Below are positions 1 to 64,000 of a DNA stretch of 64,000 nt, one piece after another. The notes beneath the pieces are model-generated. The model searched no databases. It saw only the letters and a list, made by a program, of their open reading frames with translations, and was not told the DNA's origin. Position numbers and translations under genes: made by a program. The DNA lies in contig MFPR01000014.1 in assembly GCA_001784175.1 (NCBI GenBank), positions 11,797 to 75,796 on the forward strand, in the 5' to 3' direction. Position 1 is the stretch's first letter. Each line of letters starts with the position of its first letter. Origin of the DNA: Candidatus Lindowbacteria bacterium RIFCSPLOWO2_12_FULL_62_27. GTDB lineage: Bacteria; Lindowbacteria; 2-12-FULL-62-27.

Positions 1-83
1 CGGCCGAGGTCCCGGACGGCGGCGGCGATGGCAGCCTCGTCAAAGACGACCCGGTCCTTCACTTCTTCAATGCTCAGCGTCAT
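1..83 (-). CDS. hpt: Hypoxanthine phosphoribosyltransferase, N-terminal fragment (runs off window)
   Basis: Only the first 27 codons are visible; the ATG is at 83 and the gene continues past the left edge. The N-terminus (MTLSIEEVKDRVVFDE, then a segment like IAAAVRDLGR) fits purine phosphoribosyltransferases of the Hpt type, which begin with an acidic helix leading into a conserved 'I...V..LG' segment. A GAGGTG ribosome binding site lies about 9 nt upstream of the ATG. The gene follows tilS on the same strand, and tilS-hpt is a common bacterial pair, which supports the call. No catalytic residue is in view, so the identity rests on context plus a short match. Confidence 0.5.
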   Translation of the reverse strand, partial: MTLSIEEVKDRVVFDEAAIAAAVRDLG

Positions 84-152
84 GCGCCTGGTTCACCTCG
101 GACTTTTGTCTCCATGTGAAATGCCCTACGCTACGCGACTTCTTGCGGCCTG

Positions 153-1142
153 TCAACCGCCCGCCAGCCGGATGCGGGACCGGTCGATCAGCAATTTCCG
201 GCCGCCAGGCAGGTCCAGCGATGCGCGGGCGGCGCTGCGGATCAGCCGTGCGGCCGCGGCCAGATTTTTGTGGCCGCCCAGAACCGCCGACCCGCCGCGC
301 CGGCGGCCCCACCGCTGCAAAACACGCGCCACCACCGCCTCCGGCCAGTTCCTGAGTTCGGCCGGATCGAGCCTCCCGCGATAAAGACCGTCGGCCAGGT
401 CCGACAGCGCGGCGTCCTCCGATTCGAGCGCCTGCTGGGTCGCGGCCATGGCCTTGGCAAACCCGGGATGCCAGGATTTCAGCATCGGGATCAGCTCCAG
501 CCGCAGACGGTTCCGGAGGAACCGCAGGTCCCGGTTCGTCGAATCTTCGTGATATGAAATTTTCTCCGCCGCCGAAAATTCCAAAATCTCGTCGCGCGTG
601 AACGGCAAAAGCGGCCGGATGATGTTCAAGGAACCGCCGCCCGCCGCCAGCGTCTCCGTCGATCTCAAACTCGTCAGGCCCCTGAGGCCGCTCCCGCGAA
701 GAAGAAAGAGAAAAAATGTCTCGATCCGGTCGTCCAGATGATGCGCCTGGGCGATGGCGTCCAGCCGGTATCGCCGGGCAGCGCGCGAAAAAAATTTCAG
801 CCGGGCCGAGCGACCGGCCGCCTCGAGCCCCTCCCCGGTCGCCCGGAGGCGGACCCGGTCAACGACGAGCGGCGCGCGCACGCGCCGCGACAGCGCCCGG
901 AGGACCGCTCGATCCCGGCGGCGCTCGGCCACGGGCCGAATCCCATGGTCCAGATGCAGGAGGACAACACGCCGAACCCCAAGATGCGCCTTCATGCGCC
1001 CGATCAGCGCCGCCAGCACACACGAATCCCGCCCGCCCGATACCCCGATCCCCAGGCGGAGGCGCCGGCCGGCACCGGAGGCGCCGAACTGTGTCCGCCA
1101 GAAATGCAAGAAACGCGAAACGAACGCGCGGGAACTCGACAT
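153..1142 (-). CDS. tilS: tRNA(Ile)-lysidine synthase
   Basis: TilS uses ATP and lysine to convert C34 of the tRNA-Ile CAU anticodon to lysidine, so that it reads AUA. The 329-residue protein has the N-type ATP pyrophosphatase PP-loop SGGRDS at residues 35-40, then the LHLDHGIRP segment and the AHHLDDRIETFFLFLLRGSGL segment typical of the family; the family usually has Q/N where this one has an R in DDRIET. The middle section HEDSTNRDLRFLRNRLR matches the tRNA-contacting helix (D.SN....RNR.R). It lacks a long C-terminal extension, as in short TilS forms. It is divergent from rodA with a 46-nt gap and lies upstream of hpt. Confidence 0.93.
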   Translation of the reverse strand: MSSSRAFVSRFLHFWRTQFGASGAGRRLRLGIGVSGGRDSCVLAALIGRMKAHLGVRRVVLLHLDHGIRPVAERRRDRAVLRALSRRVRAPLVVDRVRLRATGEGLEAAGRSARLKFFSRAARRYRLDAIAQAHHLDDRIETFFLFLLRGSGLRGLTSLRSTETLAAGGGSLNIIRPLLPFTRDEILEFSAAEKISYHEDSTNRDLRFLRNRLRLELIPMLKSWHPGFAKAMAATQQALESEDAALSDLADGLYRGRLDPAELRNWPEAVVARVLQRWGRRRGGSAVLGGHKNLAAAARLIRSAARASLDLPGGRKLLIDRSRIRLAGG

Positions 1143-1188
1143 CGCCGGCAGTCTATCTCAGCCCGCCTCAATCTGCTATGACGGGATC

Positions 1189-2508
1189 ATGCGGCTCCCG
1201 GAATTTCGGATGGAATCGCTCTTTACGGGGTGCCTCGTTGCGGCGGCGCTGATCGGGCTCACGAATCTCTACAGCGCGGCGGGCGGCGGGCAGGAGGAGT
1301 ATTTCTGGCGGCAGGTTCTCGCGACGGCGGCCGGCGTGGGGATATGCGCGGTCCTGGCCGCAACCGATTACCGGTCCCTGCGGCGCACCGGCGCGCTCCT
1401 GTATATTCTGGGCAACGTCGTGCTGCTCCTGACGGCGCTCATGGGCCGCGAAGTCAAAGCCACGCGGTCGTGGCTTTCCTTCGGGATTTTTTCGGTGCAG
1501 CCGTCGGAGCTGTTCAAGGGTATTTTCATTCTCCATCTGGCGGCGTATCTCGGTCAGATCCAGCGCGAACACCGTGCGACGCTCCTGCGCGGGCTTTTCA
1601 TTCCGCTCTTGCTTCTGGCCATACCGGTCGCGCTCACCCTGTATCAGGGAGACGCGGGGACGGCGGCCGTTTACATTCCGGTTTTCTTTGTGATGATCTA
1701 CACGGCCGGCCTGCATTTCGCCCTGATCGGCATCGCCCTCAGCGTCGGCGCCCTCGCGGCCGCCACCGCCACCCTCCGCGTCTTCATCGAAACCACGCAC
1801 ACCGGATGGGAAGCCTTCATACAGAAGTACCTGTTCGGATCGCTTGCGTGGCCCGTGTTCGGGCTGACGTTTCTGGCCTGCGCCCTGTTTCTGATCCTGC
1901 GCCTCCGGTTCACGCATTACCGGGGCGGCCACAAGACGCGATTCGTGATGCTGATGGTGGCGGTTCTGTTTGCGGGTCTGCAATCGGGCGAAGTGTTCTA
2001 TCAGAAGCTGAAACCTCATCAGAAAAATCGCATCGCGTCTTTTTTCAACCCGCAGATCGACCCGCGCGGCGCCGGATACCAGGCGCTTCAAGCCCGGATC
2101 GCGGTCGGCTCCGGCGGGATATGGGGCAAAGGGTATTTCAAGGGCACGCAGAAGGGCCTTGGGTTTTTGCCGGAACAGTGGACCGATTTCGCTTTCAGCG
2201 TCCTCGCCGAGGAATGGGGATTTGCCGGCAGCACGGCCACCCTGCTGATCTATGGCCTGCTCATCGGGTCCGCCCTCTCGATCGGCCGCAACGCCACCGA
2301 CCTCTACGGGTGCCTCGTGGCGACCGGAACGGCCGCGCTGTATTTCATCCACATGGGAATCGGCGTCGCCATGAATCTCGGCGCGTTTCCGGTCGTCGGC
2401 ATCCCCATGCCCTTCCTCTCCTACGGCGGCTCCGCCCAAGTCCTCAATTTCATGATGGCCGGCCTCACCCTCTCGGTAGCCCGCCACCGGCGGCTTTTGG
2501 CGGCGTAG
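1189..2508 (+). CDS. rodA: Rod shape-determining SEDS glycan polymerase RodA
   Basis: SEDS-family integral membrane glycosyltransferase that polymerises lipid II for cell elongation. The reading frame is open far upstream, but that part is antisense to tilS; the SEDS homology begins at the ATG at 1189, giving 439 residues. Family marks: SWLSFGIFSVQPSELFKG, YQGDAGTAAVYIP (normally PDLGTA, here QGDAGTA), the IAVGSGGIWGKGYFKGTQ segment, FLPEQWTDFAFSVLAEEWG, and GIPMPFLSYGGS near the C-terminus. The GKG...GTQ and TDF..SVLAEE pattern favours RodA over FtsW. About ten hydrophobic segments are present. No class B penicillin-binding protein partner is in the window. Confidence 0.9.
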   Translation: MRLPEFRMESLFTGCLVAAALIGLTNLYSAAGGGQEEYFWRQVLATAAGVGICAVLAATDYRSLRRTGALLYILGNVVLLLTALMGREVKATRSWLSFGIFSVQPSELFKGIFILHLAAYLGQIQREHRATLLRGLFIPLLLLAIPVALTLYQGDAGTAAVYIPVFFVMIYTAGLHFALIGIALSVGALAAATATLRVFIETTHTGWEAFIQKYLFGSLAWPVFGLTFLACALFLILRLRFTHYRGGHKTRFVMLMVAVLFAGLQSGEVFYQKLKPHQKNRIASFFNPQIDPRGAGYQALQARIAVGSGGIWGKGYFKGTQKGLGFLPEQWTDFAFSVLAEEWGFAGSTATLLIYGLLIGSALSIGRNATDLYGCLVATGTAALYFIHMGIGVAMNLGAFPVVGIPMPFLSYGGSAQVLNFMMAGLTLSVARHRRLLAA

Positions 2509-2527
2509 CGCCGGCCCACCCCCGTCG

Positions 2528-3607
2528 TCAGGCTGAAACGACGACGCTGTCGGAGATTTTGTCGTGCCACGCCATCCGGCGGGCGTCCCAGAACGCCCAG
2601 AGGAAACCCAGAAACAGCGGCGCCGCGGAAAGATAATAGAGGACGCACCTCAAGAAGGCGCGTTTGAATCCGAGCGGCGTTCCGTCCGAGCCGACCACCC
2701 GGAGTTTCAGCAGTCGTTTTCCGGGCGTAGCGCCCTTTTTCCAAAGTAGGAGCGTCGAATATAGGATAAAGATCGCCTGCCAGAGAACGCCGCCCGCTTT
2801 TTTCAGTTTGCCTCTTCGGCGGTTGAGCGACTGCCTCTCTGCGTCGAGCGGATGGCCGGCCGGAATGTCGCCCGGCGCCTTGAATCCCTCAGCGGCCATC
2901 GCCCGGCGAAACTCCGTCTGGCCTTTATGGATTTTTGAGCGCGCGCCGAGCGTCAGAACAAGGACCGCCAGAAAAACCAGCACGGCGTCGAGGCCGAACG
3001 CCGCCGCCCGCCGCCATACGGACGCCGGGCGCGGCGAGAGCGCGACGCCCGAATCAAAAACGATCTCGGGCGCAGGCGCCGCCGGCGGCGATTCGCCCTC
3101 CCGCAGCACCCGGTATACTTTGATCTTGTGCGGGATTCCCTTGAGGACGCGATATCCGATCTCGGCGGACGGGACCTCGGATTTGTTCATGGCCAGGTAG
3201 GTGGCCTCGGTGAAGTATATCTCGTTGGCTTCGGCGATGCCCTCGATCCGGGCCGCGATGTTGACCGCCTCGCCGTAGATGTCGCCCTCCTCGAGGGTCA
3301 CCTCGCCCGTGTTGATCGCCACCCGGATCTCGATGCGGTCCGGTTCGGCGAGCGTGGCGTTGTGGGTTCGCAGGGTTTCCTGAAGCTCCATGCCGGTGAG
3401 AACGGCGTCGGTCGGACTTTCAAAGGTCACCAAAAACGCGTCGCCGATGGTTTTGATGAGTTTCCCGCCCCGGTTCTCGATCACCGGCAGAAGCAGTTCG
3501 CGGTGCCGGCGAAGCATGTCCATCGTCGCGCTTCGGCTCTGCCCGCTCGTCCGGGGAGTGAATCCCTTCATGTCGGTAAACACGATGGTGAGGTTCTTGG
3601 TATCCAC
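2528..3607 (-). CDS. Class III adenylate/guanylate cyclase fused to RDD membrane domain
   Basis: Residues 1-170 form a class III nucleotide cyclase catalytic domain. The metal-binding aspartates are visible (FTDMKGFT, D12; KTIGDAFLVTF, D56), as are the transition-state residues in VNIAAR (N116, R120), so activity is plausible. Residues from about 197 to 359 are an RDD-family domain with three or four hydrophobic helices, including the GATPGKRLLKLRVVG motif and a terminal WHDKISDSVV segment typical of RDD proteins. The cyclase would therefore be cytoplasmic and membrane-tethered at its C-terminus. Product (cAMP or cGMP) cannot be decided from sequence. It is convergent with rodA, 19 nt away, and divergent from rpmB. 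Confidence 0.85.
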   Translation of the reverse strand: MDTKNLTIVFTDMKGFTPRTSGQSRSATMDMLRRHRELLLPVIENRGGKLIKTIGDAFLVTFESPTDAVLTGMELQETLRTHNATLAEPDRIEIRVAINTGEVTLEEGDIYGEAVNIAARIEGIAEANEIYFTEATYLAMNKSEVPSAEIGYRVLKGIPHKIKVYRVLREGESPPAAPAPEIVFDSGVALSPRPASVWRRAAAFGLDAVLVFLAVLVLTLGARSKIHKGQTEFRRAMAAEGFKAPGDIPAGHPLDAERQSLNRRRGKLKKAGGVLWQAIFILYSTLLLWKKGATPGKRLLKLRVVGSDGTPLGFKRAFLRCVLYYLSAAPLFLGFLWAFWDARRMAWHDKISDSVVVSA

Positions 3608-3650
3608 GAGAGCGCAACACTATCTTATACCATTCCGCGCCGCCAGCCCA

Positions 3651-3677
3651 TTGACGGAGGGCCGCCGGCGTTATAGA
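3651..3677 (+). promoter_or_regulatory. Candidate sigma70-type promoter for rpmB
   Basis: TTGACG at 3651-3656 and TATAGA at 3672-3677 with a short 15-nt spacer. An AGGAGG ribosome binding site sits about 5 nt before the rpmB ATG. The spacer is shorter than the optimum, hence moderate confidence. Confidence 0.4.
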
Positions 3678-3703
3678 GTGGCGCAAATTTTGAGGAGGCT
3701 TGT

Positions 3704-3895
3704 ATGGCCAGAGTATGCGAGATTTGCGGCAAGGCGCCGGCCAGCGGGAACAACGTGAGTCACGCGCGCAACAAGACCCGCCGGCGATGGATGCCCAACC
3801 TACAGAAAATCAAAATCACCCTGCACGGCCGGGTCTGCCGGGCCAACGTCTGCACGCGTTGCATCAAGTCCGACCGGATCCGGAAAGCCGCCTGA
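3704..3895 (+). CDS. rpmB: 50S ribosomal protein L28
   Basis: A 63-residue protein beginning [20 protein letters not shown], the hallmark of zinc-binding L28 proteins. It carries the two Cys pairs (CEIC near the start and CTRC near the end) that bind zinc, and the conserved [12 protein letters not shown] segment. Length is normal for short L28 forms. It is preceded by a strong AGGAGG site. The gene stands alone: the downstream gene starts 125 nt later, beyond a long palindrome. Confidence 0.97.
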
Positions 3896-3966
3896 CCCCC
3901 GGCCCGGACTCGGTCCCAGGGCCCCAGGCGCCCTTCCGCGCCCGACGGCGGCCCTGCCGTCCCGAG

Positions 3967-4018
3967 TGATATCATGATATCATGATAGCTATCATGATAT
4001 CATGATATCATGATATCA
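3967..4018. repeat. Perfect 44-bp palindrome built from TGATATCA units
   Basis: Positions 3967-3988 and 3989-4010 are exact reverse complements (22 + 22 nt, no loop, centred on AGCT), and one further TGATATCA unit follows at 4011-4018. Each 8-mer is itself palindromic. The last unit supplies a TGA stop at 4011-4013 in the frame of the next gene, whose first usable start codon is TTG at 4020. There is no T-run, so it is not an obvious intrinsic terminator. Confidence 0.95.
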
Positions 4019-4019
4019 C

Positions 4020-7000
4020 TTGGCTTCGGAGTCCTTTCCAGATGAACTGACGGGGGTTTTCCCGCCGGGGGACCCCGAGTCCCTGGAGGGGATGAGGCTC
4101 CTTAACCGGCTCCTCCTCCGGTTTTCACGGCCCCGCGAGGTTCTCCGGGGAATTGCCAATCTCGTCCGGTCCGGCGATCCACTGGTGGCGCCGCCGGAAA
4201 CGTTCCTCCACCGGCGATATGCACAGCAGTTTGAAAATTGGGATTACCCCGTGACGGTCCAGTCCCTGGTGGAGACGGAGGAAGGGCGGCTCCTGTCGTT
4301 GCCGCCCGGATCCCGGCGGTTTTCGAAGTTCCGCAGAATCATCCCGGACATTGTGAACCTCCAGCTTCAAGTCCGCTTCCCCCGCCTCCTGGCGGAACTG
4401 GCGAACCGGCCGAACCTTTTTTTTCCGGGCGTTTTTTTTCCGCAGGAGCTGGAGATCGGAAACATGGAAATGATCTCGGCTCTCCACGGGACATTTTATG
4501 TCGTCCACGCGGAGCTCAAGGTCGGGCGGCCCGCCGGGCGCGGCCAGCCGGCGTCGGTCGTGCTGAAACCGACGGACATGGCGCTGGAGTCGATCGTCAC
4601 GTTCACCCTGCAGTTCATCAACCGCCGGCTCGATCCAGCCACCCGGAGAAGCCTCGGGCCGATTCTGGCGCCCACCATTGTTTCGATCGACGACCGCTAC
4701 GGCATCATGGATCTCATCCCCGGCAAAAACGGCGTCGAGTTCCTTCCCCAGGGCATCCAGGCCGGGTCCATTCAGGAACTTCGCCGGAACGAGTTTCCGC
4801 CGGACCTCGATCTTTCGCGCGAAGAAGTTCTGCAAATTGCCCGTGAATTTTCCAAGCAGGCTGTGATGGCCTATTACCTCCGGCTGTACGACCGCAAGCC
4901 TGACCAGTTGATGATTCACCGGATCGAAGACGGTCCCGCGCGGGCGGCGCTCCAATTCGCGCACATCGATTTTGGCCGGGCCCTCAAACGGAATTATGCC
5001 CTGCCCTGGAAGCGCCACTATGATCCGACCCGGCCGCCGCTGGTGTTCGACGTTCACGAAATTCCATATTTTGAGGCCGCCGCCGCATTCATCTACCTTC
5101 CTCATTTCATTCCGGCGGATCTGAAGGACCGGTTGAGTCCGTTCGACGGCGAAATGCGGGAGGTGATCATCGAGACCTTTGTCCGGCTGGCGGGCGAAAT
5201 CAAATCGGAAGCGGACGAAATTCACTCGCTCCTCAAATACCTCATCGGCCGCCGGACCCAGTACCGGCCCGTGGAGGTTCAGGATATTTGTGTGGCGCCG
5301 GAGGACGTGGAGGAGGTCTATACCACGCTCATCGCGCTGGACGACCCGGAGGACATCATCGAATCGATCCTGAACCTGGCCTATCACGAGCGCGAAGGCA
5401 CGGCCGCGCTCCTTGCGGACGGCGACGACGAAAGCGGCGTCTATCGCCGGGCGCTGTTGTCCGGAGACCGCGTGACCCGCCTCACGGACCGATTGGACGG
5501 CGCTCACCCCTACCGGCTGCGGGACTATCGAACGCAGGGCCGGGTTTCGTACGACGTGGAACAGAAAAAACTGCGGATCCATTTTGGCGATCAACCGGAG
5601 CGCGTGATCGCGCACGTCGAGCGGCAGTATTCCGCCCGGCTGGCCCGCTTCATCCGCCAATACCCGGGCGACCCGCGCGGCGTCGAGCTTGAAATCGTCA
5701 GCGACGGAAGCGTCACCGCGCGAAAAGTATCGCCGGACGGCCGGACGGGGCTTCGGCAGAAGCTGCGGTTTCCGCCCGACATCATGCAGGAGATCAACGA
5801 ATCCGGGTCGGGATTTTCGCCCGCCGCGCACGTTCTGGCGCACGCCGCCGACTACAAGATGCGCCCGGCCGCCGACGACTACCTGCTGGATGAAATCGAC
5901 AAACATCGGCGGATCATTGCCAACGATCTGGAAGGCCGGGAAATCCTCCAGTTCATGATGGCGACCGAGCCACCCGGCCATCCGCTCAACGCCGCCATGG
6001 CGGAGATGGTCCGGTACCTGCTGGCCAATCCGGATTACCTGGCCGACAAGGACCCCTACGAGAGCATCAATCAACTGGTCCTGTCGCTGGCGCGCAAGCA
6101 TCTGCAACGGCGATGGCCCGGCGGCCGCGCGATGATCGAGGAATTTCTGCCGAAAAACTTTCTGGAGGCCATCCACCCGCTGGGACTGCCGATCCTCGGT
6201 CTCTACGAGCATGTCGACCTGTCGCATTTCATCCATCTGATCCTCACGGTCCGGCTGGCGGACGAGCTGGGCAGGCGAGCCGCCCTGGCGCCGGCCGAAC
6301 TGAAAATCCTCCGGACGGCCGCCTTCCTCCACGACCTGAACGTCATGGACGTGCATTTCCGGGAGGCGTTGATGGAGCCCAGCGGCCGCTTGAACCGGCC
6401 CATTCTCGCGCAGGTGATGGAACGGCACGCGGAGATTGCCGCGGAGATTTTTGAAAAGTCCCTGTCGGAACGGAAAATTTCCGCGCCCGACGGCATGACG
6501 GCGGAGATGCTGCTTCACATCCTGAAAAACCATCATCGCCCCTCCGGCCGGGTGGAGCAAATCCTGCACCTCGCGGACAACATCGCCGTCTTCGCCGACC
6601 GGACGCGTCCCGATCACTGGAACCGGGGTTTTTTGCGGCTGGAGGAGATCGCACCGCGATGGATCGACGCCCAACTGGAGCGCAAGCTGATCGACCGCGA
6701 GGTTTGGTCCGCGGCCCAGGGATTTTTTTCCGATCCGAAAAACTACGCGCTCCTTCGCGAGCTGGACCGCATGTCGGCCTTTTTCCCCCAGGTGTTCGCC
6801 GCCCTCCAGATGGCCGCCGCGCTGCACTTGGGTCTCAATCCCCAGCACACCAATCCGATGGCGGACCTGCGCGAGCGCCACGGGGAGGATCTGGTCAACC
6901 GGATCTTCGACAATCTCATGAAGTCCGGCCTGTCGGTTCGGGACAAGATCAAGGTGTTGAACCGGACCGACGCTATCGCGCCGATGTTTCGGAAGGAAAC

Positions 7001-9164
7001 CGTGTCGTCCTTCGCGTTCATCAACGCCGCCATTCAGCCGGTCCAGCGCATGGTTGAACTCATTGTCCGGTTCGTAACGGAAGGCCGGACGGTCATCCTG
7101 ATGGGGATTCTGCCGCGCGTGATGAAGACGTACCAGCGATTCCGGTCCCGGTACGCGGGCGACACCGCGCGGGAAGGGCGGCGGGACTGGGAGCGGGTGT
7201 GCGTGATCGCCGGCGTGCGGCGGCTCCAGTTCATCACGCATTCGTATCCCTACGAGGCTGACTTCAGGATGCCGTTTCACAAAATCATCCGGACGTTCCG
7301 CGAGTCGCGCGGCGTTCAAGAGCCCTGCTGCCTGATCCCCTTCGAGCGGTTCATGGAATCATACGCGCCGACCGCCGACGCCGAGACCCGCGTGCGGCAG
7401 CTCGAGAAGGCGTCCGATGTCGAAGAATTGCGGGGATCCGACCATATCCGCGCGGAAGCCGGGCGGTATCTCCAGTGGGAGAGCGCGCATCCGGACCGGA
7501 CGTTCGACGATCGGGCCAAGGAGCGGTTTCGGAGGATCCTGCTGAGCAACTTCACCAACCGGGACGTCCTTCTGTTCTATGATGAAACCGTCCACGGCGA
7601 CGTCTCGTTCACAAAGGCGCTCCGGGAGGTCATCGGCGCGCTCCACGAAAATCCCAATTACCTCAGCGACCGCTCCGTCTACTACAGCCTGCAGGAACTG
7701 GTTCGATCGTTCGGCCAGATCCATTTTTACGGAAAGGGTGCGGCCGACATTACGGCCGATCTCGGGAAATTCCTCAAGGCCGAGGGACTCGCGACGTGCG
7801 CCGGCATGGCGCGGCTCCTGGACGCGCTCAAACCCCAGTTCACCTTCGCCAAACAGAACCTCTCGGTCAGCCTCCAGATTGCAGTGGCGCTGGGCCGGCG
7901 CTGGGAAAAAACCGCCCGGACAAAACTTTCGGAGGATGACTGGCGGGCGATCACCGCCGGGATACTGCTTTCCGGCACCCTCCTCGACGACGAAACCCTC
8001 GCCGATTACGCGCTGTCGCCCGAAGACATCTCCGCCAACCGCGCGCTCCGGCATCTTTTGTTTGACGCCCGGCCGCCCCTCTGGTCCCTCATCCGCCGCC
8101 GCAACGACCTGCCGGGGGCATTGAAGGATTCCGACGAGGCGCGGTTGCGCCGGCTGTTTGACGACAGCCCGGTCGATCCGGCCGACGCTGTGCCGTTCCT
8201 GCTGATCCACACCGGGCTCATTTTCGGGTCGTATTGCGATTTTTCGAAAGTTGAAAACTGGAAACGCGGAAAAATCGTCATCTCGGCGGAGGACCTCGAG
8301 TTTCTCTGGGAACTTCTGCACGGCGCATTTCAGGCCCACGGACTGAAACCGCCGGCCCGGTTCGATGAAAGCTTGCGGGCCTTTTGCAGGAAACCCGGGC
8401 CGGCCCTGCTGAACGCCCATGCCGCCAAGACCCATTCGTATGTCCGGCTCTTCAATGCGCTCAGCCTCGCGGCTGAATTGCGATACGGCCTGAAAGCGCG
8501 CGGATTCGATCTCTTTCACCACGTGCGGACCATCTTCGGCGGCAAGGTCGCGGATCTCGTCGTGGAAGGCATCATGACGGCCGATTTCCCGCTCCGCGAA
8601 AAGGTCAAGTTTGCCCGAAAGCTCCGGCTCCTCGCAGCGGCCGTCCAGGAGGAGCGGGGACTGCCGGCGCGGCTCATGTTCATTCACACCGAACAGCCGC
8701 TGGGCGCGCCGCCTGTCCGGGATATCCGGCGGGCCCTCCGGATCGGGCCGGCCGCCGGCCGCGCGCCGGCGCTGATGGTGCCGTCGGGGGATTTTGATCG
8801 GACGGAGCGGATGTTCTCATACCTGTGCGCCCGGTTCGACCCGCAGGAATTCCGGGATTTCCGCCGACAGGCCAAATTCCTGGTCGGGGAGGATTATCCG
8901 CTGCTCATCAAGGAAAAAAGTCTACAGAAAACGGATTGGTTCCGGGACCGGATCGCCGCGTTTCGAAAAAGCCGCAACCTCTCCAGCCGCCACCTCTTCG
9001 TACCCGTCAGCGAGCTTACGGATCCCGGCCCGTCCACGGCCGGCGTCAGAGACGCCGGCACTTGGGGCGCCGGAGGCGCTGACCCGGGCGGCGGCATTCC
9101 GGCCGCGCGGGGAGGCGACAAGGGCCTCTTTTTCTTCAGGACGTGGATGCAGTTGTTTGATTAA
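4020..9164 (+). CDS. Giant PI3/PI4-kinase-like plus HD phosphohydrolase-like protein
   Basis: 1714 residues if the TTG at 4020 is used; an in-frame ATG at 4092 (residue 25) preceded by GGAGGGG is an alternative. N-terminal third: a PI3/PI4-kinase-like core with VVLKP (K183, candidate ATP lysine), a YGIMDLIPGKNG hinge-like segment, a catalytic loop DRKPDQLMI (D291; Q296 replaces the usual Asn) and HIDFG (D317). Middle: an HD domain with H736, H771-D772 (FLHDLNVMD), H803, H838-H839 and D853, arranged as in HD-GYP proteins but without GYP. The last third (from about residue 1165) looks like a second copy of the region from about residue 625, with S1318-G1319 replacing His-Asp. No signal peptide or membrane segment is evident. 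Followed at 27 nt by a glycosyltransferase. Substrate unknown; HipA-like or other atypical kinase relationship is possible but the HIDFG motif fits PI3/PI4 kinases best. Confidence 0.7.
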   Translation: MASESFPDELTGVFPPGDPESLEGMRLLNRLLLRFSRPREVLRGIANLVRSGDPLVAPPETFLHRRYAQQFENWDYPVTVQSLVETEEGRLLSLPPGSRRFSKFRRIIPDIVNLQLQVRFPRLLAELANRPNLFFPGVFFPQELEIGNMEMISALHGTFYVVHAELKVGRPAGRGQPASVVLKPTDMALESIVTFTLQFINRRLDPATRRSLGPILAPTIVSIDDRYGIMDLIPGKNGVEFLPQGIQAGSIQELRRNEFPPDLDLSREEVLQIAREFSKQAVMAYYLRLYDRKPDQLMIHRIEDGPARAALQFAHIDFGRALKRNYALPWKRHYDPTRPPLVFDVHEIPYFEAAAAFIYLPHFIPADLKDRLSPFDGEMREVIIETFVRLAGEIKSEADEIHSLLKYLIGRRTQYRPVEVQDICVAPEDVEEVYTTLIALDDPEDIIESILNLAYHEREGTAALLADGDDESGVYRRALLSGDRVTRLTDRLDGAHPYRLRDYRTQGRVSYDVEQKKLRIHFGDQPERVIAHVERQYSARLARFIRQYPGDPRGVELEIVSDGSVTARKVSPDGRTGLRQKLRFPPDIMQEINESGSGFSPAAHVLAHAADYKMRPAADDYLLDEIDKHRRIIANDLEGREILQFMMATEPPGHPLNAAMAEMVRYLLANPDYLADKDPYESINQLVLSLARKHLQRRWPGGRAMIEEFLPKNFLEAIHPLGLPILGLYEHVDLSHFIHLILTVRLADELGRRAALAPAELKILRTAAFLHDLNVMDVHFREALMEPSGRLNRPILAQVMERHAEIAAEIFEKSLSERKISAPDGMTAEMLLHILKNHHRPSGRVEQILHLADNIAVFADRTRPDHWNRGFLRLEEIAPRWIDAQLERKLIDREVWSAAQGFFSDPKNYALLRELDRMSAFFPQVFAALQMAAALHLGLNPQHTNPMADLRERHGEDLVNRIFDNLMKSGLSVRDKIKVLNRTDAIAPMFRKETVSSFAFINAAIQPVQRMVELIVRFVTEGRTVILMGILPRVMKTYQRFRSRYAGDTAREGRRDWERVCVIAGVRRLQFITHSYPYEADFRMPFHKIIRTFRESRGVQEPCCLIPFERFMESYAPTADAETRVRQLEKASDVEELRGSDHIRAEAGRYLQWESAHPDRTFDDRAKERFRRILLSNFTNRDVLLFYDETVHGDVSFTKALREVIGALHENPNYLSDRSVYYSLQELVRSFGQIHFYGKGAADITADLGKFLKAEGLATCAGMARLLDALKPQFTFAKQNLSVSLQIAVALGRRWEKTARTKLSEDDWRAITAGILLSGTLLDDETLADYALSPEDISANRALRHLLFDARPPLWSLIRRRNDLPGALKDSDEARLRRLFDDSPVDPADAVPFLLIHTGLIFGSYCDFSKVENWKRGKIVISAEDLEFLWELLHGAFQAHGLKPPARFDESLRAFCRKPGPALLNAHAAKTHSYVRLFNALSLAAELRYGLKARGFDLFHHVRTIFGGKVADLVVEGIMTADFPLREKVKFARKLRLLAAAVQEERGLPARLMFIHTEQPLGAPPVRDIRRALRIGPAAGRAPALMVPSGDFDRTERMFSYLCARFDPQEFRDFRRQAKFLVGEDYPLLIKEKSLQKTDWFRDRIAAFRKSRNLSSRHLFVPVSELTDPGPSTAGVRDAGTWGAGGADPGGGIPAARGGDKGLFFFRTWMQLFD

Positions 9165-9190
9165 ACGTGATGAGCTAAAGTTCGCGGAAC

Positions 9191-10219
9191 ATGAATATGA
9201 ATGCAGCGGCGCCGTATGTGTCCGTGATTGTTCCCGTTCACAATCAGGCGAATTTGCTCCAGAAACTCCTGCGATCGATCTGGTCGGAGGACATGCCGAC
9301 CGGATCATACGAGGTCGTCGTCACGGACGACGGGTCCGCCCGGCCCGTCCGGGAGGAGCTGGAGCAGGCATTCCCGGACGTGGTGCGCGGCCGGCCGCTC
9401 CGGATGCTGCGGCACGAGCACTCGAAGGGCGCGGCGGCGGCGCGGAACACCTGCTGCGCGGCGGCCGCCGGCGAGGTTCTGTTTTTCCTGGACGCCGACA
9501 CCATCATCGAAGCGGGATCCCTGCGCAGAGTCCATGACCGGTTCCGCTCGGAGCCGGCCTTGGGCGCCGTCAACGGCGGTGGAGCGATGGACCCGGCCAA
9601 TCCCGAAGACGGATTCACGCCAAGATACCGCGCGCTGCTCGACCACATCCAGCAGAACCGCCGCGCGCCGGTCGCGTGCACTTTCTTCACGCCGCGCTGC
9701 GGCGCCGTCCGGAGGAAATTCTTCGACGCCTGCGGCCAGTACGATCCGAGCTTTCCGGGCGCGTCGGTGGAGGAATACGAGTTCGGCTACCGCCTCGCGC
9801 GCCATACACCCATCGCATTTGATCCGCAGATCAACGTCCTGCACCATTACCAGAAATTCTGGAAAAACAACCGGAACTTTTTTTCCCGCGTCCGGTTCTG
9901 GATGCGGCTCTTCCGAAAACACAAAAAATTCGAAAACTTCGGCTCGGTCACCAGCTACTACGGCGCCGGTTCCGTCCTCGGCGCGATCGCCGCGCTGCTT
10001 CTGCCGTTCGTTTGTTGCCGCATGGGGATCGCGATCGCGTGCCTCATCAGCTTCAAATTGTTTTTGATCTGCTACGCCGAACTCTTCATCTGGACCTTCC
10101 GGCTCAAAGGCCTCCGGTTCACGATCCGGTCCATCCTGCTCTCCTGGTGGCTCTGCCTCTTCATCACCGCCGGCGCCCTCGCAGGCGCGATCGATGGTCT
10201 TACGGGGAAATCCGATTAA
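9191..10219 (+). CDS. Membrane-anchored family 2 glycosyltransferase
   Basis: 342 residues. The GT-A core is clear: VSVIVPVHNQANLLQKLL at the start, TDDGS at 45-49, RNTCCAAAAGEVLFFLDADT with the DXD metal site at 101-103, and a later EEYEFGYRL segment that fits the catalytic base region (usually ED). The C-terminal 100 residues contain about three hydrophobic helices with a WWLCLFITAG segment, so it is membrane-attached with the active site in the cytoplasm. Acceptor and sugar cannot be inferred. It begins 27 nt after the kinase/HD gene and may be cotranscribed; no good ribosome binding site precedes the ATG, and a second in-frame ATG lies two codons on. Confidence 0.88.
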   Translation: MNMNAAAPYVSVIVPVHNQANLLQKLLRSIWSEDMPTGSYEVVVTDDGSARPVREELEQAFPDVVRGRPLRMLRHEHSKGAAAARNTCCAAAAGEVLFFLDADTIIEAGSLRRVHDRFRSEPALGAVNGGGAMDPANPEDGFTPRYRALLDHIQQNRRAPVACTFFTPRCGAVRRKFFDACGQYDPSFPGASVEEYEFGYRLARHTPIAFDPQINVLHHYQKFWKNNRNFFSRVRFWMRLFRKHKKFENFGSVTSYYGAGSVLGAIAALLLPFVCCRMGIAIACLISFKLFLICYAELFIWTFRLKGLRFTIRSILLSWWLCLFITAGALAGAIDGLTGKSD

Positions 10220-10220
10220 C

Positions 10221-10259
10221 CGGTCTGTGAGGTATGAGTCGGTCTGTGGCGGTCTGTGG
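10221..10259 (+). repeat. Three copies of GGTCTGTG
   Basis: GGTCTGTG occurs at 10222, 10241 and 10251, directly after the glycosyltransferase stop. The surrounding 94 nt up to the small minus-strand ORFs hold nothing else I can identify, and no clear terminator. Confidence 0.6.
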
Positions 10260-10313
10260 ACAATGTGTCCGTCCTTGACCGGTTACTTATGGACTTAAAC
10301 CGGACAGCAGCGA

Positions 10314-10409
10314 TCAGGCCTTTTTTTTCATGGCATTTCTGATTTTTGCTGGGATAAACTTTTCCACCATTTTTCTGTTGAGTTCTTTTCCAAATTTTTT
10401 GGCATCCAT
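10314..10409 (-). CDS. Possible 31-residue basic small protein
   Basis: An ATG-to-TGA frame of 31 codons encoding a Lys/Arg-rich peptide (starts MDAKKFGKELNRKMVEKF, ends in KKKA). It is the last of four tightly spaced minus-strand short frames and starts 9 nt after the stop of the one upstream. The region is AT-richer than its surroundings. No convincing ribosome binding site is present, so this may be chance. Confidence 0.25.
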   Translation of the reverse strand: MDAKKFGKELNRKMVEKFIPAKIRNAMKKKA

Positions 10410-10417
10410 TCAGGCGT

Positions 10418-10519
10418 TTAGGCGTGTGGCGATTTGATGCTGACGACTATCCACGCGCCAATCGTCCAAATCAACGCGGTACAGATTAGAATCAGCATTC
10501 CAATTTCCGCGTGTTCCAT
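10418..10519 (-). CDS. Possible 33-residue single-pass membrane peptide
   Basis: 33 codons with one hydrophobic stretch (MLILICTALIWTIGAWIVV) flanked by an acidic N-terminus (MEHAEIG) and a short polar tail (SIKSPHA). This is the size and shape of small subunits of membrane complexes, but no family is recognised. It starts 9 nt after the stop of the neighbouring small frame, which suggests an operon. Not verified by any homology. Confidence 0.4.
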   Translation of the reverse strand: MEHAEIGMLILICTALIWTIGAWIVVSIKSPHA

Positions 10520-10527
10520 GATCGCTG

Positions 10528-10626
10528 TTACTGTTGCTCTGATTTCTTCGCCAGATACAGGGCAACCGCAGTGTAGATCAGCCCGAAAGAAGTAAAGACA
10601 AAAATCGCTGTTGCTGAAGCATCCAT
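10528..10626 (-). CDS. Possible 32-residue single-pass membrane peptide
   Basis: 32 codons: MDASATAIFVFTSFGLIY, TAVALYLAKK, then SEQQ. One transmembrane helix followed by a positive Lys-Lys end gives a plausible N-out/C-in topology. It starts 8 nt after the stop of the 64-residue membrane protein upstream. Similar in layout to the tiny CcoQ/CcoM-type oxidase subunits, but that resemblance is only in shape. Confidence 0.4.
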   Translation of the reverse strand: MDASATAIFVFTSFGLIYTAVALYLAKKSEQQ

Positions 10627-10633
10627 GTTTTGA

Positions 10634-10828
10634 TTATCCCTTATCTTTTTTCTTTGTCAACCAGACGGCGCCCGCCAGCATGAGGGCGCCCCCGACCCAT
10701 CCAAAAAGTTGAATCGGCCGGAAAGATTCCTTTGTGACCCAATCTGCAATGCTGCCGATGATCGCCGCAAGTCCGAAAGATCGGACGTGGATTTTTATTT
10801 CTTCGATACGTTCGGGTGTCAGTTTCAT
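10634..10828 (-). CDS. Small two-helix membrane protein, 64 aa
   Basis: Start chosen at 10828 (MKLTPERIEEIKIHV); the open frame extends further upstream but overlaps lipA, so the longer form is unlikely. The protein has two hydrophobic segments (SFGLAAIIGSIADWV and PIQLFGWVGGALMLAGAVWL) and ends with a basic tail TKKKDKG. It starts 14 nt after the lipA stop and precedes three smaller frames, so it could be the distal part of the PDH/lipoate transcript. No known family. Confidence 0.55.
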   Translation of the reverse strand: MKLTPERIEEIKIHVRSFGLAAIIGSIADWVTKESFRPIQLFGWVGGALMLAGAVWLTKKKDKG

Positions 10829-10841
10829 ATCAGCGCCGCCA

Positions 10842-12461
10842 CTACTCCCACTCATGGCGGCCGGCCGGCAGCATTTTTTGCGCGTTTTCCGCATGGCCTC
10901 GCCCGTAGCCGGCGTGCGCCTCGGCGTGGTAGGAGGACCGGACCAGCGGCCCGGATTCAACATGTTTGAATCCCAGTTTCAGTCCGACCCGTTTCCAGTG
11001 TTCAAACTCGGACGGGTGGACCCAGCGATCGACGGGGAGATGCCGGCCGGAGGGCCGGAGGTACTGGCCGAGCGTCAGGATGTCGACCTGCCGCGCGGCG
11101 ATGTCGCGGAGCGCGCGGAGGATTTCGAAGGGCTGTTCGCCGATGCCCAGCATAAGGCCGGTTTTGGTCCGAAACCCCGCGTCTTTGGCGCGAGACAATA
11201 GTTCGAGCGACCGCTCGTACCGCGCCTGGGGCCGAACGGTGGGATAGAGGCGCGGGACAGTTTCGAGATTGTGGTTCAGGACGTCCGGTCCCGCATCGAG
11301 AACCGTTTTGAGCGAGGCGCCGTCGCCCAGGAAGTCCGGGATCAGGACCTCGATCTGCGTCTCCGGATTTTTCCTGCGCACCCGCCGGATCGTCCTCGCC
11401 CAAATTTCCGCGCCCCCGTCCGGCGCGTCGTCCCGGTTCACCGACGTGATGACCACATGCCGAAGCCCCATCTCCTGCACGGCCGCCGCCACCCGCGCCG
11501 GCTCAAACTCGTCCAGCCCGGCCGGCCGGCCCGGCGTCACGGCGCAGAACCCACAGGCGCGCGTGCAAACGTCCCCGAGGATCATGAACGTCGCCGTGCC
11601 CCGGCCCCAGCATTCGCCGAGGTTCGGGCAGTGTGCGCTCTCGCAGACGGTGTGCAACTTTTTGGTGTCCATGATGTCGCGGAGCTTCACGTACACCGGA
11701 CCGCCGGGGATCGGCCGGCGAAGCCAGTAGGGTTTCGGGCCGACACGATCCGGCAGGCCGCGCCGCGGCAGCGCGCTCATTTCGACCGGAACCCCGTCCG
11801 GAAACGCCGTCTGCCACACCGCGTCCGCATCGACGGATTCGGAAGGCCCGCCGGCGGACTGAAACGCCCGGACGAACTCGTTCGCGACACGCTCTAGGCT
11901 CGGCGCGCGGCCCAGTTCCTGTTCCATGTGGGTGATCGCATCCCCCGCGCAGGCGCACGGCACGATGTGGGAAAAAGGCTTGAGATCGGGATCTACATTG
12001 AGCGAAACTCCATGGTACGAAACCGACCGGGAGATTTTAATGCCAACGAATCCGATCTTCCGCCCGCCCACCCGGACCCCGACCGACTCCGACGGCGCCG
12101 CATCCAAACCAAACGCTCGCAGGGTGTCGATCATGCACTGTTCGAGAAACCGGACCCATCGAAGCACGTAGGGGCCCGACAGTTTGAAGATCGGATACGC
12201 CACGAGCTGGCCGGGGCCGTGATACGTGACGTTCCCGCCGCGGCGCGTTTCCACAACGTCGATCCCGAGCCGCGAGAGCGTATCGCGCGGCGTCAGGACG
12301 TGCGAGCCGGGCGCGGCGGCGCCCAGCGTGATCGTGGGCGGATGTTCGAGGATGAGGAGCGTGTCGGGAATCCGGTCCTGCGCGCGCATCTCGACGAGCC
12401 GTTCCTGTAGCGCCAAGGCCGAGCGGTACGGCACGAGGCCGAGGCGCGCGTGCTCAAACAT
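10842..12461 (-). CDS. lipBA: Fused octanoyltransferase and lipoyl synthase (LipB-LipA)
   Basis: One uninterrupted 539-codon frame. Residues 1-220 are LipB, which moves octanoate from ACP to lipoyl-domain lysines: RRGGNVTYHGPGQLVAYP, catalytic K135 (GRKIG) and C169 (VPCACAG). Residues 228-539 are LipA, the radical SAM enzyme inserting the two sulfurs: auxiliary cluster cysteines C273, C278, C284, SAM cluster C299, C303, C306, and the C-terminal RSSYHAEA motif. The start at 12461 overlaps lpd by 8 nt; the frame open further upstream is antisense-like noise inside lpd. An internal Met at 228 (11780) could start LipA alone, but it lacks a clear ribosome binding site. It matures the E2 protein encoded in the same operon. 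Confidence 0.9.
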   Translation of the reverse strand: MFEHARLGLVPYRSALALQERLVEMRAQDRIPDTLLILEHPPTITLGAAAPGSHVLTPRDTLSRLGIDVVETRRGGNVTYHGPGQLVAYPIFKLSGPYVLRWVRFLEQCMIDTLRAFGLDAAPSESVGVRVGGRKIGFVGIKISRSVSYHGVSLNVDPDLKPFSHIVPCACAGDAITHMEQELGRAPSLERVANEFVRAFQSAGGPSESVDADAVWQTAFPDGVPVEMSALPRRGLPDRVGPKPYWLRRPIPGGPVYVKLRDIMDTKKLHTVCESAHCPNLGECWGRGTATFMILGDVCTRACGFCAVTPGRPAGLDEFEPARVAAAVQEMGLRHVVITSVNRDDAPDGGAEIWARTIRRVRRKNPETQIEVLIPDFLGDGASLKTVLDAGPDVLNHNLETVPRLYPTVRPQARYERSLELLSRAKDAGFRTKTGLMLGIGEQPFEILRALRDIAARQVDILTLGQYLRPSGRHLPVDRWVHPSEFEHWKRVGLKLGFKHVESGPLVRSSYHAEAHAGYGRGHAENAQKMLPAGRHEWE

Positions 12462-13851
12462 GGATGGCCCGGTTGTCGGACGCGAGCGCGGCCTCCAGTA
12501 CCGCTTCGGCCATGGTCGGGTGCGCGTGGATGGTGGAGACGATCTCGTCCCTCGTGGATTCGAGGGCGAGGGCGATGCCAAGTTCGGCGATGATCTCCGT
12601 CGCTTCGTGGCCCAGAATGTGCGCGCCGACCAGTTGGGCATGAGGACCGGCGAAAATGAGTTTGACGAACCCCTCGGTTTCGTCCGCCGCGATCGCCTTG
12701 CCGAGTGCCTGGAACGGGAACCGGCCGACCTGAATGTCGTCGCCGAATTTTTTCCGTGCGGCCGGTTCCGTCAGGCCGATGCTCGCAACCTGCGGCCGGC
12801 AGTACGTACACGCGGGGATGGCATCGTAGTTGATGACCGGCGTGTGGTCCGTGAACATTCGCTCGACCGCGACGATGCCCTCATGGGACGCGACGTGCGC
12901 CAGCCACGGCGGCCCGATGATGTCGCCGATCGCGAAGATTCCGGGCAGAGAGGTCCGGTAGTTGTCGTCGACTGCGATCCAGCCATTCTCATCCTTCAGT
13001 TTCAAGCCCTCGGCCAGAAGGCCTTCCACGTTCGGCGCGACGCCCAGCGCCACCAAGGCGGCGGAAGCGTCCACCGACGAGGGCCCCAGATCGATCCGGA
13101 CGCCCGGGCCGTCGGTCGAGATCGCGTTCACCCGCGCGCCGGTCAGGATCATCATGCCGCGTCTCTCGTAAATCTTCCTCAGCCGGTCTGAAATCTCCGG
13201 ATCCTCCTGCGGCAGGATGCGGTCGAGCATTTCGATGACCGTAACCTTGCTCCCGAGCGTATGGAAAAAATACGCGAACTCCATGCCGATCGCGCCCGCG
13301 CCCAGGACCGCCAGATGCGCGGGCGGCGTATCGACCAGGAGCGCCTCCTTGCTCGTCAGGATCCGCCGCCCGTCCGCACGGACGCCCGGCAGAAGCCGTG
13401 GCTTGGCGCCGACCGCGATCAGGATTTTTTCCGCCTCCAGATCCTCGCCGGCCGCACGGCCGTCGCCCGCGGGCAGGACCTGTATTTTTCCCGGCATGAC
13501 GATCCGGGCCCGGCCGATCCTGTAGTCGATTTTGTTCTTCTTGAACAGAAACTCGATCCCCTTGTTCAGCCGCCCGACGACGTCGCGGCTCCGGGCGACA
13601 ATCTTTTTCAGATCAAAGCCGGCGCCGGTCACGGAAAACCCGTACCGGTCCGCCGATCGCAAAAATTCGTACTGCTCGGCCGTCTTGAGCAACGCCTTCG
13701 ACGGGATACATCCCCAGTTCAGGCACGTGCCGCCCGGCCGGCCCTCCTCGTCGATGACAACGACCCGCCGGCCCAACTGCGCCGCGCGGATGGCCGCCAC
13801 ATACCCGCCGGGCCCGGCGCCGATCACGGCGAGATCGTACGATTCAGTCAT
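12454..13851 (-). CDS. lpdA: Dihydrolipoyl dehydrogenase (E3)
   Basis: 465-residue flavoprotein disulfide reductase that reoxidises the dihydrolipoyl arm of E2 with NAD+. It has the FAD-binding GAGPGG at 11-16, the redox-active disulfide GGTCLNWGCIPSK (C43, C48), an NAD-binding GAGAIGMEFAYFF segment, the second FAD contact FAIGDI, and the C-terminal HAHPTMAEAV motif with the catalytic His. Standard length. It lies between an HDOD gene and the lipBA fusion in the PDH operon, overlapping lipBA by 8 nt. Confidence 0.96.
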   Translation of the reverse strand: MTESYDLAVIGAGPGGYVAAIRAAQLGRRVVVIDEEGRPGGTCLNWGCIPSKALLKTAEQYEFLRSADRYGFSVTGAGFDLKKIVARSRDVVGRLNKGIEFLFKKNKIDYRIGRARIVMPGKIQVLPAGDGRAAGEDLEAEKILIAVGAKPRLLPGVRADGRRILTSKEALLVDTPPAHLAVLGAGAIGMEFAYFFHTLGSKVTVIEMLDRILPQEDPEISDRLRKIYERRGMMILTGARVNAISTDGPGVRIDLGPSSVDASAALVALGVAPNVEGLLAEGLKLKDENGWIAVDDNYRTSLPGIFAIGDIIGPPWLAHVASHEGIVAVERMFTDHTPVINYDAIPACTYCRPQVASIGLTEPAARKKFGDDIQVGRFPFQALGKAIAADETEGFVKLIFAGPHAQLVGAHILGHEATEIIAELGIALALESTRDEIVSTIHAHPTMAEAVLEAALASDNRAIHV

Positions 13852-13872
13852 GACCTATGGACACCTCCTTGA

Positions 13873-15135
13873 TCAGGCAAAAATCCTCTTCAGTTCCTTC
13901 ACCGCGTTGTTCACCCGGCCGTACAGGCGGCCCATGTCGACATCGCGGTTTCCGAGCAATGCCTTGTAAGGCTCGTAGGCCAGCTCGGCCTTCGCCATGA
14001 TTTCGAACTCCTCGGCGGTTCCCTCCATATCGGCGAGCGAGACCGACAGATTGAGGATGAGGGCGTGTTTGGACAGGTTCTGGACATTCTCGAGGAGGCC
14101 GAGCGGATGATGATGAAACATTGCGGACTGGATCGTTTCGGTCGAGAGCTGCCACGTTTCGAACGTGAACGCCGCGAGGTCCGCGTGGGTTCCGCCGATC
14201 GAGCGGCGTTCGGCCTCGATCTGGGGCGTGCCCTTTTCGATGAGCGACGTGATCTGGCGGTATTCGGCCGGGAAGTACTGGATGACGATGAGTTCGCCGA
14301 CGTTGTGGACGAGTCCGGAGATGAACATCTCCTCCGTTTCCTTGAACGTGAGCGCCATTCCGATTTCCTTGGCCCACTGGCCGGCGTGGATCGAGTGGTC
14401 CCATATTTTGAGCGCTTGCTGGGTCGGGATGTTCTGGAATTTATCCATGACGCCGGCCGTCAGGATGACCTGCCGGATTTTCTTGAGGCCCAGCACCACC
14501 ATGGCCTGGGTCACGGTCGTGATGCGCGACCGCAGGCCGTAGAAGGCCGAGTTGACGATTTTCAGGATCAGCGCCACGAGCGTCGGCTCCACCGACACGA
14601 CCTTCGCGACCTGATCGACGTCGACGTCCGGGTCCTGAAGCATCGCCAAAATTTTCTGCGCGGGGCCCGGCAGGGCCGCCACAGTCTTGACGTTCGACAG
14701 CACCTCCCGGACCTTGCGGCCCGTCGCCACGCGCTCCTTCGACTCGACCAGCGGCTCGTCCGGCGGCGCGGCCTTGAGGTAGTCCTTCAATATCCCCGCC
14801 ATCCTGTCCGGCGGCGCGACCCGCGCCAAAATGGCGGCTTGGGAGAAGAGGTATAGATCGTTCTGCTGCAATTTGAGCATCTCGTCGACCTGGCTCTGGG
14901 TCATGTACTGAAGCTGCATGGCGGCCTCTCCGAATTTGAGCTGGATGTTGTTCAGCAAAACGTTGAGGACGGCGTTCACCTGTTCCGGTTTCAGATAGCC
15001 GCGGGACACCGCCAGGAGCCCGATCCGGCGGTCGATCTGGACCATCTGCTTGACGATCCGGATGATGTCGGACTGTTCGAAGACTTTGTTCTGCCGAAGA
15101 TGGCCGATGAAGGCCTGCAACTGAGCCAGTGACAT
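13873..15135 (-). CDS. HDOD-domain protein within the PDH operon
   Basis: 420 residues. About the first 150 are a helical region of unknown type (IGHLRQNKVFEQSDI, LLAVSRGYLKPEQVNAVL resembles the 'bacterial type II secretion N-terminal'-like DiguanylateCyclase/GspE leader helices). Residues about 165-370 form an HDOD domain (LPGPAQKILAMLQDPDVDVDQVAKVVSVEPTL pattern, VNSAFYGLRSRITTVTQAMVVLGL). The His-Asp pair is replaced by HN (LVHNVGE), so hydrolase activity is unlikely, as is usual for HDOD proteins. It sits between pdhC and lpd, 22-24 nt from each, an unusual place for a signalling protein. Confidence 0.85.
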   Translation of the reverse strand: MSLAQLQAFIGHLRQNKVFEQSDIIRIVKQMVQIDRRIGLLAVSRGYLKPEQVNAVLNVLLNNIQLKFGEAAMQLQYMTQSQVDEMLKLQQNDLYLFSQAAILARVAPPDRMAGILKDYLKAAPPDEPLVESKERVATGRKVREVLSNVKTVAALPGPAQKILAMLQDPDVDVDQVAKVVSVEPTLVALILKIVNSAFYGLRSRITTVTQAMVVLGLKKIRQVILTAGVMDKFQNIPTQQALKIWDHSIHAGQWAKEIGMALTFKETEEMFISGLVHNVGELIVIQYFPAEYRQITSLIEKGTPQIEAERRSIGGTHADLAAFTFETWQLSTETIQSAMFHHHPLGLLENVQNLSKHALILNLSVSLADMEGTAEEFEIMAKAELAYEPYKALLGNRDVDMGRLYGRVNNAVKELKRIFA

Positions 15136-15158
15136 CCCGGGTCAGCTTCCGACGGGAA

Positions 15159-16421
15159 TTATCTCGCCCAAGTTTCCGGCGCGGCCAGGATCTGTTTGAG
15201 GTCACGGAGGAAGCTCGCGCCGGCGGCGCCGTCGAGCGCGCGATGGTCGCAGGCCAGCGTCACGCCCATCCGCCGCCCGACGTAGAGGTGGCCCTCGTCG
15301 TCCACGCATGGCTCCTGCCGGATCGCCGCCACGGCCAGGATCGCAACCTGCGGGGGATTGATGATCGGCTGGAAATTGTCCAGGCCGAACATGCCGAGGT
15401 TGCTGACGGTGAAACTGCCGCCCATGTACTCGTCCGGCTTCAATTTCATCCGGCGCGCGCGCTCGGCCATCTCCGCCGCCGTCCCGTGAATGTCCGGCAG
15501 GGTGAGCCGCTCGCAATTTTTGATCACGGGCGTGAGGAGGCCGCCCTCGAACGCGACGGCAAAGGCCAGATCGACGGCCGCGTGGGTGTGGATCCCGATG
15601 CCGTCAAAGGTCGCGTTCAGGCCGGGATTGAGCATGAGCGCGCGGCACACCGCCATCAGGACGAAATCGTTGTACGAAAATCCTCCATCTGAATCCCCGA
15701 CTTTGGCGTTCAGGGCCGCGCGCAGGCCCACGACACGGTCCATCCGGATCGTGTCCTGCAGATAAAAATGCGGAATGGTCTGCTTGGCCTGGCTCATCCG
15801 CTCCGCGATGACCTTCCGCATCCCGTCCAGCGGCTGGAGCGTTTCGGCCAGCCGGTTTTCGATGACCATCGCCGGCTGCCCGGCGCGACCGCGCGAAGGC
15901 AGCCGCGCGTCGACGCCGGCTTTCAATATCTCTTCGATGTCGCTTTTCACGATCCGCCCGCCCGGGCCCGATCCCCGCACGGCCTCGAGCGGGATGCCGC
16001 GCTCGGCGGCCATCTTCGCGGCCAGGGGCGAGACCCGCACGCCGCCGGCGCCCACCGCGGCGGGAGGAGGCGGCGGAACCGGCGCTTGGGGCCTGACAGC
16101 GGCGGGTTCTGGGACAACGCGGGCCGGCGCGAGCTTCTTCTCAGCCGCCGGAGTTTCCTTCAACAGCGCGTCAATGTTTTCGCCCTTGTCGCCGATGACG
16201 CACATCACGGCGCCGACCTGGACTTTCTCGTTTTCCTGGACCAGCCGCTTGAGGAGCGTCCCCGGGTCGAACGCCTCGAGGTCCATGTTGGCCTTGTCGG
16301 TCTCGACTTCGGCCAGGACGTCGCCGGGCTTGACCTCGTCGCCCTCATTCTTGTGCCACCGGATCAGCCGGCCCTCCTTCATCGTGTCGCTCAGTTTGGG
16401 CATGCTGATTTTGGTGGCCAC
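15159..16421 (-). CDS. pdhC: Dihydrolipoamide acetyltransferase E2 of PDH
   Basis: 420 residues with the standard order: one N-terminal lipoyl domain (ETDKANMDLEA, lipoylated K43), a Pro/Ala-rich linker, a peripheral-subunit-binding domain (VSPLAAKMAAERGI...GSGPGGRIVKSDIEEIL) and the catalytic acyltransferase domain ending in DHRALDGA, with the active His near residue 392. It transfers the acetyl group from the E1-bound intermediate to CoA. Single lipoyl domain as in most non-proteobacterial PDHs. It starts 4 nt after pdhB stops, and its lipoyl group would be made by the lipBA product downstream. Confidence 0.96.
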   Translation of the reverse strand: MATKISMPKLSDTMKEGRLIRWHKNEGDEVKPGDVLAEVETDKANMDLEAFDPGTLLKRLVQENEKVQVGAVMCVIGDKGENIDALLKETPAAEKKLAPARVVPEPAAVRPQAPVPPPPPAAVGAGGVRVSPLAAKMAAERGIPLEAVRGSGPGGRIVKSDIEEILKAGVDARLPSRGRAGQPAMVIENRLAETLQPLDGMRKVIAERMSQAKQTIPHFYLQDTIRMDRVVGLRAALNAKVGDSDGGFSYNDFVLMAVCRALMLNPGLNATFDGIGIHTHAAVDLAFAVAFEGGLLTPVIKNCERLTLPDIHGTAAEMAERARRMKLKPDEYMGGSFTVSNLGMFGLDNFQPIINPPQVAILAVAAIRQEPCVDDEGHLYVGRRMGVTLACDHRALDGAAGASFLRDLKQILAAPETWAR

Positions 16422-16425
16422 GGGA

Positions 16426-17415
16426 TCAGGCCACCGCCCGGTAGAGGGATTTTTTGGCGGCCATCACGATTTTTTCCGGCGAAGGCTGTGCGAGGGTTTC
16501 GATGGATTCGTTGTACGGCATGGGCGCCTCTTCGAGGGTCACGCGTTCGATGGGCGCGTCCATGTAATCGAAGGCGTGGCGCTGGACGAGGTCGACGATC
16601 GACGCGCCGATGCCGCAGAACGACCAGCTCTCCTCGACGGTCACCATCCGGTTGGTTTTCCTGAACGACCGCAGAATGAGGTCCTGGTCGATCGGCCGGA
16701 GACTGATGAGGTCGATGACCTCGGCCTTGATCCCCTCCTGCGCCAGAAGGTCGGCCGCGGCCAGCGCCTGATGGACGCGCTTGCTGTAGGCCACGATCGT
16801 CACGTCCTCCCCGTCCCGCGCGATGCGGCCCTTGTCCAGGGGCAGCAGAAAATCGGGGTCGTCCGGAACGTCGCCCTTCATGGCGTACAAAAGCTCACTT
16901 TCCATGAATATCACCGGATCGTTGTCCCGGATGGCAGACTTCAACAGGCCCTTGGCGTTCTCCGGCGTCGAACACGCGACGACCTTGAGGCCGGGGCAGT
17001 GGGCGAAGATGGACTCCAGGGCGTTGGAGTGCGTCGCCGCGAGCTGATGGACGACGCCGCTCGGCCCGCGCATCGTGATGGGCAGGGTGATCTGGCCGCC
17101 CGACATGTAGCGGATCTTGGCGGCGTTGTTGAGGATCTGGTCCATGGCGACGAGGGAGAATGAAAACGTCATGAATTCGACGACGGGCCGCATGCCCGCC
17201 ATGGCGGCGCCGACCCCGAGCCCGCAGAACCCGCTTTCGCTGATCGGCGCGTCGACCACGCGCTGGGGGCCGTACTTGGCCAAAAGCCCCTTGGTCACCT
17301 TGTAGGCGCCGTCATATTCGGCGACTTCCTCGCCGATGATGAATACCTTCGGGTCCCGCGCCAGCTCCTCGTCCAGCGCCATGTTCAGGGCTTTCCGAAA
17401 TTCGACTTCAGGCAT
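16426..17415 (-). CDS. pdhB: Pyruvate dehydrogenase E1 beta subunit
   Basis: 329 residues, the usual length. Typical segments: REALNMALDEE-like start, FIIGEEVAEYDGAYKVTKGL, the RVVDAPISESGFCGLGVGAAMAGMRPVVE pattern, MRGPSGVVHQLAATHS, and a C-terminal ASIVDLVQRHAFDYMDAPIERV transketolase C domain. With PdhA it forms the alpha2beta2 thiamine-diphosphate enzyme. The ATG at 17415 overlaps the end of pdhA by 8 nt, implying coupled translation. Paralogues acting on branched-chain or acetoin substrates cannot be excluded from this subunit alone, but the E2 and cofactor genes favour PDH. Confidence 0.94.
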   Translation of the reverse strand: MPEVEFRKALNMALDEELARDPKVFIIGEEVAEYDGAYKVTKGLLAKYGPQRVVDAPISESGFCGLGVGAAMAGMRPVVEFMTFSFSLVAMDQILNNAAKIRYMSGGQITLPITMRGPSGVVHQLAATHSNALESIFAHCPGLKVVACSTPENAKGLLKSAIRDNDPVIFMESELLYAMKGDVPDDPDFLLPLDKGRIARDGEDVTIVAYSKRVHQALAAADLLAQEGIKAEVIDLISLRPIDQDLILRSFRKTNRMVTVEESWSFCGIGASIVDLVQRHAFDYMDAPIERVTLEEAPMPYNESIETLAQPSPEKIVMAAKKSLYRAVA

Positions 17416-18436
17416 AAATATCCTCGTAGAGCGCGTCGGGCGAAGGCGGCGGACTTTCCTCCGCGAATTTCACCGATTCCTCCACCGACGCCGACTCCTC
17501 CGCGTCGATCTCGTCGAGATCCCCGGACGCGGCGTGCTTCTGCTTCAAAATATGCTGCGCCACCTGCGCGATCGGATCGCGGGCCTTGTGCGCGTCCACT
17601 TCCTCGCGGGTGCGGTACGAGCCGGGATCCGACATCGAGTGCCCGCGGAACCGGTACGTGACGGCTTCGACAAACGACGGCTGAAACTCCTCGCGGGCGC
17701 GCCGGATGAGGCCGCCCGTCACGTCCATGACTTCGAACAGATTGTTTCCGTCCACCCGGCAGGTCGGCATTTTGTAGGAATTGGCGCGAAGATAAATGTT
17801 CTCCTCCGCCGCGCCCCGCGCCACGGCGGTGCCCATCGCGTAGCCGTTGTTCTCGCACACGAACACCACCGGAAGCTTGTAGAGGCTCGCCAGGTTCAGC
17901 GCCTCGTGGACCGCGCCCTGGTTCATCGCGCCGTCGCCGAAAAAACAGAGACAGACGCCCTTCTGGTCCTGGTGCTTGATCGCCCAGCCGATGCCGCAGG
18001 CCAGAGGCACATGCGCGCCGACAATGCCGTGGCCGCCCATGAACCGGACCGACGTGTCGAAGAAATGCATCGACCCGCCCTTGCCCCGCGAACAACCCGT
18101 GGCCTTGCCGTACAGCTCCGCCATGCAGGCCTTCACGGACAGCCCGCGCGCGAGGGCCTGGCCATGGTCGCGATAGGCGGTGATGACGTAATCCTGCGGC
18201 CCAAGAAGCGATATCATCCCGACCGCGACCGCCTCCTGGCCCGAATAGATGTGACAGAACCCGCCGATTTTCCGCTGAAGATACACCTGATAGCACCGCT
18301 CCTCAAATTTGCGGAGGCGCACCATCGTCCGGTAAATCTCCAACAGCTTCGGACCCGGAAGGTCCGAGGAACGCCCGGGATCGGCCGGCGGTCTGGCGGC
18401 CCGGGAAGCGGCCAGTTTGGCGGCGGATGTTTTCAT
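17408..18436 (-). CDS. pdhA: Pyruvate dehydrogenase E1 alpha subunit
   Basis: 342 residues. The thiamine diphosphate motif is complete: GDGAMNQG starting at residue 167 and the closing NN at 196-197. Other family marks: EERCYQVYLQRKIGGFCHIYSGQEAVAVG style start, ITAYRDHGQALARG, GKGGSMHFF, and RFRGHSMSDPGSYRTREEV, which contains the phosphorylation-loop region. It starts with a 4-nt overlap (ATGA) with the thiE stop, tying thiamine synthesis directly to the thiamine-dependent enzyme. Confidence 0.95.
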   Translation of the reverse strand: MKTSAAKLAASRAARPPADPGRSSDLPGPKLLEIYRTMVRLRKFEERCYQVYLQRKIGGFCHIYSGQEAVAVGMISLLGPQDYVITAYRDHGQALARGLSVKACMAELYGKATGCSRGKGGSMHFFDTSVRFMGGHGIVGAHVPLACGIGWAIKHQDQKGVCLCFFGDGAMNQGAVHEALNLASLYKLPVVFVCENNGYAMGTAVARGAAEENIYLRANSYKMPTCRVDGNNLFEVMDVTGGLIRRAREEFQPSFVEAVTYRFRGHSMSDPGSYRTREEVDAHKARDPIAQVAQHILKQKHAASGDLDEIDAEESASVEESVKFAEESPPPSPDALYEDIYA

Positions 18437-19083
18437 GGGGTGGAATCGTATCTGGCGCGGGATTTTTTGTCGAGCCGTTCCTTGAAGTTCCTCGCGGCCC
18501 CTTCGGGGTCCGGGGCGGCGAGAATGGCGGAGAGGACGGCGGCACGGCTTGCGCCGGCGGCCAGGGCCGCGTCGAGGGTCTCAAGGGTGATGCCGCCGAT
18601 GGGAAAAACGGGGATCGGCACGGTCAACTGCAAGGGCCGGATCAAGGCCGGGCCGACCACCGGCCGGAGTCCCTGTTTTTTCGTGCCGGTGGGGAAAATC
18701 GGCCCGAAGCCGACATAGGTGGCGCCCGCGTCCGCAGCGGCCTTCGCCTCATCCACCGAATGCGTCGATACGCCGATCCATGCGGTCGGCAGAAAGGCCC
18801 GCGCCTCCAGGATCGACTGGTCGGTCTGCCCGAGATGCAGGCCGGCGGCCTTGACGCGCCAGGCGACCTTCGAATGGTCGTTGATGATGAGCGGCACGCC
18901 GTGGCGGTCGAGCATTTCCTTCAAGCGGCCCGCCTCCTCGATCTGGTCCGGGATGGATTTGGTTTTGTTCCGGTATTGAACGATGTCCACGCCGCCGCGG
19001 ACGGCCGCCTCGACGACATCGAGGAGCGGACGGGAGCCGAGAATTTTTTCGTCGGTCAGAAGGTAAAGCCGGGGGAAGTTCAG
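18433..19083 (-). CDS. thiE: Thiamine-phosphate synthase; start codon unclear
   Basis: ThiE joins HMP-pyrophosphate and thiazole phosphate to give thiamine phosphate. Family segments: LYLLTDEKIL, GGVDIVQYRNK, PLIINDHSKVAW, GLHLGQTD, GVSTHSVDEAKAA, YVGFGPIFPTGTK and FPIGGI. Homology clearly extends upstream of the only GTG (18990), back to FPRLYLLTD. Between that and the TAG that ends the preceding gene (19090-19092) there is no ATG, GTG or TTG; CTG at 19083 is the best candidate and gives 216 residues, a normal length. The frame is the same as that of the upstream gene, so UAG readthrough making a fusion is an alternative. The stop overlaps pdhA. Confidence 0.85.
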   Translation of the reverse strand: MNFPRLYLLTDEKILGSRPLLDVVEAAVRGGVDIVQYRNKTKSIPDQIEEAGRLKEMLDRHGVPLIINDHSKVAWRVKAAGLHLGQTDQSILEARAFLPTAWIGVSTHSVDEAKAAADAGATYVGFGPIFPTGTKKQGLRPVVGPALIRPLQLTVPIPVFPIGGITLETLDAALAAGASRAAVLSAILAAPDPEGAARNFKERLDKKSRARYDSTP

Positions 19084-19089
19084 GAGAGA

Positions 19090-19968
19090 CTAGAGTTCGA
19101 TCGTGACGCCTTCGGTGGCGGCGCCGATCTTCATGGACGAGCCGCGCTCCTTCAGATACTGGCGGGAATCCTCGAGTATCTTGTCGAGCTGGTCGTCCGT
19201 CCGGTTCGGATCGTGATGGGTGTAACAGAAATGCTTGACGTTGGCCTTGATCCCCATCTCCATGCACTGGACGGTGCTGGTGTGCCCCCAGCCCTGCTTC
19301 ATTTTGTATTCGTCCGGCGTGTACTGTCCGTCCCAGACGCAGAGGTCGGCGTCGCGGACGAAATCGACGATGCGGGTGTTCAGGTCTTCCGCGATGTTTT
19401 CGGCGTCGGGGTCGCCCTCGGAGCCGAAGACGTTGTAAAAGGGTTCGGTGTCGGTGCCGAAACAGAAAATCTTGCCGCGCGGTGATTCAAAGCGGTAGCC
19501 GAGACACAGCACGGGATGGTTCAGATACCGCGTGACGACTTTCAAGCCCGCCTCCTCAAAGGTGCCTTCCTTCAAATCCACGTACTGGATGTTCGCGGCC
19601 ATGTCCTCCACCCGGACCGGAAAATACGCGTACTGCGTGTGGCCGACCATGACGTCCTTCAGGCTCTGCTCGTAGTGGACCGGGCCCTTGAAGGTGAAGG
19701 CGTTTCCGGGGATGTAGGCGGGGACAAAAAACGGGAAGCCGCAGATGTGGTCCCAGTGCGTGTGAGAGAGGAGGATGCTGCAGTCGAGTTTTTCCTTGCG
19801 GGCCAGGCACGCGTCCCCAAAAACGCGCAGGCCCGTGCCGCCGTCCAGGACGATCAATTTGTTCTCGTCGGTTCGAAGCTCAATACAAGTGGTGTTGCCG
19901 CCATACCGGACGGTCTTCGGCCCCGGCGAAGGGACCGACCCGCGAGTGCCCCAGAAGGTGATCTTCAT
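19090..19968 (-). CDS. Metallo-beta-lactamase-fold hydrolase
   Basis: 292 residues. The metal-binding signature SHTHWDH (H69, H71, D73, H74) is intact, with further ligands likely in YLNHP, GTDTE and the THHDPN segment near the C-terminus. The beginning MKITFWGTRGSVPSPGP and the GGNTTCIEL motif are typical of RNase Z/PhnP-like phosphodiesterases of the MBL superfamily that are often annotated as cyclic nucleotide phosphodiesterase-like. The actual substrate is unknown. It lies between an HDOD gene and thiE; its TAG stop is followed in frame by thiE. Confidence 0.85.
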   Translation of the reverse strand: MKITFWGTRGSVPSPGPKTVRYGGNTTCIELRTDENKLIVLDGGTGLRVFGDACLARKEKLDCSILLSHTHWDHICGFPFFVPAYIPGNAFTFKGPVHYEQSLKDVMVGHTQYAYFPVRVEDMAANIQYVDLKEGTFEEAGLKVVTRYLNHPVLCLGYRFESPRGKIFCFGTDTEPFYNVFGSEGDPDAENIAEDLNTRIVDFVRDADLCVWDGQYTPDEYKMKQGWGHTSTVQCMEMGIKANVKHFCYTHHDPNRTDDQLDKILEDSRQYLKERGSSMKIGAATEGVTIEL

Positions 19969-19983
19969 TCTGCTACGAGAATA

Positions 19984-20844
19984 TTATCCGCCGGCGGTCT
20001 TCAGGAAGGACATCGCCTTGTTCAGTTCCTCTTCCAAGTGGCCAAGTGTTTCTGTAATCGTGGCCTCGTCGATGCCGAGCTTGGCCATGATCTCGGGCGC
20101 GGCCGGGGCGGCGGAACCTCCGGGCATGCCATAGGCGTTCTGGTTGCAGATGATGTTGGACACGTACACGGAGAGGACAAGCTGGGCATGCTCGCCCGCG
20201 ATCTGGGGATCGTGATGTTCCTCGATGACGGCGACGAGATTGTCGGAGATTTTCCAGTGCCGGCCGAGGGCGGCGCCGATTTCGGCGTGCGTGGCGCCCA
20301 GGATGTCGCGTTCGGCCTCCTCCAAGGTCGCCCCCGCCTGGATCCGGGGGGCGATCTGCTCGAGCTTGTCGGGGAAAATCTCGACGATGACGATTTCGCC
20401 GATGTCGTGGAGAAGTCCGGCGATGAAGTATTCCTCGCGGAAGCGGCGGTCCACGCCCATTTTTTCGGAGAACTTCTTGCACATCACGCCCACGGCCATG
20501 CAGTGCTTCCAGTATTTGTCCATGTCGAAGAGCTTGTGCTTGGTCTTGGAGAACTGGCCGATGACGGCGGTGGAGATGGCGAGGTTTTTGATGGTGTTGA
20601 CGCCGAGGAGAATGATGGCGCGATTGAGGTTCGTGATCTGGTCCGGGAGGCTGAAATAGGCGGAATTGATCAGCTTGAGGACCTTGGCCGTCAGGACCGG
20701 ATCGACCTTGATGACGTTGGACAGATCGTTCGGCGACGCCTTGAGATTGTTCGCCACCTCCATGACCTTCGCCACGGACGTGGGCAGGGAGGGAAGCTTG
20801 TCGACGTTCGCAATAATCTTGTCAATGGGCAACATGGTCGTCAC
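19984..20844 (-). CDS. HDOD-domain signalling protein
   Basis: 286 residues, almost entirely an HDOD domain: LPSLPTSVAKVMEV, VIKVDPVLTAKVLKLINSAYF, ITNLNRAIILLGVNTIKNLAIS, and a retained His-Asp pair in LLHDIGE (H146-D147), followed by EEHHDPQIAG. Unlike the other HDOD protein of this operon it keeps HD and HH residues, so metal binding is possible. HDOD proteins usually act as protein-interaction hubs in signalling. The stop of thiD2 overlaps its start by 4 nt, and 15 nt separate it from the MBL gene. Confidence 0.85.
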   Translation of the reverse strand: MTTMLPIDKIIANVDKLPSLPTSVAKVMEVANNLKASPNDLSNVIKVDPVLTAKVLKLINSAYFSLPDQITNLNRAIILLGVNTIKNLAISTAVIGQFSKTKHKLFDMDKYWKHCMAVGVMCKKFSEKMGVDRRFREEYFIAGLLHDIGEIVIVEIFPDKLEQIAPRIQAGATLEEAERDILGATHAEIGAALGRHWKISDNLVAVIEEHHDPQIAGEHAQLVLSVYVSNIICNQNAYGMPGGSAAPAAPEIMAKLGIDEATITETLGHLEEELNKAMSFLKTAGG

Positions 20845-21335
20845 CGCTTCTTTGTAGCAGAAATAATCTTTTCTTCAAGCGCATAGGCCTGAAATCTCAG
20901 GCGCTTGGCGTCCTCAAAGAGGCGCCGGGCCGGCAGGGTCCGGCCCACTTCCTCGATGACCCGGAGCGACTCCTTCAGGCGCTGGAGGTTGGCGGCCAGA
21001 AGCGCGTGGTAGGAGGGATACCGCTTTTCCTGCGCGTCGGCCAGGAAGGCGCCCGGATCGGACTCCACGTCTCGGGCCCCGACGAGCCGCCGGAGGCCGA
21101 ACTTCGAACGAAGAAATGAGATGCGATGCCGGAGAACTTTGAGATCGACATGGCGAACGCCGGACACCGGAGACGGGCCCCGGGCAGCGGTTCCATTCCG
21201 CGGACCGCCGAGCCGCAGGACGTCCTCGACGACGCGGCAGCCTTCGAGGGCGCGGTTGAAATTCGCGTCGAGAATCCGCAGGATCGGGCGGGCGGGATCG
21301 GATGCTCGCGGCGACGGCAAACGGCGGCGCTTCAT
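20841..21335 (-). CDS. thiD2: Stand-alone ThiD2-like protein (thiamine synthesis)
   Basis: 164 residues matching the domain found fused to the N-terminus of ThiE in cyanobacteria and some other bacteria, later described as ThiD2, an alternative HMP-phosphate kinase. Visible marks: RILDANFNRALEGCRVVEDVLR at the start (LDAN.NRA.EG.R..ED), a central LKVLRHRISFLRS helix, GARDVESDPG, and a second helix pair NLQRLKESLRVIEEVGR that echoes the first. Here it is a separate gene, three genes upstream of thiE. It overlaps the Asp23-like gene by 4 nt and the HDOD gene by 4 nt. Confidence 0.75.
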   Translation of the reverse strand: MKRRRLPSPRASDPARPILRILDANFNRALEGCRVVEDVLRLGGPRNGTAARGPSPVSGVRHVDLKVLRHRISFLRSKFGLRRLVGARDVESDPGAFLADAQEKRYPSYHALLAANLQRLKESLRVIEEVGRTLPARRLFEDAKRLRFQAYALEEKIISATKKR

Positions 21336-21706
21336 ATTGAGGATTTCTCCTTTTGCGGCTTCGGCGTCGACACGCCCTGAACGTTGACGTTGACCTCGCG
21401 AACCATCAGCCCCGTCATCTCCTCAACGCGGCGCTTCACGCCCTGCTGCACTTTCCACGCCACGTCCTGAATTCGAACGCCAAACTCCACTTCAATCGAC
21501 AAGGAAAGCGCCACGGAGTCCTCGCCCATCTGCACCGTGATGCCCCGCGTCGCGGCCTTCTTGCCGATCAACTCCGCAAGGCCCTCCCGGAGCGTGCCGT
21601 AGAGTCCATGGACGCCGGGCACCTGCATGGCCGCAATGCCGGCTGCCGTCGCCACCACCTCGTCCGAGATTTTGATCACTCCAAGTTCCTGCACGTTTTC
21701 GATCAT
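21332..21706 (-). CDS. Asp23/Gls24 family protein
   Basis: 124 residues with the Asp23/Gls24 (DUF322) pattern: GVIKISDEVVATAAGIAAMQVPGV at the start, then an alternating beta region with VALSLSIEVEFGVRIQDVAWKVQQGVKRRVEEMTGL and VREVNVNVQGV at the end. Family members are small cytoplasmic or membrane-associated proteins linked to envelope stress, without known catalysis. It is the first gene of the long minus-strand operon, and a promoter-like TTGACA lies 50 nt upstream. Confidence 0.85.
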   Translation of the reverse strand: MIENVQELGVIKISDEVVATAAGIAAMQVPGVHGLYGTLREGLAELIGKKAATRGITVQMGEDSVALSLSIEVEFGVRIQDVAWKVQQGVKRRVEEMTGLMVREVNVNVQGVSTPKPQKEKSSI

Positions 21707-21732
21707 TCGGCTCCGCTTTCAGATTGCGCATG

Positions 21733-21761
21733 AGGCTACCCCATCCGGGAGGTCGTGTCAA
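21733..21761 (-). promoter_or_regulatory. Candidate promoter of the PDH/cofactor operon
   Basis: On the minus strand, TTGACA (21756-21761) and TAGCCT (21733-21738) are 17 nt apart. The -35 is perfect and the -10 is weak (T, A and T conserved). It is 27 nt upstream of the first ATG of the operon. Confidence 0.4.
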
Positions 21762-21818
21762 CAAGGATTTTCGTGGGAAGGTAATGGCTCGGTCGAGGCC
21801 AAGGTTTTTGATTGAAGA

Positions 21819-21878
21819 CTCAATATTCATCTATTCTCAATTTTCAAGTTTGAAAACTTGAGCATTGGTAATATTGAG
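21819..21878. repeat. Nested inverted repeat, possible operator
   Basis: Outer arms CTCAATATT (21819-21827) and AATATTGAG (21870-21878) enclose an inner palindrome TCAAGTTT-GA-AAACTTGA (21844-21861). The whole lies in the 338-nt AT-rich gap between the divergent Asp23-like operon and the small membrane gene, where a regulator could bind. No T-run follows, so it is not a clear terminator. Confidence 0.5.
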
Positions 21879-21941
21879 CCTTCTCGAACCGGCTTTGACC
21901 GACCCCATACGAAGTTAAACTGCACAGGCCGATATGTATAC

Positions 21942-21966
21942 TTTTTTATTTTGATAAAATAAAAAA
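21942..21966. repeat. AT-rich 11-bp hairpin next to a promoter
   Basis: TTTTTTATTTT, loop GAT, AAAATAAAAAA: a perfect inverted repeat ending 1 nt before the -35 element of the plus-strand promoter. It could act as an UP-like element or as an operator. Confidence 0.6.
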
Positions 21967-21967
21967 C

Positions 21968-21996
21968 TTGACTTTTGTGGATTATGTGTGGATAAT
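21968..21996 (+). promoter_or_regulatory. Sigma70-type promoter of the small membrane gene
   Basis: TTGACT (21968-21973), 17-nt spacer, GATAAT (21991-21996), about 49 nt upstream of the ATG at 22045. Confidence 0.65.
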
Positions 21997-22044
21997 GTGG
22001 GCAGAAAATGTGTCAACCTTCTCGCAGGAAAGGAGGTGAGCACG

Positions 22045-22332
22045 ATGTCCGGGACGATTCTTCTGGGGCTTGTGTGTTTGGTTGTTCCGGTGCTTTACAA
22101 GTATGCCGGTCTGGGAACCCACAAGTACATCAAGATCGTGGGCATGTCAGGGCTGTTTTTTCTGCTGTCCGCGGTATTCGCCGACGGCATCTGGGTCCAT
22201 GAGACCCTGATGAAAATAGGCGTGCTGTGCAAGATGGGAACGTACTTTCTGGGATTCCTGGGGCTTCTGATCGGCACGATCATGGGAGCGCTGGACGTGA
22301 TGTTTGAAACGGGCGAGATCACAACCCACTAA
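22045..22332 (+). CDS. Small integral membrane protein, 95 aa, unknown function
   Basis: Start set at 22045 because an excellent ribosome binding site (AAAGGAGGTGA) is 7 nt upstream; a longer in-frame start at 21988 lies inside the promoter. The product has three hydrophobic segments: GTILLGLVCLVVPVLYKYAG, IVGMSGLFFLLSAVFADGIW and MGTYFLGFLGLLIGTIMG, and a short acidic C-terminus. No family recognised. It is a single-gene unit with its own promoter and a downstream intrinsic terminator. The strong promoter and ribosome binding site suggest high expression. Confidence 0.75.
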   Translation: MSGTILLGLVCLVVPVLYKYAGLGTHKYIKIVGMSGLFFLLSAVFADGIWVHETLMKIGVLCKMGTYFLGFLGLLIGTIMGALDVMFETGEITTH

Positions 22333-22458
22333 GGATAGCAAACGCCCGGTGCGAGTGGAATGAGTTGCAGTTCCATACCGAGGCGGCGTGAAAACGGCGC
22401 CGCTCCAGGAACGGTTATCCGACGGATGTTCGCTCGGGGCCGGTCCTCAACCTGAGGA
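22333..22458 (+). ncRNA. Structured non-coding stretch, possible 3' UTR-derived or separate RNA
   Basis: 126 nt with no reading frame between the small membrane gene and its terminator. It holds hairpins: GCGGCG/CGCCGC near 22391-22412, and TCCTCA-ACC-TGAGGA (22444-22458) right before the terminator stem. I could not match it to 6S RNA, SRP RNA, tmRNA or a common riboswitch. It may be just a folded 3' UTR. Confidence 0.3.
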
Positions 22459-22494
22459 AAGGGTTCGCTGTGAGAAACGGCGAGCCCTTTTTTT
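22459..22494 (+). terminator. Intrinsic terminator
   Basis: Stem AAGGGTTCGC / GCGAGCCCTT (10 pairs, one G-T), 11-nt loop, seven T residues ending at 22494. It terminates transcription coming from the small membrane gene and faces the convergent radical SAM gene. Confidence 0.85.
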
Positions 22495-22513
22495 GCGTCT
22501 TGAAAGACTTACT

Positions 22514-23629
22514 TTATTCCAAATGATCCCAGTTTCGGAAATGGAGCCGGCACCAGGTGTCGTAGACATCGAGCCAGTTGGCGAAGGACTCGCGGGAGTC
22601 GAGGTGCTGGAAGAATTTGTCCATGATCATGGTGTAGCCGGCGACGTAGTGGCGGCAGGAATGGCAGTCGATGTTGGCCACGCAACACTCGGCGTCGCTG
22701 TACGAAAAGTCCGTGTGATACTGCCGGTGATAGGGCTTGTTCAGGATCACGCAGTTGGTCGCCCAGCCGGTTTTGGCGTTCACCTCATAGCGGCCCTTCG
22801 GGTCGTTGATCCAACTGTTGTAATAGTGCGAGTAAACGACGGTTTCCCGATGATCGTCGAGGACGCGGTCGAGGATGTCGCGGACGCGCGCCAGGTCATC
22901 CGGTGTGAGCCGGAGGTTGTTGTCGGCGGTGCTGAACCGGAAGGTGCTGCGTTCGTCATGCTGGGAAGCGCCTCCATCCCGGAGTTTCGCGTTGTACTGG
23001 CGGGAGGGGCTGTAATGGTTGAATGAAATGCGGTTGCCGTTGTCGCGGCACATTCGGACGAGGTCCTGAATGAAATCGATGTTCTGGTGGTTGATGGTGT
23101 ACATGAAAATGGCGCGGGAATCCCCGGCGTAGTTCTGGATGCCGCGCTTGAACACCGGCGCGCCCCGGAACACCTTGTCGGTCTCCTCGTTGCCCCAGAG
23201 GGACACGTGGAGCATGAACGTGATTTCAGGATCGATCTTGATGGTGCCGTTGGTGTAGATCAGGCCGTTTTTCCAGAACCGGTTCGCCAGCCGCAGCCGG
23301 TCCTGGACCACGGCGGGCTCGGCGCCGGCAAAGTGCGGAAACGTGACGCCGCGCTCGGATTCCTTGCGGAAAAACTCCTCGTACTCTTCGATGGTGTGAT
23401 TGTCCTGGTAGCCGGCGGAAAGATCGCCCTCAAAGAAAAAACAGCCCTCGCAGCGGAGGTTGCAGCGCTTGGTGATGTCGTACCCGGATATCACAATCTT
23501 GGGCGCGTGCTTGCGGATCTTGTAATAGGCCCGCGCCAGCTCCGGGTTCTCTTCCAGATACCGGTCCAGCCGGGTCTTCCGGCGAACCGGCGCAGCCTGC
23601 GCTGCGCGCTCCTCGAGTCGGACGTTCAT
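22514..23629 (-). CDS. Radical SAM protein of unknown substrate
   Basis: 371 residues from the ATG at 23629, which has an AAGGAGGGAG site 6 nt upstream; a longer frame reaches 23677 but crosses this site. The SAM cluster motif CNLRCEGC (C56, C60, C63) is intact and followed by FFFEGDLSAGYQDNHTIEEYEEFF. A cysteine group near the C-terminus (AECCVANIDCHSCRHYV) could bind an auxiliary iron-sulfur cluster, as in SPASM-like proteins. The TIKIDPEITFMLHVSLWG segment is typical of radical SAM barrels. Substrate unknown. It has its own promoter and probably a palindromic operator, so it is likely a single-gene regulated unit. Confidence 0.85.
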   Translation of the reverse strand: MNVRLEERAAQAAPVRRKTRLDRYLEENPELARAYYKIRKHAPKIVISGYDITKRCNLRCEGCFFFEGDLSAGYQDNHTIEEYEEFFRKESERGVTFPHFAGAEPAVVQDRLRLANRFWKNGLIYTNGTIKIDPEITFMLHVSLWGNEETDKVFRGAPVFKRGIQNYAGDSRAIFMYTINHQNIDFIQDLVRMCRDNGNRISFNHYSPSRQYNAKLRDGGASQHDERSTFRFSTADNNLRLTPDDLARVRDILDRVLDDHRETVVYSHYYNSWINDPKGRYEVNAKTGWATNCVILNKPYHRQYHTDFSYSDAECCVANIDCHSCRHYVAGYTMIMDKFFQHLDSRESFANWLDVYDTWCRLHFRNWDHLE

Positions 23630-23659
23630 CCGCAACTCCCTCCTTGCCTGAAAGCCCCC

Positions 23660-23677
23660 GTGACAGAAAACCGTCAC
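23660..23677. promoter_or_regulatory. Inverted repeat downstream of the radical SAM promoter
   Basis: GTGACAG-AAAA-CCGTCAC with one mismatch in the 7-bp arms. It lies between the -10 box and the start codon, a position suited to an operator or to a leader hairpin. Confidence 0.45.
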
Positions 23678-23691
23678 AAAGACATTCGGAT

Positions 23692-23720
23692 TTTATATCC
23701 TTTTCGGCGCGTAAAGTCAA
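23692..23720 (-). promoter_or_regulatory. Sigma70-type promoter of the radical SAM gene
   Basis: TTGACT (23715-23720), 17-nt spacer and TATAAA (23692-23697) on the minus strand, about 63 nt upstream of the ATG at 23629. Confidence 0.7.
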
Positions 23721-23739
23721 GAAATTGAAAAAATAAAAT

Positions 23740-24843
23740 TCACCCCGGCGTGCGGGCGTGCGGGGTTGAGAGGATTTCGAGGACGGCGAGCGGCGCGGAG
23801 GCAGCGAGGTCGACCGGCTGCGGGGGGCGGTTTTTGGCGGCGACTGTGACGAGCGGGTGGAGGAGGTCCTTGGGGCGGCTTTCCGAGACGACGCCCACTC
23901 GGCCATCCGAGAGTTTGACCGTGCAGCCGACCGGGAAGATGCCGATGATCTGGACGAGGCGGCCTACGACCTTCTGGTCGAACTTGTCCCGCTGCGCGAG
24001 CATTTCTTTGGCGGCCTTGTCCGGCGAGAACGGCGGGCGCCAAGGGCGGGGCATGAGGAGGGCCGCGTAGACGTCGGCGGCCGCCACGATCCGGCTCGGA
24101 AGATCGAGGTCGGCGGCGACCTTGCGGTCCGGATATCCGCTGCCGTCCAGCCGTTCGTGATGGTCCATGACCAGCTTCACCAACGTTTCGGATGCGCCCT
24201 CCGTCCGGCGTAGAGCGCTGCACCCGAAGGCCGGATGCTTGTCGATTTCGGAGCGGAACATGCGGGTGAGAGGTTTGGGCGAGACCCACATGTGTTCCGG
24301 GACCTGGAGCATGCCGACGTCATGGAAGATCGCGCCGACGAAAATGTCCATGACCGCCGCGGCGGGCAGCCCGAGACCTTGCGCGGCCGCGACGCCCAGC
24401 ACGCAGACGTTGTGGGTGTGATGGAAGAGGAAGTTTCCGTTGGGATCGCCGGCCACGAGGGCCGCGTAGGGCGATTCGGTTTTCAGGCGGCCCATGCACG
24501 CCTCCGCGAGGGACTTGATGTTGTCGATGTCCAGCTTCTTTTCCCGGATGCATTCCAGCATCACGTGGCGGGCCATGCTGATCCAGCCCTCCGTCGTGGC
24601 CATCGCGGCGTCGGTCTTCATTCCGCCGAACGTTTCGTCCACGCGGGCTTCGGGCGGAAGCTTGAGCCCCGGATCGTCCTGAATGACCAGATGCAGGATG
24701 TTCGCGTCGAGGATCGTGCGGATGAGGGCGGCGGTCAGGGACGTCCCGGAAGGCGCGAGGACCTGGCCCTTGTCGGACAGGACCGTCCGGCCGATGCGCA
24801 TGCCGGGTTTCATGTAGGCCGTGTCGATCGTGCAGGTGCTCAT
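23740..24843 (-). CDS. HD-GYP domain protein, likely cyclic di-GMP phosphodiesterase
   Basis: 367 residues. An N-terminal domain of about 80 residues (MKPGMRIGRTVLSDKGQVLAPSG) of the DUF3391 type precedes a complete HD-GYP domain: HHTHNV (residues 141-146), FHDVGMLQVPEHM with H174-D175, HHERLDGSGYP at 228-238. All metal ligands and the GYP motif are present, so hydrolysis of c-di-GMP is plausible. The C-terminus (VGCTVKLSDGRVGVV) is a small beta domain common after HD-GYP. It overlaps the preceding radical SAM gene by 4 nt and is the last gene of the oxidase transcript. Confidence 0.9.
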   Translation of the reverse strand: MSTCTIDTAYMKPGMRIGRTVLSDKGQVLAPSGTSLTAALIRTILDANILHLVIQDDPGLKLPPEARVDETFGGMKTDAAMATTEGWISMARHVMLECIREKKLDIDNIKSLAEACMGRLKTESPYAALVAGDPNGNFLFHHTHNVCVLGVAAAQGLGLPAAAVMDIFVGAIFHDVGMLQVPEHMWVSPKPLTRMFRSEIDKHPAFGCSALRRTEGASETLVKLVMDHHERLDGSGYPDRKVAADLDLPSRIVAAADVYAALLMPRPWRPPFSPDKAAKEMLAQRDKFDQKVVGRLVQIIGIFPVGCTVKLSDGRVGVVSESRPKDLLHPLVTVAAKNRPPQPVDLAASAPLAVLEILSTPHARTPG

Positions 24844-25856
24844 GCGGACGCGGAGGAAACACCGGGCGCCGATTGCAGGAACACGCGTCGCCCGAACCGG
24901 ACGCGCGCCATCCGGCCGCCGGCCAACAGTTCGCGGACGGCCCGGTCGAAATTCGATTTGGGCAGGAGGAGGCTCCTGCGAAGCTCGGCGGGCGATTGAG
25001 GGCGGAGCGAGACGCTTCGGAGGATCCGGCCGGCGATTTTGGATTTTGGATTTTGGATTTTGGAGCTCACCCCTGACATCTCGCGCGGCCGCACGATGAC
25101 GTCGACCGCGTGGCCGCTCTGCCGCGCCACGCGCCGGGCCAGCATCGCCAGACGCGCGGCGGGCACCGGCCGGGCCTGGCTTTTGGCCGGCGGGCGGTCC
25201 ACGGTGCCGATCTGAACGCGGTCGAGCCGCAAGGTCCGGAGGAATCGCGCGAGCGCGTCGACGTCCTCGATCGAGTCATTGATCCGCCGGACGAGGAGAA
25301 CTTCCATCCATATTTTTCCCGGATGCTCCGCGCAAAATTGCCGGGCGCCGTCCAGATACCGGTCGAGCGTCAATCCGGGATGCGGCCGGTTCACCTTGCG
25401 CCAGGCCCGATCGGTCACCGCATCGAGCGACGGGACCACCAAGTCCGCGAGCCGGAGGTTCTCGCGAACGCGCGGCATCCACAGGAGCGATCCGTTTGTG
25501 ATGACCGTGAGCGGATAAGGACCGAGTTTTTTGAAGGTTCGCAGGATGTCGCCGAGGTTCGAGATCAAGGTCGGCTCGCCGGTGCCGGAAAATGTCACCG
25601 AGTCGAGATCGGCAGGGCCGTGGGCGCGGCAGAATCGGGCGTATTCCGCGTAGAGCGCGGCGGTCGGCTTGAATTCGATCAGCCGGAGCGCGTCTACGTG
25701 ATGGACGCGGACTTCGCAGTAAGGACACAGGAACGTGCATTCGCCGCGCAACAGGTCCACGCCGAGGGAGCGGCCGAGGCGGCGGGAGAGGACGGGGCCC
25801 ACCAGAAAAACCGGAGATTTTGGATTTTGGATTTTGGATTTTGGATTGGAATTCAT
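24840..25856 (-). CDS. Radical SAM protein (YfkA/MoaA-like small type) with repeat-encoded insertions
   Basis: 338 residues from the ATG at 25856, which overlaps the surE stop by 4 nt. The cluster motif is CTFLCPYC (C40, C44, C47), followed by DSVTFSGTGEPTL and VITNGSLLW, a pattern of short radical SAM proteins whose substrates are unknown. The C-terminal part from about residue 270 looks like a winged-helix segment (SVSLRPQSPAELRRSLLLPKSNFDRAVRELL). Two stretches, residues 4-14 and about 265-275, are SKIQNPKS-type peptides encoded by GATTTTG heptamer repeats, so the repeat has invaded the gene at both ends without breaking the frame. Confidence 0.85.
   Translation of the reverse strand: MNSNPKSKIQNPKSPVFLVGPVLSRRLGRSLGVDLLRGECTFLCPYCEVRVHHVDALRLIEFKPTAALYAEYARFCRAHGPADLDSVTFSGTGEPTLISNLGDILRTFKKLGPYPLTVITNGSLLWMPRVRENLRLADLVVPSLDAVTDRAWRKVNRPHPGLTLDRYLDGARQFCAEHPGKIWMEVLLVRRINDSIEDVDALARFLRTLRLDRVQIGTVDRPPAKSQARPVPAARLAMLARRVARQSGHAVDVIVRPREMSGVSSKIQNPKSKIAGRILRSVSLRPQSPAELRRSLLLPKSNFDRAVRELLAGGRMARVRFGRRVFLQSAPGVSSASA
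25035..25064. repeat. GATTTTG heptamer repeat (SKIQNPK-encoding) inside a gene
   Basis: Four tandem copies of GATTTTG plus two bases. On the coding strand it reads as SKIQNPKSKI, within the radical SAM gene between the barrel and the winged-helix-like tail. Confidence 0.9.
25816..25849. repeat. Second GATTTTG heptamer repeat at a gene start
   Basis: Four tandem copies of GATTTTG (25816-25843) and an imperfect fifth. It encodes residues 4-14 of the radical SAM protein, immediately after its start codon. Confidence 0.9.
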
Positions 25857-26632
25857 GGGAACAGTTTCCGGCACTCGGCGAGAAGTCTGCGGTCGGTGAG
25901 GTCCAGGTGGATGGGGGTGAGCGACACGCAGCCCCGCTCGATGGCCTCGATGTCCGTGCCGCGCTTTTTCAGGCTTTTGGGCTCGCCGACGATCCAGTAG
26001 ATCCAGCCTTTGCGGCTGCGGCCGAGGGCCTGCGGCGCGCGGCGCCGGGCGATGGGATCGCTGTAGGTGCTGCGGCCAAGCGGAACGACGCGGACGCCGC
26101 GAATGCGAGCGGCGGGGCGGGGCGGGAAATTGACATTGATGAAACTCCAGCGCGGAATCCTGAGGCGCCCGATCGAGGGGAGGACCGATTGGACGAAAAA
26201 GTCGGCATGGTCGTCGAAGTAAAATTCGCCGTCCCGGCCCGTCAGCGCCGAAATCGCGACGCTCGGGATGCCCTCCATGCAGCCTTCGGCGGCGGCCGCG
26301 CAGGTGCCGGAATAGGTGACGTCGTCGGCCAGGTTCTGGCCGTGATTGATGCCGGAGAGCAAAAGCGAGGGCCGGCGGTTTTTCAGGATCTCGAAAATCG
26401 CCATCATCACGCAATCGGTCGGCGTGCCGTCCACCGCGTATTGGTCCTCGCCGAGGCGCCGGACCGTGAGCGGCCGGTGAAGGGAGAGGCTCCGGGAGGC
26501 GCCGCTGGCGCCGCGGTCGGGCGCCACCACGACCGGCCGGTATCCGGCGGCGCGCAGGGCGCGAGCGAGGGCCTGGAGGCCGGCGGCGAAGATGCCGTCG
26601 TCGTTCGTGAGGACCACCGTCTGCGCGTTCAC
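25853..26632 (-). CDS. surE: 5'/3'-nucleotidase SurE
   Basis: 259 residues from a GTG at 26632 that overlaps the upstream stop (GTGA) and has GGAGAG 9 nt before it. The metal-binding signature VLTNDDGI (D11, D12) and the GTPTDCV and SGINHGQN motifs are intact, and the fold continues with YSGTCAAAAEG and SFINVNFP. SurE removes phosphate from nucleoside monophosphates and is common in stationary-phase stress. The longer frame starting with ATG at 26764 has no homology in its first 40 residues. It is in the operon with the oxidase genes upstream and radical SAM/HD-GYP genes downstream. Confidence 0.93.
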   Translation of the reverse strand: MNAQTVVLTNDDGIFAAGLQALARALRAAGYRPVVVAPDRGASGASRSLSLHRPLTVRRLGEDQYAVDGTPTDCVMMAIFEILKNRRPSLLLSGINHGQNLADDVTYSGTCAAAAEGCMEGIPSVAISALTGRDGEFYFDDHADFFVQSVLPSIGRLRIPRWSFINVNFPPRPAARIRGVRVVPLGRSTYSDPIARRRAPQALGRSRKGWIYWIVGEPKSLKKRGTDIEAIERGCVSLTPIHLDLTDRRLLAECRKLFP

Positions 26633-26880
26633 CAGGTACCACTCTCCGACGCCGGTGCGCATTTGGAACATCCACGGATGAGTATCTTTTGCGGCGGCTT
26701 GGTGTCGACAATCAAACCTTTGAGGGTCTCGTTCTCCGCCAGCTCGCTCTTGCAGAGAGGACAATACCGCCGGGGTTTCGCCGCGCCCGGCACGCCGGGA
26801 TGCATCATCCAGATGAGGGCGGCGATGCAGGCGATGAATCCCGCCGCGAGGGCGGTAAGGACATAGACATTTTCCAGCAT
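26629..26880 (-). CDS. Small membrane-anchored zinc-ribbon-like protein
   Basis: 83 residues. One N-terminal transmembrane helix (VYVLTALAAGFIACIAALIWM), then a cytoplasmic or periplasmic tail with CPLC and, about 30 residues later, CSKC, together a probable four-cysteine zinc site. No named family. It lies 46 nt below the CPVC protein gene and overlaps surE by 4 nt, so it is probably translated with it. Confidence 0.7.
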   Translation of the reverse strand: MLENVYVLTALAAGFIACIAALIWMMHPGVPGAAKPRRYCPLCKSELAENETLKGLIVDTKPPQKILIRGCSKCAPASESGTW

Positions 26881-26926
26881 GAGGAGAGAATACGACCGAT
26901 TGGGGGAAGTTACAAGTTGAAGGCTG

Positions 26927-27193
26927 TCAGCCCACGCGCTTCTGGATCAGCGCCTCCGCCTGTTCGATCAAGAGGTCCGCCTTCGCTTTTCGGCGGGCGC
27001 TGTGGATGACGTGGCCCGCGATGTAGCCGATGAGGCCGAACGGAAGGAGTCCGAGGAAAACGATGCCCCAGAAAAAGCCTTTGGCCTGTTGAGGCTCAAG
27101 GTCGCCGTAGCAGACCGGGCAGGCCGAGGCGCCTGCCGTCAGGAGGAAGACCCCAAGACCGAAAACGGAAACCCATTTCAAGATCAGTTGCAT
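26927..27193 (-). CDS. Small membrane protein with CPVC motif next to oxidase genes
   Basis: 88 residues from the ATG at 27193. It begins with a signal-like hydrophobic stretch (LILKWVSVFGLGVFLLTAG) ending near ASACPVCYGD, then a second helix (GIVFLGLLPFGLIGYIAGHVI) and a basic amphipathic tail. The CPVCYGD segment recurs in small proteins encoded beside caa3/aa3 oxidase genes in several phyla, which suggests a role in oxidase assembly or metal handling; that is inference. An upstream in-frame start at 27220 is less likely. Confidence 0.7.
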   Translation of the reverse strand: MQLILKWVSVFGLGVFLLTAGASACPVCYGDLEPQQAKGFFWGIVFLGLLPFGLIGYIAGHVIHSARRKAKADLLIEQAEALIQKRVG

Positions 27194-27244
27194 GGTTCGA
27201 TTATCTCGCACCCGAGCCATCCCCGCAAGCAGGCGGCCGCACGC

Positions 27245-27580
27245 TTAGTGGCGGACTCCCCCCAGGATGCCCGCGATGTCGGGGGAGATGAGGAAGATCA
27301 GGATGCAGATGGCGACGAGGGCGAGGGCCACGACGCCGTAGATCCATTTGCCCTCGAATTTGAGATGCATGAAGAACATCGCGATGAGGCAGACCTTGAT
27401 GATGGCGATGCCGGCCGCGATCGCGATGGCCGCCGGGCGCGGCACGTGCAGGGAGTTGGCCCAGACGGTGAGGACCGTGAGGACCGCGAGGGCGGCGAAG
27501 ATGGCGATATAGACCCGGACCATTCTTTTGGGGTCGCCATGCGCGTTGGCCACGGCTGTGGACTGCGGGTCCTGGCTCAT
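27245..27580 (-). CDS. ctaF: Cytochrome c oxidase subunit IV (prokaryotic type)
   Basis: 111 residues with three hydrophobic helices: YIAIFAALAVLTVLTVWAN, AAIAIAAGIAIIKVCLIAMFF and VALALVAICILIFLISPDIAG. The IIKVCLIAMFFMHLKFE motif is characteristic of prokaryotic COX IV (CtaF/CyoD-like). It is non-catalytic and stabilises the oxidase. The start overlaps the end of ctaE by 4 nt. Confidence 0.9.
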   Translation of the reverse strand: MSQDPQSTAVANAHGDPKRMVRVYIAIFAALAVLTVLTVWANSLHVPRPAAIAIAAGIAIIKVCLIAMFFMHLKFEGKWIYGVVALALVAICILIFLISPDIAGILGGVRH

Positions 27581-28182
27581 AGCAGGTACAGGAGCGGGAA
27601 AAGGACGACCCAGACGAGGTCGACGAAGTGCCAGTAGATGCCCGCGTATTCGACGCGCTCGCAGCGGCGCGGGGACCAGTGGCCCTTGAGGCCGCGGACC
27701 AGGATATAGAGATTGAAGAGAACGCCGCCGAGGACGTGGATGCCGTGGAGGCCGGTCATGGTGAAGTAGAAGGACCCGTAGAGGCCGCTGGAGATCGTGA
27801 TGCCCTCGTGCCACTTGTGCGGATACTCCCAGCATTTGACGGTCAGGAAAATCAGGCCGCAGGCGATCGTCGCCGCCAAGTACCAGATCATGCCTTTCGG
27901 GTTGTCCTGCTGGATCGACGCGAGCGCGAGGACCATCGTGACGCTGCTGACGATGAGGACGAGCGTGTTCACGAACGCGACCGGGACGCTGAGCATTTCG
28001 TGGGACGGCACGATGAAGAGCGGGCTGCCAAGCCGGAGCACGATGTAGGAACTGATGAGACTGCCGAACAACATGACTTCCGACGCCAGAAAGACCCACA
28101 TGCCGAGCTTGCCGTGCGGAACGCCGGTCGAGGTCGGCTCGTCGGAACTTTCCAGAATCCAAGGGGTCGAATAGGACGACAC
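27577..28182 (-). CDS. ctaE: Cytochrome c oxidase subunit III
   Basis: 201 residues from a GTG at 28182, preceded by AGGAG 8 nt upstream, inside the end of ctaD's trailer; the frame is open further back but that part overlaps ctaD. Family marks: GKLGMWVFLASEVMLFGSLISSY, NTLVLIVSSVTMVLA, WEYPHKWHEG, FYFTMTGLHGIHVLGG and the end YWHFVDLVWVVLFPLLYL. The Glu in SEVMLFG and the HGIHV histidines are those expected. It spans the membrane five times, as short COX III forms do. Confidence 0.94.
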   Translation of the reverse strand: MSSYSTPWILESSDEPTSTGVPHGKLGMWVFLASEVMLFGSLISSYIVLRLGSPLFIVPSHEMLSVPVAFVNTLVLIVSSVTMVLALASIQQDNPKGMIWYLAATIACGLIFLTVKCWEYPHKWHEGITISSGLYGSFYFTMTGLHGIHVLGGVLFNLYILVRGLKGHWSPRRCERVEYAGIYWHFVDLVWVVLFPLLYLL

Positions 28183-28187
28183 GGCGG

Positions 28188-29987
28188 CTACTCCTGCTGC
28201 GCCGGCTGCTGCTGCATCCGGCCCGTGAGCTGGTCTTCGGGGACATGTTGCGGAGACCAGTCGGTCTTGTGGCCCGGGACGCTGTACTCGTACGGTCCCC
28301 GGTGGACGGTCAGGTCGCCGGCGAAATTGCCGTGGGGCGGCGGGGAAGGACAGGCCGCCATGTCGAGCGTGGTGGCGTTCCATGGATTGTCCGTGGATTT
28401 CTCGCCTTTAAAAAGGCTGATGAAAAAATTGAGGATAAACGGAATCTGTGCGACCGCCAGGAGGATGGCCGACCAGGTCATGACCTTGTTCAGTCCGAGC
28501 GAGGGGAGGTTGTGCACCTGGGCGGTGGGGTCATACTGCCGGCGAAGCACGCCGGCCATTCCCTGGATCAGCATCGGGAAGAAAATGCCGTTCATGGCGA
28601 TGACGGACACCCAGAAATGCACTTTGCCCCAGAACACGTTCATCCGCCGGCCGAACATTTTCGGGAACCAGTAATAGATTCCGGCAAAGAGGGCGATGAG
28701 ACTGCCGGTCACAACCACATAGTGGAAGTGCCCGATCACGTACAGGGTATCGTGCAGGTAGATGTCGGTGGGCGTGAATCCGAGCGGAAGGCCGGTGAGG
28801 CCGCCGATGCCGAAGAGGGGCAGAAAGGCGATGGCGAAAAGCATGGGCGTGGTGAAGTGAATGGACCCGCCCCGGAGGCTCAGGAGGAAACACGTCAGAA
28901 CCATCACCGACGGGATCGAGATGAGCATGGTCGTCACGGTGAAAAACTTGGTGACGTCCGTGCGCATGCCGGACAGGAACATGTGATGGGCCCAGACGAT
29001 GAAGGACAGGACGCCGATCGAGCAGAGCGAAATGACGAGTTCCTTGAAACCAAAGAGGGGTTTGCGGGTGCCGTTGGCCAGCACTTCAGCCACGATGCCG
29101 AATTCGGGCAGGAGCAGCACATAGACTTCGGGGTGCGCCAAAAACCAGAACAGGTGCTGCCACAGCAGCGGATTTCCGCCGCCCGGCTGTTCGACCGGAA
29201 CGCCGCCGAAGATCAGGTTGGCGGGGATGAAGAAGTTGGCCTTGGCGACGCGGTCCATCAGTTGCAGGATCGCGCCCCCCTGGAGAACCGGGAAGGCCAG
29301 CACGAGCAGGATGGCGGTGACGAACTGGCACCAGACAAAAAACGGCAGGCGCATCCACGTCATGCCCTTGGCCCGCATGTTCATCGTGGTCGTGATGAAG
29401 TTGATGGCGCCAAAGAGCGAGGAAGTGATGATGAAGGTCATCGCGATGAGCCACATGGTCTGGCCGGGCGGCGCGAGATCCGCGAGCGGCGAGTAGGAGG
29501 TCCAGCCGGACTGGGCGGCGCCGCCGGGCATCGCGAAACTCGAAAGCATGAGGATGCCGCCCACGAGAAAGATCCAATAAGAGAGCATGTTGAGGAACGG
29601 AAAGGCCATGTCCTTGGCGCCGATCTGGAGCGGGAGGACGAAGTTGCCGAAGGCCGAAACGCCGAGGGGGACGACGCCGAGGAAGACCATGATGGTGCCG
29701 TGCATGGCGCCGAGTTGATTGTAAAATTCCGGCAGCATGACGCCGCCGGGCGCCATGGTGTCCGGCAGAAACCGGCCGATGATCGGGAGGACATGGCCGG
29801 GATACGCGAGCTGCCAGCGCATGAGAAGCATCATGGTAAACCCGGACAAGAGAAACAGGAGGGACGTGATCATGTACTGAATGCCGATGACCTTGTGGTC
29901 GGTGGAGAAGATATATTTCCGGACAAACGACAATTCCGGGTGGGTTTCGTGCGCCCCGGCCTTTGGGTGGACCGCTACTCCTTCCAT
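28188..29987 (-). CDS. ctaD: Cytochrome c oxidase subunit I
   Basis: 599 residues from the ATG at 29987; the open frame upstream overlaps ctaC. It is the haem-copper catalytic subunit with 12 helices. Visible marks: STDHKVIGIQYM, LGAMHGTIMVFLGVVPLG with a haem ligand His, FWFLAHPEVYVLLLPEFGI with the Cu-B His and the cross-linked Tyr, WAHHMFLSGM with the Cu-B His pair, and HDTLYVIGHFHYVV with the haem ligands. The YVLLLPEFG motif marks an A-type oxidase with an intact K channel. It follows ctaC by 16 nt. Confidence 0.97.
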   Translation of the reverse strand: MEGVAVHPKAGAHETHPELSFVRKYIFSTDHKVIGIQYMITSLLFLLSGFTMMLLMRWQLAYPGHVLPIIGRFLPDTMAPGGVMLPEFYNQLGAMHGTIMVFLGVVPLGVSAFGNFVLPLQIGAKDMAFPFLNMLSYWIFLVGGILMLSSFAMPGGAAQSGWTSYSPLADLAPPGQTMWLIAMTFIITSSLFGAINFITTTMNMRAKGMTWMRLPFFVWCQFVTAILLVLAFPVLQGGAILQLMDRVAKANFFIPANLIFGGVPVEQPGGGNPLLWQHLFWFLAHPEVYVLLLPEFGIVAEVLANGTRKPLFGFKELVISLCSIGVLSFIVWAHHMFLSGMRTDVTKFFTVTTMLISIPSVMVLTCFLLSLRGGSIHFTTPMLFAIAFLPLFGIGGLTGLPLGFTPTDIYLHDTLYVIGHFHYVVVTGSLIALFAGIYYWFPKMFGRRMNVFWGKVHFWVSVIAMNGIFFPMLIQGMAGVLRRQYDPTAQVHNLPSLGLNKVMTWSAILLAVAQIPFILNFFISLFKGEKSTDNPWNATTLDMAACPSPPPHGNFAGDLTVHRGPYEYSVPGHKTDWSPQHVPEDQLTGRMQQQPAQQE

Positions 29988-30003
29988 ATTATATAGCGCC
30001 CTC

Positions 30004-30762
30004 CTACAACTCGGCCTTTTCGGCCTGCTTTTTGGCCAACCACGCGTCGAATTCCTCCTGCGTGTGAACGATGACGTCGCCGCGCATGCGGTAATGGCCG
30101 AGTCCGCAAAGCTGGGCGCAGGCGATTTCAAAGGTTCCCGTCATGATCGGCTCGAACCAGATGCGGACCCGCATGCCCGGCGTGGCGTCCTGCTTTGTGC
30201 GGAAGGCCGGGACGTTGAAACTGTGGATGACGTCCATGGAAGACAGATAGACGAGCGTGGGTTTTCCAAGCGGCACATGGAACTGGTTGACCGAGACGAG
30301 GTCGTCCTTGGCGGCGGGGTCCGCGTCGTCCAGCCCGATGGGGTTGCCGGAACTGATGAGTTTGATGTCGCGCCGGCCGAACAGTCCATCCGGGCCGGGG
30401 TAATGGATGTTCCAGGCGAACTGCTGGGCGATCACCGCCGCCACGTTGGCCTTCTTCTCCTCAGGAAACGTCTCCATCACGTGCGCCCAGACCGGAAGGC
30501 CGATCACGAAAATCATGAACAGCTCAAACGCCAGCACAATGCCGTCCGGAATCATGGACTTGACAATGCCGGTATGACTGTACACCGCCGGCACGCCGGG
30601 CCGGGCACGGTAGCGTATGAGACAATAGATCATGAACGCTCCCCAGCAGACGAAGATCAGGCCCATCGCGACATGAAAAACGTCAAGCTGCCGATCCAAG
30701 TCCGCCGCGTAGGTGGACGCCCGGGCCGGAAGCCACCAACCATACAGTTGATCGGGTGTCAT
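30004..30762 (-). CDS. ctaC: Cytochrome c oxidase subunit II
   Basis: 252 residues. Two N-terminal transmembrane helices, then a periplasmic cupredoxin domain with the CuA site: the first His in MDVIHSFNVPAF and CAQLCGLGHYRMRG containing both cysteines, His and Met. QFAWNIHYPGPDG holds the electron-entry Trp. There is no fused cytochrome c domain, so it is an aa3 rather than a caa3 type. The predicted transcription start is only about 5 nt before the ATG, so the message may be leaderless. First gene of the oxidase operon. Confidence 0.96.
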   Translation of the reverse strand: MTPDQLYGWWLPARASTYAADLDRQLDVFHVAMGLIFVCWGAFMIYCLIRYRARPGVPAVYSHTGIVKSMIPDGIVLAFELFMIFVIGLPVWAHVMETFPEEKKANVAAVIAQQFAWNIHYPGPDGLFGRRDIKLISSGNPIGLDDADPAAKDDLVSVNQFHVPLGKPTLVYLSSMDVIHSFNVPAFRTKQDATPGMRVRIWFEPIMTGTFEIACAQLCGLGHYRMRGDVIVHTQEEFDAWLAKKQAEKAEL

Positions 30763-30773
30763 AATGGCTCAAG

Positions 30774-30802
30774 ATTATAGACAATGGATGGCATCAAGTC
30801 AA
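30774..30802 (-). promoter_or_regulatory. Near-consensus sigma70 promoter of the oxidase operon
   Basis: TTGACT (30797-30802), exactly 17 nt, then TATAAT (30774-30779) on the minus strand. The start site should fall near 30767, about 5 nt before the ctaC ATG at 30762, which leaves no room for a ribosome binding site. Confidence 0.8.
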
Positions 30803-30883
30803 ACATAATTTGGCAAAAAAACAGGCGAATTCTCGAAGTGTATGAGCAGACTCATCTGTAACAGAACGGAACAAAATTTGTGT

Positions 30884-31567
30884 CTAAGCGGCGATCAGAG
30901 CTTTGACCTTCGGGGCAAACGTCCAGTAGAGCGCGCGGGCGTCGTCCGGCGACAGGACGAGGGTGGCGGCGGGGGAGCGGGGGGCGAGGACGCGTTGAAA
31001 GAAGAAGAGAAGGCGGATGGCGGGCGAGGAAAGGCGCCGAATCCAGTCCACCGACTGTTCGTTCCTCGAGAGGACGAGGATCGAGGCGCCCGTTTCGAAG
31101 CGGAGCGAGTAGACGGACGGCATATCCGCGAGTTCAAGGCTGTCCTCGACCCGCTCGACCATGACTGACTCGGTGTCCTCGATTTCCGCCGCATTGATCG
31201 GCACGATGACGGTACGTTGCGGCGGCCGGGCCAGGCCTTTTTTCGCGAGCGCGGCGGCGGTGACGGCCGCGTTCCAGGGCCGATGGATTTTGAGGTCGAG
31301 GATGGGCAGTTCGCGCAGGGGTTCGCCGCGAAATTTGACCTGGACGCGACGCCGGCGGAGATCAAAGACGAGATAGGTTTCATTTTTTTTGGCGAGCGGA
31401 ATTTCCAGCGCGTGGAGGCGGTTTTCAACGGCGAGCGGGTGCCGGTCCGCCGGCGCCGGCGGGTTGCCGCAGCCGGACAAGAAGAGCGGGAGGGAGACTG
31501 AGAATGAAACAATGAGACAATGAAACAACGAACAACGAACAACCGGAACGGGATTCACCGGGGGCAA
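30884..31567 (-). CDS. Probable lipoprotein of unknown function in the L,D-transpeptidase cluster
   Basis: 227 residues from a TTG at 31567, 1 nt after the stop of the transpeptidase gene; a GTG at 31558 is an alternative. The N-terminus has a lipoprotein signal ending LFLSGCG. The rest, with TYLVFDLRRRRVQVKFRGEPLRELPI, resembles the beta strand opening of YkuD-like domains, but there is no HG...C catalytic motif. The signal region is encoded by short repeats of AACAATGA-like units, so its N-terminus may be recently altered. Probably acts with the two transpeptidases upstream; function unknown. Confidence 0.65.
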   Translation of the reverse strand: MPPVNPVPVVRCSLFHCLIVSFSVSLPLFLSGCGNPPAPADRHPLAVENRLHALEIPLAKKNETYLVFDLRRRRVQVKFRGEPLRELPILDLKIHRPWNAAVTAAALAKKGLARPPQRTVIVPINAAEIEDTESVMVERVEDSLELADMPSVYSLRFETGASILVLSRNEQSVDWIRRLSSPAIRLLFFFQRVLAPRSPAATLVLSPDDARALYWTFAPKVKALIAA

Positions 31568-31568
31568 C

Positions 31569-32231
31569 TCAGAAAATATAAACAGGGGTGCCGACGGCGC
31601 AGGCTTTGAAGACTTTTTCGAGGTCCGCGTCGCCGAGGCGGATGCATCCGTGGGTCACCGGGCGGCCGAGGAGCCTGCGGTAGAGCGTGCCGTGGATCAT
31701 GTAGCCGTCGCCGATGTGCATCGCGTAATTGCCGAGCATCCCTTCTTCGACCCGCTCGCTCACGGAGGTCGGGATTCGTTCTCCCTCCTCGATGAACGCC
31801 CAGTCGGGTTTGGTCCACACAGGCTCGTGGACTTTTCTCTGGATCTTCCGCTCGCCGCGCGGCGTGTCGAAGGTCCAAGTGCGGTTTTTAAAAGAGTCGT
31901 TGAGGATTTTGCCGTTTCCGGTGGAACAGACCGCCTCGAGGAGGGTTTTGCGCCCGTGTTTGAGGAAGAGCCTGTTGCGGGCCGTGTCGATGACGACGTA
32001 GACGCCCTTGGGCCGGATTGTATCGAGGGATGCGGTCCATTTGTCGTTTTCGGCTTTCAGTTTCCGCAGCGTGGCCGGGTCGACGGCGGCCACGGCCGGA
32101 TCCGCGACCGGCGCGTCCCAGCTTTCGGTGGCCGATGAAAGGAGGAGGACGGCGGCCAGAAACGCCGGGATCACCATGATCCAACGGAATCGGCGATTGC
32201 CGAAGATCAGGCAAAGGAAGCTGTCCAGCAT
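31569..32231 (-). CDS. L,D-transpeptidase (YkuD domain)
   Basis: 220 residues. An N-terminal hydrophobic segment (WIMVIPAFLAAVLLLSS) serves as signal or anchor, then a YkuD domain: YVVIDTARNRLFLKHG, FDTPRGERKIQ (usually TPxG), HIGDGYMIHGT and the catalytic THGCIRLGD with C196. L,D-transpeptidases make 3-3 cross-links or attach proteins to peptidoglycan in the periplasm. It starts 11 nt after the stop of a second transpeptidase, and they are probably cotranscribed. Confidence 0.9.
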   Translation of the reverse strand: MLDSFLCLIFGNRRFRWIMVIPAFLAAVLLLSSATESWDAPVADPAVAAVDPATLRKLKAENDKWTASLDTIRPKGVYVVIDTARNRLFLKHGRKTLLEAVCSTGNGKILNDSFKNRTWTFDTPRGERKIQRKVHEPVWTKPDWAFIEEGERIPTSVSERVEEGMLGNYAMHIGDGYMIHGTLYRRLLGRPVTHGCIRLGDADLEKVFKACAVGTPVYIF

Positions 32232-32242
32232 CGGGACTTCCT

Positions 32243-33376
32243 TCAGGATTTGTTCGGCCGGCTGAAGAGCCGGTCAAAGTCGGAGAAGTTGCCGACGATG
32301 GTGACGGGCGTGCCGATGGCGGTGCGCGAGAAAATGTGGTCCATGTCGGCATTCGGGAGCGCCACGCAGCCTTCGGTCCAGTTGCGGTCGCGGCCGCCGT
32401 CCCCGTGGATTTCGATGTGCCCGCCCAGCCGGGACCGGATGGAGACGCGTCCGAGGGTGCGGTCTCTGCGAAACGCGCGGATGTCCTCATCGTTGGGGTA
32501 ATTGATGAGAAGCGCTTTGTGATACTTGGACTGGCCGGCGCCCTTCTTTTTAATGATCCTGTATTTTCCCTCCGGCGTCGCGTAGTCTCCGCGGTAACTT
32601 TTGTCGAAGACGCCGTTCTTTCCGAGGTCCGCGTCATACGCGCGGACCATGTGGCCCGACTCGAGCAGAAGACACAGGTTGCGGGACTTGACGACCACCA
32701 CGGCGCGCTCCCCGTTTCGGGAGGACCAATCAAGCGTTTCGTAGACCCAGCGGTCCCACTGCTTGATGAGCCCGGCGTCGTCGTACCGGCCGACCCGATT
32801 CTGAAGTTCGGCGTGCGCGGTACGGGCGAAGGTCAGGGCGGTCCGGACCCGGTCGTTGGATTCATGCCATCGGTCCTCACGGCCGAACATGTCGGCCTCC
32901 CGGAGGAGCACCTCGACGCGCACGAGGCTGGCGCGGCCGGAGTCGCTCAACCCGACCCGGTGGGTCCGCGCGCGAACGGCGCCGAGGAGGGTGCGGGCTT
33001 CGCCCGCAAGCTGAGACGCCTCCTGTTTGACGGCCGACCGATTTTCCCGGGCCGCCTTCTCCGCCCGGCCGGAGGCCTCGACCGCCTCGCGGCTGAGCCG
33101 CTCGAAGGTGAGATACTGGCGGGAGTAGTAAAACTTGGCCTGCTGCGCCGCGAGTTCCTCTTTGACGCGGCTCATGGCGCGGACGTAGTCATCGTACTCG
33201 TCCGGCGCGTAGACCTCCGCCTGGGCCTCTTTGAGGATCCGGTCCTGGGTCATCGCGGAGTGAAAAAGGCCGATCTGCGGCGGGTCCGGGGCCAGACCGA
33301 AGACGGCGACAACAAAGGCGCCCGCGCCCACCACCGTGCCCCACCAGGTTTTGAGGTGCTGGAGTATGCGTTTCAT
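32243..33376 (-). CDS. L,D-transpeptidase with coiled-coil N-terminal half
   Basis: 377 residues. A signal anchor (WWGTVVGAGAFVVAVFGLA) is followed by about 180 residues of predicted long helices rich in Ala, Glu and Arg (EAQAEVYAPDEYDDYVRAM, KAARENRSAVKQEASQLAGEA), then a YkuD domain with TPEGKYRI, EIHGDGG and the catalytic WTEGCVAL (C337). The helical part resembles in composition the lipoprotein encoded next upstream, which suggests both act as periplasmic spacers or bind the same partner. The ATG has no strong ribosome binding site. Confidence 0.88.
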   Translation of the reverse strand: MKRILQHLKTWWGTVVGAGAFVVAVFGLAPDPPQIGLFHSAMTQDRILKEAQAEVYAPDEYDDYVRAMSRVKEELAAQQAKFYYSRQYLTFERLSREAVEASGRAEKAARENRSAVKQEASQLAGEARTLLGAVRARTHRVGLSDSGRASLVRVEVLLREADMFGREDRWHESNDRVRTALTFARTAHAELQNRVGRYDDAGLIKQWDRWVYETLDWSSRNGERAVVVVKSRNLCLLLESGHMVRAYDADLGKNGVFDKSYRGDYATPEGKYRIIKKKGAGQSKYHKALLINYPNDEDIRAFRRDRTLGRVSIRSRLGGHIEIHGDGGRDRNWTEGCVALPNADMDHIFSRTAIGTPVTIVGNFSDFDRLFSRPNKS

Positions 33377-33428
33377 GTGTTAATTATTATATCGGACAGA
33401 AGCTATTTCAAGCTTGAACTATTCGGCC

Positions 33429-33528
33429 CCCTCTCCCCCGGAGGGGGAGAGGGTTGGGGTGAGGGGGCGGGGGCGGTCATGAAGCGCCACCCTCACCCTA
33501 ACCCTCTCCCGCCATGGGCGGGAGAGGG
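33429..33528. repeat. Pair of inverted GC-rich hairpin repeats (CCCTCTCCC type)
   Basis: Two related modules in opposite orientation. First hairpin: CCCTCTCCCCC (33429-33439) with its complement at 33443-33453; second: CCCTCTCCCGCC (33502-33513) with its complement at 33517-33528. Both are followed on their outer sides by GGGTTGGGGTGAGGG / CCCTCACCCTAACCC, which pair with each other. Further copies occur at 35850 and, diverged, at 36942. Confidence 0.9.
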
Positions 33529-33555
33529 GATACCTGAACAGTTAAGAAAAGACTC

Positions 33556-34158
33556 CTATTTCCTTCGACCCTTCATCTTGGCCTTGGCCTCGTCTACCTC
33601 GGTCTTGATGGACATGGCTTTTTCCTTCACCGACGTTGCCTTGTTCCTGGCGTCCATGTACTGCTCGGCCGCCATGGCGTTGTCCAGTTCCGGGAGCATG
33701 CCCTGGAGGGAGGCGAGGTCGGCGTTCATCGCGTCGATCTCAGCCTTTGTATCCTTCCCGCGCGGCGCCGACTTGAGAGCCTTGGCGGCGTCGTCGACCG
33801 CGGTTTTGGCTTCCGCGATCAGGGTGGTGGCCTCGTTCTTGACGGCCTCCTTGTTCACGATCGCCGCTTCCTTCGCCTTGTTGGACTGATCGATGGCGGC
33901 GGCAAACAGGGATTTGGCCTCTCCATAATTTCGAAACAGCGCGAATTTGGCTTTCTGCGCTTCAACCTCCGCCTGGGCCTTGGACAGGGCGTCCTGGGCC
34001 AGCGCGTGATCGGTCTGGGCGTAAACTTCCGCCTGGGCGGCCATCGCGGCCTGCATGGCCTCGTCGGCCTGCGCCATGTCCTGCTCGGGGGGTTTTGCGC
34101 ATCCCGCAAAAAGCAGTGACGGGATAAGCACGAGAATCCACAGATGCTTCTTCATCAT
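33556..34158 (-). CDS. Ala/Lys/Glu-rich helical lipoprotein
   Basis: 200 residues from the ATG at 34158 (a second ATG follows directly) with GGAG 8 nt upstream. The lipoprotein signal is MKKHLWILVLIPSLLFAGC. The mature protein is almost wholly helical and Ala-rich (QADEAMQAAMAAQAEVYAQ, ATTLIAEAKTAVDDAAKAL), like DUF4398-type periplasmic lipoproteins. It ends with a basic tail KMKGRRK. It is followed by the transpeptidase whose N-terminal half has a similar composition. Function unknown. Confidence 0.75.
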   Translation of the reverse strand: MMKKHLWILVLIPSLLFAGCAKPPEQDMAQADEAMQAAMAAQAEVYAQTDHALAQDALSKAQAEVEAQKAKFALFRNYGEAKSLFAAAIDQSNKAKEAAIVNKEAVKNEATTLIAEAKTAVDDAAKALKSAPRGKDTKAEIDAMNADLASLQGMLPELDNAMAAEQYMDARNKATSVKEKAMSIKTEVDEAKAKMKGRRK

Positions 34159-34312
34159 CCCACATTCTCCTGTCAACCTGATGGTGCTGACGCGGCCTGG
34201 TTCGCTCACATGCAAACGGGGCCGTGTTTCATATCCAACCCTCTATTCGCGCAGGTGCCTCACGAGCCGTTTTCAGGCGATGTATCCCCGCGAATCTACT
34301 CAACGGCGTGGC

Positions 34313-34341
34313 GTTCTATATTATGGAAAAGGGCTTGTCAA
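34313..34341 (-). promoter_or_regulatory. Candidate promoter for the lipoprotein gene
   Basis: TTGACA (34336-34341) and TAGAAC (34313-34318) with a 17-nt spacer on the minus strand; TATAGA with a 15-nt spacer is an alternative -10. The leader would be about 150 nt; nothing else is recognisable in 34159-34312. Confidence 0.4.
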
Positions 34342-34364
34342 TAGGCAGGGGTCGCAGTCAGCGG

Positions 34365-34802
34365 CTATTGATCTCCATTTGCCTGATTCCAAGGATTGAC
34401 CGTCTTCGCGCCGCACCGGTGGAGGTGGGCGGTGTTGCGAGTTACAATAACCAGGTTGTGCGCGCATGCGGTTGCGGCGATCAGGGCGTCCACCGCCGGC
34501 GCCGGCTCCCCGGCGCGCTCCGCCTCCCCGAGAATCCTTCCCCACGTTATCGCGATGTCCTCGGTGATCTCCAGGATCCGGCCTTCAAAGCGTCCGCGAA
34601 GATCCTGACGCAGCCAGGCGGTCAGTTTCGTTTTTCGAGCCGATTCGTCCAGCCGGCTGATCCCTTTTTGGATTTCCCCGATCGTCACAACGCTTAGAAA
34701 GCACGACATCTCGTCAACGTCGTTCATCCATTTCGTGATGCGGGGTTCCGGTCTTTTGCGGACCAACTCGGAAATCAGAGGCGTGTCCAACAGATAATTC
34801 AC
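34365..34802 (-). CDS. vapC: PIN-domain ribonuclease toxin, VapC type
   Basis: 145 residues. PIN-domain acidic residues are visible: D6 (YLLDTPLISEL), E43 (TIGEIQKGI), D105 (APAVDALIAATA); the usual last Asp of the TRNxxDF motif is not conserved (TRNTAHL). VapC toxins cleave tRNA or rRNA and are neutralised by the partner encoded just upstream. The start overlaps the antitoxin stop by 4 nt, the standard arrangement for coupled toxin-antitoxin translation. Confidence 0.88.
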   Translation of the reverse strand: MNYLLDTPLISELVRKRPEPRITKWMNDVDEMSCFLSVVTIGEIQKGISRLDESARKTKLTAWLRQDLRGRFEGRILEITEDIAITWGRILGEAERAGEPAPAVDALIAATACAHNLVIVTRNTAHLHRCGAKTVNPWNQANGDQ

Positions 34803-35047
34803 AATTTTACGGCCCTCCCGGCGTCCCGCGAACGCCCGAAATCCAAATCCTCGCCCACCAGAGGCGATCTCCGAAAAAACTCCGCAAGACCGGTCCGGCC
34901 GGTCTTTAGTTTCTTGAAGTCCGATGCCGACAGGACCACCGCCGCGTTCCTGCCGCGCCGGGTGATCGTCTGCGGCCCCTCGGCCATCGCCCGGTCAACC
35001 ACCTCGCTCAATTTGTTCTTCGCCTCCTGAATCTGCCACGCGCGCAT
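34799..35047 (-). CDS. vapB: Phd/YefM-type antitoxin
   Basis: 82 residues from the ATG at 35047, which has AGGAGGTG 7 nt upstream. The Phd/YefM DNA-binding fold is clear: WQIQEAKNKLSEVVDRAMAEGPQTITRRGRNAAVVLSASDF. The C-terminal 35 residues (LAEFFRRSPLVGEDLDFGRSRD) should wrap the toxin. A palindrome at 35080-35092 between promoter and gene is the probable operator for autoregulation. Confidence 0.88.
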   Translation of the reverse strand: MRAWQIQEAKNKLSEVVDRAMAEGPQTITRRGRNAAVVLSASDFKKLKTGRTGLAEFFRRSPLVGEDLDFGRSRDAGRAVKL

Positions 35048-35079
35048 CGACGCCACCTCCTCCTCGGTCATTTCTCCAT

Positions 35080-35092
35080 CTAGACTGTCTAG
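35080..35092. promoter_or_regulatory. Palindromic operator of the toxin-antitoxin operon
   Basis: CTAGAC-T-GTCTAG, a perfect 6-bp inverted repeat located between the -10 box and the antitoxin ATG, where Phd-type antitoxins normally bind. Confidence 0.65.
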
Positions 35093-35096
35093 CCAT

Positions 35097-35125
35097 ATTA
35101 TACGCCGCCCGGGCGACACATGCAA
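35097..35125 (-). promoter_or_regulatory. Sigma70-type promoter of the toxin-antitoxin operon
   Basis: TTGCAT (35120-35125), 17-nt spacer and TATAAT (35097-35102) on the minus strand, just downstream of the gpmA stop. Confidence 0.7.
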
Positions 35126-35145
35126 GAACGAGCCAGGGACCGCAG

Positions 35146-35793
35146 TCAGCGGCTCAGGACATGCTCCTTTTTTTCCAGCACGCGCCCCTCGGCGTCGAGC
35201 CGGTAGAGGATGGGGGCGCCCGTGGCGATGTTGAGGTCGAGGACCTGTTGTTCGGTGAGGCGGTCGAGGTGCATGACGATGGATCGGAGGCTGTTGCCGT
35301 GCGCGGCGACGAGGATGTTTTCGCCGGCGCGGAGGCGGGGCACGATCTGACTTTTAAAATATGGGAGGGTCCTTGCGGCCGTGTCTTTCAGACTTTCGCT
35401 GATGCCGTCCGGGTTGAGGGGCGTGCGGTCCCTGGGCGGCGCGACGTCGTAACTGCGGCGCCAGATGTGGACCTGCTGGTCGCCGTACTGTTTGGCGACC
35501 TCGGCCTTGTTCAAGCCCTGGAGCGCCCCGTAATGGCGCTCGTTGAGCGCGGCGTCCTTCACGACGGGGACGCCCGTCTGTCCGATCGTTTCCAGCACAA
35601 TGCGCAGCGTATCCTGCGCGCGGACGAGCGCCGAGGTGAAGGCACGGTCGAATCGCAAGTCGCGGATGAGTTCAGCGCCCATCCGGGCCTCCTCACGGCC
35701 CTGCTCGGACAGGGGCACGTCGACCCATCCGGTGAAGCGATTCTCGAGATTCCACTGGGACTGGCCGTGGCGGATCAATACCAAGAGAGACAT
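35146..35793 (-). CDS. gpmA: 2,3-bisphosphoglycerate-dependent phosphoglycerate mutase
   Basis: 215 residues. The histidine phosphatase motif LIRHGQSQWN has the phospho-acceptor H9; FTGWVDVPLSEQG, ERHYGALQGLNK and the second His in AAHGNSLRSIVMHL are all conserved as in cofactor-dependent PGM. It interconverts 3- and 2-phosphoglycerate. It is slightly shorter than the E. coli enzyme, as in many non-enteric forms. Transcribed toward the toxin-antitoxin module, which has its own promoter. Confidence 0.95.
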   Translation of the reverse strand: MSLLVLIRHGQSQWNLENRFTGWVDVPLSEQGREEARMGAELIRDLRFDRAFTSALVRAQDTLRIVLETIGQTGVPVVKDAALNERHYGALQGLNKAEVAKQYGDQQVHIWRRSYDVAPPRDRTPLNPDGISESLKDTAARTLPYFKSQIVPRLRAGENILVAAHGNSLRSIVMHLDRLTEQQVLDLNIATGAPILYRLDAEGRVLEKKEHVLSR

Positions 35794-35849
35794 GCGATCT
35801 ATTTAGGATCAAGTTTGGAGAAATTCAAGGGCGGCCCCCCTCCCCCCGA

Positions 35850-35876
35850 CCCTCTCCCGCCAATGGCGGGAGAGGG
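35850..35876. repeat. GC-rich hairpin repeat copy
   Basis: CCCTCTCCCGCC-AAT-GGCGGGAGAGGG, the same 12-bp arms as at 33502-33528, in the short gap between gpmA and the next gene. No T-run follows it. Confidence 0.9.
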
Positions 35877-35893
35877 GGGTACCGAGTATCCGC

Positions 35894-36982
35894 CTATTTT
35901 GTCTTGTCCGCGAGAGGTCCGAGCGGAAACGAGAGACGATACCGGTTGCGGGACCACTCGCGGTCCGATTCCGAGGCGAGCCAGTCCGGGTGGGTCAGCG
36001 CGAGGGCGAGGCCGCGTTCGAGGATGGCGTCGGGCAGGCCCGGCGTTTCGCGGAGGGCCCGGAGGGCGGCCCGGACCGGATCGCGGGCGGGCCAGGACCA
36101 GGCGATGTCGACCCGCGCGGCGGCGCCGTACAAGGTGGCCGGATGATATTCGGCGGCGAGCATGTACGGCACGGTGGCGTCCGACGCGCCGCTGGCGCGC
36201 CTCCAACGGCCCACGCGATAGAGCGCGTCGGCCGCGCGGGGGTCCTCGGCGAACAGGACCGCGAAGAGTTTCAAGTACCGTTCGGCCTCCGCGGATTCGC
36301 CGTCCGCGTCGAGCGCCTGGCCCATCCGCAGGAGGGACTGCCGGCCGATCTCGTCCGGCGGTCCGGCCACGAGGAGGCGCCAGATCCGGGAGGCGGACCG
36401 GTGCATTTCGAGCGACATGAGGGATTCCGCGAGGAGAAAATGTTCATGCCGAGCCGTGCGAGTCAGCGTGTCGGTCCAGGCGGGCGGAAGTGCATTCAAG
36501 AGCCCGAGTTTTTTAAGTTCGGCGAGGTGCGAGGCGATTTCGGCCATCGAGAAACTGGGCTGCGCGCGATGAATCGCCTGAACATGCGCCGTCGCCGGCT
36601 CGATCCATCCAAGCGTCCGGGCGGCGCGGTATCCCATGACGTGCATCCATGCGCCGTTTTTATTTTCAGGAACGCGCCCGGAGAGCTGACGCAGCGTCCG
36701 AAGAACGCCCTGGAAATCCTTTTCGAGGAAGTACGTTCTCACGATCCCGAGATTGGCAAGTTCCCGCTCGCGCAGACCGCCGTTGCGGATCACCGCCGCG
36801 TACTGGGCTCGCGCCTTGGCCCACTCCGCGCGCTCGACGCAGCGGTCCGCCTTTTCGAGCGAAGCGGCGGCGGCGGGAAGGGGGCAGAGCAAGAACAAAA
36901 TAGATACATAGAGAGCGACAAAACAATGACCCCCCACCCAGCCTCCCCCACAAGGGGGGAGGTGAAAGACACTTCTGCTCAT
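35894..36982 (-). CDS. Exported helical-repeat (TPR-like) protein
   Basis: 362 residues from the ATG at 36982, which overlaps the upstream stop by 4 nt. A signal peptide (FVALYVSILFLLCPLPAAAAS) follows an odd N-terminal extension (residues about 7-17, Pro/Gly/Cys-rich) encoded by a hairpin repeat, so the original start may have been further in. The mature protein has TPR-like helical pairs (ADRCVERAEWAKARAQYAAVI, AERYLKLFAVLFAEDPRAADAL). No catalytic motif. It ends the operon that includes the GspE-like ATPase, a TPR protein and a FecR/FN3 protein, and so is probably part of the same envelope system. Confidence 0.65.
   Translation of the reverse strand: MSRSVFHLPPCGGGWVGGHCFVALYVSILFLLCPLPAAAASLEKADRCVERAEWAKARAQYAAVIRNGGLRERELANLGIVRTYFLEKDFQGVLRTLRQLSGRVPENKNGAWMHVMGYRAARTLGWIEPATAHVQAIHRAQPSFSMAEIASHLAELKKLGLLNALPPAWTDTLTRTARHEHFLLAESLMSLEMHRSASRIWRLLVAGPPDEIGRQSLLRMGQALDADGESAEAERYLKLFAVLFAEDPRAADALYRVGRWRRASGASDATVPYMLAAEYHPATLYGAAARVDIAWSWPARDPVRAALRALRETPGLPDAILERGLALALTHPDWLASESDREWSRNRYRLSFPLGPLADKTK
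36942..36962. repeat. Hairpin repeat inside a coding start
   Basis: CCTCCCCC-ACAAG-GGGGGAGG. It lies in the first 20 codons of the exported TPR-like protein and encodes its Pro/Gly-rich N-terminal extension. Confidence 0.7.
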
Positions 36983-38697
36983 CGCTTCACCCGTACCGTG
37001 TCGGACCAGTCGCTTTCTTCGAGCGAGAACGCCGAAAGAGCGCGGACGCGATAGTGGAGTTCCGAAAACGTGTCCGGTAGATCCGTCACATAGGGCGATG
37101 AGGCGAGGGACGCCACGCGGACCGGACCGGCAGCATCGATCCGATAGACATTGTATCCGCCGATCTCGAAGCCCCCGGCCCGCGGCCACGTCAACCACAG
37201 GCGGCGGCCGTCGACTCGATACGCCACGGAGTTGGGCGGGCGAAGTTCTGCCGGCGCGGCGGTGAAACGAACGGGATCGGACATGGGGCTTTCCTGACCG
37301 AGATCGCCGACGATGGAGGCGCGGTAGTAATAGGAAAGGCCAGGATCGATTTTCTCCCCGTCGATGAAGGACGGCTCTTCTGTTTCCCCGACAACGACGA
37401 ACGGTCCGTCCGTCGAATAGCTCCGATAGATGCGGTAGCGCGATCCACGCGGCAGGATGTCTTCAAATTCGAGCGACACGCCGCCGGCGATGCCCGAAAG
37501 CCTGAGGGACGGCGGGTCGCCCGGCGGGGATGTGTCCGGTCCGGCGCCGGCTGTTCGAGGGCCGTCTGCCGAACCTTCTCCTCCGGCGCGGGCCAAGGCG
37601 GCCTGCCGGAACACGAGCAAGGTGTGATCGGCGCGATGGCCGGCCCGATCGAAGGCGAGGAGGCGGATTGAATTTGGACCGGGCTCGAGGTCCCGGATGA
37701 AATTGAACTGGCCGTCGCGCGTGGTGACGGGTTTGCCCCCGCAAAACAGCGCCGCCGGCTCGTTGAGTTTTCCGCTAAGCAGGATCTGTTTCAGCGCCGT
37801 GGTTTCGGAAACGGGGTCCATCGCAAGGACCGGCGGCGCGACATCGACGCCGATGCGCACCGAGAGCGTGGCGACGGCCGCGTCGCGCCTGAATTGCGCC
37901 GAGAGCGTGTCCTGGCCCGGCCTGAGCGTGACGGCGGCGGAGAAATTTCCGTCGGCCGACCATCGAACCGGAGCGCCTTCCACGGTCGCTTCGACCGCGC
38001 CGTCGGAACGGTCCGCGCGGCCGAGGACGGTGATTTTTTCCCGGTCCGAGATCCGCCCGGCGCGCGGTGAAAACCAGCGGATGCGGGGAACGCGTTCGCC
38101 CCGGGCGCTGTACCGCAGCGGCAGTCTGGGCTTGCTTTCGAGCGCGCGCCGGATCTCCGGCGGGATCGGCAGGACTTCCGGCTTGCCGCCGGCCGGCGCG
38201 CGGATCATGGTCCCGGCGGCTGCGGCCATGCGCTGATCTTCATGTTCGACCGAAACTTCACCCATGAGACAGTAAACGTGCATCCGCTGGCCGCCGGCTT
38301 CGACATCGACGATGGAATTGGGCTGGAGCGCGAACGACCCAAAGGGCGAGGTCAGCGTGAAGGGCACGCCGGAAACGATTCTGGCCCGGCCGGCGCCGAA
38401 ATGGACGGAGGTGTCGGCGGCGGCGAAGAGGGAGAACTCGGAGAATTCCAAGAGCGCGCCCTGCGGCCATTCCTCGCCGAACTGGATCGCGAGCGCCGCC
38501 TGGTCATCAACCCGGACCCACTCCGGCTCGCGCTCCGGGCCGCCCAAGCGGTCGCCCATCCACAAGAGCGCCTTGTCGCCCAGCGGCTGTTTCATCCGGA
38601 CCGCCGAATGGACGAGGCCTACGACTTGGAATCCAGCCGGCCATGCGGGCGTCGCGAAGACCGCCACCCAGAGGCAGGCCAGAAGGCGGGCTGCCAA
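36979..38697 (-). CDS. Exported FecR-domain protein with FN3 repeats
   Basis: 572 residues if the TTG at 38697 is the start, 7 nt after the upstream stop; no ATG or GTG is better placed. Signal peptide: LLACLWVAVFATPAWPA. Then an N-terminal soluble part, a FecR-like beta region (HFGAGRARIVSGVPFTLTSPFGSFAL ... HVYCLMGEVSVE), an Ig-like region around 250-400, and two C-terminal fibronectin type III-like domains (RYRIYRSYSTDGPFVVVGE, GGYNVYRIDAAGPVRV). FecR domains without sigma factors are common in periplasmic or surface proteins; here no sigma/FecI gene is near, so a structural role is likely. Confidence 0.75.
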   Translation of the reverse strand: MAARLLACLWVAVFATPAWPAGFQVVGLVHSAVRMKQPLGDKALLWMGDRLGGPEREPEWVRVDDQAALAIQFGEEWPQGALLEFSEFSLFAAADTSVHFGAGRARIVSGVPFTLTSPFGSFALQPNSIVDVEAGGQRMHVYCLMGEVSVEHEDQRMAAAAGTMIRAPAGGKPEVLPIPPEIRRALESKPRLPLRYSARGERVPRIRWFSPRAGRISDREKITVLGRADRSDGAVEATVEGAPVRWSADGNFSAAVTLRPGQDTLSAQFRRDAAVATLSVRIGVDVAPPVLAMDPVSETTALKQILLSGKLNEPAALFCGGKPVTTRDGQFNFIRDLEPGPNSIRLLAFDRAGHRADHTLLVFRQAALARAGGEGSADGPRTAGAGPDTSPPGDPPSLRLSGIAGGVSLEFEDILPRGSRYRIYRSYSTDGPFVVVGETEEPSFIDGEKIDPGLSYYYRASIVGDLGQESPMSDPVRFTAAPAELRPPNSVAYRVDGRRLWLTWPRAGGFEIGGYNVYRIDAAGPVRVASLASSPYVTDLPDTFSELHYRVRALSAFSLEESDWSDTVRVKR

Positions 38698-38704
38698 GCC
38701 CGCG

Positions 38705-40576
38705 CTACCGATCGACCTGTCGGACAAAATCGCCGATTCCGATAAACCGGGCACGCTCGACTTCCTGCACCCGGATCCGCGCGAACCATTCGTAAATATT
38801 GATGACATCCGCCAGGAGGGGCCGGCCCAGGACATGGCGGCCAAACTGCCCGCTGGCGTTCAGGCCGTGCCGGCGGCCGACGTCGACGATCATCGCGCCC
38901 TCGCGTTCCTTTTTGACGACCCTGGCGTACTGCGCGGATGCGAGCTGGAGGGACTTGACGGTTTCGAGGATGAGGTCGTCGGTGAAATCCGAGCGGCTTT
39001 TGAGGACGACATGCTGTTCCTTGAATTCGAGCGCCTGCGCGTCGCCGCTGCCGCCGACCGGAAAAATCCCGAGTTCCGCCGAGAAGGCGCCTTCGAGGTT
39101 GAGGCCGATCCGTCCGTGGAAGAAAAAATCCGCGCCTTTCTGGTGGGCCACCTCCTCCGCTTTTTCGAACGGCACCGCCGGTTCCAGCGCCTGGATGCGG
39201 AAGGGCGTGAGGGCCTCGGCGAAGAGGGCGATGGCATCGGTGACCAGCCGGCCGAGGGCCGGCCGAACGGAGGCGGGATCGTCCGACAGGCGAAACACGA
39301 ACAGGTTATAAGTGCGGCGGCGCGAGTCGTCGGTCGGCGGGACCTCGACGGAGAAGCTCTGATAGCGCTTAAAAATGGTTTCATCGTCCGGGTCGAGATT
39401 GCGGGCCACCATGATTTCCGCCCGCGCCGATTCGGCCAATCCCATCCGCCAGGCGGTTTCGGCCAGATAGCGCCGGATTTCCTTGTCCCGCGGATTGAGC
39501 TTGCGCGCCAGATACAGCGGGATGAACGCCTCGAGGTTCATCGCGTCCAGATAGGCCTGCCGGCCGACCTTCAGCCGCTCTTCCGCGCGTTTGAGCCGGA
39601 GAGGATCCGACACCGGCGCGTGTCGGAGCAGCCACAGATCGAGCTGCATCATGAGATAGGGCCGGTCGGGGACGTCCCGCAAGAAATCGGCGAGGGTCTC
39701 GATGCCCGCCACCGGCCGGCCGCGGGCCACGTCGCTCAGGCTGCGCAGATACGCGAGGTCCTCCCGGGCCTCGGCCGATTCGGCGGCGAGGGGCAGATTC
39801 CGGAGGATGTCCTCCGCGGCGACATAATAGGGTTCGGAGTCGGCCAGGAGGTTGAGCCGCGCCATGAGGCGCCCGAATCGCGGGTCGAGGAGGAGGGCCG
39901 GCGGCGCCTTGGAAAAGAGATCGATCACCCGCTCGACCGGCGCTTTGGCCTTGAGGAGATGCCCGACCGAAGCCTCGTAGCTTTCGACGACATCGGGGAA
40001 ATCATCGAGGAGGAGGCCGGCGGCCTCGATGATTTTTTTGGGGTCGCCGATGATCGATTCGATTTCGAGCTGGAGTTTGCGCGCGTCGAAATATTTTTCG
40101 CGGAGGGCGAGGGCCAGTTTGAGTTCCCGGCGCGCGTTCATATAATTGTGCTTGCCGACCATGACCTGCGCCTTGTAGAAGTGGATTTCGGGGTTCTGGC
40201 CGAACCGGCTCGACACGTCGTCGAGCAATTTTTGCGCCTTGTCGAAATCCTTCAGGTAAATCGCATAGAGTCTGAGCCGGCGTGTGGCGGCATCCATGTT
40301 CTGGGGGTCGTTCCGTTCGGCCCAGACGTAGGAGGAGTCAGCCTCGGTGAATTTTCCGAGCTTGACGAGGACGTCCCCCATGAGGAGGTGGGCGGGGATG
40401 AAATTGGGGTTGTCGGCGATGGATCGCCGGAGGCTCAGGATCGCGGTGTAAAATTCCCCGCGCTCGTAATTGCCGGCGGCGTTCTGATACTCCTTCATCG
40501 GATCGGCCACCGCCGGGAGGCACATCGGGAGGAACCAGATCAGGAGGCAGAGCCGGAGGCGCGGGGGGAGGCGCAT
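38705..40576 (-). CDS. Exported TPR protein
   Basis: 623 residues from the ATG at 40576, 1 nt after the ATPase stop. A signal peptide (LCLLIWFLPMCLPAVA) precedes several TPR pairs: EYQNAAGNYERGEFYTAIL, HLLMGDVLVKLGKFTEADS, DFDKAQKLLDDVSSRFG, MNARRELKLALALREKYF. The last 200 residues (LGRLVTDAIALFAEAL ... VDVGRRHGLNASGQF) resemble a beta-rich domain of unknown type. It is probably an envelope scaffold. The tight link to the GspE-like ATPase suggests a joint function. Confidence 0.75.
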   Translation of the reverse strand: MRLPPRLRLCLLIWFLPMCLPAVADPMKEYQNAAGNYERGEFYTAILSLRRSIADNPNFIPAHLLMGDVLVKLGKFTEADSSYVWAERNDPQNMDAATRRLRLYAIYLKDFDKAQKLLDDVSSRFGQNPEIHFYKAQVMVGKHNYMNARRELKLALALREKYFDARKLQLEIESIIGDPKKIIEAAGLLLDDFPDVVESYEASVGHLLKAKAPVERVIDLFSKAPPALLLDPRFGRLMARLNLLADSEPYYVAAEDILRNLPLAAESAEAREDLAYLRSLSDVARGRPVAGIETLADFLRDVPDRPYLMMQLDLWLLRHAPVSDPLRLKRAEERLKVGRQAYLDAMNLEAFIPLYLARKLNPRDKEIRRYLAETAWRMGLAESARAEIMVARNLDPDDETIFKRYQSFSVEVPPTDDSRRRTYNLFVFRLSDDPASVRPALGRLVTDAIALFAEALTPFRIQALEPAVPFEKAEEVAHQKGADFFFHGRIGLNLEGAFSAELGIFPVGGSGDAQALEFKEQHVVLKSRSDFTDDLILETVKSLQLASAQYARVVKKEREGAMIVDVGRRHGLNASGQFGRHVLGRPLLADVINIYEWFARIRVQEVERARFIGIGDFVRQVDR

Positions 40577-40577
40577 T

Positions 40578-42293
40578 TCAGGACGCTTTCGGCCCGCCGT
40601 AGAGGCGTTCTTCGCCGTAGGTTTCGCGGAGGACCTCGTCGATGGTGGTGGCGCCGGCAAGTATTTTTTTCTTCCCGCGGCTTCTCAGGGTCTTGATTCC
40701 GGTCTGCTCCATCGTGTCCAGGAGTTCCTTGACGGAGGCGCCGCTCTGGATGAGGTGGGTCAGTTCGCGGTTGAACCGAAGCACCTGGAAAATGCCGGTC
40801 TGTCCCCGGAATCCCGAACCGTTGCACCGCTCGCATCCGGCGCCGCGGTAGAAATCGTAGTCCTTGTATTCGAGCATGTCGAGTTTCTGGAGCTCATCGA
40901 GGGTCGGATGGTAGACGGTGGCGCAAGTGGAGCAGATGCGCCGGACGAGTTTCTGGGCGACGATGCCGAGGATTTGCGTAGCGAAGATGTACCGGTCGAG
41001 TTTCGGATTTTCCAGAAGGTGCAGGAGGGCGTCGAAGGCGGTTTCGGCGTAGTAGGTGCAGAGGACGAATTTTCCGACGGCCGCCGCAAAGAGCGCCTGG
41101 GAGACGCTGTCCTGGTTGGCCAGGCGATCGATCAGGAGCACGTCGGGGTCCTGGCGGAGGGCGCGCAGGACAATGGCGTCGGCGTTTTCGAAATCGGGAT
41201 TCTTGGTGGGATGGAGCTGGTTGAAATGCTCGACCAGGAGTCCCATCGGAGCTTCAATGCTCATCACAAACCGGTTGTGCGTCCGGTAGAGGTAGTTGGC
41301 GACGCTGTAGGACGTCGTCGTCTTCCCGCTGTGGGCCGACCCGCAAATGAGGAGGAGCCCCTCGGGGGCCGTGATCAGCTTTTCAAAGATGTCGAAGGCC
41401 TCCAGCTCAAATCCCATGTCCGCCAGGTCCCGGATGTACATGTCGCGGCGCATGATGTGGAGGACGGCCTTGGTGCCGAGGACCGTTTCGAGCATGCCGA
41501 CCCGCAGCTCGAACCGCTCGTCCCCGCCGGCCATCCGGACTACGAAACTTTCGTCGAACGGCGTCTCCATCACGAGCTGCTCGCGGGTCGACAGGTCCTT
41601 GAGCCTGGCGAGGAGCGCCTGGTACTGCTGGACCGGGACGTGGGTGCGGTCGTAGAGAAATCCGTCGATGCGGAACTTGACCTGGAGGAAGGACCGGCGG
41701 GGCTCCATGATGAGGGCCTGGGCGTTTTCCTTCAGGGCCTGCGAAATCAGTTTTTCGAGGAGCAGGTCGGACATGCTTTCCCCGGCTTCGCTGACGAGCG
41801 GGACCGCGTCGCCCGTGCGCGACACGAGATAGAGTTCGGGCTCGGCCGCCGGCGGCGCTTTCTTTTCGGCGAAGATCGCGTCCAGCGTTTTCTGGATGTC
41901 GTCCCGGGTGCTGACGACGGGCGTCACGTTCAAGCCGCAGGCCTTGGTGAGGCTGTCGATGAGTTCAAGATCAAAAGGGTCGTCCATGGCGACGTCGAGG
42001 GACTGGCCGGACCGCGCGATCGGCACGACGTGGGTCTTGCGGCAGAGGTCCTCGGACAGGATTTTCGCGACGGCGGGATCGATGGCGTAGTGTTTGAGCC
42101 GGACGAAGGGCACGCCAACCTGCTCGGCGATGACTTTGAGCATGTCGACTTCCTGGACGATCCCGCGTCGGACGAGGAGTTCGCCGAGTTTGCCGCCCTC
42201 TTTTTTCTGAAGGTCCAACGCCTCGGCCAGCGTCGGTTCGGAGACAAGCCCGGCCTTGAGGAGGACATCTCCGAGCCGGATCCTGCGGAACAT
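40578..42293 (-). CDS. Divergent GspE/PilB-like ATPase with altered catalytic motifs
   Basis: 571 residues with the order of type II secretion/type IV pilus assembly ATPases: an N-terminal MshEN-like domain (RLGDVLLKAGLVSEPTLAEAL, VPFVRLKHYAIDPAVAKIL), N2 and ATPase domains, and a four-Cys zinc insert (CSTC ... CERC). Walker A is kept (GSAHSGKTT, K324). However, the Walker B/GEIRD segment reads LLIDRLANQDS (D389-R390), losing the catalytic Glu; the His box (usually LHTN) reads CTYYAET; and the Asp box (usually DIHFEP) reads LIMEPR. It may bind ATP without normal hydrolysis. No pilin, GspF or secretin gene is near. Confidence 0.85.
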   Translation of the reverse strand: MFRRIRLGDVLLKAGLVSEPTLAEALDLQKKEGGKLGELLVRRGIVQEVDMLKVIAEQVGVPFVRLKHYAIDPAVAKILSEDLCRKTHVVPIARSGQSLDVAMDDPFDLELIDSLTKACGLNVTPVVSTRDDIQKTLDAIFAEKKAPPAAEPELYLVSRTGDAVPLVSEAGESMSDLLLEKLISQALKENAQALIMEPRRSFLQVKFRIDGFLYDRTHVPVQQYQALLARLKDLSTREQLVMETPFDESFVVRMAGGDERFELRVGMLETVLGTKAVLHIMRRDMYIRDLADMGFELEAFDIFEKLITAPEGLLLICGSAHSGKTTTSYSVANYLYRTHNRFVMSIEAPMGLLVEHFNQLHPTKNPDFENADAIVLRALRQDPDVLLIDRLANQDSVSQALFAAAVGKFVLCTYYAETAFDALLHLLENPKLDRYIFATQILGIVAQKLVRRICSTCATVYHPTLDELQKLDMLEYKDYDFYRGAGCERCNGSGFRGQTGIFQVLRFNRELTHLIQSGASVKELLDTMEQTGIKTLRSRGKKKILAGATTIDEVLRETYGEERLYGGPKAS

Positions 42294-42318
42294 CAGCGGC
42301 GCGCCATCCGAAGGGGGT

Positions 42319-42624
42319 TCAGCCGGCGAGGTGGACGGCGATTTTCCGGAGGAGGTCGATCATCAAGGTTCCGAAAAAAATGGCGCCGAAGAATACAACG
42401 ATGAGCGACAGATCGACCGTGCGGGGCTCGATCCCCATTTTCCGCCGGACGGGATCCAGCACGACCTCGGTGACGCGAAAAACGAACACGATGCCGGGAT
42501 TCGACGTGCCGTCCGCATAGAAGTTCAATATGAACCGCAGGGCCAAGAGCATGCACAGCGTGATAAAGACGGCCGTCAGAAGATTGGCTGCGGCCGTGAT
42601 GACCGCCGATAACAGTGTCAACAT
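42319..42624 (-). CDS. yggT: YggT family membrane protein
   Basis: 101 residues from the ATG at 42624 with GGAGGAC upstream; the longer frame has no homology. Two hydrophobic regions (LLTAVFITLCMLLALRFILNF and LIVVFFGAIFFGTLMIDLL) surround the conserved VTEVVLDPVRRKMGIEP motif. YggT proteins are associated with division site placement and K+ homeostasis, and are often encoded next to proC and yggS, as here. Confidence 0.88.
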   Translation of the reverse strand: MLTLLSAVITAAANLLTAVFITLCMLLALRFILNFYADGTSNPGIVFVFRVTEVVLDPVRRKMGIEPRTVDLSLIVVFFGAIFFGTLMIDLLRKIAVHLAG

Positions 42625-42649
42625 GAATGTCCTCCTTCGCCCGCTGAAG

Positions 42650-43444
42650 TCAGCGGGAGAGTTCCGCGCCCCTCCGGACCGCCGACCGGATGGCCGCTTC
42701 GACCAATCCGGGGAGCCGCCGGCGGGCAAATACCCGCAGGGCCGCTTCGGTGGTTCCGCCCGGCGAGGTGACCATCTCGCGAAGCTGGGCCGGGGTGAGA
42801 CCCCCGCTCCGCAGGAGGGCCGCCGTGCCGGCCAGCGTCTGGAGTCCGAGTTCCTCGGACAACTCCGGCGGCAGGCCGTTCTTGCCGGCGGCGGCGATGC
42901 ACGCTTCGAGAAACGCGCAAACCAGCGCCGGGCCGCTTCCGGAAAGAGCCGTTATACCATTCATCCATTTTTCCTGCACCTTCCAGACGCGGCCCATCGG
43001 CTCAAAGAGCCGGACGGCGAATCGAAGGTCCTCGGGGGCGACGCCGTCGCGCGCGATCGCGGTCGCGCCCGACCCGACCAGAAGCGGCGTGTTGGGCATG
43101 ACGCGGACGATCCGGGCGCCGGGGAGAAGCTGCCGGAGCCGTGCGCGGGTCGTGCCCGCGAGGATGGAGACGACGCGCTTGCCCCGAACCGCCAGACGGA
43201 TCCGGGCTGCGACTTCCTCCACTTTCTGCGGTTTGACCGCGAGCAGGATCGACGCTGCCTGCGAGGCCGCCAGCGCGGCGTCGGCGGTCACGGCGCACCC
43301 GAGCGCCGCCGCCCGGCGCCGCTGGGCGGACAGCGGGTCGGCCATCACGAGTTGGCGGGGCTGAAGGATCTTGCGTGCAATCAGCGCGTGGGCAATCGCG
43401 TGGCCCATCCGGCCCGCACCCAGAACCGCGAGCGTTTTCTTCAA
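42650..43444 (-). CDS. proC: Pyrroline-5-carboxylate reductase
   Basis: 264 residues. The Rossmann motif is LAVLGAGRMGHAIAHAL; further marks are ILLAVKPQKV, VRVMPNTPLLVGSG, ALSGSGPALVCAF and the end MVTSPGGTTEAALRVF, all standard for ProC, which reduces P5C to proline with NAD(P)H. It overlaps yggS by 4 nt and precedes yggT by 25 nt. Confidence 0.95.
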   Translation of the reverse strand: MKKTLAVLGAGRMGHAIAHALIARKILQPRQLVMADPLSAQRRRAAALGCAVTADAALAASQAASILLAVKPQKVEEVAARIRLAVRGKRVVSILAGTTRARLRQLLPGARIVRVMPNTPLLVGSGATAIARDGVAPEDLRFAVRLFEPMGRVWKVQEKWMNGITALSGSGPALVCAFLEACIAAAGKNGLPPELSEELGLQTLAGTAALLRSGGLTPAQLREMVTSPGGTTEAALRVFARRRLPGLVEAAIRSAVRRGAELSR

Positions 43445-44166
43445 GGCGACGGCGATCTCGGTCCGAAAATGAGCGTGCCGATTCGCAGGAGCGTCGCGCC
43501 CTCCTCGATGGCGATTTCGAAATCGTCGCTCATGCCCATCGAGAGCGTGTCCCAGACGGCGCCGCCTTCCTGCGTGGGCCGGATCGACTGGAACAACTCG
43601 CGAACCTGCCGGAAGCAGGCCCGGATTTTTTCGCGATCCTCCGTCAGCGGCCCGATGGCCATGAGGCCGCGCAGTCGAATCCGGTCAAACTCCGCCAGCG
43701 ACCGGACGAACGCGGCGGCGGCCTCCGGTGGGACGCCGTGTTTGGCCGGCTCGCCGGTCGGCTCGATCTGGACGAGGGCGTCGATGGTGCGGTTTTCTTT
43801 TTCGCATTCTTTTTGGATCGCCCGGGCGAGATCGATCCGGTCGAGGCTCTGGATCATCGAGAAGAGCCGGACCGCCGGGCGGACCTTGTTGGTCTGGAGC
43901 GACCCGACGAGATGCCAGCGGATGGAGAGATCGGCGAGCTGTGCGGCTTTGGGCACGGCCTCCTGCACGCGGTTCTCGGCGATCTCGGCCAGACCCTCAC
44001 GCACGGCGACCCGAACCGCCGCCGGCGGATGGCCCTTGGCGACCGCGATGCACGCGATCCCGTCCGGAGGGCGGCCGGCCCGGGCCGCGGCGGCGCGAAT
44101 CCGTTCTCTCAATCGTTTGATATTCTCACCGATGTCCGTCGAATTCCGCATGGCCTGTTCGATCAC
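43441..44166 (-). CDS. yggS: PLP homeostasis protein YggS (PLPBP)
   Basis: 241 residues. The PLP lysine lies in IAVAKGHPP (usually AVSKTHP), followed by IAENRVQEAVPK, WHLVGSLQTNK, SLDRIDLA, and the phosphate-binding end LSMGMSDDFEIAIEEGATLLRIGTLIFG. It buffers pyridoxal phosphate. It leads the yggS-proC-yggT cluster; the first Met or Met6 could be the start. Confidence 0.94.
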   Translation of the reverse strand: MIEQAMRNSTDIGENIKRLRERIRAAAARAGRPPDGIACIAVAKGHPPAAVRVAVREGLAEIAENRVQEAVPKAAQLADLSIRWHLVGSLQTNKVRPAVRLFSMIQSLDRIDLARAIQKECEKENRTIDALVQIEPTGEPAKHGVPPEAAAAFVRSLAEFDRIRLRGLMAIGPLTEDREKIRACFRQVRELFQSIRPTQEGGAVWDTLSMGMSDDFEIAIEEGATLLRIGTLIFGPRSPSP

Positions 44167-44234
44167 AGCGTGATCTTATATTTTTCCGGCCGCAATCGCA
44201 AACTCCGCCGCGCGGCCGGAAGCGATTCCGGCGC

Positions 44235-46613
44235 TCAGGGCGACAGACTCGGCCGGCAAATCAAGAGGCCCACGTACGCGATCAGTCCCAGTCCTGAAAG
44301 CCATGCGCCGAGCCGGGCCAGGGGCGGCTCGTAGGCGAGGTCGATTTTGTGCTCGCCCTTGTCCAGCACGAGTCCCATGAATCCGATGTTGACCTTGCGC
44401 AGATCCTGCCGGCGGCCGTTGACGGTTGCGGTCCAGCCCCGATCGAAAGGAATGGAGAGAAAGAGGATCTTCCGCCGGTCCAGCCTGAGCGTGCCCCGGA
44501 TGAGATTCTGCCGGTATTCGGAGATCGCCAGCGAGTTTTCCTTCAACCGGCCCATCGACCGGACCAAGTCGTCCGCCGGCAGGTCCCGTGAAACGGTGGT
44601 GATGGACTCCAGGCCGGCAAATTCGCCCTTGTCCGCGGGATCGATCACGCAGGCCCGCAGAAACGCCAGGGGTTTGACCGGGGCCTCCAGCGACTTGAAA
44701 TCGCTGTGGAGCATGTAGGCGTCATAGGCGTACCCCAGCGGGAGAAAAAAATTGTTCTTGTAGAGATGAACATGCCCAAACGTTGCCACCTTTTCGTATC
44801 CCAACTGCGGGAGATTCGTGGCCGTGCGGCGCGTGAGGGCATATTTGACGGCGAGCATCGTACGTATCATCGGATGGGCTTTTTCGACGCCGTCCGTCAC
44901 GTGCGTGGACAGCTCGTCGGTTGGATCGATCACGCCCGCCTCTCCGAGAAACCGGATGTAATTGATTTGATTGAATGAATAATAGCTGGAGGTCCCCCGA
45001 AATCCCTGGATCTTCGCGTCATTGATCGAATAATGCATGGCCGGGCTGGACGAGTAATCTTTCGTGACGCGGAAAAATTCCGTGTCGGTGGCGTTCAGCC
45101 AGGCCACCGCGTCGACGGTGTAGTCGTTGTATCCGGTTTTCTCGTGAAGCGACGCGGCCGTCAGCGCGGATCTCGCGTCGATGGTTTGCACCGCGAAGTA
45201 GCCCATCTCGGCGGCGACGCTCGCCACAAGAAGCAATCGCGACACCCTGCCGAGGTTGCCGGCGCCCATCGCAAGCAGCAACACCGTATGCGCCGCCAGA
45301 AACGCGGCCGCCGCGCTCCGCAGGCCCGGGTCCACCCGCAGGCGGGGGTACGGGACAAACAAGACGACCAGGAGAACCGCGCACGTGACGATCAGGGTCG
45401 GCCGATCGAGTTTGGAGGAGCCGTCGATCAGGCCGAGGGCGCGCACGGCGAGGTGAATGATGAGAATCGTCAAGAACAGGGAAATGGTCCGATAATAATC
45501 GCCGCTGAACAGGTTGATCATGTACCTGAAAAATGGGAACACCAGAATCGCGACGGCGAGGGCGCAACCGCCGCCATACAGGCGACGGGTCTTGCGATCG
45601 GAGAGGGAAAAAAACTGCGGCAAAAGAAGGAGGCTGAGCAGGCCGGCGTAGAGAAGCGGCGCCTCGAAGTAATTGCCCCAGCCCCGGAACGCGCTACCGG
45701 CGCCCAGGAGGTCGTTCGAAAACAGGCGTAGCAGGATGGTGAGCGACTGTCCAAAGGTGTTGGTTTCCAATATCTGTTTCGCCGCCAGCTTGCTGAAGAG
45801 GGAGACCTCGCCGCTGACTCGCGGGCTCTGCAGCATCTGCAGGACGCCCGTCATCACGTACACGGCGCCCATGAGGACCCCGAGCGCCCACAGCCCGGCC
45901 AGCTTCGTCAGAAACACCGCATAGGCCCGCCCGAGCGGCCCGCGCTCCTCCCAGAAACGCAGCGTCGCGTATGCGGCCAGAAAGACCGTATCCATATACA
46001 GGAAATACGGCTGATCGATGCCGGCGCAGGCCACCGCAACAGGAATCAGACCCCAGCGGGACTGTTTGAAGAACCGCTCAAAGGCGTACAACAGGAATGC
46101 CACAAACATCGCCTCGGTCGGCGGAGAACGCCATGTGCCGCCCAGGACCATGTACCCGCAGAAGGTGTACAGGAGCGCGCCCATTCCCGACGCATAGGCC
46201 GAAATCCCCAGAAGCGACAGATAGCGGAAGAAGAAAACGCCGCACAACAGGATTTTCAGCAGATGGACATAAATCACCGCATACGGAATCAGCCGCGTCG
46301 GAAACAGGCTGAGGAGCAGCGCGGTCGGCTCGTTGATGGAATACGGAAAAATGTTCTGGCCCGCGCCCTGCTGAAAGGACCACCGCGGAATGCCGTCGGA
46401 CCTCAGATACTCCCGCAGGTGCACGTAGTGCGGATAATGCTCGTTCATCGTGTCGCTGCCGATGTCCTTGAAGAGAAAAATTTTCTCGAACAGCAGAAAG
46501 TCCTTGAAAACGATGAAAACGAGCAGCGCAATTAGAATGCCGAACGCGAGACCGGCCCCCGGGCCGCCCCGCGGGCGACGCAAGTCGGGCGGGTCCACGG
46601 AAACTTTTTTCAT
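44235..46613 (-). CDS. YfhO-type polytopic membrane protein
   Basis: 792 residues from the ATG at 46613; a longer frame would run into the tRNA fragment. About twelve transmembrane helices fill residues 20-480, with the early motif FKDIGSDTMNEHYPHYVHLREYLRSDGIPRW and GAGQNIFPYSINEP, typical of the YfhO/GT-C-like superfamily. The last 300 residues form an extracytoplasmic domain (FFRVTKDYSSSP, HVHLYKNNFFLPLGYAYD, FDRGWTATVNGRR), and a terminal helix. YfhO proteins are proposed to glycosylate lipoteichoic acid or other polymers; its substrate here is unknown. Confidence 0.82.
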   Translation of the reverse strand: MKKVSVDPPDLRRPRGGPGAGLAFGILIALLVFIVFKDFLLFEKIFLFKDIGSDTMNEHYPHYVHLREYLRSDGIPRWSFQQGAGQNIFPYSINEPTALLLSLFPTRLIPYAVIYVHLLKILLCGVFFFRYLSLLGISAYASGMGALLYTFCGYMVLGGTWRSPPTEAMFVAFLLYAFERFFKQSRWGLIPVAVACAGIDQPYFLYMDTVFLAAYATLRFWEERGPLGRAYAVFLTKLAGLWALGVLMGAVYVMTGVLQMLQSPRVSGEVSLFSKLAAKQILETNTFGQSLTILLRLFSNDLLGAGSAFRGWGNYFEAPLLYAGLLSLLLLPQFFSLSDRKTRRLYGGGCALAVAILVFPFFRYMINLFSGDYYRTISLFLTILIIHLAVRALGLIDGSSKLDRPTLIVTCAVLLVVLFVPYPRLRVDPGLRSAAAAFLAAHTVLLLAMGAGNLGRVSRLLLVASVAAEMGYFAVQTIDARSALTAASLHEKTGYNDYTVDAVAWLNATDTEFFRVTKDYSSSPAMHYSINDAKIQGFRGTSSYYSFNQINYIRFLGEAGVIDPTDELSTHVTDGVEKAHPMIRTMLAVKYALTRRTATNLPQLGYEKVATFGHVHLYKNNFFLPLGYAYDAYMLHSDFKSLEAPVKPLAFLRACVIDPADKGEFAGLESITTVSRDLPADDLVRSMGRLKENSLAISEYRQNLIRGTLRLDRRKILFLSIPFDRGWTATVNGRRQDLRKVNIGFMGLVLDKGEHKIDLAYEPPLARLGAWLSGLGLIAYVGLLICRPSLSP

Positions 46614-46723
46614 GATTCGGAAGAGGCTACCACACGAGGACGCGCCGTCCAAGGCAAACTTGGCCCTTGTGCGGCCCTTGTGGCAACGGGGACAATACAT
46701 CCCTGATGTCCCCGTCGCACCCT

Positions 46724-46758
46724 GGGCAATTTTCGTACTTCCTGTACGAAAATTGCCC
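46724..46758. repeat. Perfect 15-bp hairpin
   Basis: GGGCAATTTTCGTAC, loop TTCCT, then its exact complement. It is flanked by direct repeats of GGGACAATACATCCCTG at about 46689 and 46766. It is upstream of the YfhO gene, so it could be part of its leader. Confidence 0.9.
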
Positions 46759-46784
46759 TGCTCCAGGGACAATACATCCCTGTA

Positions 46785-46841
46785 TGCCGGAGGAGGGACT
46801 TGAACCCACACGGGGGGTGACCCCCACGGGATTTTGAGTCC
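46785..46841 (-). pseudogene. 3' half of a tRNA-Leu(CAA) (fragment)
   Basis: On the minus strand, the sequence from the anticodon loop (CTCAAAA) through the variable arm and T arm to the 3' end (GGTTCAAGTCCC, CTCCGGCA) closely matches the intact tRNA-Leu at 47128-47212, but the 5' half is absent: beyond 46841 the sequence is unrelated and the acceptor and D arms cannot form. The variable arm differs (GTGGGGGTCACCCCC), so it derives from a related isoacceptor. Such 3' halves are typical of attachment sites left by integrases. Confidence 0.75.
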
Positions 46842-47062
46842 ATCCAGCGGCGGTGGCTATTGACCACCAATATGCGTAATCGTAGGAAAATACGGGGATA
46901 AAAGCAATATGCATTTATGCTATGAGTTCCTTTTTGCACAATGGTATCGAATAGTTTTGGCAAAGTATTGGCAAAGTCATTTTCGCGAATGAATCGGGTT
47001 GGCCACCGTATGCGATTCCCTCTTTTCTATTTCAATATTCCTGATAAGATTCGTGTGGTTGT
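46842..47062. other. AT-rich intergenic stretch with no recognised feature
   Basis: 221 nt without a plausible gene. The base composition is much richer in A and T than elsewhere in the window. I see no convincing promoter pair or coding frame. Confidence 0.6.
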
Positions 47063-47127
47063 CGTCCCTGCCTGACAGAATGACATCCATGTCATTCGAG
47101 GGCAGGGACGTAACCATCCATGGTTAC
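47063..47127. repeat. Cluster of perfect palindromes abutting tRNA-Leu
   Basis: An outer stem CGTCCCTGCC (47063-47072) pairs with 47101-47110. Inside it, GAATGACAT-CC-ATGTCATTC (47078-47097) is a 9-bp palindrome, and directly after comes GTAACCAT-CC-ATGGTTAC (47110-47127), ending at the first base of the tRNA. Both inner hairpins share an ATCCAT core. Confidence 0.85.
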
Positions 47128-47212
47128 GCCGGAGTGGCGGAACGGCAGACGCGCTAGACTCAAAATCTAGTCCGGGTCACCCCGGGTGTGGGTTCAAGTC
47201 CCTCCTCCGGCA
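47128..47212 (+). tRNA. tRNA-Leu (anticodon CAA)
   Basis: 85 nt. Acceptor stem GCCGGAG / CTCCGGC, D arm with TGGCGGAACGGCAGACGC, anticodon stem CTAGA with loop CTCAAAA, a long class II variable arm (TCCGGGTCACCCCGGG), and T arm GTGGGTTCAAGTCCCTC. Discriminator A at 47212; CCA is not encoded. Confidence 0.95.
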
Positions 47213-47224
47213 ATTTCAAATATC

Positions 47225-48379
47225 CTATTTTACAAGAGAAGGGCGTTTCGGAAACCCCGGAAACGTCTGCTCCACCGCACGGTCCTGTTCCGCCGCTCGC
47301 GTGGTTTCGGTGAGCGTTTTTTGTTCTTCACGAGTCGCCGTCGCTGCGGGCTGGTCCACAGTTTCTGTGGAGACGGTGGCCGCATCTTTTTCTGAAGCGG
47401 ACATACCCGCCGGCGTCACATCCGGCGTCGCATCTTTGGCGAGCTTCTGGTCCGCGTCCACGATGCCGGCCGGATCCTGAGCGTCGCGGATTTCGACGGA
47501 GTGCCCTTTTCCGGCGTCCTGAACAAAATCCATGGTTTTTTCGTCCAAAAGACCGATGTCCTTTTCTTCCGCGGCGCCGGCTTCCATGATGGCATTCTCA
47601 TTTTCCTGCAACCACTGGTTAAACTCACCGACGGCCTCTTTGGGAGTCTCTTCCGTACCGATATCACGTCCCGCCTCATCGGAGCGGTCTTCCTTGTCTT
47701 TTTCCGGCCTGCCGCCCTCATCCGCTTTTTCGCCTTTCTCATCCTTCTCGGACTTCTCATTCTTCTCGCCCTTCTCGTCGTCCTTTTTCTCCTTATCCTT
47801 GTCTTTGCCCCCTTCCTCTCCCCCTGCCTTTTGTGGGCTTAGGCCCAGGACTTCCTTCATCGCCCCCGGTAATTTGTTCGGATCCTGCGGCGCCATGAAT
47901 CCATGGCCTTCGAGCATCTTCATCTCCGTGCCGGTTTGCGGGAAATGCCCCACCTCCTGCTTGCTTCCCCGGATGCCGGCAACGGCGCTCGGCGTGGTTA
48001 CGTTGAACCGATTCTGTTTTCCGCTTTTCGCATTTACTTCCGTGACGACTTTGCCGACCTGAAGGAATAGTTCCGTATAGAATTTTTGGGAGTCCTCAAC
48101 CGTGCGCCCGATCACGAATTGGGTCATCGGTGTGATTTCGGTCAAGCTGTTCTCAAATGAAAGAACGGCGCTTCCGGAAATGCCGGTCGATATTTTGTCG
48201 CCGGGTTTTATCGGCATCCCTTTTGCGGCTTTCTGCCACTGCTTTTCGCCCCGCCGCATGATTTCGACGTTGCCTGTTACATCCGTCAGGACTCCAGTCA
48301 TGATCTCCGCGGCCGTCGCGGGCAAGACTAAATTCACGGCAAATAAAATAAACAAGGCCATGGTGAGTGTCCTATTCAT
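47225..48379 (-). CDS. Exported FecR-domain protein with long charged linker
   Basis: 384 residues from the ATG at 48379, overlapping the upstream stop by 8 nt. A signal peptide (LTMALFILFAVNLVLPATAAE) precedes a FecR domain (VLTDVTGNVEIMRRGEKQW, GMPIKPGDKISTGISGSAVLSF, FNVTTPSAVAGIRGSK), whose final TPSAVAGIRGS motif is typical. Then follow about 60 residues made nearly only of Lys, Glu, Asp and Gly (a flexible linker) and an acidic C-terminal part. Such FecR proteins are usually periplasmic. It is the last gene of the operon led by the giant surface protein. Confidence 0.8.
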   Translation of the reverse strand: MNRTLTMALFILFAVNLVLPATAAEIMTGVLTDVTGNVEIMRRGEKQWQKAAKGMPIKPGDKISTGISGSAVLSFENSLTEITPMTQFVIGRTVEDSQKFYTELFLQVGKVVTEVNAKSGKQNRFNVTTPSAVAGIRGSKQEVGHFPQTGTEMKMLEGHGFMAPQDPNKLPGAMKEVLGLSPQKAGGEEGGKDKDKEKKDDEKGEKNEKSEKDEKGEKADEGGRPEKDKEDRSDEAGRDIGTEETPKEAVGEFNQWLQENENAIMEAGAAEEKDIGLLDEKTMDFVQDAGKGHSVEIRDAQDPAGIVDADQKLAKDATPDVTPAGMSASEKDAATVSTETVDQPAATATREEQKTLTETTRAAEQDRAVEQTFPGFPKRPSLVK

Positions 48380-48935
48380 TCCGCGCCACCTGCTTCGCCA
48401 TCGTCTGGGCAAGTTTGCTGACAAACCCCAGAAGATCCTTGCCGGAGACCACGTCGTCCGGAGACCGGTCTGACGGCAACAGGCCCAGATAAACAGCCTG
48501 TCTCACCGCATAACGCTGGCTGCCCGGAAAAACGCGTGCCATGACGCCGCCCTTCAACCGGAGCGCATCGATCATCATGTGCGCGAGATTGCCGGTGGTC
48601 AGGCGGCTGTTTCGAATCACGGCGACATCCTTGCGAAATTTCACGCCGCTCTCCGCCAGAAACCTCAACTCGGATTCAATCCTCTCAGGCCCGTCGTATC
48701 CTCCCAGCCGGGCAAGAAGCCGCACGGCGTCTTCGACCGTCGCGGTTTCCTTCCTGAAAAGCGCGGCATAGAACTCCGATTCGGACGCGGCAGATGCCGG
48801 AGAAAGTCCGATCCACCCGAATAGTAAAATGACCGTGATCGCCAGAGCGCGCGACGCCATGGACGGCGTCGTACCCGGAGTCGGAGATTCTGCGACACAC
48901 GGACGTGTCGCAGCCGACGGAGGGTGCGTTTTCAT
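48372..48935 (-). CDS. Small exported protein of unknown function
   Basis: 187 residues from an ATG at 48935 that overlaps the beta-barrel gene stop by 4 nt; the Met at 26 (48860) begins a cleaner signal peptide (RALAITVILLFGWIGLSPASA). The mature part has two amphipathic regions resembling S-layer/helical repeats (ATVEDAVRLLARLGGYDGPE; VRQAVYLGLLPSDRSPDDVVSGKDLLGFVSKLAQTMAKQ). No domain recognised. It lies between the outer-membrane protein and the FecR protein, and is likely part of the same envelope unit. Confidence 0.65.
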   Translation of the reverse strand: MKTHPPSAATRPCVAESPTPGTTPSMASRALAITVILLFGWIGLSPASAASESEFYAALFRKETATVEDAVRLLARLGGYDGPERIESELRFLAESGVKFRKDVAVIRNSRLTTGNLAHMMIDALRLKGGVMARVFPGSQRYAVRQAVYLGLLPSDRSPDDVVSGKDLLGFVSKLAQTMAKQVARNE

Positions 48936-50380
48936 AAATCGAGCGAGAACTTCAGGCGCATATAATTTTCAGCCCCGCGGTTCGTATACGCGGGGCCGGG
49001 CGAGAACCGGCCGAATTTGAACTGGTAGCTGATGTCCACGGCGGCTTTCCAAGCGACCGTCATGTCAAACTCCGAGCCGATCTTGCGAGACGATCCGGCG
49101 CCGGACGAAATGTAGGGATCCGACGTCACACCGGATGCCTTATCGCGCGAGTAAAGGTAGTACGTCGGCTGAACGGACATATCCGACCACAGCCGGTTGG
49201 CAGACCATCCAAACGGTTTCACGCTGGCGCCGAATTTGTAGACTTGGATATTGGTCAGCTGCGGGGCAAGCGCATATCCGAGCGTCAATCCGCCAAACGA
49301 GATGAACCGCTCATCCTTGCCGGCCGTGCTTCCGCCGAATGACGAGTTTGCGCTTCCCTGGGCGTCGCCGTCGCCGCTGCCGGCGGCGTACTCGACATAG
49401 AAACTGGGCGCCATGGCCGTCGCGAAGTAATACCGCAACCCTCCGTCGATCGCGCTGGATGAAATGCTGACTTTTGTAGTTCCGCCCGATGGATACGTTT
49501 TGCCGGACTCCTGAATATACATCGACCAGTATCGCAGATTGCCGATCACCCGTCCCTCAAATCCCAACCCGTAATAGAGCGAATCCAATTGATGGGGTTG
49601 GCCGGTTGCGGGATTGACGGATTCGTCATTCCGGTCCTGATTCATAAGCCCGAACAGATCCAGTGTCTGGGTCTTCATGAATTTCACTTTCCATTCCATA
49701 CCGTAGAACCAGCGTTTGGTCCGGCCCGATCCCGGTGAGAAATTGTCGATGTTGTCATCTGAAGGATTCTGCCGGGCGAAAAACACCTGAAACTCATTGA
49801 TCCGTGAAAGGGCCTTGTAATGCAAACCGTCAACCGTGAGTCCAAACGATATGCCGCGTTCGACCATGACGAACTGCCGGCCGAGCGTGATCTGATGTTT
49901 CCAGCCTCCCGCCGGATACTGTTGTTGCAGATACAGGAGATCGACCGCCGGTCCCACCATATCCCGGCGCCGGACTGCGCCTGTTGGCGTGGAATTGAGA
50001 GACTGGGTGGCTTTCATGCGCGCGTAAAATTGCGTCTTGCCTGACCGGCTGGCGACGTTGGTGAAAAATCGAAAATCGTTCTCCCACGTGTGGTCGAGGG
50101 AATCCTGCGCGGCCACATTCCTGTCGTTTTCGTCAGACGACGAATAAGATGGCGCGTACCAGCCGCCGAAATTCATGCGCCAGCCCAAACCGCGTGCGAG
50201 GCCGCGCGTGACCCATGAGGAGCTTCCCGAAAAATCCTGTGTGCGCTTGAGTTCGTCGAGCGTTTCAACCCGCTCCCGGCGGAGTTCTTCCTGGGACATC
50301 TGCGCGTATGAGCCGGCAGAAACCATGAGCCAGAAGCCGGCAGCCAGAATGAAAATCCCGATTCTGTATTTGACACTCAT
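48932..50380 (-). CDS. Outer-membrane beta-barrel protein (alginate-export-like)
   Basis: 482 residues. A signal peptide (IGIFILAAGFWLMVSAGSYAQ) is followed by a barrel of alternating aromatic/polar strands: WRMNFGGWYAPSYSS, WENDFRFFTNVASRSGKTQFYARM, HQITLGRQFVMVERGISFGLTVDGL, YGLGFEGRVIGNLRYWSMYI, and the end NYMRLKFSLDL. The GRQ..V...G...DG motif resembles the alginate-export (PF13372-like) porin family. It starts with a 4-nt overlap (ATGA) with the giant gene's stop, so the two are cotranslated; it could be that protein's export channel or a surface anchor. Confidence 0.75.
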   Translation of the reverse strand: MSVKYRIGIFILAAGFWLMVSAGSYAQMSQEELRRERVETLDELKRTQDFSGSSSWVTRGLARGLGWRMNFGGWYAPSYSSSDENDRNVAAQDSLDHTWENDFRFFTNVASRSGKTQFYARMKATQSLNSTPTGAVRRRDMVGPAVDLLYLQQQYPAGGWKHQITLGRQFVMVERGISFGLTVDGLHYKALSRINEFQVFFARQNPSDDNIDNFSPGSGRTKRWFYGMEWKVKFMKTQTLDLFGLMNQDRNDESVNPATGQPHQLDSLYYGLGFEGRVIGNLRYWSMYIQESGKTYPSGGTTKVSISSSAIDGGLRYYFATAMAPSFYVEYAAGSGDGDAQGSANSSFGGSTAGKDERFISFGGLTLGYALAPQLTNIQVYKFGASVKPFGWSANRLWSDMSVQPTYYLYSRDKASGVTSDPYISSGAGSSRKIGSEFDMTVAWKAAVDISYQFKFGRFSPGPAYTNRGAENYMRLKFSLDL

Positions 50381-53300
50381 CTAGCCACCGCCAGCTTGTC
50401 GACGAGTTTCGTGCCGGGCGTTTCGAGGATGTAAATGTAAACTCCCGACCCGACTTTCTGGCCAAACCGGTTGGTCGTATCCCAGATGACCAGATTGGAT
50501 CCGGGATTTCCCTGGTGCTTGAATTCCCGCACGAGCCGGCCGCCGACATCGTAGATTTTCAAAGTCACGTCACCGGCCACCTGCAGATTGTATTTGAACG
50601 TCATGCTGCCGGTTGTACCGTCCGGCCCGGGATTGGGGTATACGAACGTCTGGCTCTTGTCGAGATTGGGCGACAAAAACGCGCCCAGATATTCGGGCAA
50701 TCCCACCGCGACTGTCAGTTTCAACGACGATCCGGCGGCAAGAACGGCGGACGAGGATTTGCGCAGATTCACCGGCCCTTGCGGCAAACCCACGAGATAG
50801 GCGCCGTATTTTTCCGGCACGGATTCAAGATTGTTCCAATTTAACAGGATGTTGTCCTTCAAATCGCTCGACACACCCAATGACCAGCTCCTGGCGGTTG
50901 TCACCGGTTCCGCGTAGGCCGCCGCGAGTCTGTTGCCGTTCTCTGCCACAACTCCAAGCGAGACAAAATTGCTAGCCACCGGCGGCGGCTCGTATCGTTC
51001 AGCGGCGGTCGCTTCTTCCGCTTTTGAAACGACGCCGATATAATTCTGAAAATCCTGCATGCCGCCGGCCGCGGCGGTAAGTTGGATCGTCCAGTTCTGG
51101 TCCGACGCGGCATCCTGCTGATAGACCGCCGACAAAAGTTTAGGCGCCTGATTGAGAACCTCGGCGGCCGTTTCGGGTGGAACGGATGGGTTGGGATAAA
51201 TCGTCATGTTGCAGGCTTTTTTCGCGTACATAAAAAATCCGACCGTCGGTTTCAAATGTATTGCCGACAGGGATGGCCGATTGATATCCGGACCCCAAGT
51301 ATAGTCACTTGATCCGTTCCACCAATAGACAGCATTCTGGATTAATCCGGCGGCCTCGGCCTTGGCCGGCGTTAGTTTTTTGTCGCCGGTATCAAACCGG
51401 ACATCCGAGTCCCAGCTCACATAGAAATACTGCCCGCTGCCGACCTGATGCCAACCAGTCTTGAGGGCCACCGTTATGGTGTCATAACCGGCGGTTCCCT
51501 GGAAATCGATCGTGCCGCTCGCATTTTGCGGATCAAAGATCCAGTACCCGCGGCCGCGAACCAGCGCGGAGGGCGTGACATAGTCGCGTTCTCCTGCCGC
51601 CGTTCCCGCATCCTGATTCCATTCCCCGATGTTGGAGAGCGGAAATTTGGCTTTGATCGCATTCTGAACATCCGCGACCGTCAGCGACTTGTTGGGCGCG
51701 ATCATCTTGAACACCGACTTGGATATCTCGAGTCCGTCCGCATACGCCACAAAAGCATCCTTGAGCGCGGAGTTCGACGCAACGGTAACAGCGACATGGT
51801 AGGGTCCGCGACGGGCGCCGAGCGTCAGCGTGTCACAGGCCATCCCGCTGTTGTCCGTGATGACGGTACTCAGCGCCAGACTCGCTCCCGCGCCGCCCGC
51901 GGGGACGGCGATCGAGAACGTCACGGCCTGGCCCGGGACGGGATTACCGGTGTCGTCTTTCAACACGACGCAGAGCGGGCTTGGCAAGATTGTGGAGTGC
52001 GTGCCCAACTGGTGGTTGTTGAGAAGAATGATCTTTGTCGGCAACCCCGGAACCGCAACCCTGAACCGCCTCGACGTAGAGTTCAATCCGACATTCCGCA
52101 ACCGGTCAATGGCCCGGACACGCCAGTAATACGTGCCGTCGCTAAGATTGGCCACGGTGTCGCTCGTCCTGCTTGCAGAAACCGTGTCAGCAAACAGCAA
52201 ACTCGAAAATGTCGGTGAGCTTGAAAGCTCCAACACGTAAGAATCGATCCCAACACTATCGGCAAGATTCTTCCACGACAGAACCGGTCTCGATGTCGTC
52301 GTTTCCTGTTGATCCGCCGGCGAGGCCAACTCCACCCTGTCGGCGTGGGTGTCCAGCAGAAAGACGCGCACGGCGGTATCGACCTTCCCGACCCGGTCGC
52401 GGCCGATGACCCGCCAATAGAATGTGTCCTCGCTTGAAATCCTTCTGACGATGCTTGCGGCGCTCGTATCCACCACGCTGTCTGTGAGGACGGAGAAAGA
52501 CGCCGCGTTCGACATCTGCCAAGTATACGTCTCGGCGTCGTCCGTCGACCACGAGAACGTCAAAATGGCCGACGTCGTTTCCAATCCGTTGCCGGGCGAG
52601 GCAAGAATAATCTTCACGCCGGTATCAAACCGGAAGGCAAAGGTCGTCGAGTTAAGACCAATGTTTTTCAGATGATCCACCGCGCGCACGCGCCAGTAAT
52701 ATGTATCCTCCTCGGTCAACGCCGGTACCGTATCGGTCGTCAGCGAGCCGCGGACGGTATCGACAAAGACAAACGACATAAACGCGGATGTCCGGGAAAC
52801 TTCCACGACGAAACTGTCGATCCCGACACTGTCCGACACACTCTGCCATGTGAGCGCCGGCTTGGTATCCACGATCGCAACCCCGTTTGCGGGCGATACC
52901 AGCGTCACTTGAACGACAAACGTGTCGATGACCAGGCCGCGCGGCGACGAGTAGGAACTCAGGTTTCCGAGTTTATCGATGGAACGAATGCGCCAGTAAT
53001 AGGTATCGTTGGCAGACAGGATGAGCGTGTCGCTGGTCCGCGTGCCGACGATGGTATCGGCGAATACAAGAGATGAAAACGAAGGAGTCAGTGACACCTC
53101 AATCACGTAACTGTCGATGCCCACGCCGTCGATGACGGCGCCCCAGCTCACGACCGGTCGGACGTTGGTCGTCTCGTGGCCGTCGGCCAGCAGCAGAGAC
53201 GAAACCGCCGCCGCATCCGTATCGACAACCAGCCGGCGGGACGGCGGCGAATCAAGTGTGTTTCCGAGTTTGTCGATTCCTCGCACTCGCCAGAAGTACG

Positions 53301-56300
53301 TGTCGTTATACAGGCCGGTCAGCGTGTCGGTCGTGCGGTTTGAAGCCACGGTGTCAACGAACACCAGCGTCGAAAACGCCGTTGTCTTGGAAACTTCAAC
53401 AACGTAGAAATTAATACCGACACTGTCGGCGAGAGAGAACCAACTGACAACCGGTTTGACGTTCGTGGTTTCATGCGCATCGGCCGGCCGGTCCAGCAAA
53501 ACCTGCCCGGCGGATGTATCGACAACAAACCCTCGTGCCTGGGAATTGGCTCCAATATTTCCAAGCCGATCTATGGCTCGGACACGCCAGAAATATGTGT
53601 CATTATAAAGGTTCGACAGAGTGTCGCTGGTTCGCAGTCCCGAAACGGTGTCAGTAAAAATGAGAGCGGTGAATAACGTAGATTTGGACACTTCGACGAT
53701 GAACGAATCGATGCTGACGCTGTCTGCGAGGGCAACCCAGGACACAAGCAGTTTAGTGTTCGATGTTTCATACCCATCTGCCGGTGAAAGAATCGAAACC
53801 TGTCCTACAGACGCATCCAACATCACCGAGCGCGCCGCTGTCGTATCAACGGCGCCGTATGTGTCCTTCGCAATGACTCGCCAGTAAAATGTGTCCTCGT
53901 AGGGCAGATTTCGCACAAGAGCAGTTACTTTTGTATCGACCACGCTGTCTGCGGACGTAGAAAACGACGATGTCCTAGAGAGCTGCCAGGTGTAGGTTTC
54001 CGCCGTTGGAGAAGACCATTCAAACCTTAGCCATATCGAATTAGTCTCGTATCCGCTCGCGGGTGATATGGCGGTGACTGACACAACCGTACTTACCTTC
54101 GTGCCTTTCGTGTCGGTGAAAAACGATTGATTCATCCGCGTGGCGGCGTCAAATGAAGTGAGTCTATAAAAATAGGTGTTCCCAGCGGCGACTGCGGTGT
54201 CGATCCAGCTTGTGTCCGACGCACCCGCCGTCCAAACGAGATTGGCCGGATTGGCCCAGTTGTTGGTATCCGCCACATTGGTCAACCTGTATATGTTTAC
54301 GCCGGCGTGTCCCACGGATCCGCCGTTGGTTTCTTCATTGACTGTCGGAATCGTCCATGTAATTTGAATCTGGCCGGCGGTGACTGTATCAAGGATCACA
54401 GTTGCCGGAGGCGCCGGCGCGGTGGTGTCGGCGCCAGCAGATGTGTCTGCGGGACCGAGACGATAAGGCACATACGTGACAGAACCCCCTGCAGCGTTTT
54501 TCAATCGATTGGCTATCGCCAGCTCGTCGGTAGTGCTCCACCAGTTTCTGCTAAAATTCACTGTTTGGTTTGTTCCATTGAACACACCGCTGTCCCTGTT
54601 CACCGACGCTGGGGTAATGTTATTTTTCACGATTGTGTTGGCGGTGGATGTTCCATCCAAATAGAACTGATATCCACCATTAGAATCTGATGCATTTTGA
54701 ACAAAAACATTCGTTTCTGCGGAACTCAAATAGTACCCATGACTGAAATTGCTCGTGCTCGAGTTGTTGGAAAGAACATTTGAACTGGAGGTTGACAACC
54801 ATACCCCGAAATACGCGTTCTGATGGGCCCGGTTATTGTCCAATTTGTTGTTATTGCTTGCGCCATTCAGAAAAAAGCCGTATTGGGCGTTGCCTGCACT
54901 GTAATTGTCCATTAAAATATTGCTCGCGCACGAAATATTTAGAATAAATCCCGCCGCACTATTTCCAACGCTTTTGTTATTTTTTAGGATATTACTGTTC
55001 GCATTTTGCAAGAGAAAGCCGTAGGCGAGATTGTTTGAGCAGGTGTTGCCAATCAATGTGTTCATATTACTGTACGCGTTCAAAAAGATGCCGGAATTTG
55101 AATTGTCCACAACAAGGCAATTAATAATAGAATTCGAATCCGAATTATTGGTCAGGGTAATTCCCAAATCTCTGCTCAAACGAACCGTCACATTCTCCAG
55201 AGTCGAACTGTCAACGTTTACCCATTCGATACCGGCATGGTAATTGCGTATCCCAAGGTTCTTGACCAGAAGTCCTGATTGGGTGTCCGCAAATATTCCC
55301 TTGCGGCCCAAACTGCTATCGCCCCCCTCTAAAATTGTCGATGCCGAGTCCACGCCGATAATCGATATTCTATTTGTATCGATCACAATTGTTTCCGAAT
55401 ATATTCCGGCATCCACAAATATCGTGTCCCCCGATTTGGCTTTTTGAAGTGCTTTGGCAACGGATCGATATGGTTTCGAAGGCGAACCCTCGCCGCCAGT
55501 GTCAGATCCGAAAGCATAGGTGTAAGAATCTTCTACCACGTAACTGTCATTCACGTACCACTTCGGACCCGCATATGGGGCTGGGGTAGTGATCGCAAAT
55601 GTCTCTTCGGGCGCCCACACCGACCGCATCATGCCGCCGTCGACAGCCTGGACGGACCAGTAGTAGGCGCCTGCCGGCAAGGATCGGATGAGATAAGCGA
55701 AGGTGTCGTTCTGCACATTGCCGAGGATGGTGTTGCCGATTGAATCAGAGCTGTTGGTATCGGCGGCGACGATGTCGGCTTTGCCGGGGGCGGAACCGAC
55801 TCGCAGGTTGTACGTCATGGCATTGGCGGACGTGGAGTCGGTGGTGACTTTGGACCATGTGAGTACCATGGTATCACCCTGTAAAAACGATACGCCCTTT
55901 GGACTCAACAATGTCGGCATACTTGGTCTAATATTCATTGAACCGTTGGCATCGTTACGAAAGAGAATCAATCGATATGTTCCTGTACTTGATTGTCCAG
56001 AAACCGCCAAATCAAGGTCGCCGTCATTGTCGTAATCACCCCACTGAATTGAACTGTAATCGACACCTTGATTGACGCCCATGGGCTCTGCAACGTTTGT
56101 AAAACTATCGATTCCGTTATTCCTATAAATAATCACTCGCCTGCTTCCAGAGGCGGCAAGGTCAAGGTCTCCATCGTTATCGTAATCACCCCACTGAATC
56201 GAGCTATACGCAAGACCCACGTTCACGCCCAACGGTTCCAACACATTGATGAAATTATCACCGCCCGAGTTTCGAAATATAATAAACCGTTCACCACTTG

Positions 56301-59300
56301 TTATGCTGCGTCCGGAAACCGCAATATCCAAATCGCCGTCGTTATCGTAGTCACCCCACTGGATGGATCCATCATATACCCCCACACTGGCCCCCATTGG
56401 TTCAGCAACCTTTGCAAAACTATCGCCACCATTATTTCTATAAATGATGAATCTATAGGATGCACCATCATATCCAGAAACGGCCAGATCAAGATCACCA
56501 TCTCCGTCATAGTCACCCCACTGAATAGAACTCTCATCAAGACCTGATCCCGCGCCCATTGGTTCTGCCACTTTTGTGAAGGTCGTATCACCATTATTTC
56601 GATACAGGACCAATCGTCTGACTACTCCATCGAACCCAGAGACAGCCAAATCCAGGTCACCGTCATTATCGTAGTCACCCCACTGAATTGACCCTTTGTC
56701 GACCCCTCCCATACCGGGACTTGTCGGTTCGACGGCGCTTGTAAAACTACCCCCACCACTGTTTCTGTAGATAACCAATCTTCTGGTTGAATTATCATCA
56801 AACCCCGAAATGGCCAGATCAATGTCTCCATCGTTGTCATAGTCGCCCCACTGGATCGAACTCCTGTCTACACCTCCACCAGGTATCAAGGGCTCGGCCG
56901 CATTTGTAAAGCTACCGACGCCGTTATTACGAAAAACAATCAAGCGTCGATACAGCCCATCCTGTCCTGATATCACCAAATCCAAATCCCCATCTCTGTC
57001 GTAATCACCCCACTGAATAGATCCGTCATACACTCCTGAGCCGGCTCTGACCCCCATCTCCGTGTCTAGTGTAAAGCCAGAAGGCTTGGCTGATACGATG
57101 CTGTCGGAGTAAAAAGATTCATTCGGAATGGTAGCACTATCCCTGGTGGTAATCCTGTAGTGGTGCGCCATACCTAGTGTTGCGGTTGTGTCTGTATAGG
57201 TTTGTCCCGAACTTGTTCCAATCCGAATCCAGCTCGACGTATCCACCATCGGCGCGCGATAAACTTGATACTGGTATACGGCTGGCACACCCGTGACACC
57301 TTCTTCATTCGCCGACACAGACGACCAACTCACATTCACCTGCCCCGAACTCTGCGGTGCTGTCGCCACTACCGTGTCTGGCGCTTTGGGTGCAACCGTG
57401 TCCACTCCTAGCGCTGTGTCCACAGGCCCGAAACGATAGGGAAGAAATGACGAGGCCGTATCCCTGACCCTTGCCGCTATGACTGACTCATCCGTCGAAC
57501 CATACCAGTTACGCGCGATGTTCTGCACCAACCCAGACGAGTTGCCGATTGCGGCGATCGTGTTGTTGTAAAAGTTGTTCTTGGCAATCGTATTGTTCCT
57601 TGTCGTTCCGTACAACCACACGCCGGAGTCGCCGCCGGCGACGTCGTTTTGCGCGATCGTGTTCGTATCGGCATTATAAATAAATGCGCCGGCCCGGGTG
57701 TTGGATGCGATGCGGCAATTCGAGACCAGGTTGTCGTTGGAGGAGCCGCTGATATAGACACCGTAGAGCGAATTCGTCAGGATCGTATCGCCGATGATGC
57801 GGTTGCCGCCTGAACTACTTTCGGCCGCGATGCCGTATTGGGAATTGGAACTTGCGGTATTGTTGATGATGGTGTTGGCTGTGCAGGAGGATATCAGATT
57901 AATGCCCACAGAGTTGCCTGTGGATGAGTTATTTTGAATCAGGTTGGAGCTCGAACCCGATACGATGTAAATGCCTCTATAGGTCGAGGAGATGGCGTTG
58001 CCTTGAACGACGTTGTTCGACCCGGCCTGCAATATAATGCCGTCGCTTGTCGGCCCACTCACCGTGTTGACCGTTACTGTGCATCCTTGGCCGTAGTACA
58101 GCCCGATCCCCCAGTTGCCGTTCGACGCGGAGGTGTTGCCGGAGACGGTGTTGTTCCATCCGGACACAAAAATGCCGTTGGTGCCGTTGGATTTCGTGGT
58201 GTTGCCACTCACCAGGTTACTCGAGCCGTAGAGATGGATTCCGGAGCTGTTGGCCATCGTGCCGTTCGTGTTAAAACTACCGATGTTGTTCGTCAGGGTA
58301 TTCGAATCGCATCCGTTCAGGAGATATATCCCGTTGTTGGTGGAGCTTACGCTGTCCGAGACGATGGCCGACAGATCGACATTCAGGAAATGAATTCCGA
58401 TGAGCGCGCCTGTCACGCCAATGTTTTTGACGGTCAGGCCGACTTGGGTGTCGGCATAAATGCCGTAGAGACCAGAAACTGAACTATCGCCGGGCGGGTC
58501 GATGACCGTGGCGCCGGAGTCCTTGCCGATCAGCGAAATATAATCGGTGTCGATGACGACAGTTTCCGAGTAGAGGCCGGCGTCAACGTAGATCGTGTCG
58601 CCAGACTTGGCCTTTGACAGTGCTTTGGCGATCGAGCGGTAGGGGAACGTCGAAGAACCATTGCCAAGCGTATCGGACCCGGCCGAATAGGTATAAGAAT
58701 CCGCCGCAGTATACTGATCGTTCACAAACCATTTCGGGCCGCTATAGGAAGAAAGGACGATAAACATTTCGGGCGCGGGCCACACGGATCGTTGCATGCC
58801 GCCGTCCACCGCTTGGGCGGACCAGAAATATTGGCCGTGGGGGAGATTCTTCAAAGATGCCGTCGTACCGTTCTGGACATTCCCGAGGATTGTGTTTCCG
58901 ATGGAATCAGATGAATTTGTATCTGCGGCGGCAATATTCGTGCTTAGCACAGTGGTGCCGACCCGAATATTATAGGTCTGAGACGCCACGGGTGTTGCAT
59001 CTCCCAGCGCGGAGGTCCATGCAAGTGTTACCGTATCGATCTGACTGAAGGTCGTACCTTTCGGAGAAACAAGAGTTGGCGCCGGCGGTCTTACGTTGGA
59101 AGGACCAGTTAAATCGTTGCGATAAACTACGAGCCTGTACTGCGATGTCGCGGAGTTATAACCGGCGGCGGCAAAATCAAGGTCGCCATCATTGTCGTAA
59201 TCGCCCCACTGGACGGATGAATTCCCATTACTGCCATCGACCCCGGCGTTTACTCCCATGGGTTCAGCAACATTCGTGAAGTTGTCTGATCCATTGTTTC

Positions 59301-62300
59301 TGAAAACTATTAATCGTGAAGAAGATGGACCATAACCGGAAACGAGCAAATCAAGATCTCCGTCGTTGTCATAGTCTCCCCACGCAATCGACGATCGCTG
59401 AACGCCGGTGAGGCTTGCCACATTGGTAAAAGTATTTCCGCCGTCATTTCGATAAATGATCGTTGATGCGCCACCCGGCTGAGCGAATCCGGAAACCGCC
59501 AAGTCCAAATCACCGTCGTTGTCATAGTCTCCCCACTGGATTGATGACAACTGCAGCCCGCTTGTAGATCCACCCAGCGGTTCCGCAACATTTATAAATG
59601 TTTCTCCGCCGTCGTTTCTATAGACGGTCAATCGATAACTGGTTGAGTTGTCCAATCCGCTAACTGCAAGATCGATGTCACCGTCGTTGTCGTAGTCACC
59701 CCACTGGATTGAACCCTTATATACGCCAACATTGACCCCCATGGGTTCTATAGCACTTGTGAAAGTACCGCCCCCGTCATTCCTATAGATAATCAGACGC
59801 GGCGATGTTGAGTTAATGGGCAATATCGTTCCAGAAACTGCAAGATCGAGATCGCCGTCATTGTCATAATCACCCCACTGTATAGAAGCATAGATGAGGC
59901 CTCCCCCTTCCCAAACATTCGTAAATGTTCCACTGCCATCATTTCGAAAGATGGTTAATCTTAGGCCTGATCCAACCCCGTCTCCCGCGACAGCCAAATC
60001 AAGATCCCCGTCTTTATCATAGTCACCCCATTGGACCGAACTTTGATGTACGCCCGCATTTGCCCCCATCGGCTCTGCGGCATTTGTGAATGTCCCGGCG
60101 ACGTTGCGATAAATGATCAGCCGGGCGCCGGATCCGGATGTGCCTGAAGTGACCAGATCCAAGTCACCGTCGTTGTCATAATCTCCCCATTGAATTGAGG
60201 CACTAAAAAATCCCGTTCCGGCTCCATACGGTTGTGCAACCAGTGTCCACACGGAAGACGAGGCACTTGCTGCAGCTTGAGTCGTATCCGAAAAAAAGCT
60301 CTGGTTCACAGGCGATCCTGCGTCATAAGATGTCAGTCGGTAGTAATAGGTATTTCCCCCTGTAACCGCATTGTCATTCCATGTGGTTTCCGTCGAGGTC
60401 GCTGTATATACGAGATTGGCGCCGTTAGCCCAGTTGGTAGTATCAGCCAGATTCGTCAGGCGATAAATCTTCGCCCCGCTGTAAGCGACCGCGCCCCCGT
60501 TCGTTTCTTCGTTGATCGTGGGTATAGTCCACGAGACTTTGATTTGTCCTGCGGCACTTGCGTCAAGCGTGACATTGGCTGGTGGGGCAGGGGCGGTCGT
60601 GTCTACTCCTGCAACTGTATCTACGATACCCAATCGGTAGGGAATGAAGAATACGGAGTCGCCGTTCGATTCTTGATAAATCTTACGCTTGATGGACACC
60701 TCGTCCGTCGTGCCCCACCAGTTGCGTATGAACGAGAATCTGTTTCCTGTGACGGTCGATGCGACGTATACACCGCTGTCCGGATTTTCCGGGGTGGTTC
60801 GGATGATATTTTTTTGGACAGTATCAGAGTGCGATGCTCCCACAATTTTGAATTGCCACAGGCGATTTGAATCAAGCGTGTTCTGGACGAAAACATTCTT
60901 GTTGGATGCGTTCAATAAAACGCCGTGCGAATTGTTGAAGCTGACGTTGTTTGAAAAGAAATTATTATCCGAGGAACCAAGTGCGATTCCTTCGGGATTA
61001 CCGATGACACTATTGCCGTGGAATACGTTGTTGCTGTTCAGATAATCGAGATAAATCCCGTATGTCCCGTTTGAGGTAAACGTGCTGCCCAGGACCGTAT
61101 TGTTGTCGGAATACGAAAGACGCATGCCGTCTTGGGAATTGCTCGTGGATTGTGAATTCTGAACCAATACGTATGTACAATGGTCTAAATCAATCCCAAT
61201 CTGTTCGTTACCGGTACTGACGCACTTTTCAATTGTGTCCGCCGAGGAGTAATAAGCATAAATCCCAAACCCACAGTTGCGAGTAGTTATATTTTCAATG
61301 CTGGATCGCGATACGTTGTCCAGGCGAATACCGTAGAATCCTCTTTGAATGAGAAGATTGCTTATTCTGATGGCAGAACGATTGGCCGCATATATGACCT
61401 TCAAATTCGATCCGGAACTGCTGTCACCGGCGTCGATGATTGTACCTGTCGGACTTGAATCGACTCCAATAATCCATATGGAATCGATACCGATCGTGAA
61501 GGATTCGGGATAGTGACCCCGGTCGATAAGGATCGTATCGCCCGCTTGGGCAAAGCTCAGCGCCTTGGCCGCCGTTCGATATGGTGAATTCTTCGTGCCG
61601 GTACCCGACGTGTCCGAACCACTGGCATACGTATACGAGTCCGACCCGGACACGTATGTATCATTCACAAACCACATTGTTTTCTGGGCATATGCAGTTT
61701 TCGTGTCGGAATTGAAGAAAGACTGATTTGTAATGGATGCCGAGTCGAACGAGGTTATCCTGTAGTAATAATTATTGCCGGTGGTGACGGTCGTATCGAT
61801 CCACGACGATTCAGAGGCTGTGGCAACATGAACCAGATTGACAGTATTCGCCCAGTTTGACGTGTCAGGCAAATTTTTCAATCGATAAATTTTAGCGCCT
61901 GTGTATCCGACAACACCGCCGTTGGTTTCTTCAGTCGTCGAAGGCCCAGCCCACGTCAATTGGATGGACCCGTCCGATGTGGCGGTAACCGTGAGCACCG
62001 GCGGAGCCGGCGCGGTTGTGTCGGCGCCCTGGGTGGTGTCCACCGTCCCGAGTCGATACGGTATGAAGACAATAGAGTCAGCACCCGTGGGAGCGCCACT
62101 CACCATTTTCTTAATCTTTATTTCATCGGTTGTATTCCACCAGTTGCGGGTGAAGGTGAATTTGTTAGCCGCGGCCGTCGAAGCATTGTACACTCCGCTG
62201 TCAGGATTGGTTTGCGAGGTATTGATATTGTTCTTTTGAATCGTATCACTTGAAGACGCGCCATCAAGATAAATTTGATATTTGACATTTGAATCCAATG

Positions 62301-64000
62301 TATTCTGAACCAATGTATTGTTCGAACTTGCATTTAGATATACCCCGGAGAGTGAATTCGACTTGAGAGTGTTGTTCCTGATTGTGTTATTATTCGATCC
62401 CGAATATAAGAATATCCCGTTGTTGGAATTGAAAAATGTTGTATTCCCCGTCACTGTGTTATTCGAACTGGATTCCAGACGAATCCCATCAATATTCGAA
62501 TTGGCCGTGTTTCCGCTTATGTTGTTAGTGCTGGATATCAGGTGGATGCCGTAATTTGTATTCGAATTGGCCGTGTTGTTGCTGACAGTATTGTTATTAC
62601 TTCCGGAAAAATAGATGCCACGCGTATTCGTATCACACATATTGTTGCTCAATATGTTGCCGGAATTTGAATTCAGATAAATGCCGAGGTTTGCGTTTGA
62701 ACTGACTAAGTTGTTGCTGACCGTGTTGTTGTTGGAACTGGAAGATAGAGTAATTCCATCGGAATTGAGCTTGCAGATATTGTTGCTAATTGTGTTACTC
62801 GAACTCGATCTAATCTCAATACCGGAACCATTCTCATTGACCATGTTGTTGCTGACCGTGTTTGTATCCGAACCATTAATGAGATAAATGCCTTGGTCGT
62901 AACATACACTGATGCTGTCGCCGATGATTGTCGACAAATCCACATTGACCCACTTGATACCCTCGCGGGCGCCCGTGACACCGATGTTCTTAATCAAGAG
63001 CCCGGTTTGCGTGTCCGCATAAATTCCATAAAGACCAGCAGTCGAATATGATCCGGGCGGGTCGATCACCGTCGCGTTTGAATCCTTCCCGATGATCGAG
63101 ATGTAGTCCGAGTCAATGACGACGGCTTCGGTATACAGCCCGGCGTCGATATAGATCGTGTCCCCGGATTTGGCCACCGACAGGGCCTTCGATATGGTTC
63201 GAAACGGTTTTGTTGATTCACCGGTCTGCGTGTCATAACCGTGGACATACGTATAGGAATCGCCCGCCACCGAAAGGTCGTTGACATACCACTTCGGGCC
63301 GCTGTACGAAACAGTAACCACAAACGTTTCCTCCGGCGCCCACGCCGACCGCATCATGCCGCCATCGACGGCCTGCACGGACCAGTAGTATGTTCCGGCA
63401 GGCAGGGACCGGATCAGATACGCAAACGTGTCGTTCTGGACGTTTCCAAGTATCGTATTGCCGACCGAATCCGCGGAATTTGTGTCGGCGGCGACGATGT
63501 CAGCCCTGCCCGGCGCGGAGCCGACGCGTAGGTTGTAGGTCATGGCGGTGTCAGGCGTCGTGTCAGTAGAGACTTTCGTCCACCGGAACGTCACTGTGTC
63601 GCCCTGCGTGAACGACATGCCTTTGGGCAAATTGATCTGTGACGCATCCGGGCGGGCGTTTGCCGGGGCGATAGCGTCGTTCCGGTAGATGATCAATCGT
63701 CTGTTGTTGCCGGTATCTCCGGACACGGCAAGGTCGAGGTCGCCATCGTTGTCGTAATCAGCCCACTGGATGGAACCCAACCACACCCCCGCGTTGACGC
63801 CCATCGGCTCGGCCACGTTCGCAAAACTTCCGCCGCTGTTGTTCCGATAGATGATCAATCGAAAGTTTGCGCCGTTATGTCCCGACACGGCAAGGTCGAG
63901 GTCGCCGTCGTTGTCGTAATCGCCCCACTGGATCGAACTATTATACACACCCGCGTTGATGCCCATCGGCTCGGCCACGTTCGTGAAACTTCCGCCGCCG
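50377..64000 (-). CDS. Giant modular surface protein, FG-GAP, beta-helix, FN3 (5' end outside window)
   Basis: At least 4,540 codons; the frame is open at the right edge, so the start is not seen. N- to C-terminal in the visible part: two FG-GAP/VCBS repeats; FN3; a right-handed beta-helix of the NosD/pectate-lyase type; FN3; a second helix-FN3 unit; seven FG-GAP repeats, FN3, beta-helix, FN3; the same again with seven FG-GAP repeats; seven Ig/FN3-like repeats of about 95 residues (YYWRVRAIDRLGN); a Big-1-like domain; a region with TGWHQVGSGQYFYVSW; and a C-terminal FlgD-like/type IX sorting-like domain (VYPNPGPDG, VTLKIYDVGGRLVREF, SGVYIYIL). FG-GAP copies carry DYDNDGDLDL, a calcium-binding pattern. 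An exported adhesin or polysaccharide-binding or -degrading protein is likely, though no catalytic triad is evident. Confidence 0.85.
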   Translation of the reverse strand, partial: GGGSFTNVAEPMGINAGVYNSSIQWGDYDNDGDLDLAVSGHNGANFRLIIYRNNSGGSFANVAEPMGVNAGVWLGSIQWADYDNDGDLDLAVSGDTGNNRRLIIYRNDAIAPANARPDASQINLPKGMSFTQGDTVTFRWTKVSTDTTPDTAMTYNLRVGSAPGRADIVAADTNSADSVGNTILGNVQNDTFAYLIRSLPAGTYYWSVQAVDGGMMRSAWAPEETFVVTVSYSGPKWYVNDLSVAGDSYTYVHGYDTQTGESTKPFRTISKALSVAKSGDTIYIDAGLYTEAVVIDSDYISIIGKDSNATVIDPPGSYSTAGLYGIYADTQTGLLIKNIGVTGAREGIKWVNVDLSTIIGDSISVCYDQGIYLINGSDTNTVSNNMVNENGSGIEIRSSSSNTISNNICKLNSDGITLSSSSNNNTVSNNLVSSNANLGIYLNSNSGNILSNNMCDTNTRGIYFSGSNNNTVSNNTANSNTNYGIHLISSTNNISGNTANSNIDGIRLESSSNNTVTGNTTFFNSNNGIFLYSGSNNNTIRNNTLKSNSLSGVYLNASSNNTLVQNTLDSNVKYQIYLDGASSSDTIQKNNINTSQTNPDSGVYNASTAAANKFTFTRNWWNTTDEIKIKKMVSGAPTGADSIVFIPYRLGTVDTTQGADTTAPAPPVLTVTATSDGSIQLTWAGPSTTEETNGGVVGYTGAKIYRLKNLPDTSNWANTVNLVHVATASESSWIDTTVTTGNNYYYRITSFDSASITNQSFFNSDTKTAYAQKTMWFVNDTYVSGSDSYTYASGSDTSGTGTKNSPYRTAAKALSFAQAGDTILIDRGHYPESFTIGIDSIWIIGVDSSPTGTIIDAGDSSSGSNLKVIYAANRSAIRISNLLIQRGFYGIRLDNVSRSSIENITTRNCGFGIYAYYSSADTIEKCVSTGNEQIGIDLDHCTYVLVQNSQSTSNSQDGMRLSYSDNNTVLGSTFTSNGTYGIYLDYLNSNNVFHGNSVIGNPEGIALGSSDNNFFSNNVSFNNSHGVLLNASNKNVFVQNTLDSNRLWQFKIVGASHSDTVQKNIIRTTPENPDSGVYVASTVTGNRFSFIRNWWGTTDEVSIKRKIYQESNGDSVFFIPYRLGIVDTVAGVDTTAPAPPANVTLDASAAGQIKVSWTIPTINEETNGGAVAYSGAKIYRLTNLADTTNWANGANLVYTATSTETTWNDNAVTGGNTYYYRLTSYDAGSPVNQSFFSDTTQAAASASSSVWTLVAQPYGAGTGFFSASIQWGDYDNDGDLDLVTSGTSGSGARLIIYRNVAGTFTNAAEPMGANAGVHQSSVQWGDYDKDGDLDLAVAGDGVGSGLRLTIFRNDGSGTFTNVWEGGGLIYASIQWGDYDNDGDLDLAVSGTILPINSTSPRLIIYRNDGGGTFTSAIEPMGVNVGVYKGSIQWGDYDNDGDIDLAVSGLDNSTSYRLTVYRNDGGETFINVAEPLGGSTSGLQLSSIQWGDYDNDGDLDLAVSGFAQPGGASTIIYRNDGGNTFTNVASLTGVQRSSIAWGDYDNDGDLDLLVSGYGPSSSRLIVFRNNGSDNFTNVAEPMGVNAGVDGSNGNSSVQWGDYDNDGDLDFAAAGYNSATSQYRLVVYRNDLTGPSNVRPPAPTLVSPKGTTFSQIDTVTLAWTSALGDATPVASQTYNIRVGTTVLSTNIAAADTNSSDSIGNTILGNVQNGTTASLKNLPHGQYFWSAQAVDGGMQRSVWPAPEMFIVLSSYSGPKWFVNDQYTAADSYTYSAGSDTLGNGSSTFPYRSIAKALSKAKSGDTIYVDAGLYSETVVIDTDYISLIGKDSGATVIDPPGDSSVSGLYGIYADTQVGLTVKNIGVTGALIGIHFLNVDLSAIVSDSVSSTNNGIYLLNGCDSNTLTNNIGSFNTNGTMANSSGIHLYGSSNLVSGNTTKSNGTNGIFVSGWNNTVSGNTSASNGNWGIGLYYGQGCTVTVNTVSGPTSDGIILQAGSNNVVQGNAISSTYRGIYIVSGSSSNLIQNNSSTGNSVGINLISSCTANTIINNTASSNSQYGIAAESSSGGNRIIGDTILTNSLYGVYISGSSNDNLVSNCRIASNTRAGAFIYNADTNTIAQNDVAGGDSGVWLYGTTRNNTIAKNNFYNNTIAAIGNSSGLVQNIARNWYGSTDESVIAARVRDTASSFLPYRFGPVDTALGVDTVAPKAPDTVVATAPQSSGQVNVSWSSVSANEEGVTGVPAVYQYQVYRAPMVDTSSWIRIGTSSGQTYTDTTATLGMAHHYRITTRDSATIPNESFYSDSIVSAKPSGFTLDTEMGVRAGSGVYDGSIQWGDYDRDGDLDLVISGQDGLYRRLIVFRNNGVGSFTNAAEPLIPGGGVDRSSIQWGDYDNDGDIDLAISGFDDNSTRRLVIYRNSGGGSFTSAVEPTSPGMGGVDKGSIQWGDYDNDGDLDLAVSGFDGVVRRLVLYRNNGDTTFTKVAEPMGAGSGLDESSIQWGDYDGDGDLDLAVSGYDGASYRFIIYRNNGGDSFAKVAEPMGASVGVYDGSIQWGDYDNDGDLDIAVSGRSITSGERFIIFRNSGGDNFINVLEPLGVNVGLAYSSIQWGDYDNDGDLDLAASGSRRVIIYRNNGIDSFTNVAEPMGVNQGVDYSSIQWGDYDNDGDLDLAVSGQSSTGTYRLILFRNDANGSMNIRPSMPTLLSPKGVSFLQGDTMVLTWSKVTTDSTSANAMTYNLRVGSAPGKADIVAADTNSSDSIGNTILGNVQNDTFAYLIRSLPAGAYYWSVQAVDGGMMRSVWAPEETFAITTPAPYAGPKWYVNDSYVVEDSYTYAFGSDTGGEGSPSKPYRSVAKALQKAKSGDTIFVDAGIYSETIVIDTNRISIIGVDSASTILEGGDSSLGRKGIFADTQSGLLVKNLGIRNYHAGIEWVNVDSSTLENVTVRLSRDLGITLTNNSDSNSIINCLVVDNSNSGIFLNAYSNMNTLIGNTCSNNLAYGFLLQNANSNILKNNKSVGNSAAGFILNISCASNILMDNYSAGNAQYGFFLNGASNNNKLDNNRAHQNAYFGVWLSTSSSNVLSNNSSTSNFSHGYYLSSAETNVFVQNASDSNGGYQFYLDGTSTANTIVKNNITPASVNRDSGVFNGTNQTVNFSRNWWSTTDELAIANRLKNAAGGSVTYVPYRLGPADTSAGADTTAPAPPATVILDTVTAGQIQITWTIPTVNEETNGGSVGHAGVNIYRLTNVADTNNWANPANLVWTAGASDTSWIDTAVAAGNTYFYRLTSFDAATRMNQSFFTDTKGTKVSTVVSVTAISPASGYETNSIWLRFEWSSPTAETYTWQLSRTSSFSTSADSVVDTKVTALVRNLPYEDTFYWRVIAKDTYGAVDTTAARSVMLDASVGQVSILSPADGYETSNTKLLVSWVALADSVSIDSFIVEVSKSTLFTALIFTDTVSGLRTSDTLSNLYNDTYFWRVRAIDRLGNIGANSQARGFVVDTSAGQVLLDRPADAHETTNVKPVVSWFSLADSVGINFYVVEVSKTTAFSTLVFVDTVASNRTTDTLTGLYNDTYFWRVRGIDKLGNTLDSPPSRRLVVDTDAAAVSSLLLADGHETTNVRPVVSWGAVIDGVGIDSYVIEVSLTPSFSSLVFADTIVGTRTSDTLILSANDTYYWRIRSIDKLGNLSSYSSPRGLVIDTFVVQVTLVSPANGVAIVDTKPALTWQSVSDSVGIDSFVVEVSRTSAFMSFVFVDTVRGSLTTDTVPALTEEDTYYWRVRAVDHLKNIGLNSTTFAFRFDTGVKIILASPGNGLETTSAILTFSWSTDDAETYTWQMSNAASFSVLTDSVVDTSAASIVRRISSEDTFYWRVIGRDRVGKVDTAVRVFLLDTHADRVELASPADQQETTTSRPVLSWKNLADSVGIDSYVLELSSSPTFSSLLFADTVSASRTSDTVANLSDGTYYWRVRAIDRLRNVGLNSTSRRFRVAVPGLPTKIILLNNHQLGTHSTILPSPLCVVLKDDTGNPVPGQAVTFSIAVPAGGAGASLALSTVITDNSGMACDTLTLGARRGPYHVAVTVASNSALKDAFVAYADGLEISKSVFKMIAPNKSLTVADVQNAIKAKFPLSNIGEWNQDAGTAAGERDYVTPSALVRGRGYWIFDPQNASGTIDFQGTAGYDTITVALKTGWHQVGSGQYFYVSWDSDVRFDTGDKKLTPAKAEAAGLIQNAVYWWNGSSDYTWGPDINRPSLSAIHLKPTVGFFMYAKKACNMTIYPNPSVPPETAAEVLNQAPKLLSAVYQQDAASDQNWTIQLTAAAGGMQDFQNYIGVVSKAEEATAAERYEPPPVASNFVSLGVVAENGNRLAAAYAEPVTTARSWSLGVSSDLKDNILLNWNNLESVPEKYGAYLVGLPQGPVNLRKSSSAVLAAGSSLKLTVAVGLPEYLGAFLSPNLDKSQTFVYPNPGPDGTTGSMTFKYNLQVAGDVTLKIYDVGGRLVREFKHQGNPGSNLVIWDTTNRFGQKVGSGVYIYILETPGTKLVDKLAVAR
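52040..54085 (-). repeat. Seven Ig/FN3-like repeats within the giant gene
   Basis: Each unit is about 95 residues with a start like SPADGYETSN and a conserved DTYYWRVRAIDRLGN near its end. Two of the seven (first and sixth) are a different subtype with AETYTWQ, so they were amplified in more than one step. Confidence 0.85.
55940..57085 (-). repeat. Seven FG-GAP repeats (third visible block)
   Basis: Copies of about 50 residues with SIQWGDYDNDGDLDLAVSG and a linker like RLIIYRNNGG.SFTNVAEPMG. Loops read DxDxDGDxD, a calcium site. Confidence 0.9.
59100..60253 (-). repeat. Seven FG-GAP repeats (second visible block)
   Basis: Same unit as the other two blocks, with small variations (SIAWGDYDNDGDLDLLVSG, SVQWGDYDKDGDLDLAVAG). 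Confidence 0.9.
63668..64000 (-). repeat. FG-GAP repeats at the window edge (first visible block)
   Basis: Two complete units and the end of a third; the series clearly continues beyond the right edge. Confidence 0.9.

Follow-up and report, generated by a model that had tools for sequence, protein, structure and literature searches.

A PI3/PI4-kinase-type domain and an HD hydrolase domain are joined in one conserved polypeptide of 1714 residues, an assignment that sequence comparisons support well. The open reading frame lies at positions 4020 to 9164 (forward strand) of the window, the 64,000-nucleotide stretch of a Candidatus Lindowbacteria genome analyzed here. The domain architecture is new and built from known superfamilies. 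The frame exists as claimed in the initial annotation of this DNA, and the residues singled out there (K183, D291 within DRKPDQLMI, D317 within HIDFG, H736, H771-D772, H803, H838-H839 and D853) are found at those positions. The proposed PI3/PI4-kinase-like and HD domains are borne out by Pfam matches, by an alignment to VPS34 and PI4KB, and by a complete set of metal ligands. A second, degenerate HD module had gone unremarked. The earlier statement that no such system was known is in line with the openly licensed literature, where no description of such a kinase-HD fusion was found.

Homologues and gene neighbors, which the initial annotation proposed to search, were recovered in both other available genomes of the same family. 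The window's genome (G000) comprises 4.39 Mb in 44 contigs, and the two relatives are 88% (G001) and 81% (G002) complete. Their homologues (JAHFCY010000092.1 and JACQOF010000102.1) are full-length and share 59-69% identity. In G002 the gene is one uninterrupted frame, and in G001 it is split into two contig-end fragments, which overlap with small differences and are consistent with a single fusion. The frame is under coding selection, because third codon positions change about twice as often as the first and second (0.52-0.55 versus 0.17-0.31). An antisense frame of 1064 codons (4125-7319) was rejected, given that the forward frame shows the coding pattern in both base composition and substitutions. 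The exact start codon, annotated as TTG, is uncertain because the homologous frame in G002 has no ATG, GTG or TTG ahead of the conserved N-terminus. The most hydrophobic 19-residue segment has a mean of 1.39 and none reaches the level of a membrane helix, so the protein should be cytosolic. In some 380 additional genomes, related at the domain level only, profile searches recovered no homologue. The profile matches of other genomes to the C-terminal half cover the HD region alone. A weak match in G152 was judged to be due to chance, as the matching stretch of this 487-residue protein precedes the kinase core. A contig scan with two short peptide patterns, which distant relatives could escape, matched only the two known relatives. 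Within the set of genomes searched, the full architecture appears to be restricted to this lineage.

The kinase-type catalytic core spans residues ~140-420 (positions 4437-5279, forward strand), and the match extends over this whole core, as supported by Pfam, profile alignment and motif spacing. The Pfam family PI3_PI4_kinase (PF00454) matches residues 272-326 of the window protein with an E-value of 4.2e-5 and 24.0 bits, just below the cutoff of 27.1, and the G002 homologue exceeds this curated cutoff in the genome scan (28.7 bits). The family was detected in three of four sequences scanned, the fourth being without the kinase part, and is present in all three genomes. For residues 140-420, the alignment of the three homologues was run with hhalign against a profile built from two sequences, VPS34 and PI4KB. 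The letters used for both enzymes agree with their PDB entries, apart from the first two residues and another single residue in PI4KB, for which those of the PDB were taken. The score of 29.0 was not equaled in any of 200 column shuffles (best 21.7), and the hhalign probability of 21% is low, in keeping with the shallowness of the profile. The similarity is remote (27% over 147 columns). The catalytic lysine K183, the hinge (~229-232), the DR-x loop (DRKPDQ, 291-296) and HIDFG (315-319) follow in the same order as in VPS34 and PI4KB and with near-identical spacing: 46 residues separate K183 from the hinge, against 45, and 108 separate K183 from D291, against 107. Aligned pairs include VVLKPTD with VIFKHGDD around K183, YGIMDL with HGFMQF at the hinge and DRKPDQ with DRHLDN, continuing to HIDFG. 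PDB sequence searches returned no credible match (best E 0.07-0.4). AlphaFold models of residues 9-590 from three sequences and of residues 586-1714 from two sequences had mean pLDDT values of 40.3 and 37.3, too poor to use.

The window kinase differs from VPS34 and PI4KB in being bacterial, in being fused to HD modules, and in carrying Gln296 in place of the metal-binding Asn of DRHxxN. No helical or C2 domains were recognized in the protein, unlike in PI3/PI4 kinases. The substitution had already been noticed in the initial annotation, and it is invariant in the three homologues. A catalytically dead or altered domain might therefore serve as a nucleotide sensor controlling the HD phosphohydrolase, which would then be the sole enzyme. 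This is the main rival explanation and we consider it rather doubtful, since K183, D291 and D317 do not vary either and few parts of the protein are as well conserved as this core (70-80% per 50-residue block). There is also a precedent for an Asn-free loop. Small bacterial PF00454 proteins with open frames of 241-284 residues, which we take to be SCO1664-like, have DRK in place of DRH and a DRKxGH loop without Asn, so a dead enzyme does not follow from loss of the Asn by itself. These proteins are otherwise unlike the window kinase in being small and stand-alone and in carrying IYKPxxGExP and IDHG. A profile comparison of the window kinase with six small bacterial DRKxxH proteins scored at noise level (19.7), which places the window kinase nearer to the type-III enzymes of eukaryotes. 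Further PI3K-like proteins were seen among bacteria. A distant bacterium (G229, L047) encodes a 4836-residue open frame with at least three PI3K-like catalytic motifs in 1116 residues, namely DRHLGN..NIDLD and two variants. In G118, a 492-residue protein (L041:1378-2856, reverse strand) is similar to type-II PI 4-kinases (4hnd and 4wtv; E ~1e-12 to 1e-11) and adjoins an open reading frame on the other strand.

A lipid was among the targets first proposed for the kinase, and a genuine phosphoinositide kinase combined with a phosphatase domain would fit the fact that PI3K and PI4K are the nearest characterized relatives by sequence. The loop following HIDFG also contains invariant basic residues (KRN...WKRH), and in class I PI3Ks the basic residues of this loop serve phosphoinositide binding. 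However, none of the three genomes, of which G001 and G002 are incomplete, yielded an inositol-1-phosphate synthase (Inos-1-P_synth); of 14 known genomes in the control search, 6 were positive. On these grounds a phosphoinositide substrate is unlikely. No lipid-binding or membrane segment was recognized either, and we regard a lipid kinase as very unlikely.

The C-terminal part of the protein consists of two related modules. Module A (residues ~627-1119, positions 5898-7376, forward strand) matches the Pfam family HD (PF01966) at residues 737-855 with an E-value of 7e-7 and 29.9 bits, above the cutoff of 22, and includes a C-terminal segment in addition to this HD domain. As in HD superfamily phosphohydrolases, every ligand position is filled in module A (H736, H771, D772, H803, H838, H839 and D853), which makes it an active-looking HD domain as judged from its residues. 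The initial annotation had staked its reading on the conservation of D291, D317 and the HD residues, and all of these are invariant among the homologues. The best-conserved 50-residue block of the whole protein (residues 851-900, 86%) has the last ligand, D853, near its start. Module B (residues ~1167-1673, positions 7518-9038, forward strand) was recognized by self-comparison with BLAST (E 2.7e-9, 20% identity over 493 residues) and hhalign (probability 98.5%), and by mapping of the ligands. At the ligand positions module B has S for H771, G for D772, R for H803, S for H838, P for H839 and L for D853, and H736 aligns with a gap; W867, R869 and G870 are retained. A tandem duplication with loss of the ligands in the second copy makes the protein a kinase, HD and pseudo-HD fusion.

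The histidine order led to an initial comparison with HD-GYP proteins. The order itself holds, but the GYP loop is missing, with NHHRPSG running directly into RVEQILHLAD, and no HD-GYP model was among the Pfam and NCBIfam matches. Module A is hence not an HD-GYP protein. The ligand-less tandem copy and the fused PI3K-type kinase further set the protein apart from PF01966 phosphohydrolases, HD-GYP proteins included. We attribute a weak match to the Cas10/Csm1 model TIGR02578, which fell far short of the cutoff of this model (E 0.0012), to general similarity among HD domains. The kinase and the HD domain could act on different substrates of one pathway, for instance in the response to a nucleotide second messenger with the HD domain as a phosphodiesterase. 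The ligand order H..HD..H..HH..D resembles that of nucleotide-cleaving HD enzymes, and the window contains, at positions 2528-3607 of the reverse strand, a gene for a protein with a class III nucleotide cyclase domain (guanylate/adenylate) and an RDD membrane domain. Yet this cyclase gene runs in the opposite direction, and in G001 and G002 no such gene was seen beside rpmB. Together with the missing GYP loop and the unmatched HD-GYP models, this makes separate substrates in one pathway unlikely.

The gene rpmB, encoding ribosomal protein bL28 (3704-3895, forward strand), lies immediately upstream in all three genomes and is the sole neighbor common to them. This adjacency, kept in three genera, suggests an old core gene that is vertically inherited. 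A family-2 glycosyltransferase gene (9191-10219, forward strand) lies downstream, and the gap is 26 nt (9165-9190) rather than the 27 nt first given. The glycosyltransferase had been proposed as a possible partner. It adjoins the gene in G000 and G001, and in G002 its position is taken by a gene for a TPR protein in reverse orientation, so the link is weak compared with that to rpmB. The neighboring genes point to no pathway. Defense systems include large multidomain enzymes with HD domains, and a part in anti-phage defense or in a mobile element could be considered on this basis. Such a role is extremely unlikely, as PADLOC gave no match, PHROGs gave none that was significant, and searches of phage, plasmid and viral-contig collections found no homologue; the conserved position beside rpmB also argues for a core gene.

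Dispersed repeats flank and enter the gene. Positions 3967-4021 (forward strand), between rpmB and the open reading frame, form a near-perfect palindrome built from repeated TGATATCA units, which overlaps the TTG start. The strong hairpin predicted across the TTG in G000 has a free energy of -40.6 kcal/mol (z -7.2) and adds to the doubt about this start codon. Palindromes of this kind (AAAGTGATATCATGATATCATGATAGCTATCATGATATCATGATATCACTTT type) occur at about 15 loci in G000 and in similar number in G001, with none in G002, and the copy beside the kinase-HD gene has the same position in G000 and G001. A role of the palindrome as a regulon signal was rejected, since it is a dispersed element found at many loci. 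A second, GC-rich repeat of about 50 bp (GGCCGGCGTCAGAGACGCCGGCACTTGGGGCGCCGGAGGCGCTGACC...) lies in frame within the C-terminal linker (approximately 9038-9110, forward strand). It is scattered in G000, present in G002, and found in both orientations, often within open frames, resembling palindromic elements inserted in genes. At positions 50377-63978 (reverse strand) the window also contains a 4533-residue repetitive open frame with repeats such as GGSFANVAEPMGINAGVYNSSIQWGDYDNDGDLDLAVSG.

Transferase and HD hydrolase domains share one chain in GlnD and RelA/SpoT, where they make and reverse one modification or messenger. The window protein likewise joins a transferase-type domain and an HD hydrolase in one polypeptide. 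Its transferase appears by sequence to have a kinase fold, unlike the nucleotidyltransferase or synthetase folds of those enzymes, and no shared sequence family was matched. Action of transferase and hydrolase in one process is the economical reading because the fusion and both sets of active-site residues are conserved. We suggest, tentatively, a large soluble enzyme of signaling or metabolism in which the kinase modifies a non-inositol target, the HD domain removes the group, and the pseudo-HD module regulates or dimerizes. The N-terminal domain would bind ATP and transfer phosphate to this target, or might transfer another part of ATP given the change from Asn to Gln. Module A would act as a binuclear-metal phosphohydrolase that removes the transferred group or hydrolyzes a related phospho-compound, and the decayed module B, having no metal ligands, could form the regulatory or dimerization half. 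Both activities would then serve a single process, whether they share a target or act on connected targets, in the manner of GlnD or RelA/SpoT. We infer catalysis by both domains, their opposing action and the control by module B. That the protein makes and erases one modification, as first proposed, is plausible from its domains. Two fused domains need not share one substrate, however, and the Gln in the loop of all homologues speaks against kinase activity. It is rather unlikely that the protein stands for a new class of bifunctional bacterial regulators, a PI3K-type parallel to GlnD and RelA/SpoT, whose kinase would modify a non-lipid target and whose HD domain would undo this under control of the decayed HD module.

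To our knowledge, bacterial PI3/PI4-type cores resembling the eukaryotic type-III enzymes have rarely been recognized outside injected effectors. Here, such a core is found in a core and apparently vertically inherited gene, fused to a possible counter-enzyme. A little-known phylum of groundwater bacteria thus carries a conserved giant soluble kinase-HD fusion, a combination that appears undescribed. If active, the protein would be a new way of combining a transferase with a hydrolase and would be relevant to the diversification of the PI3K superfamily beyond eukaryotes.
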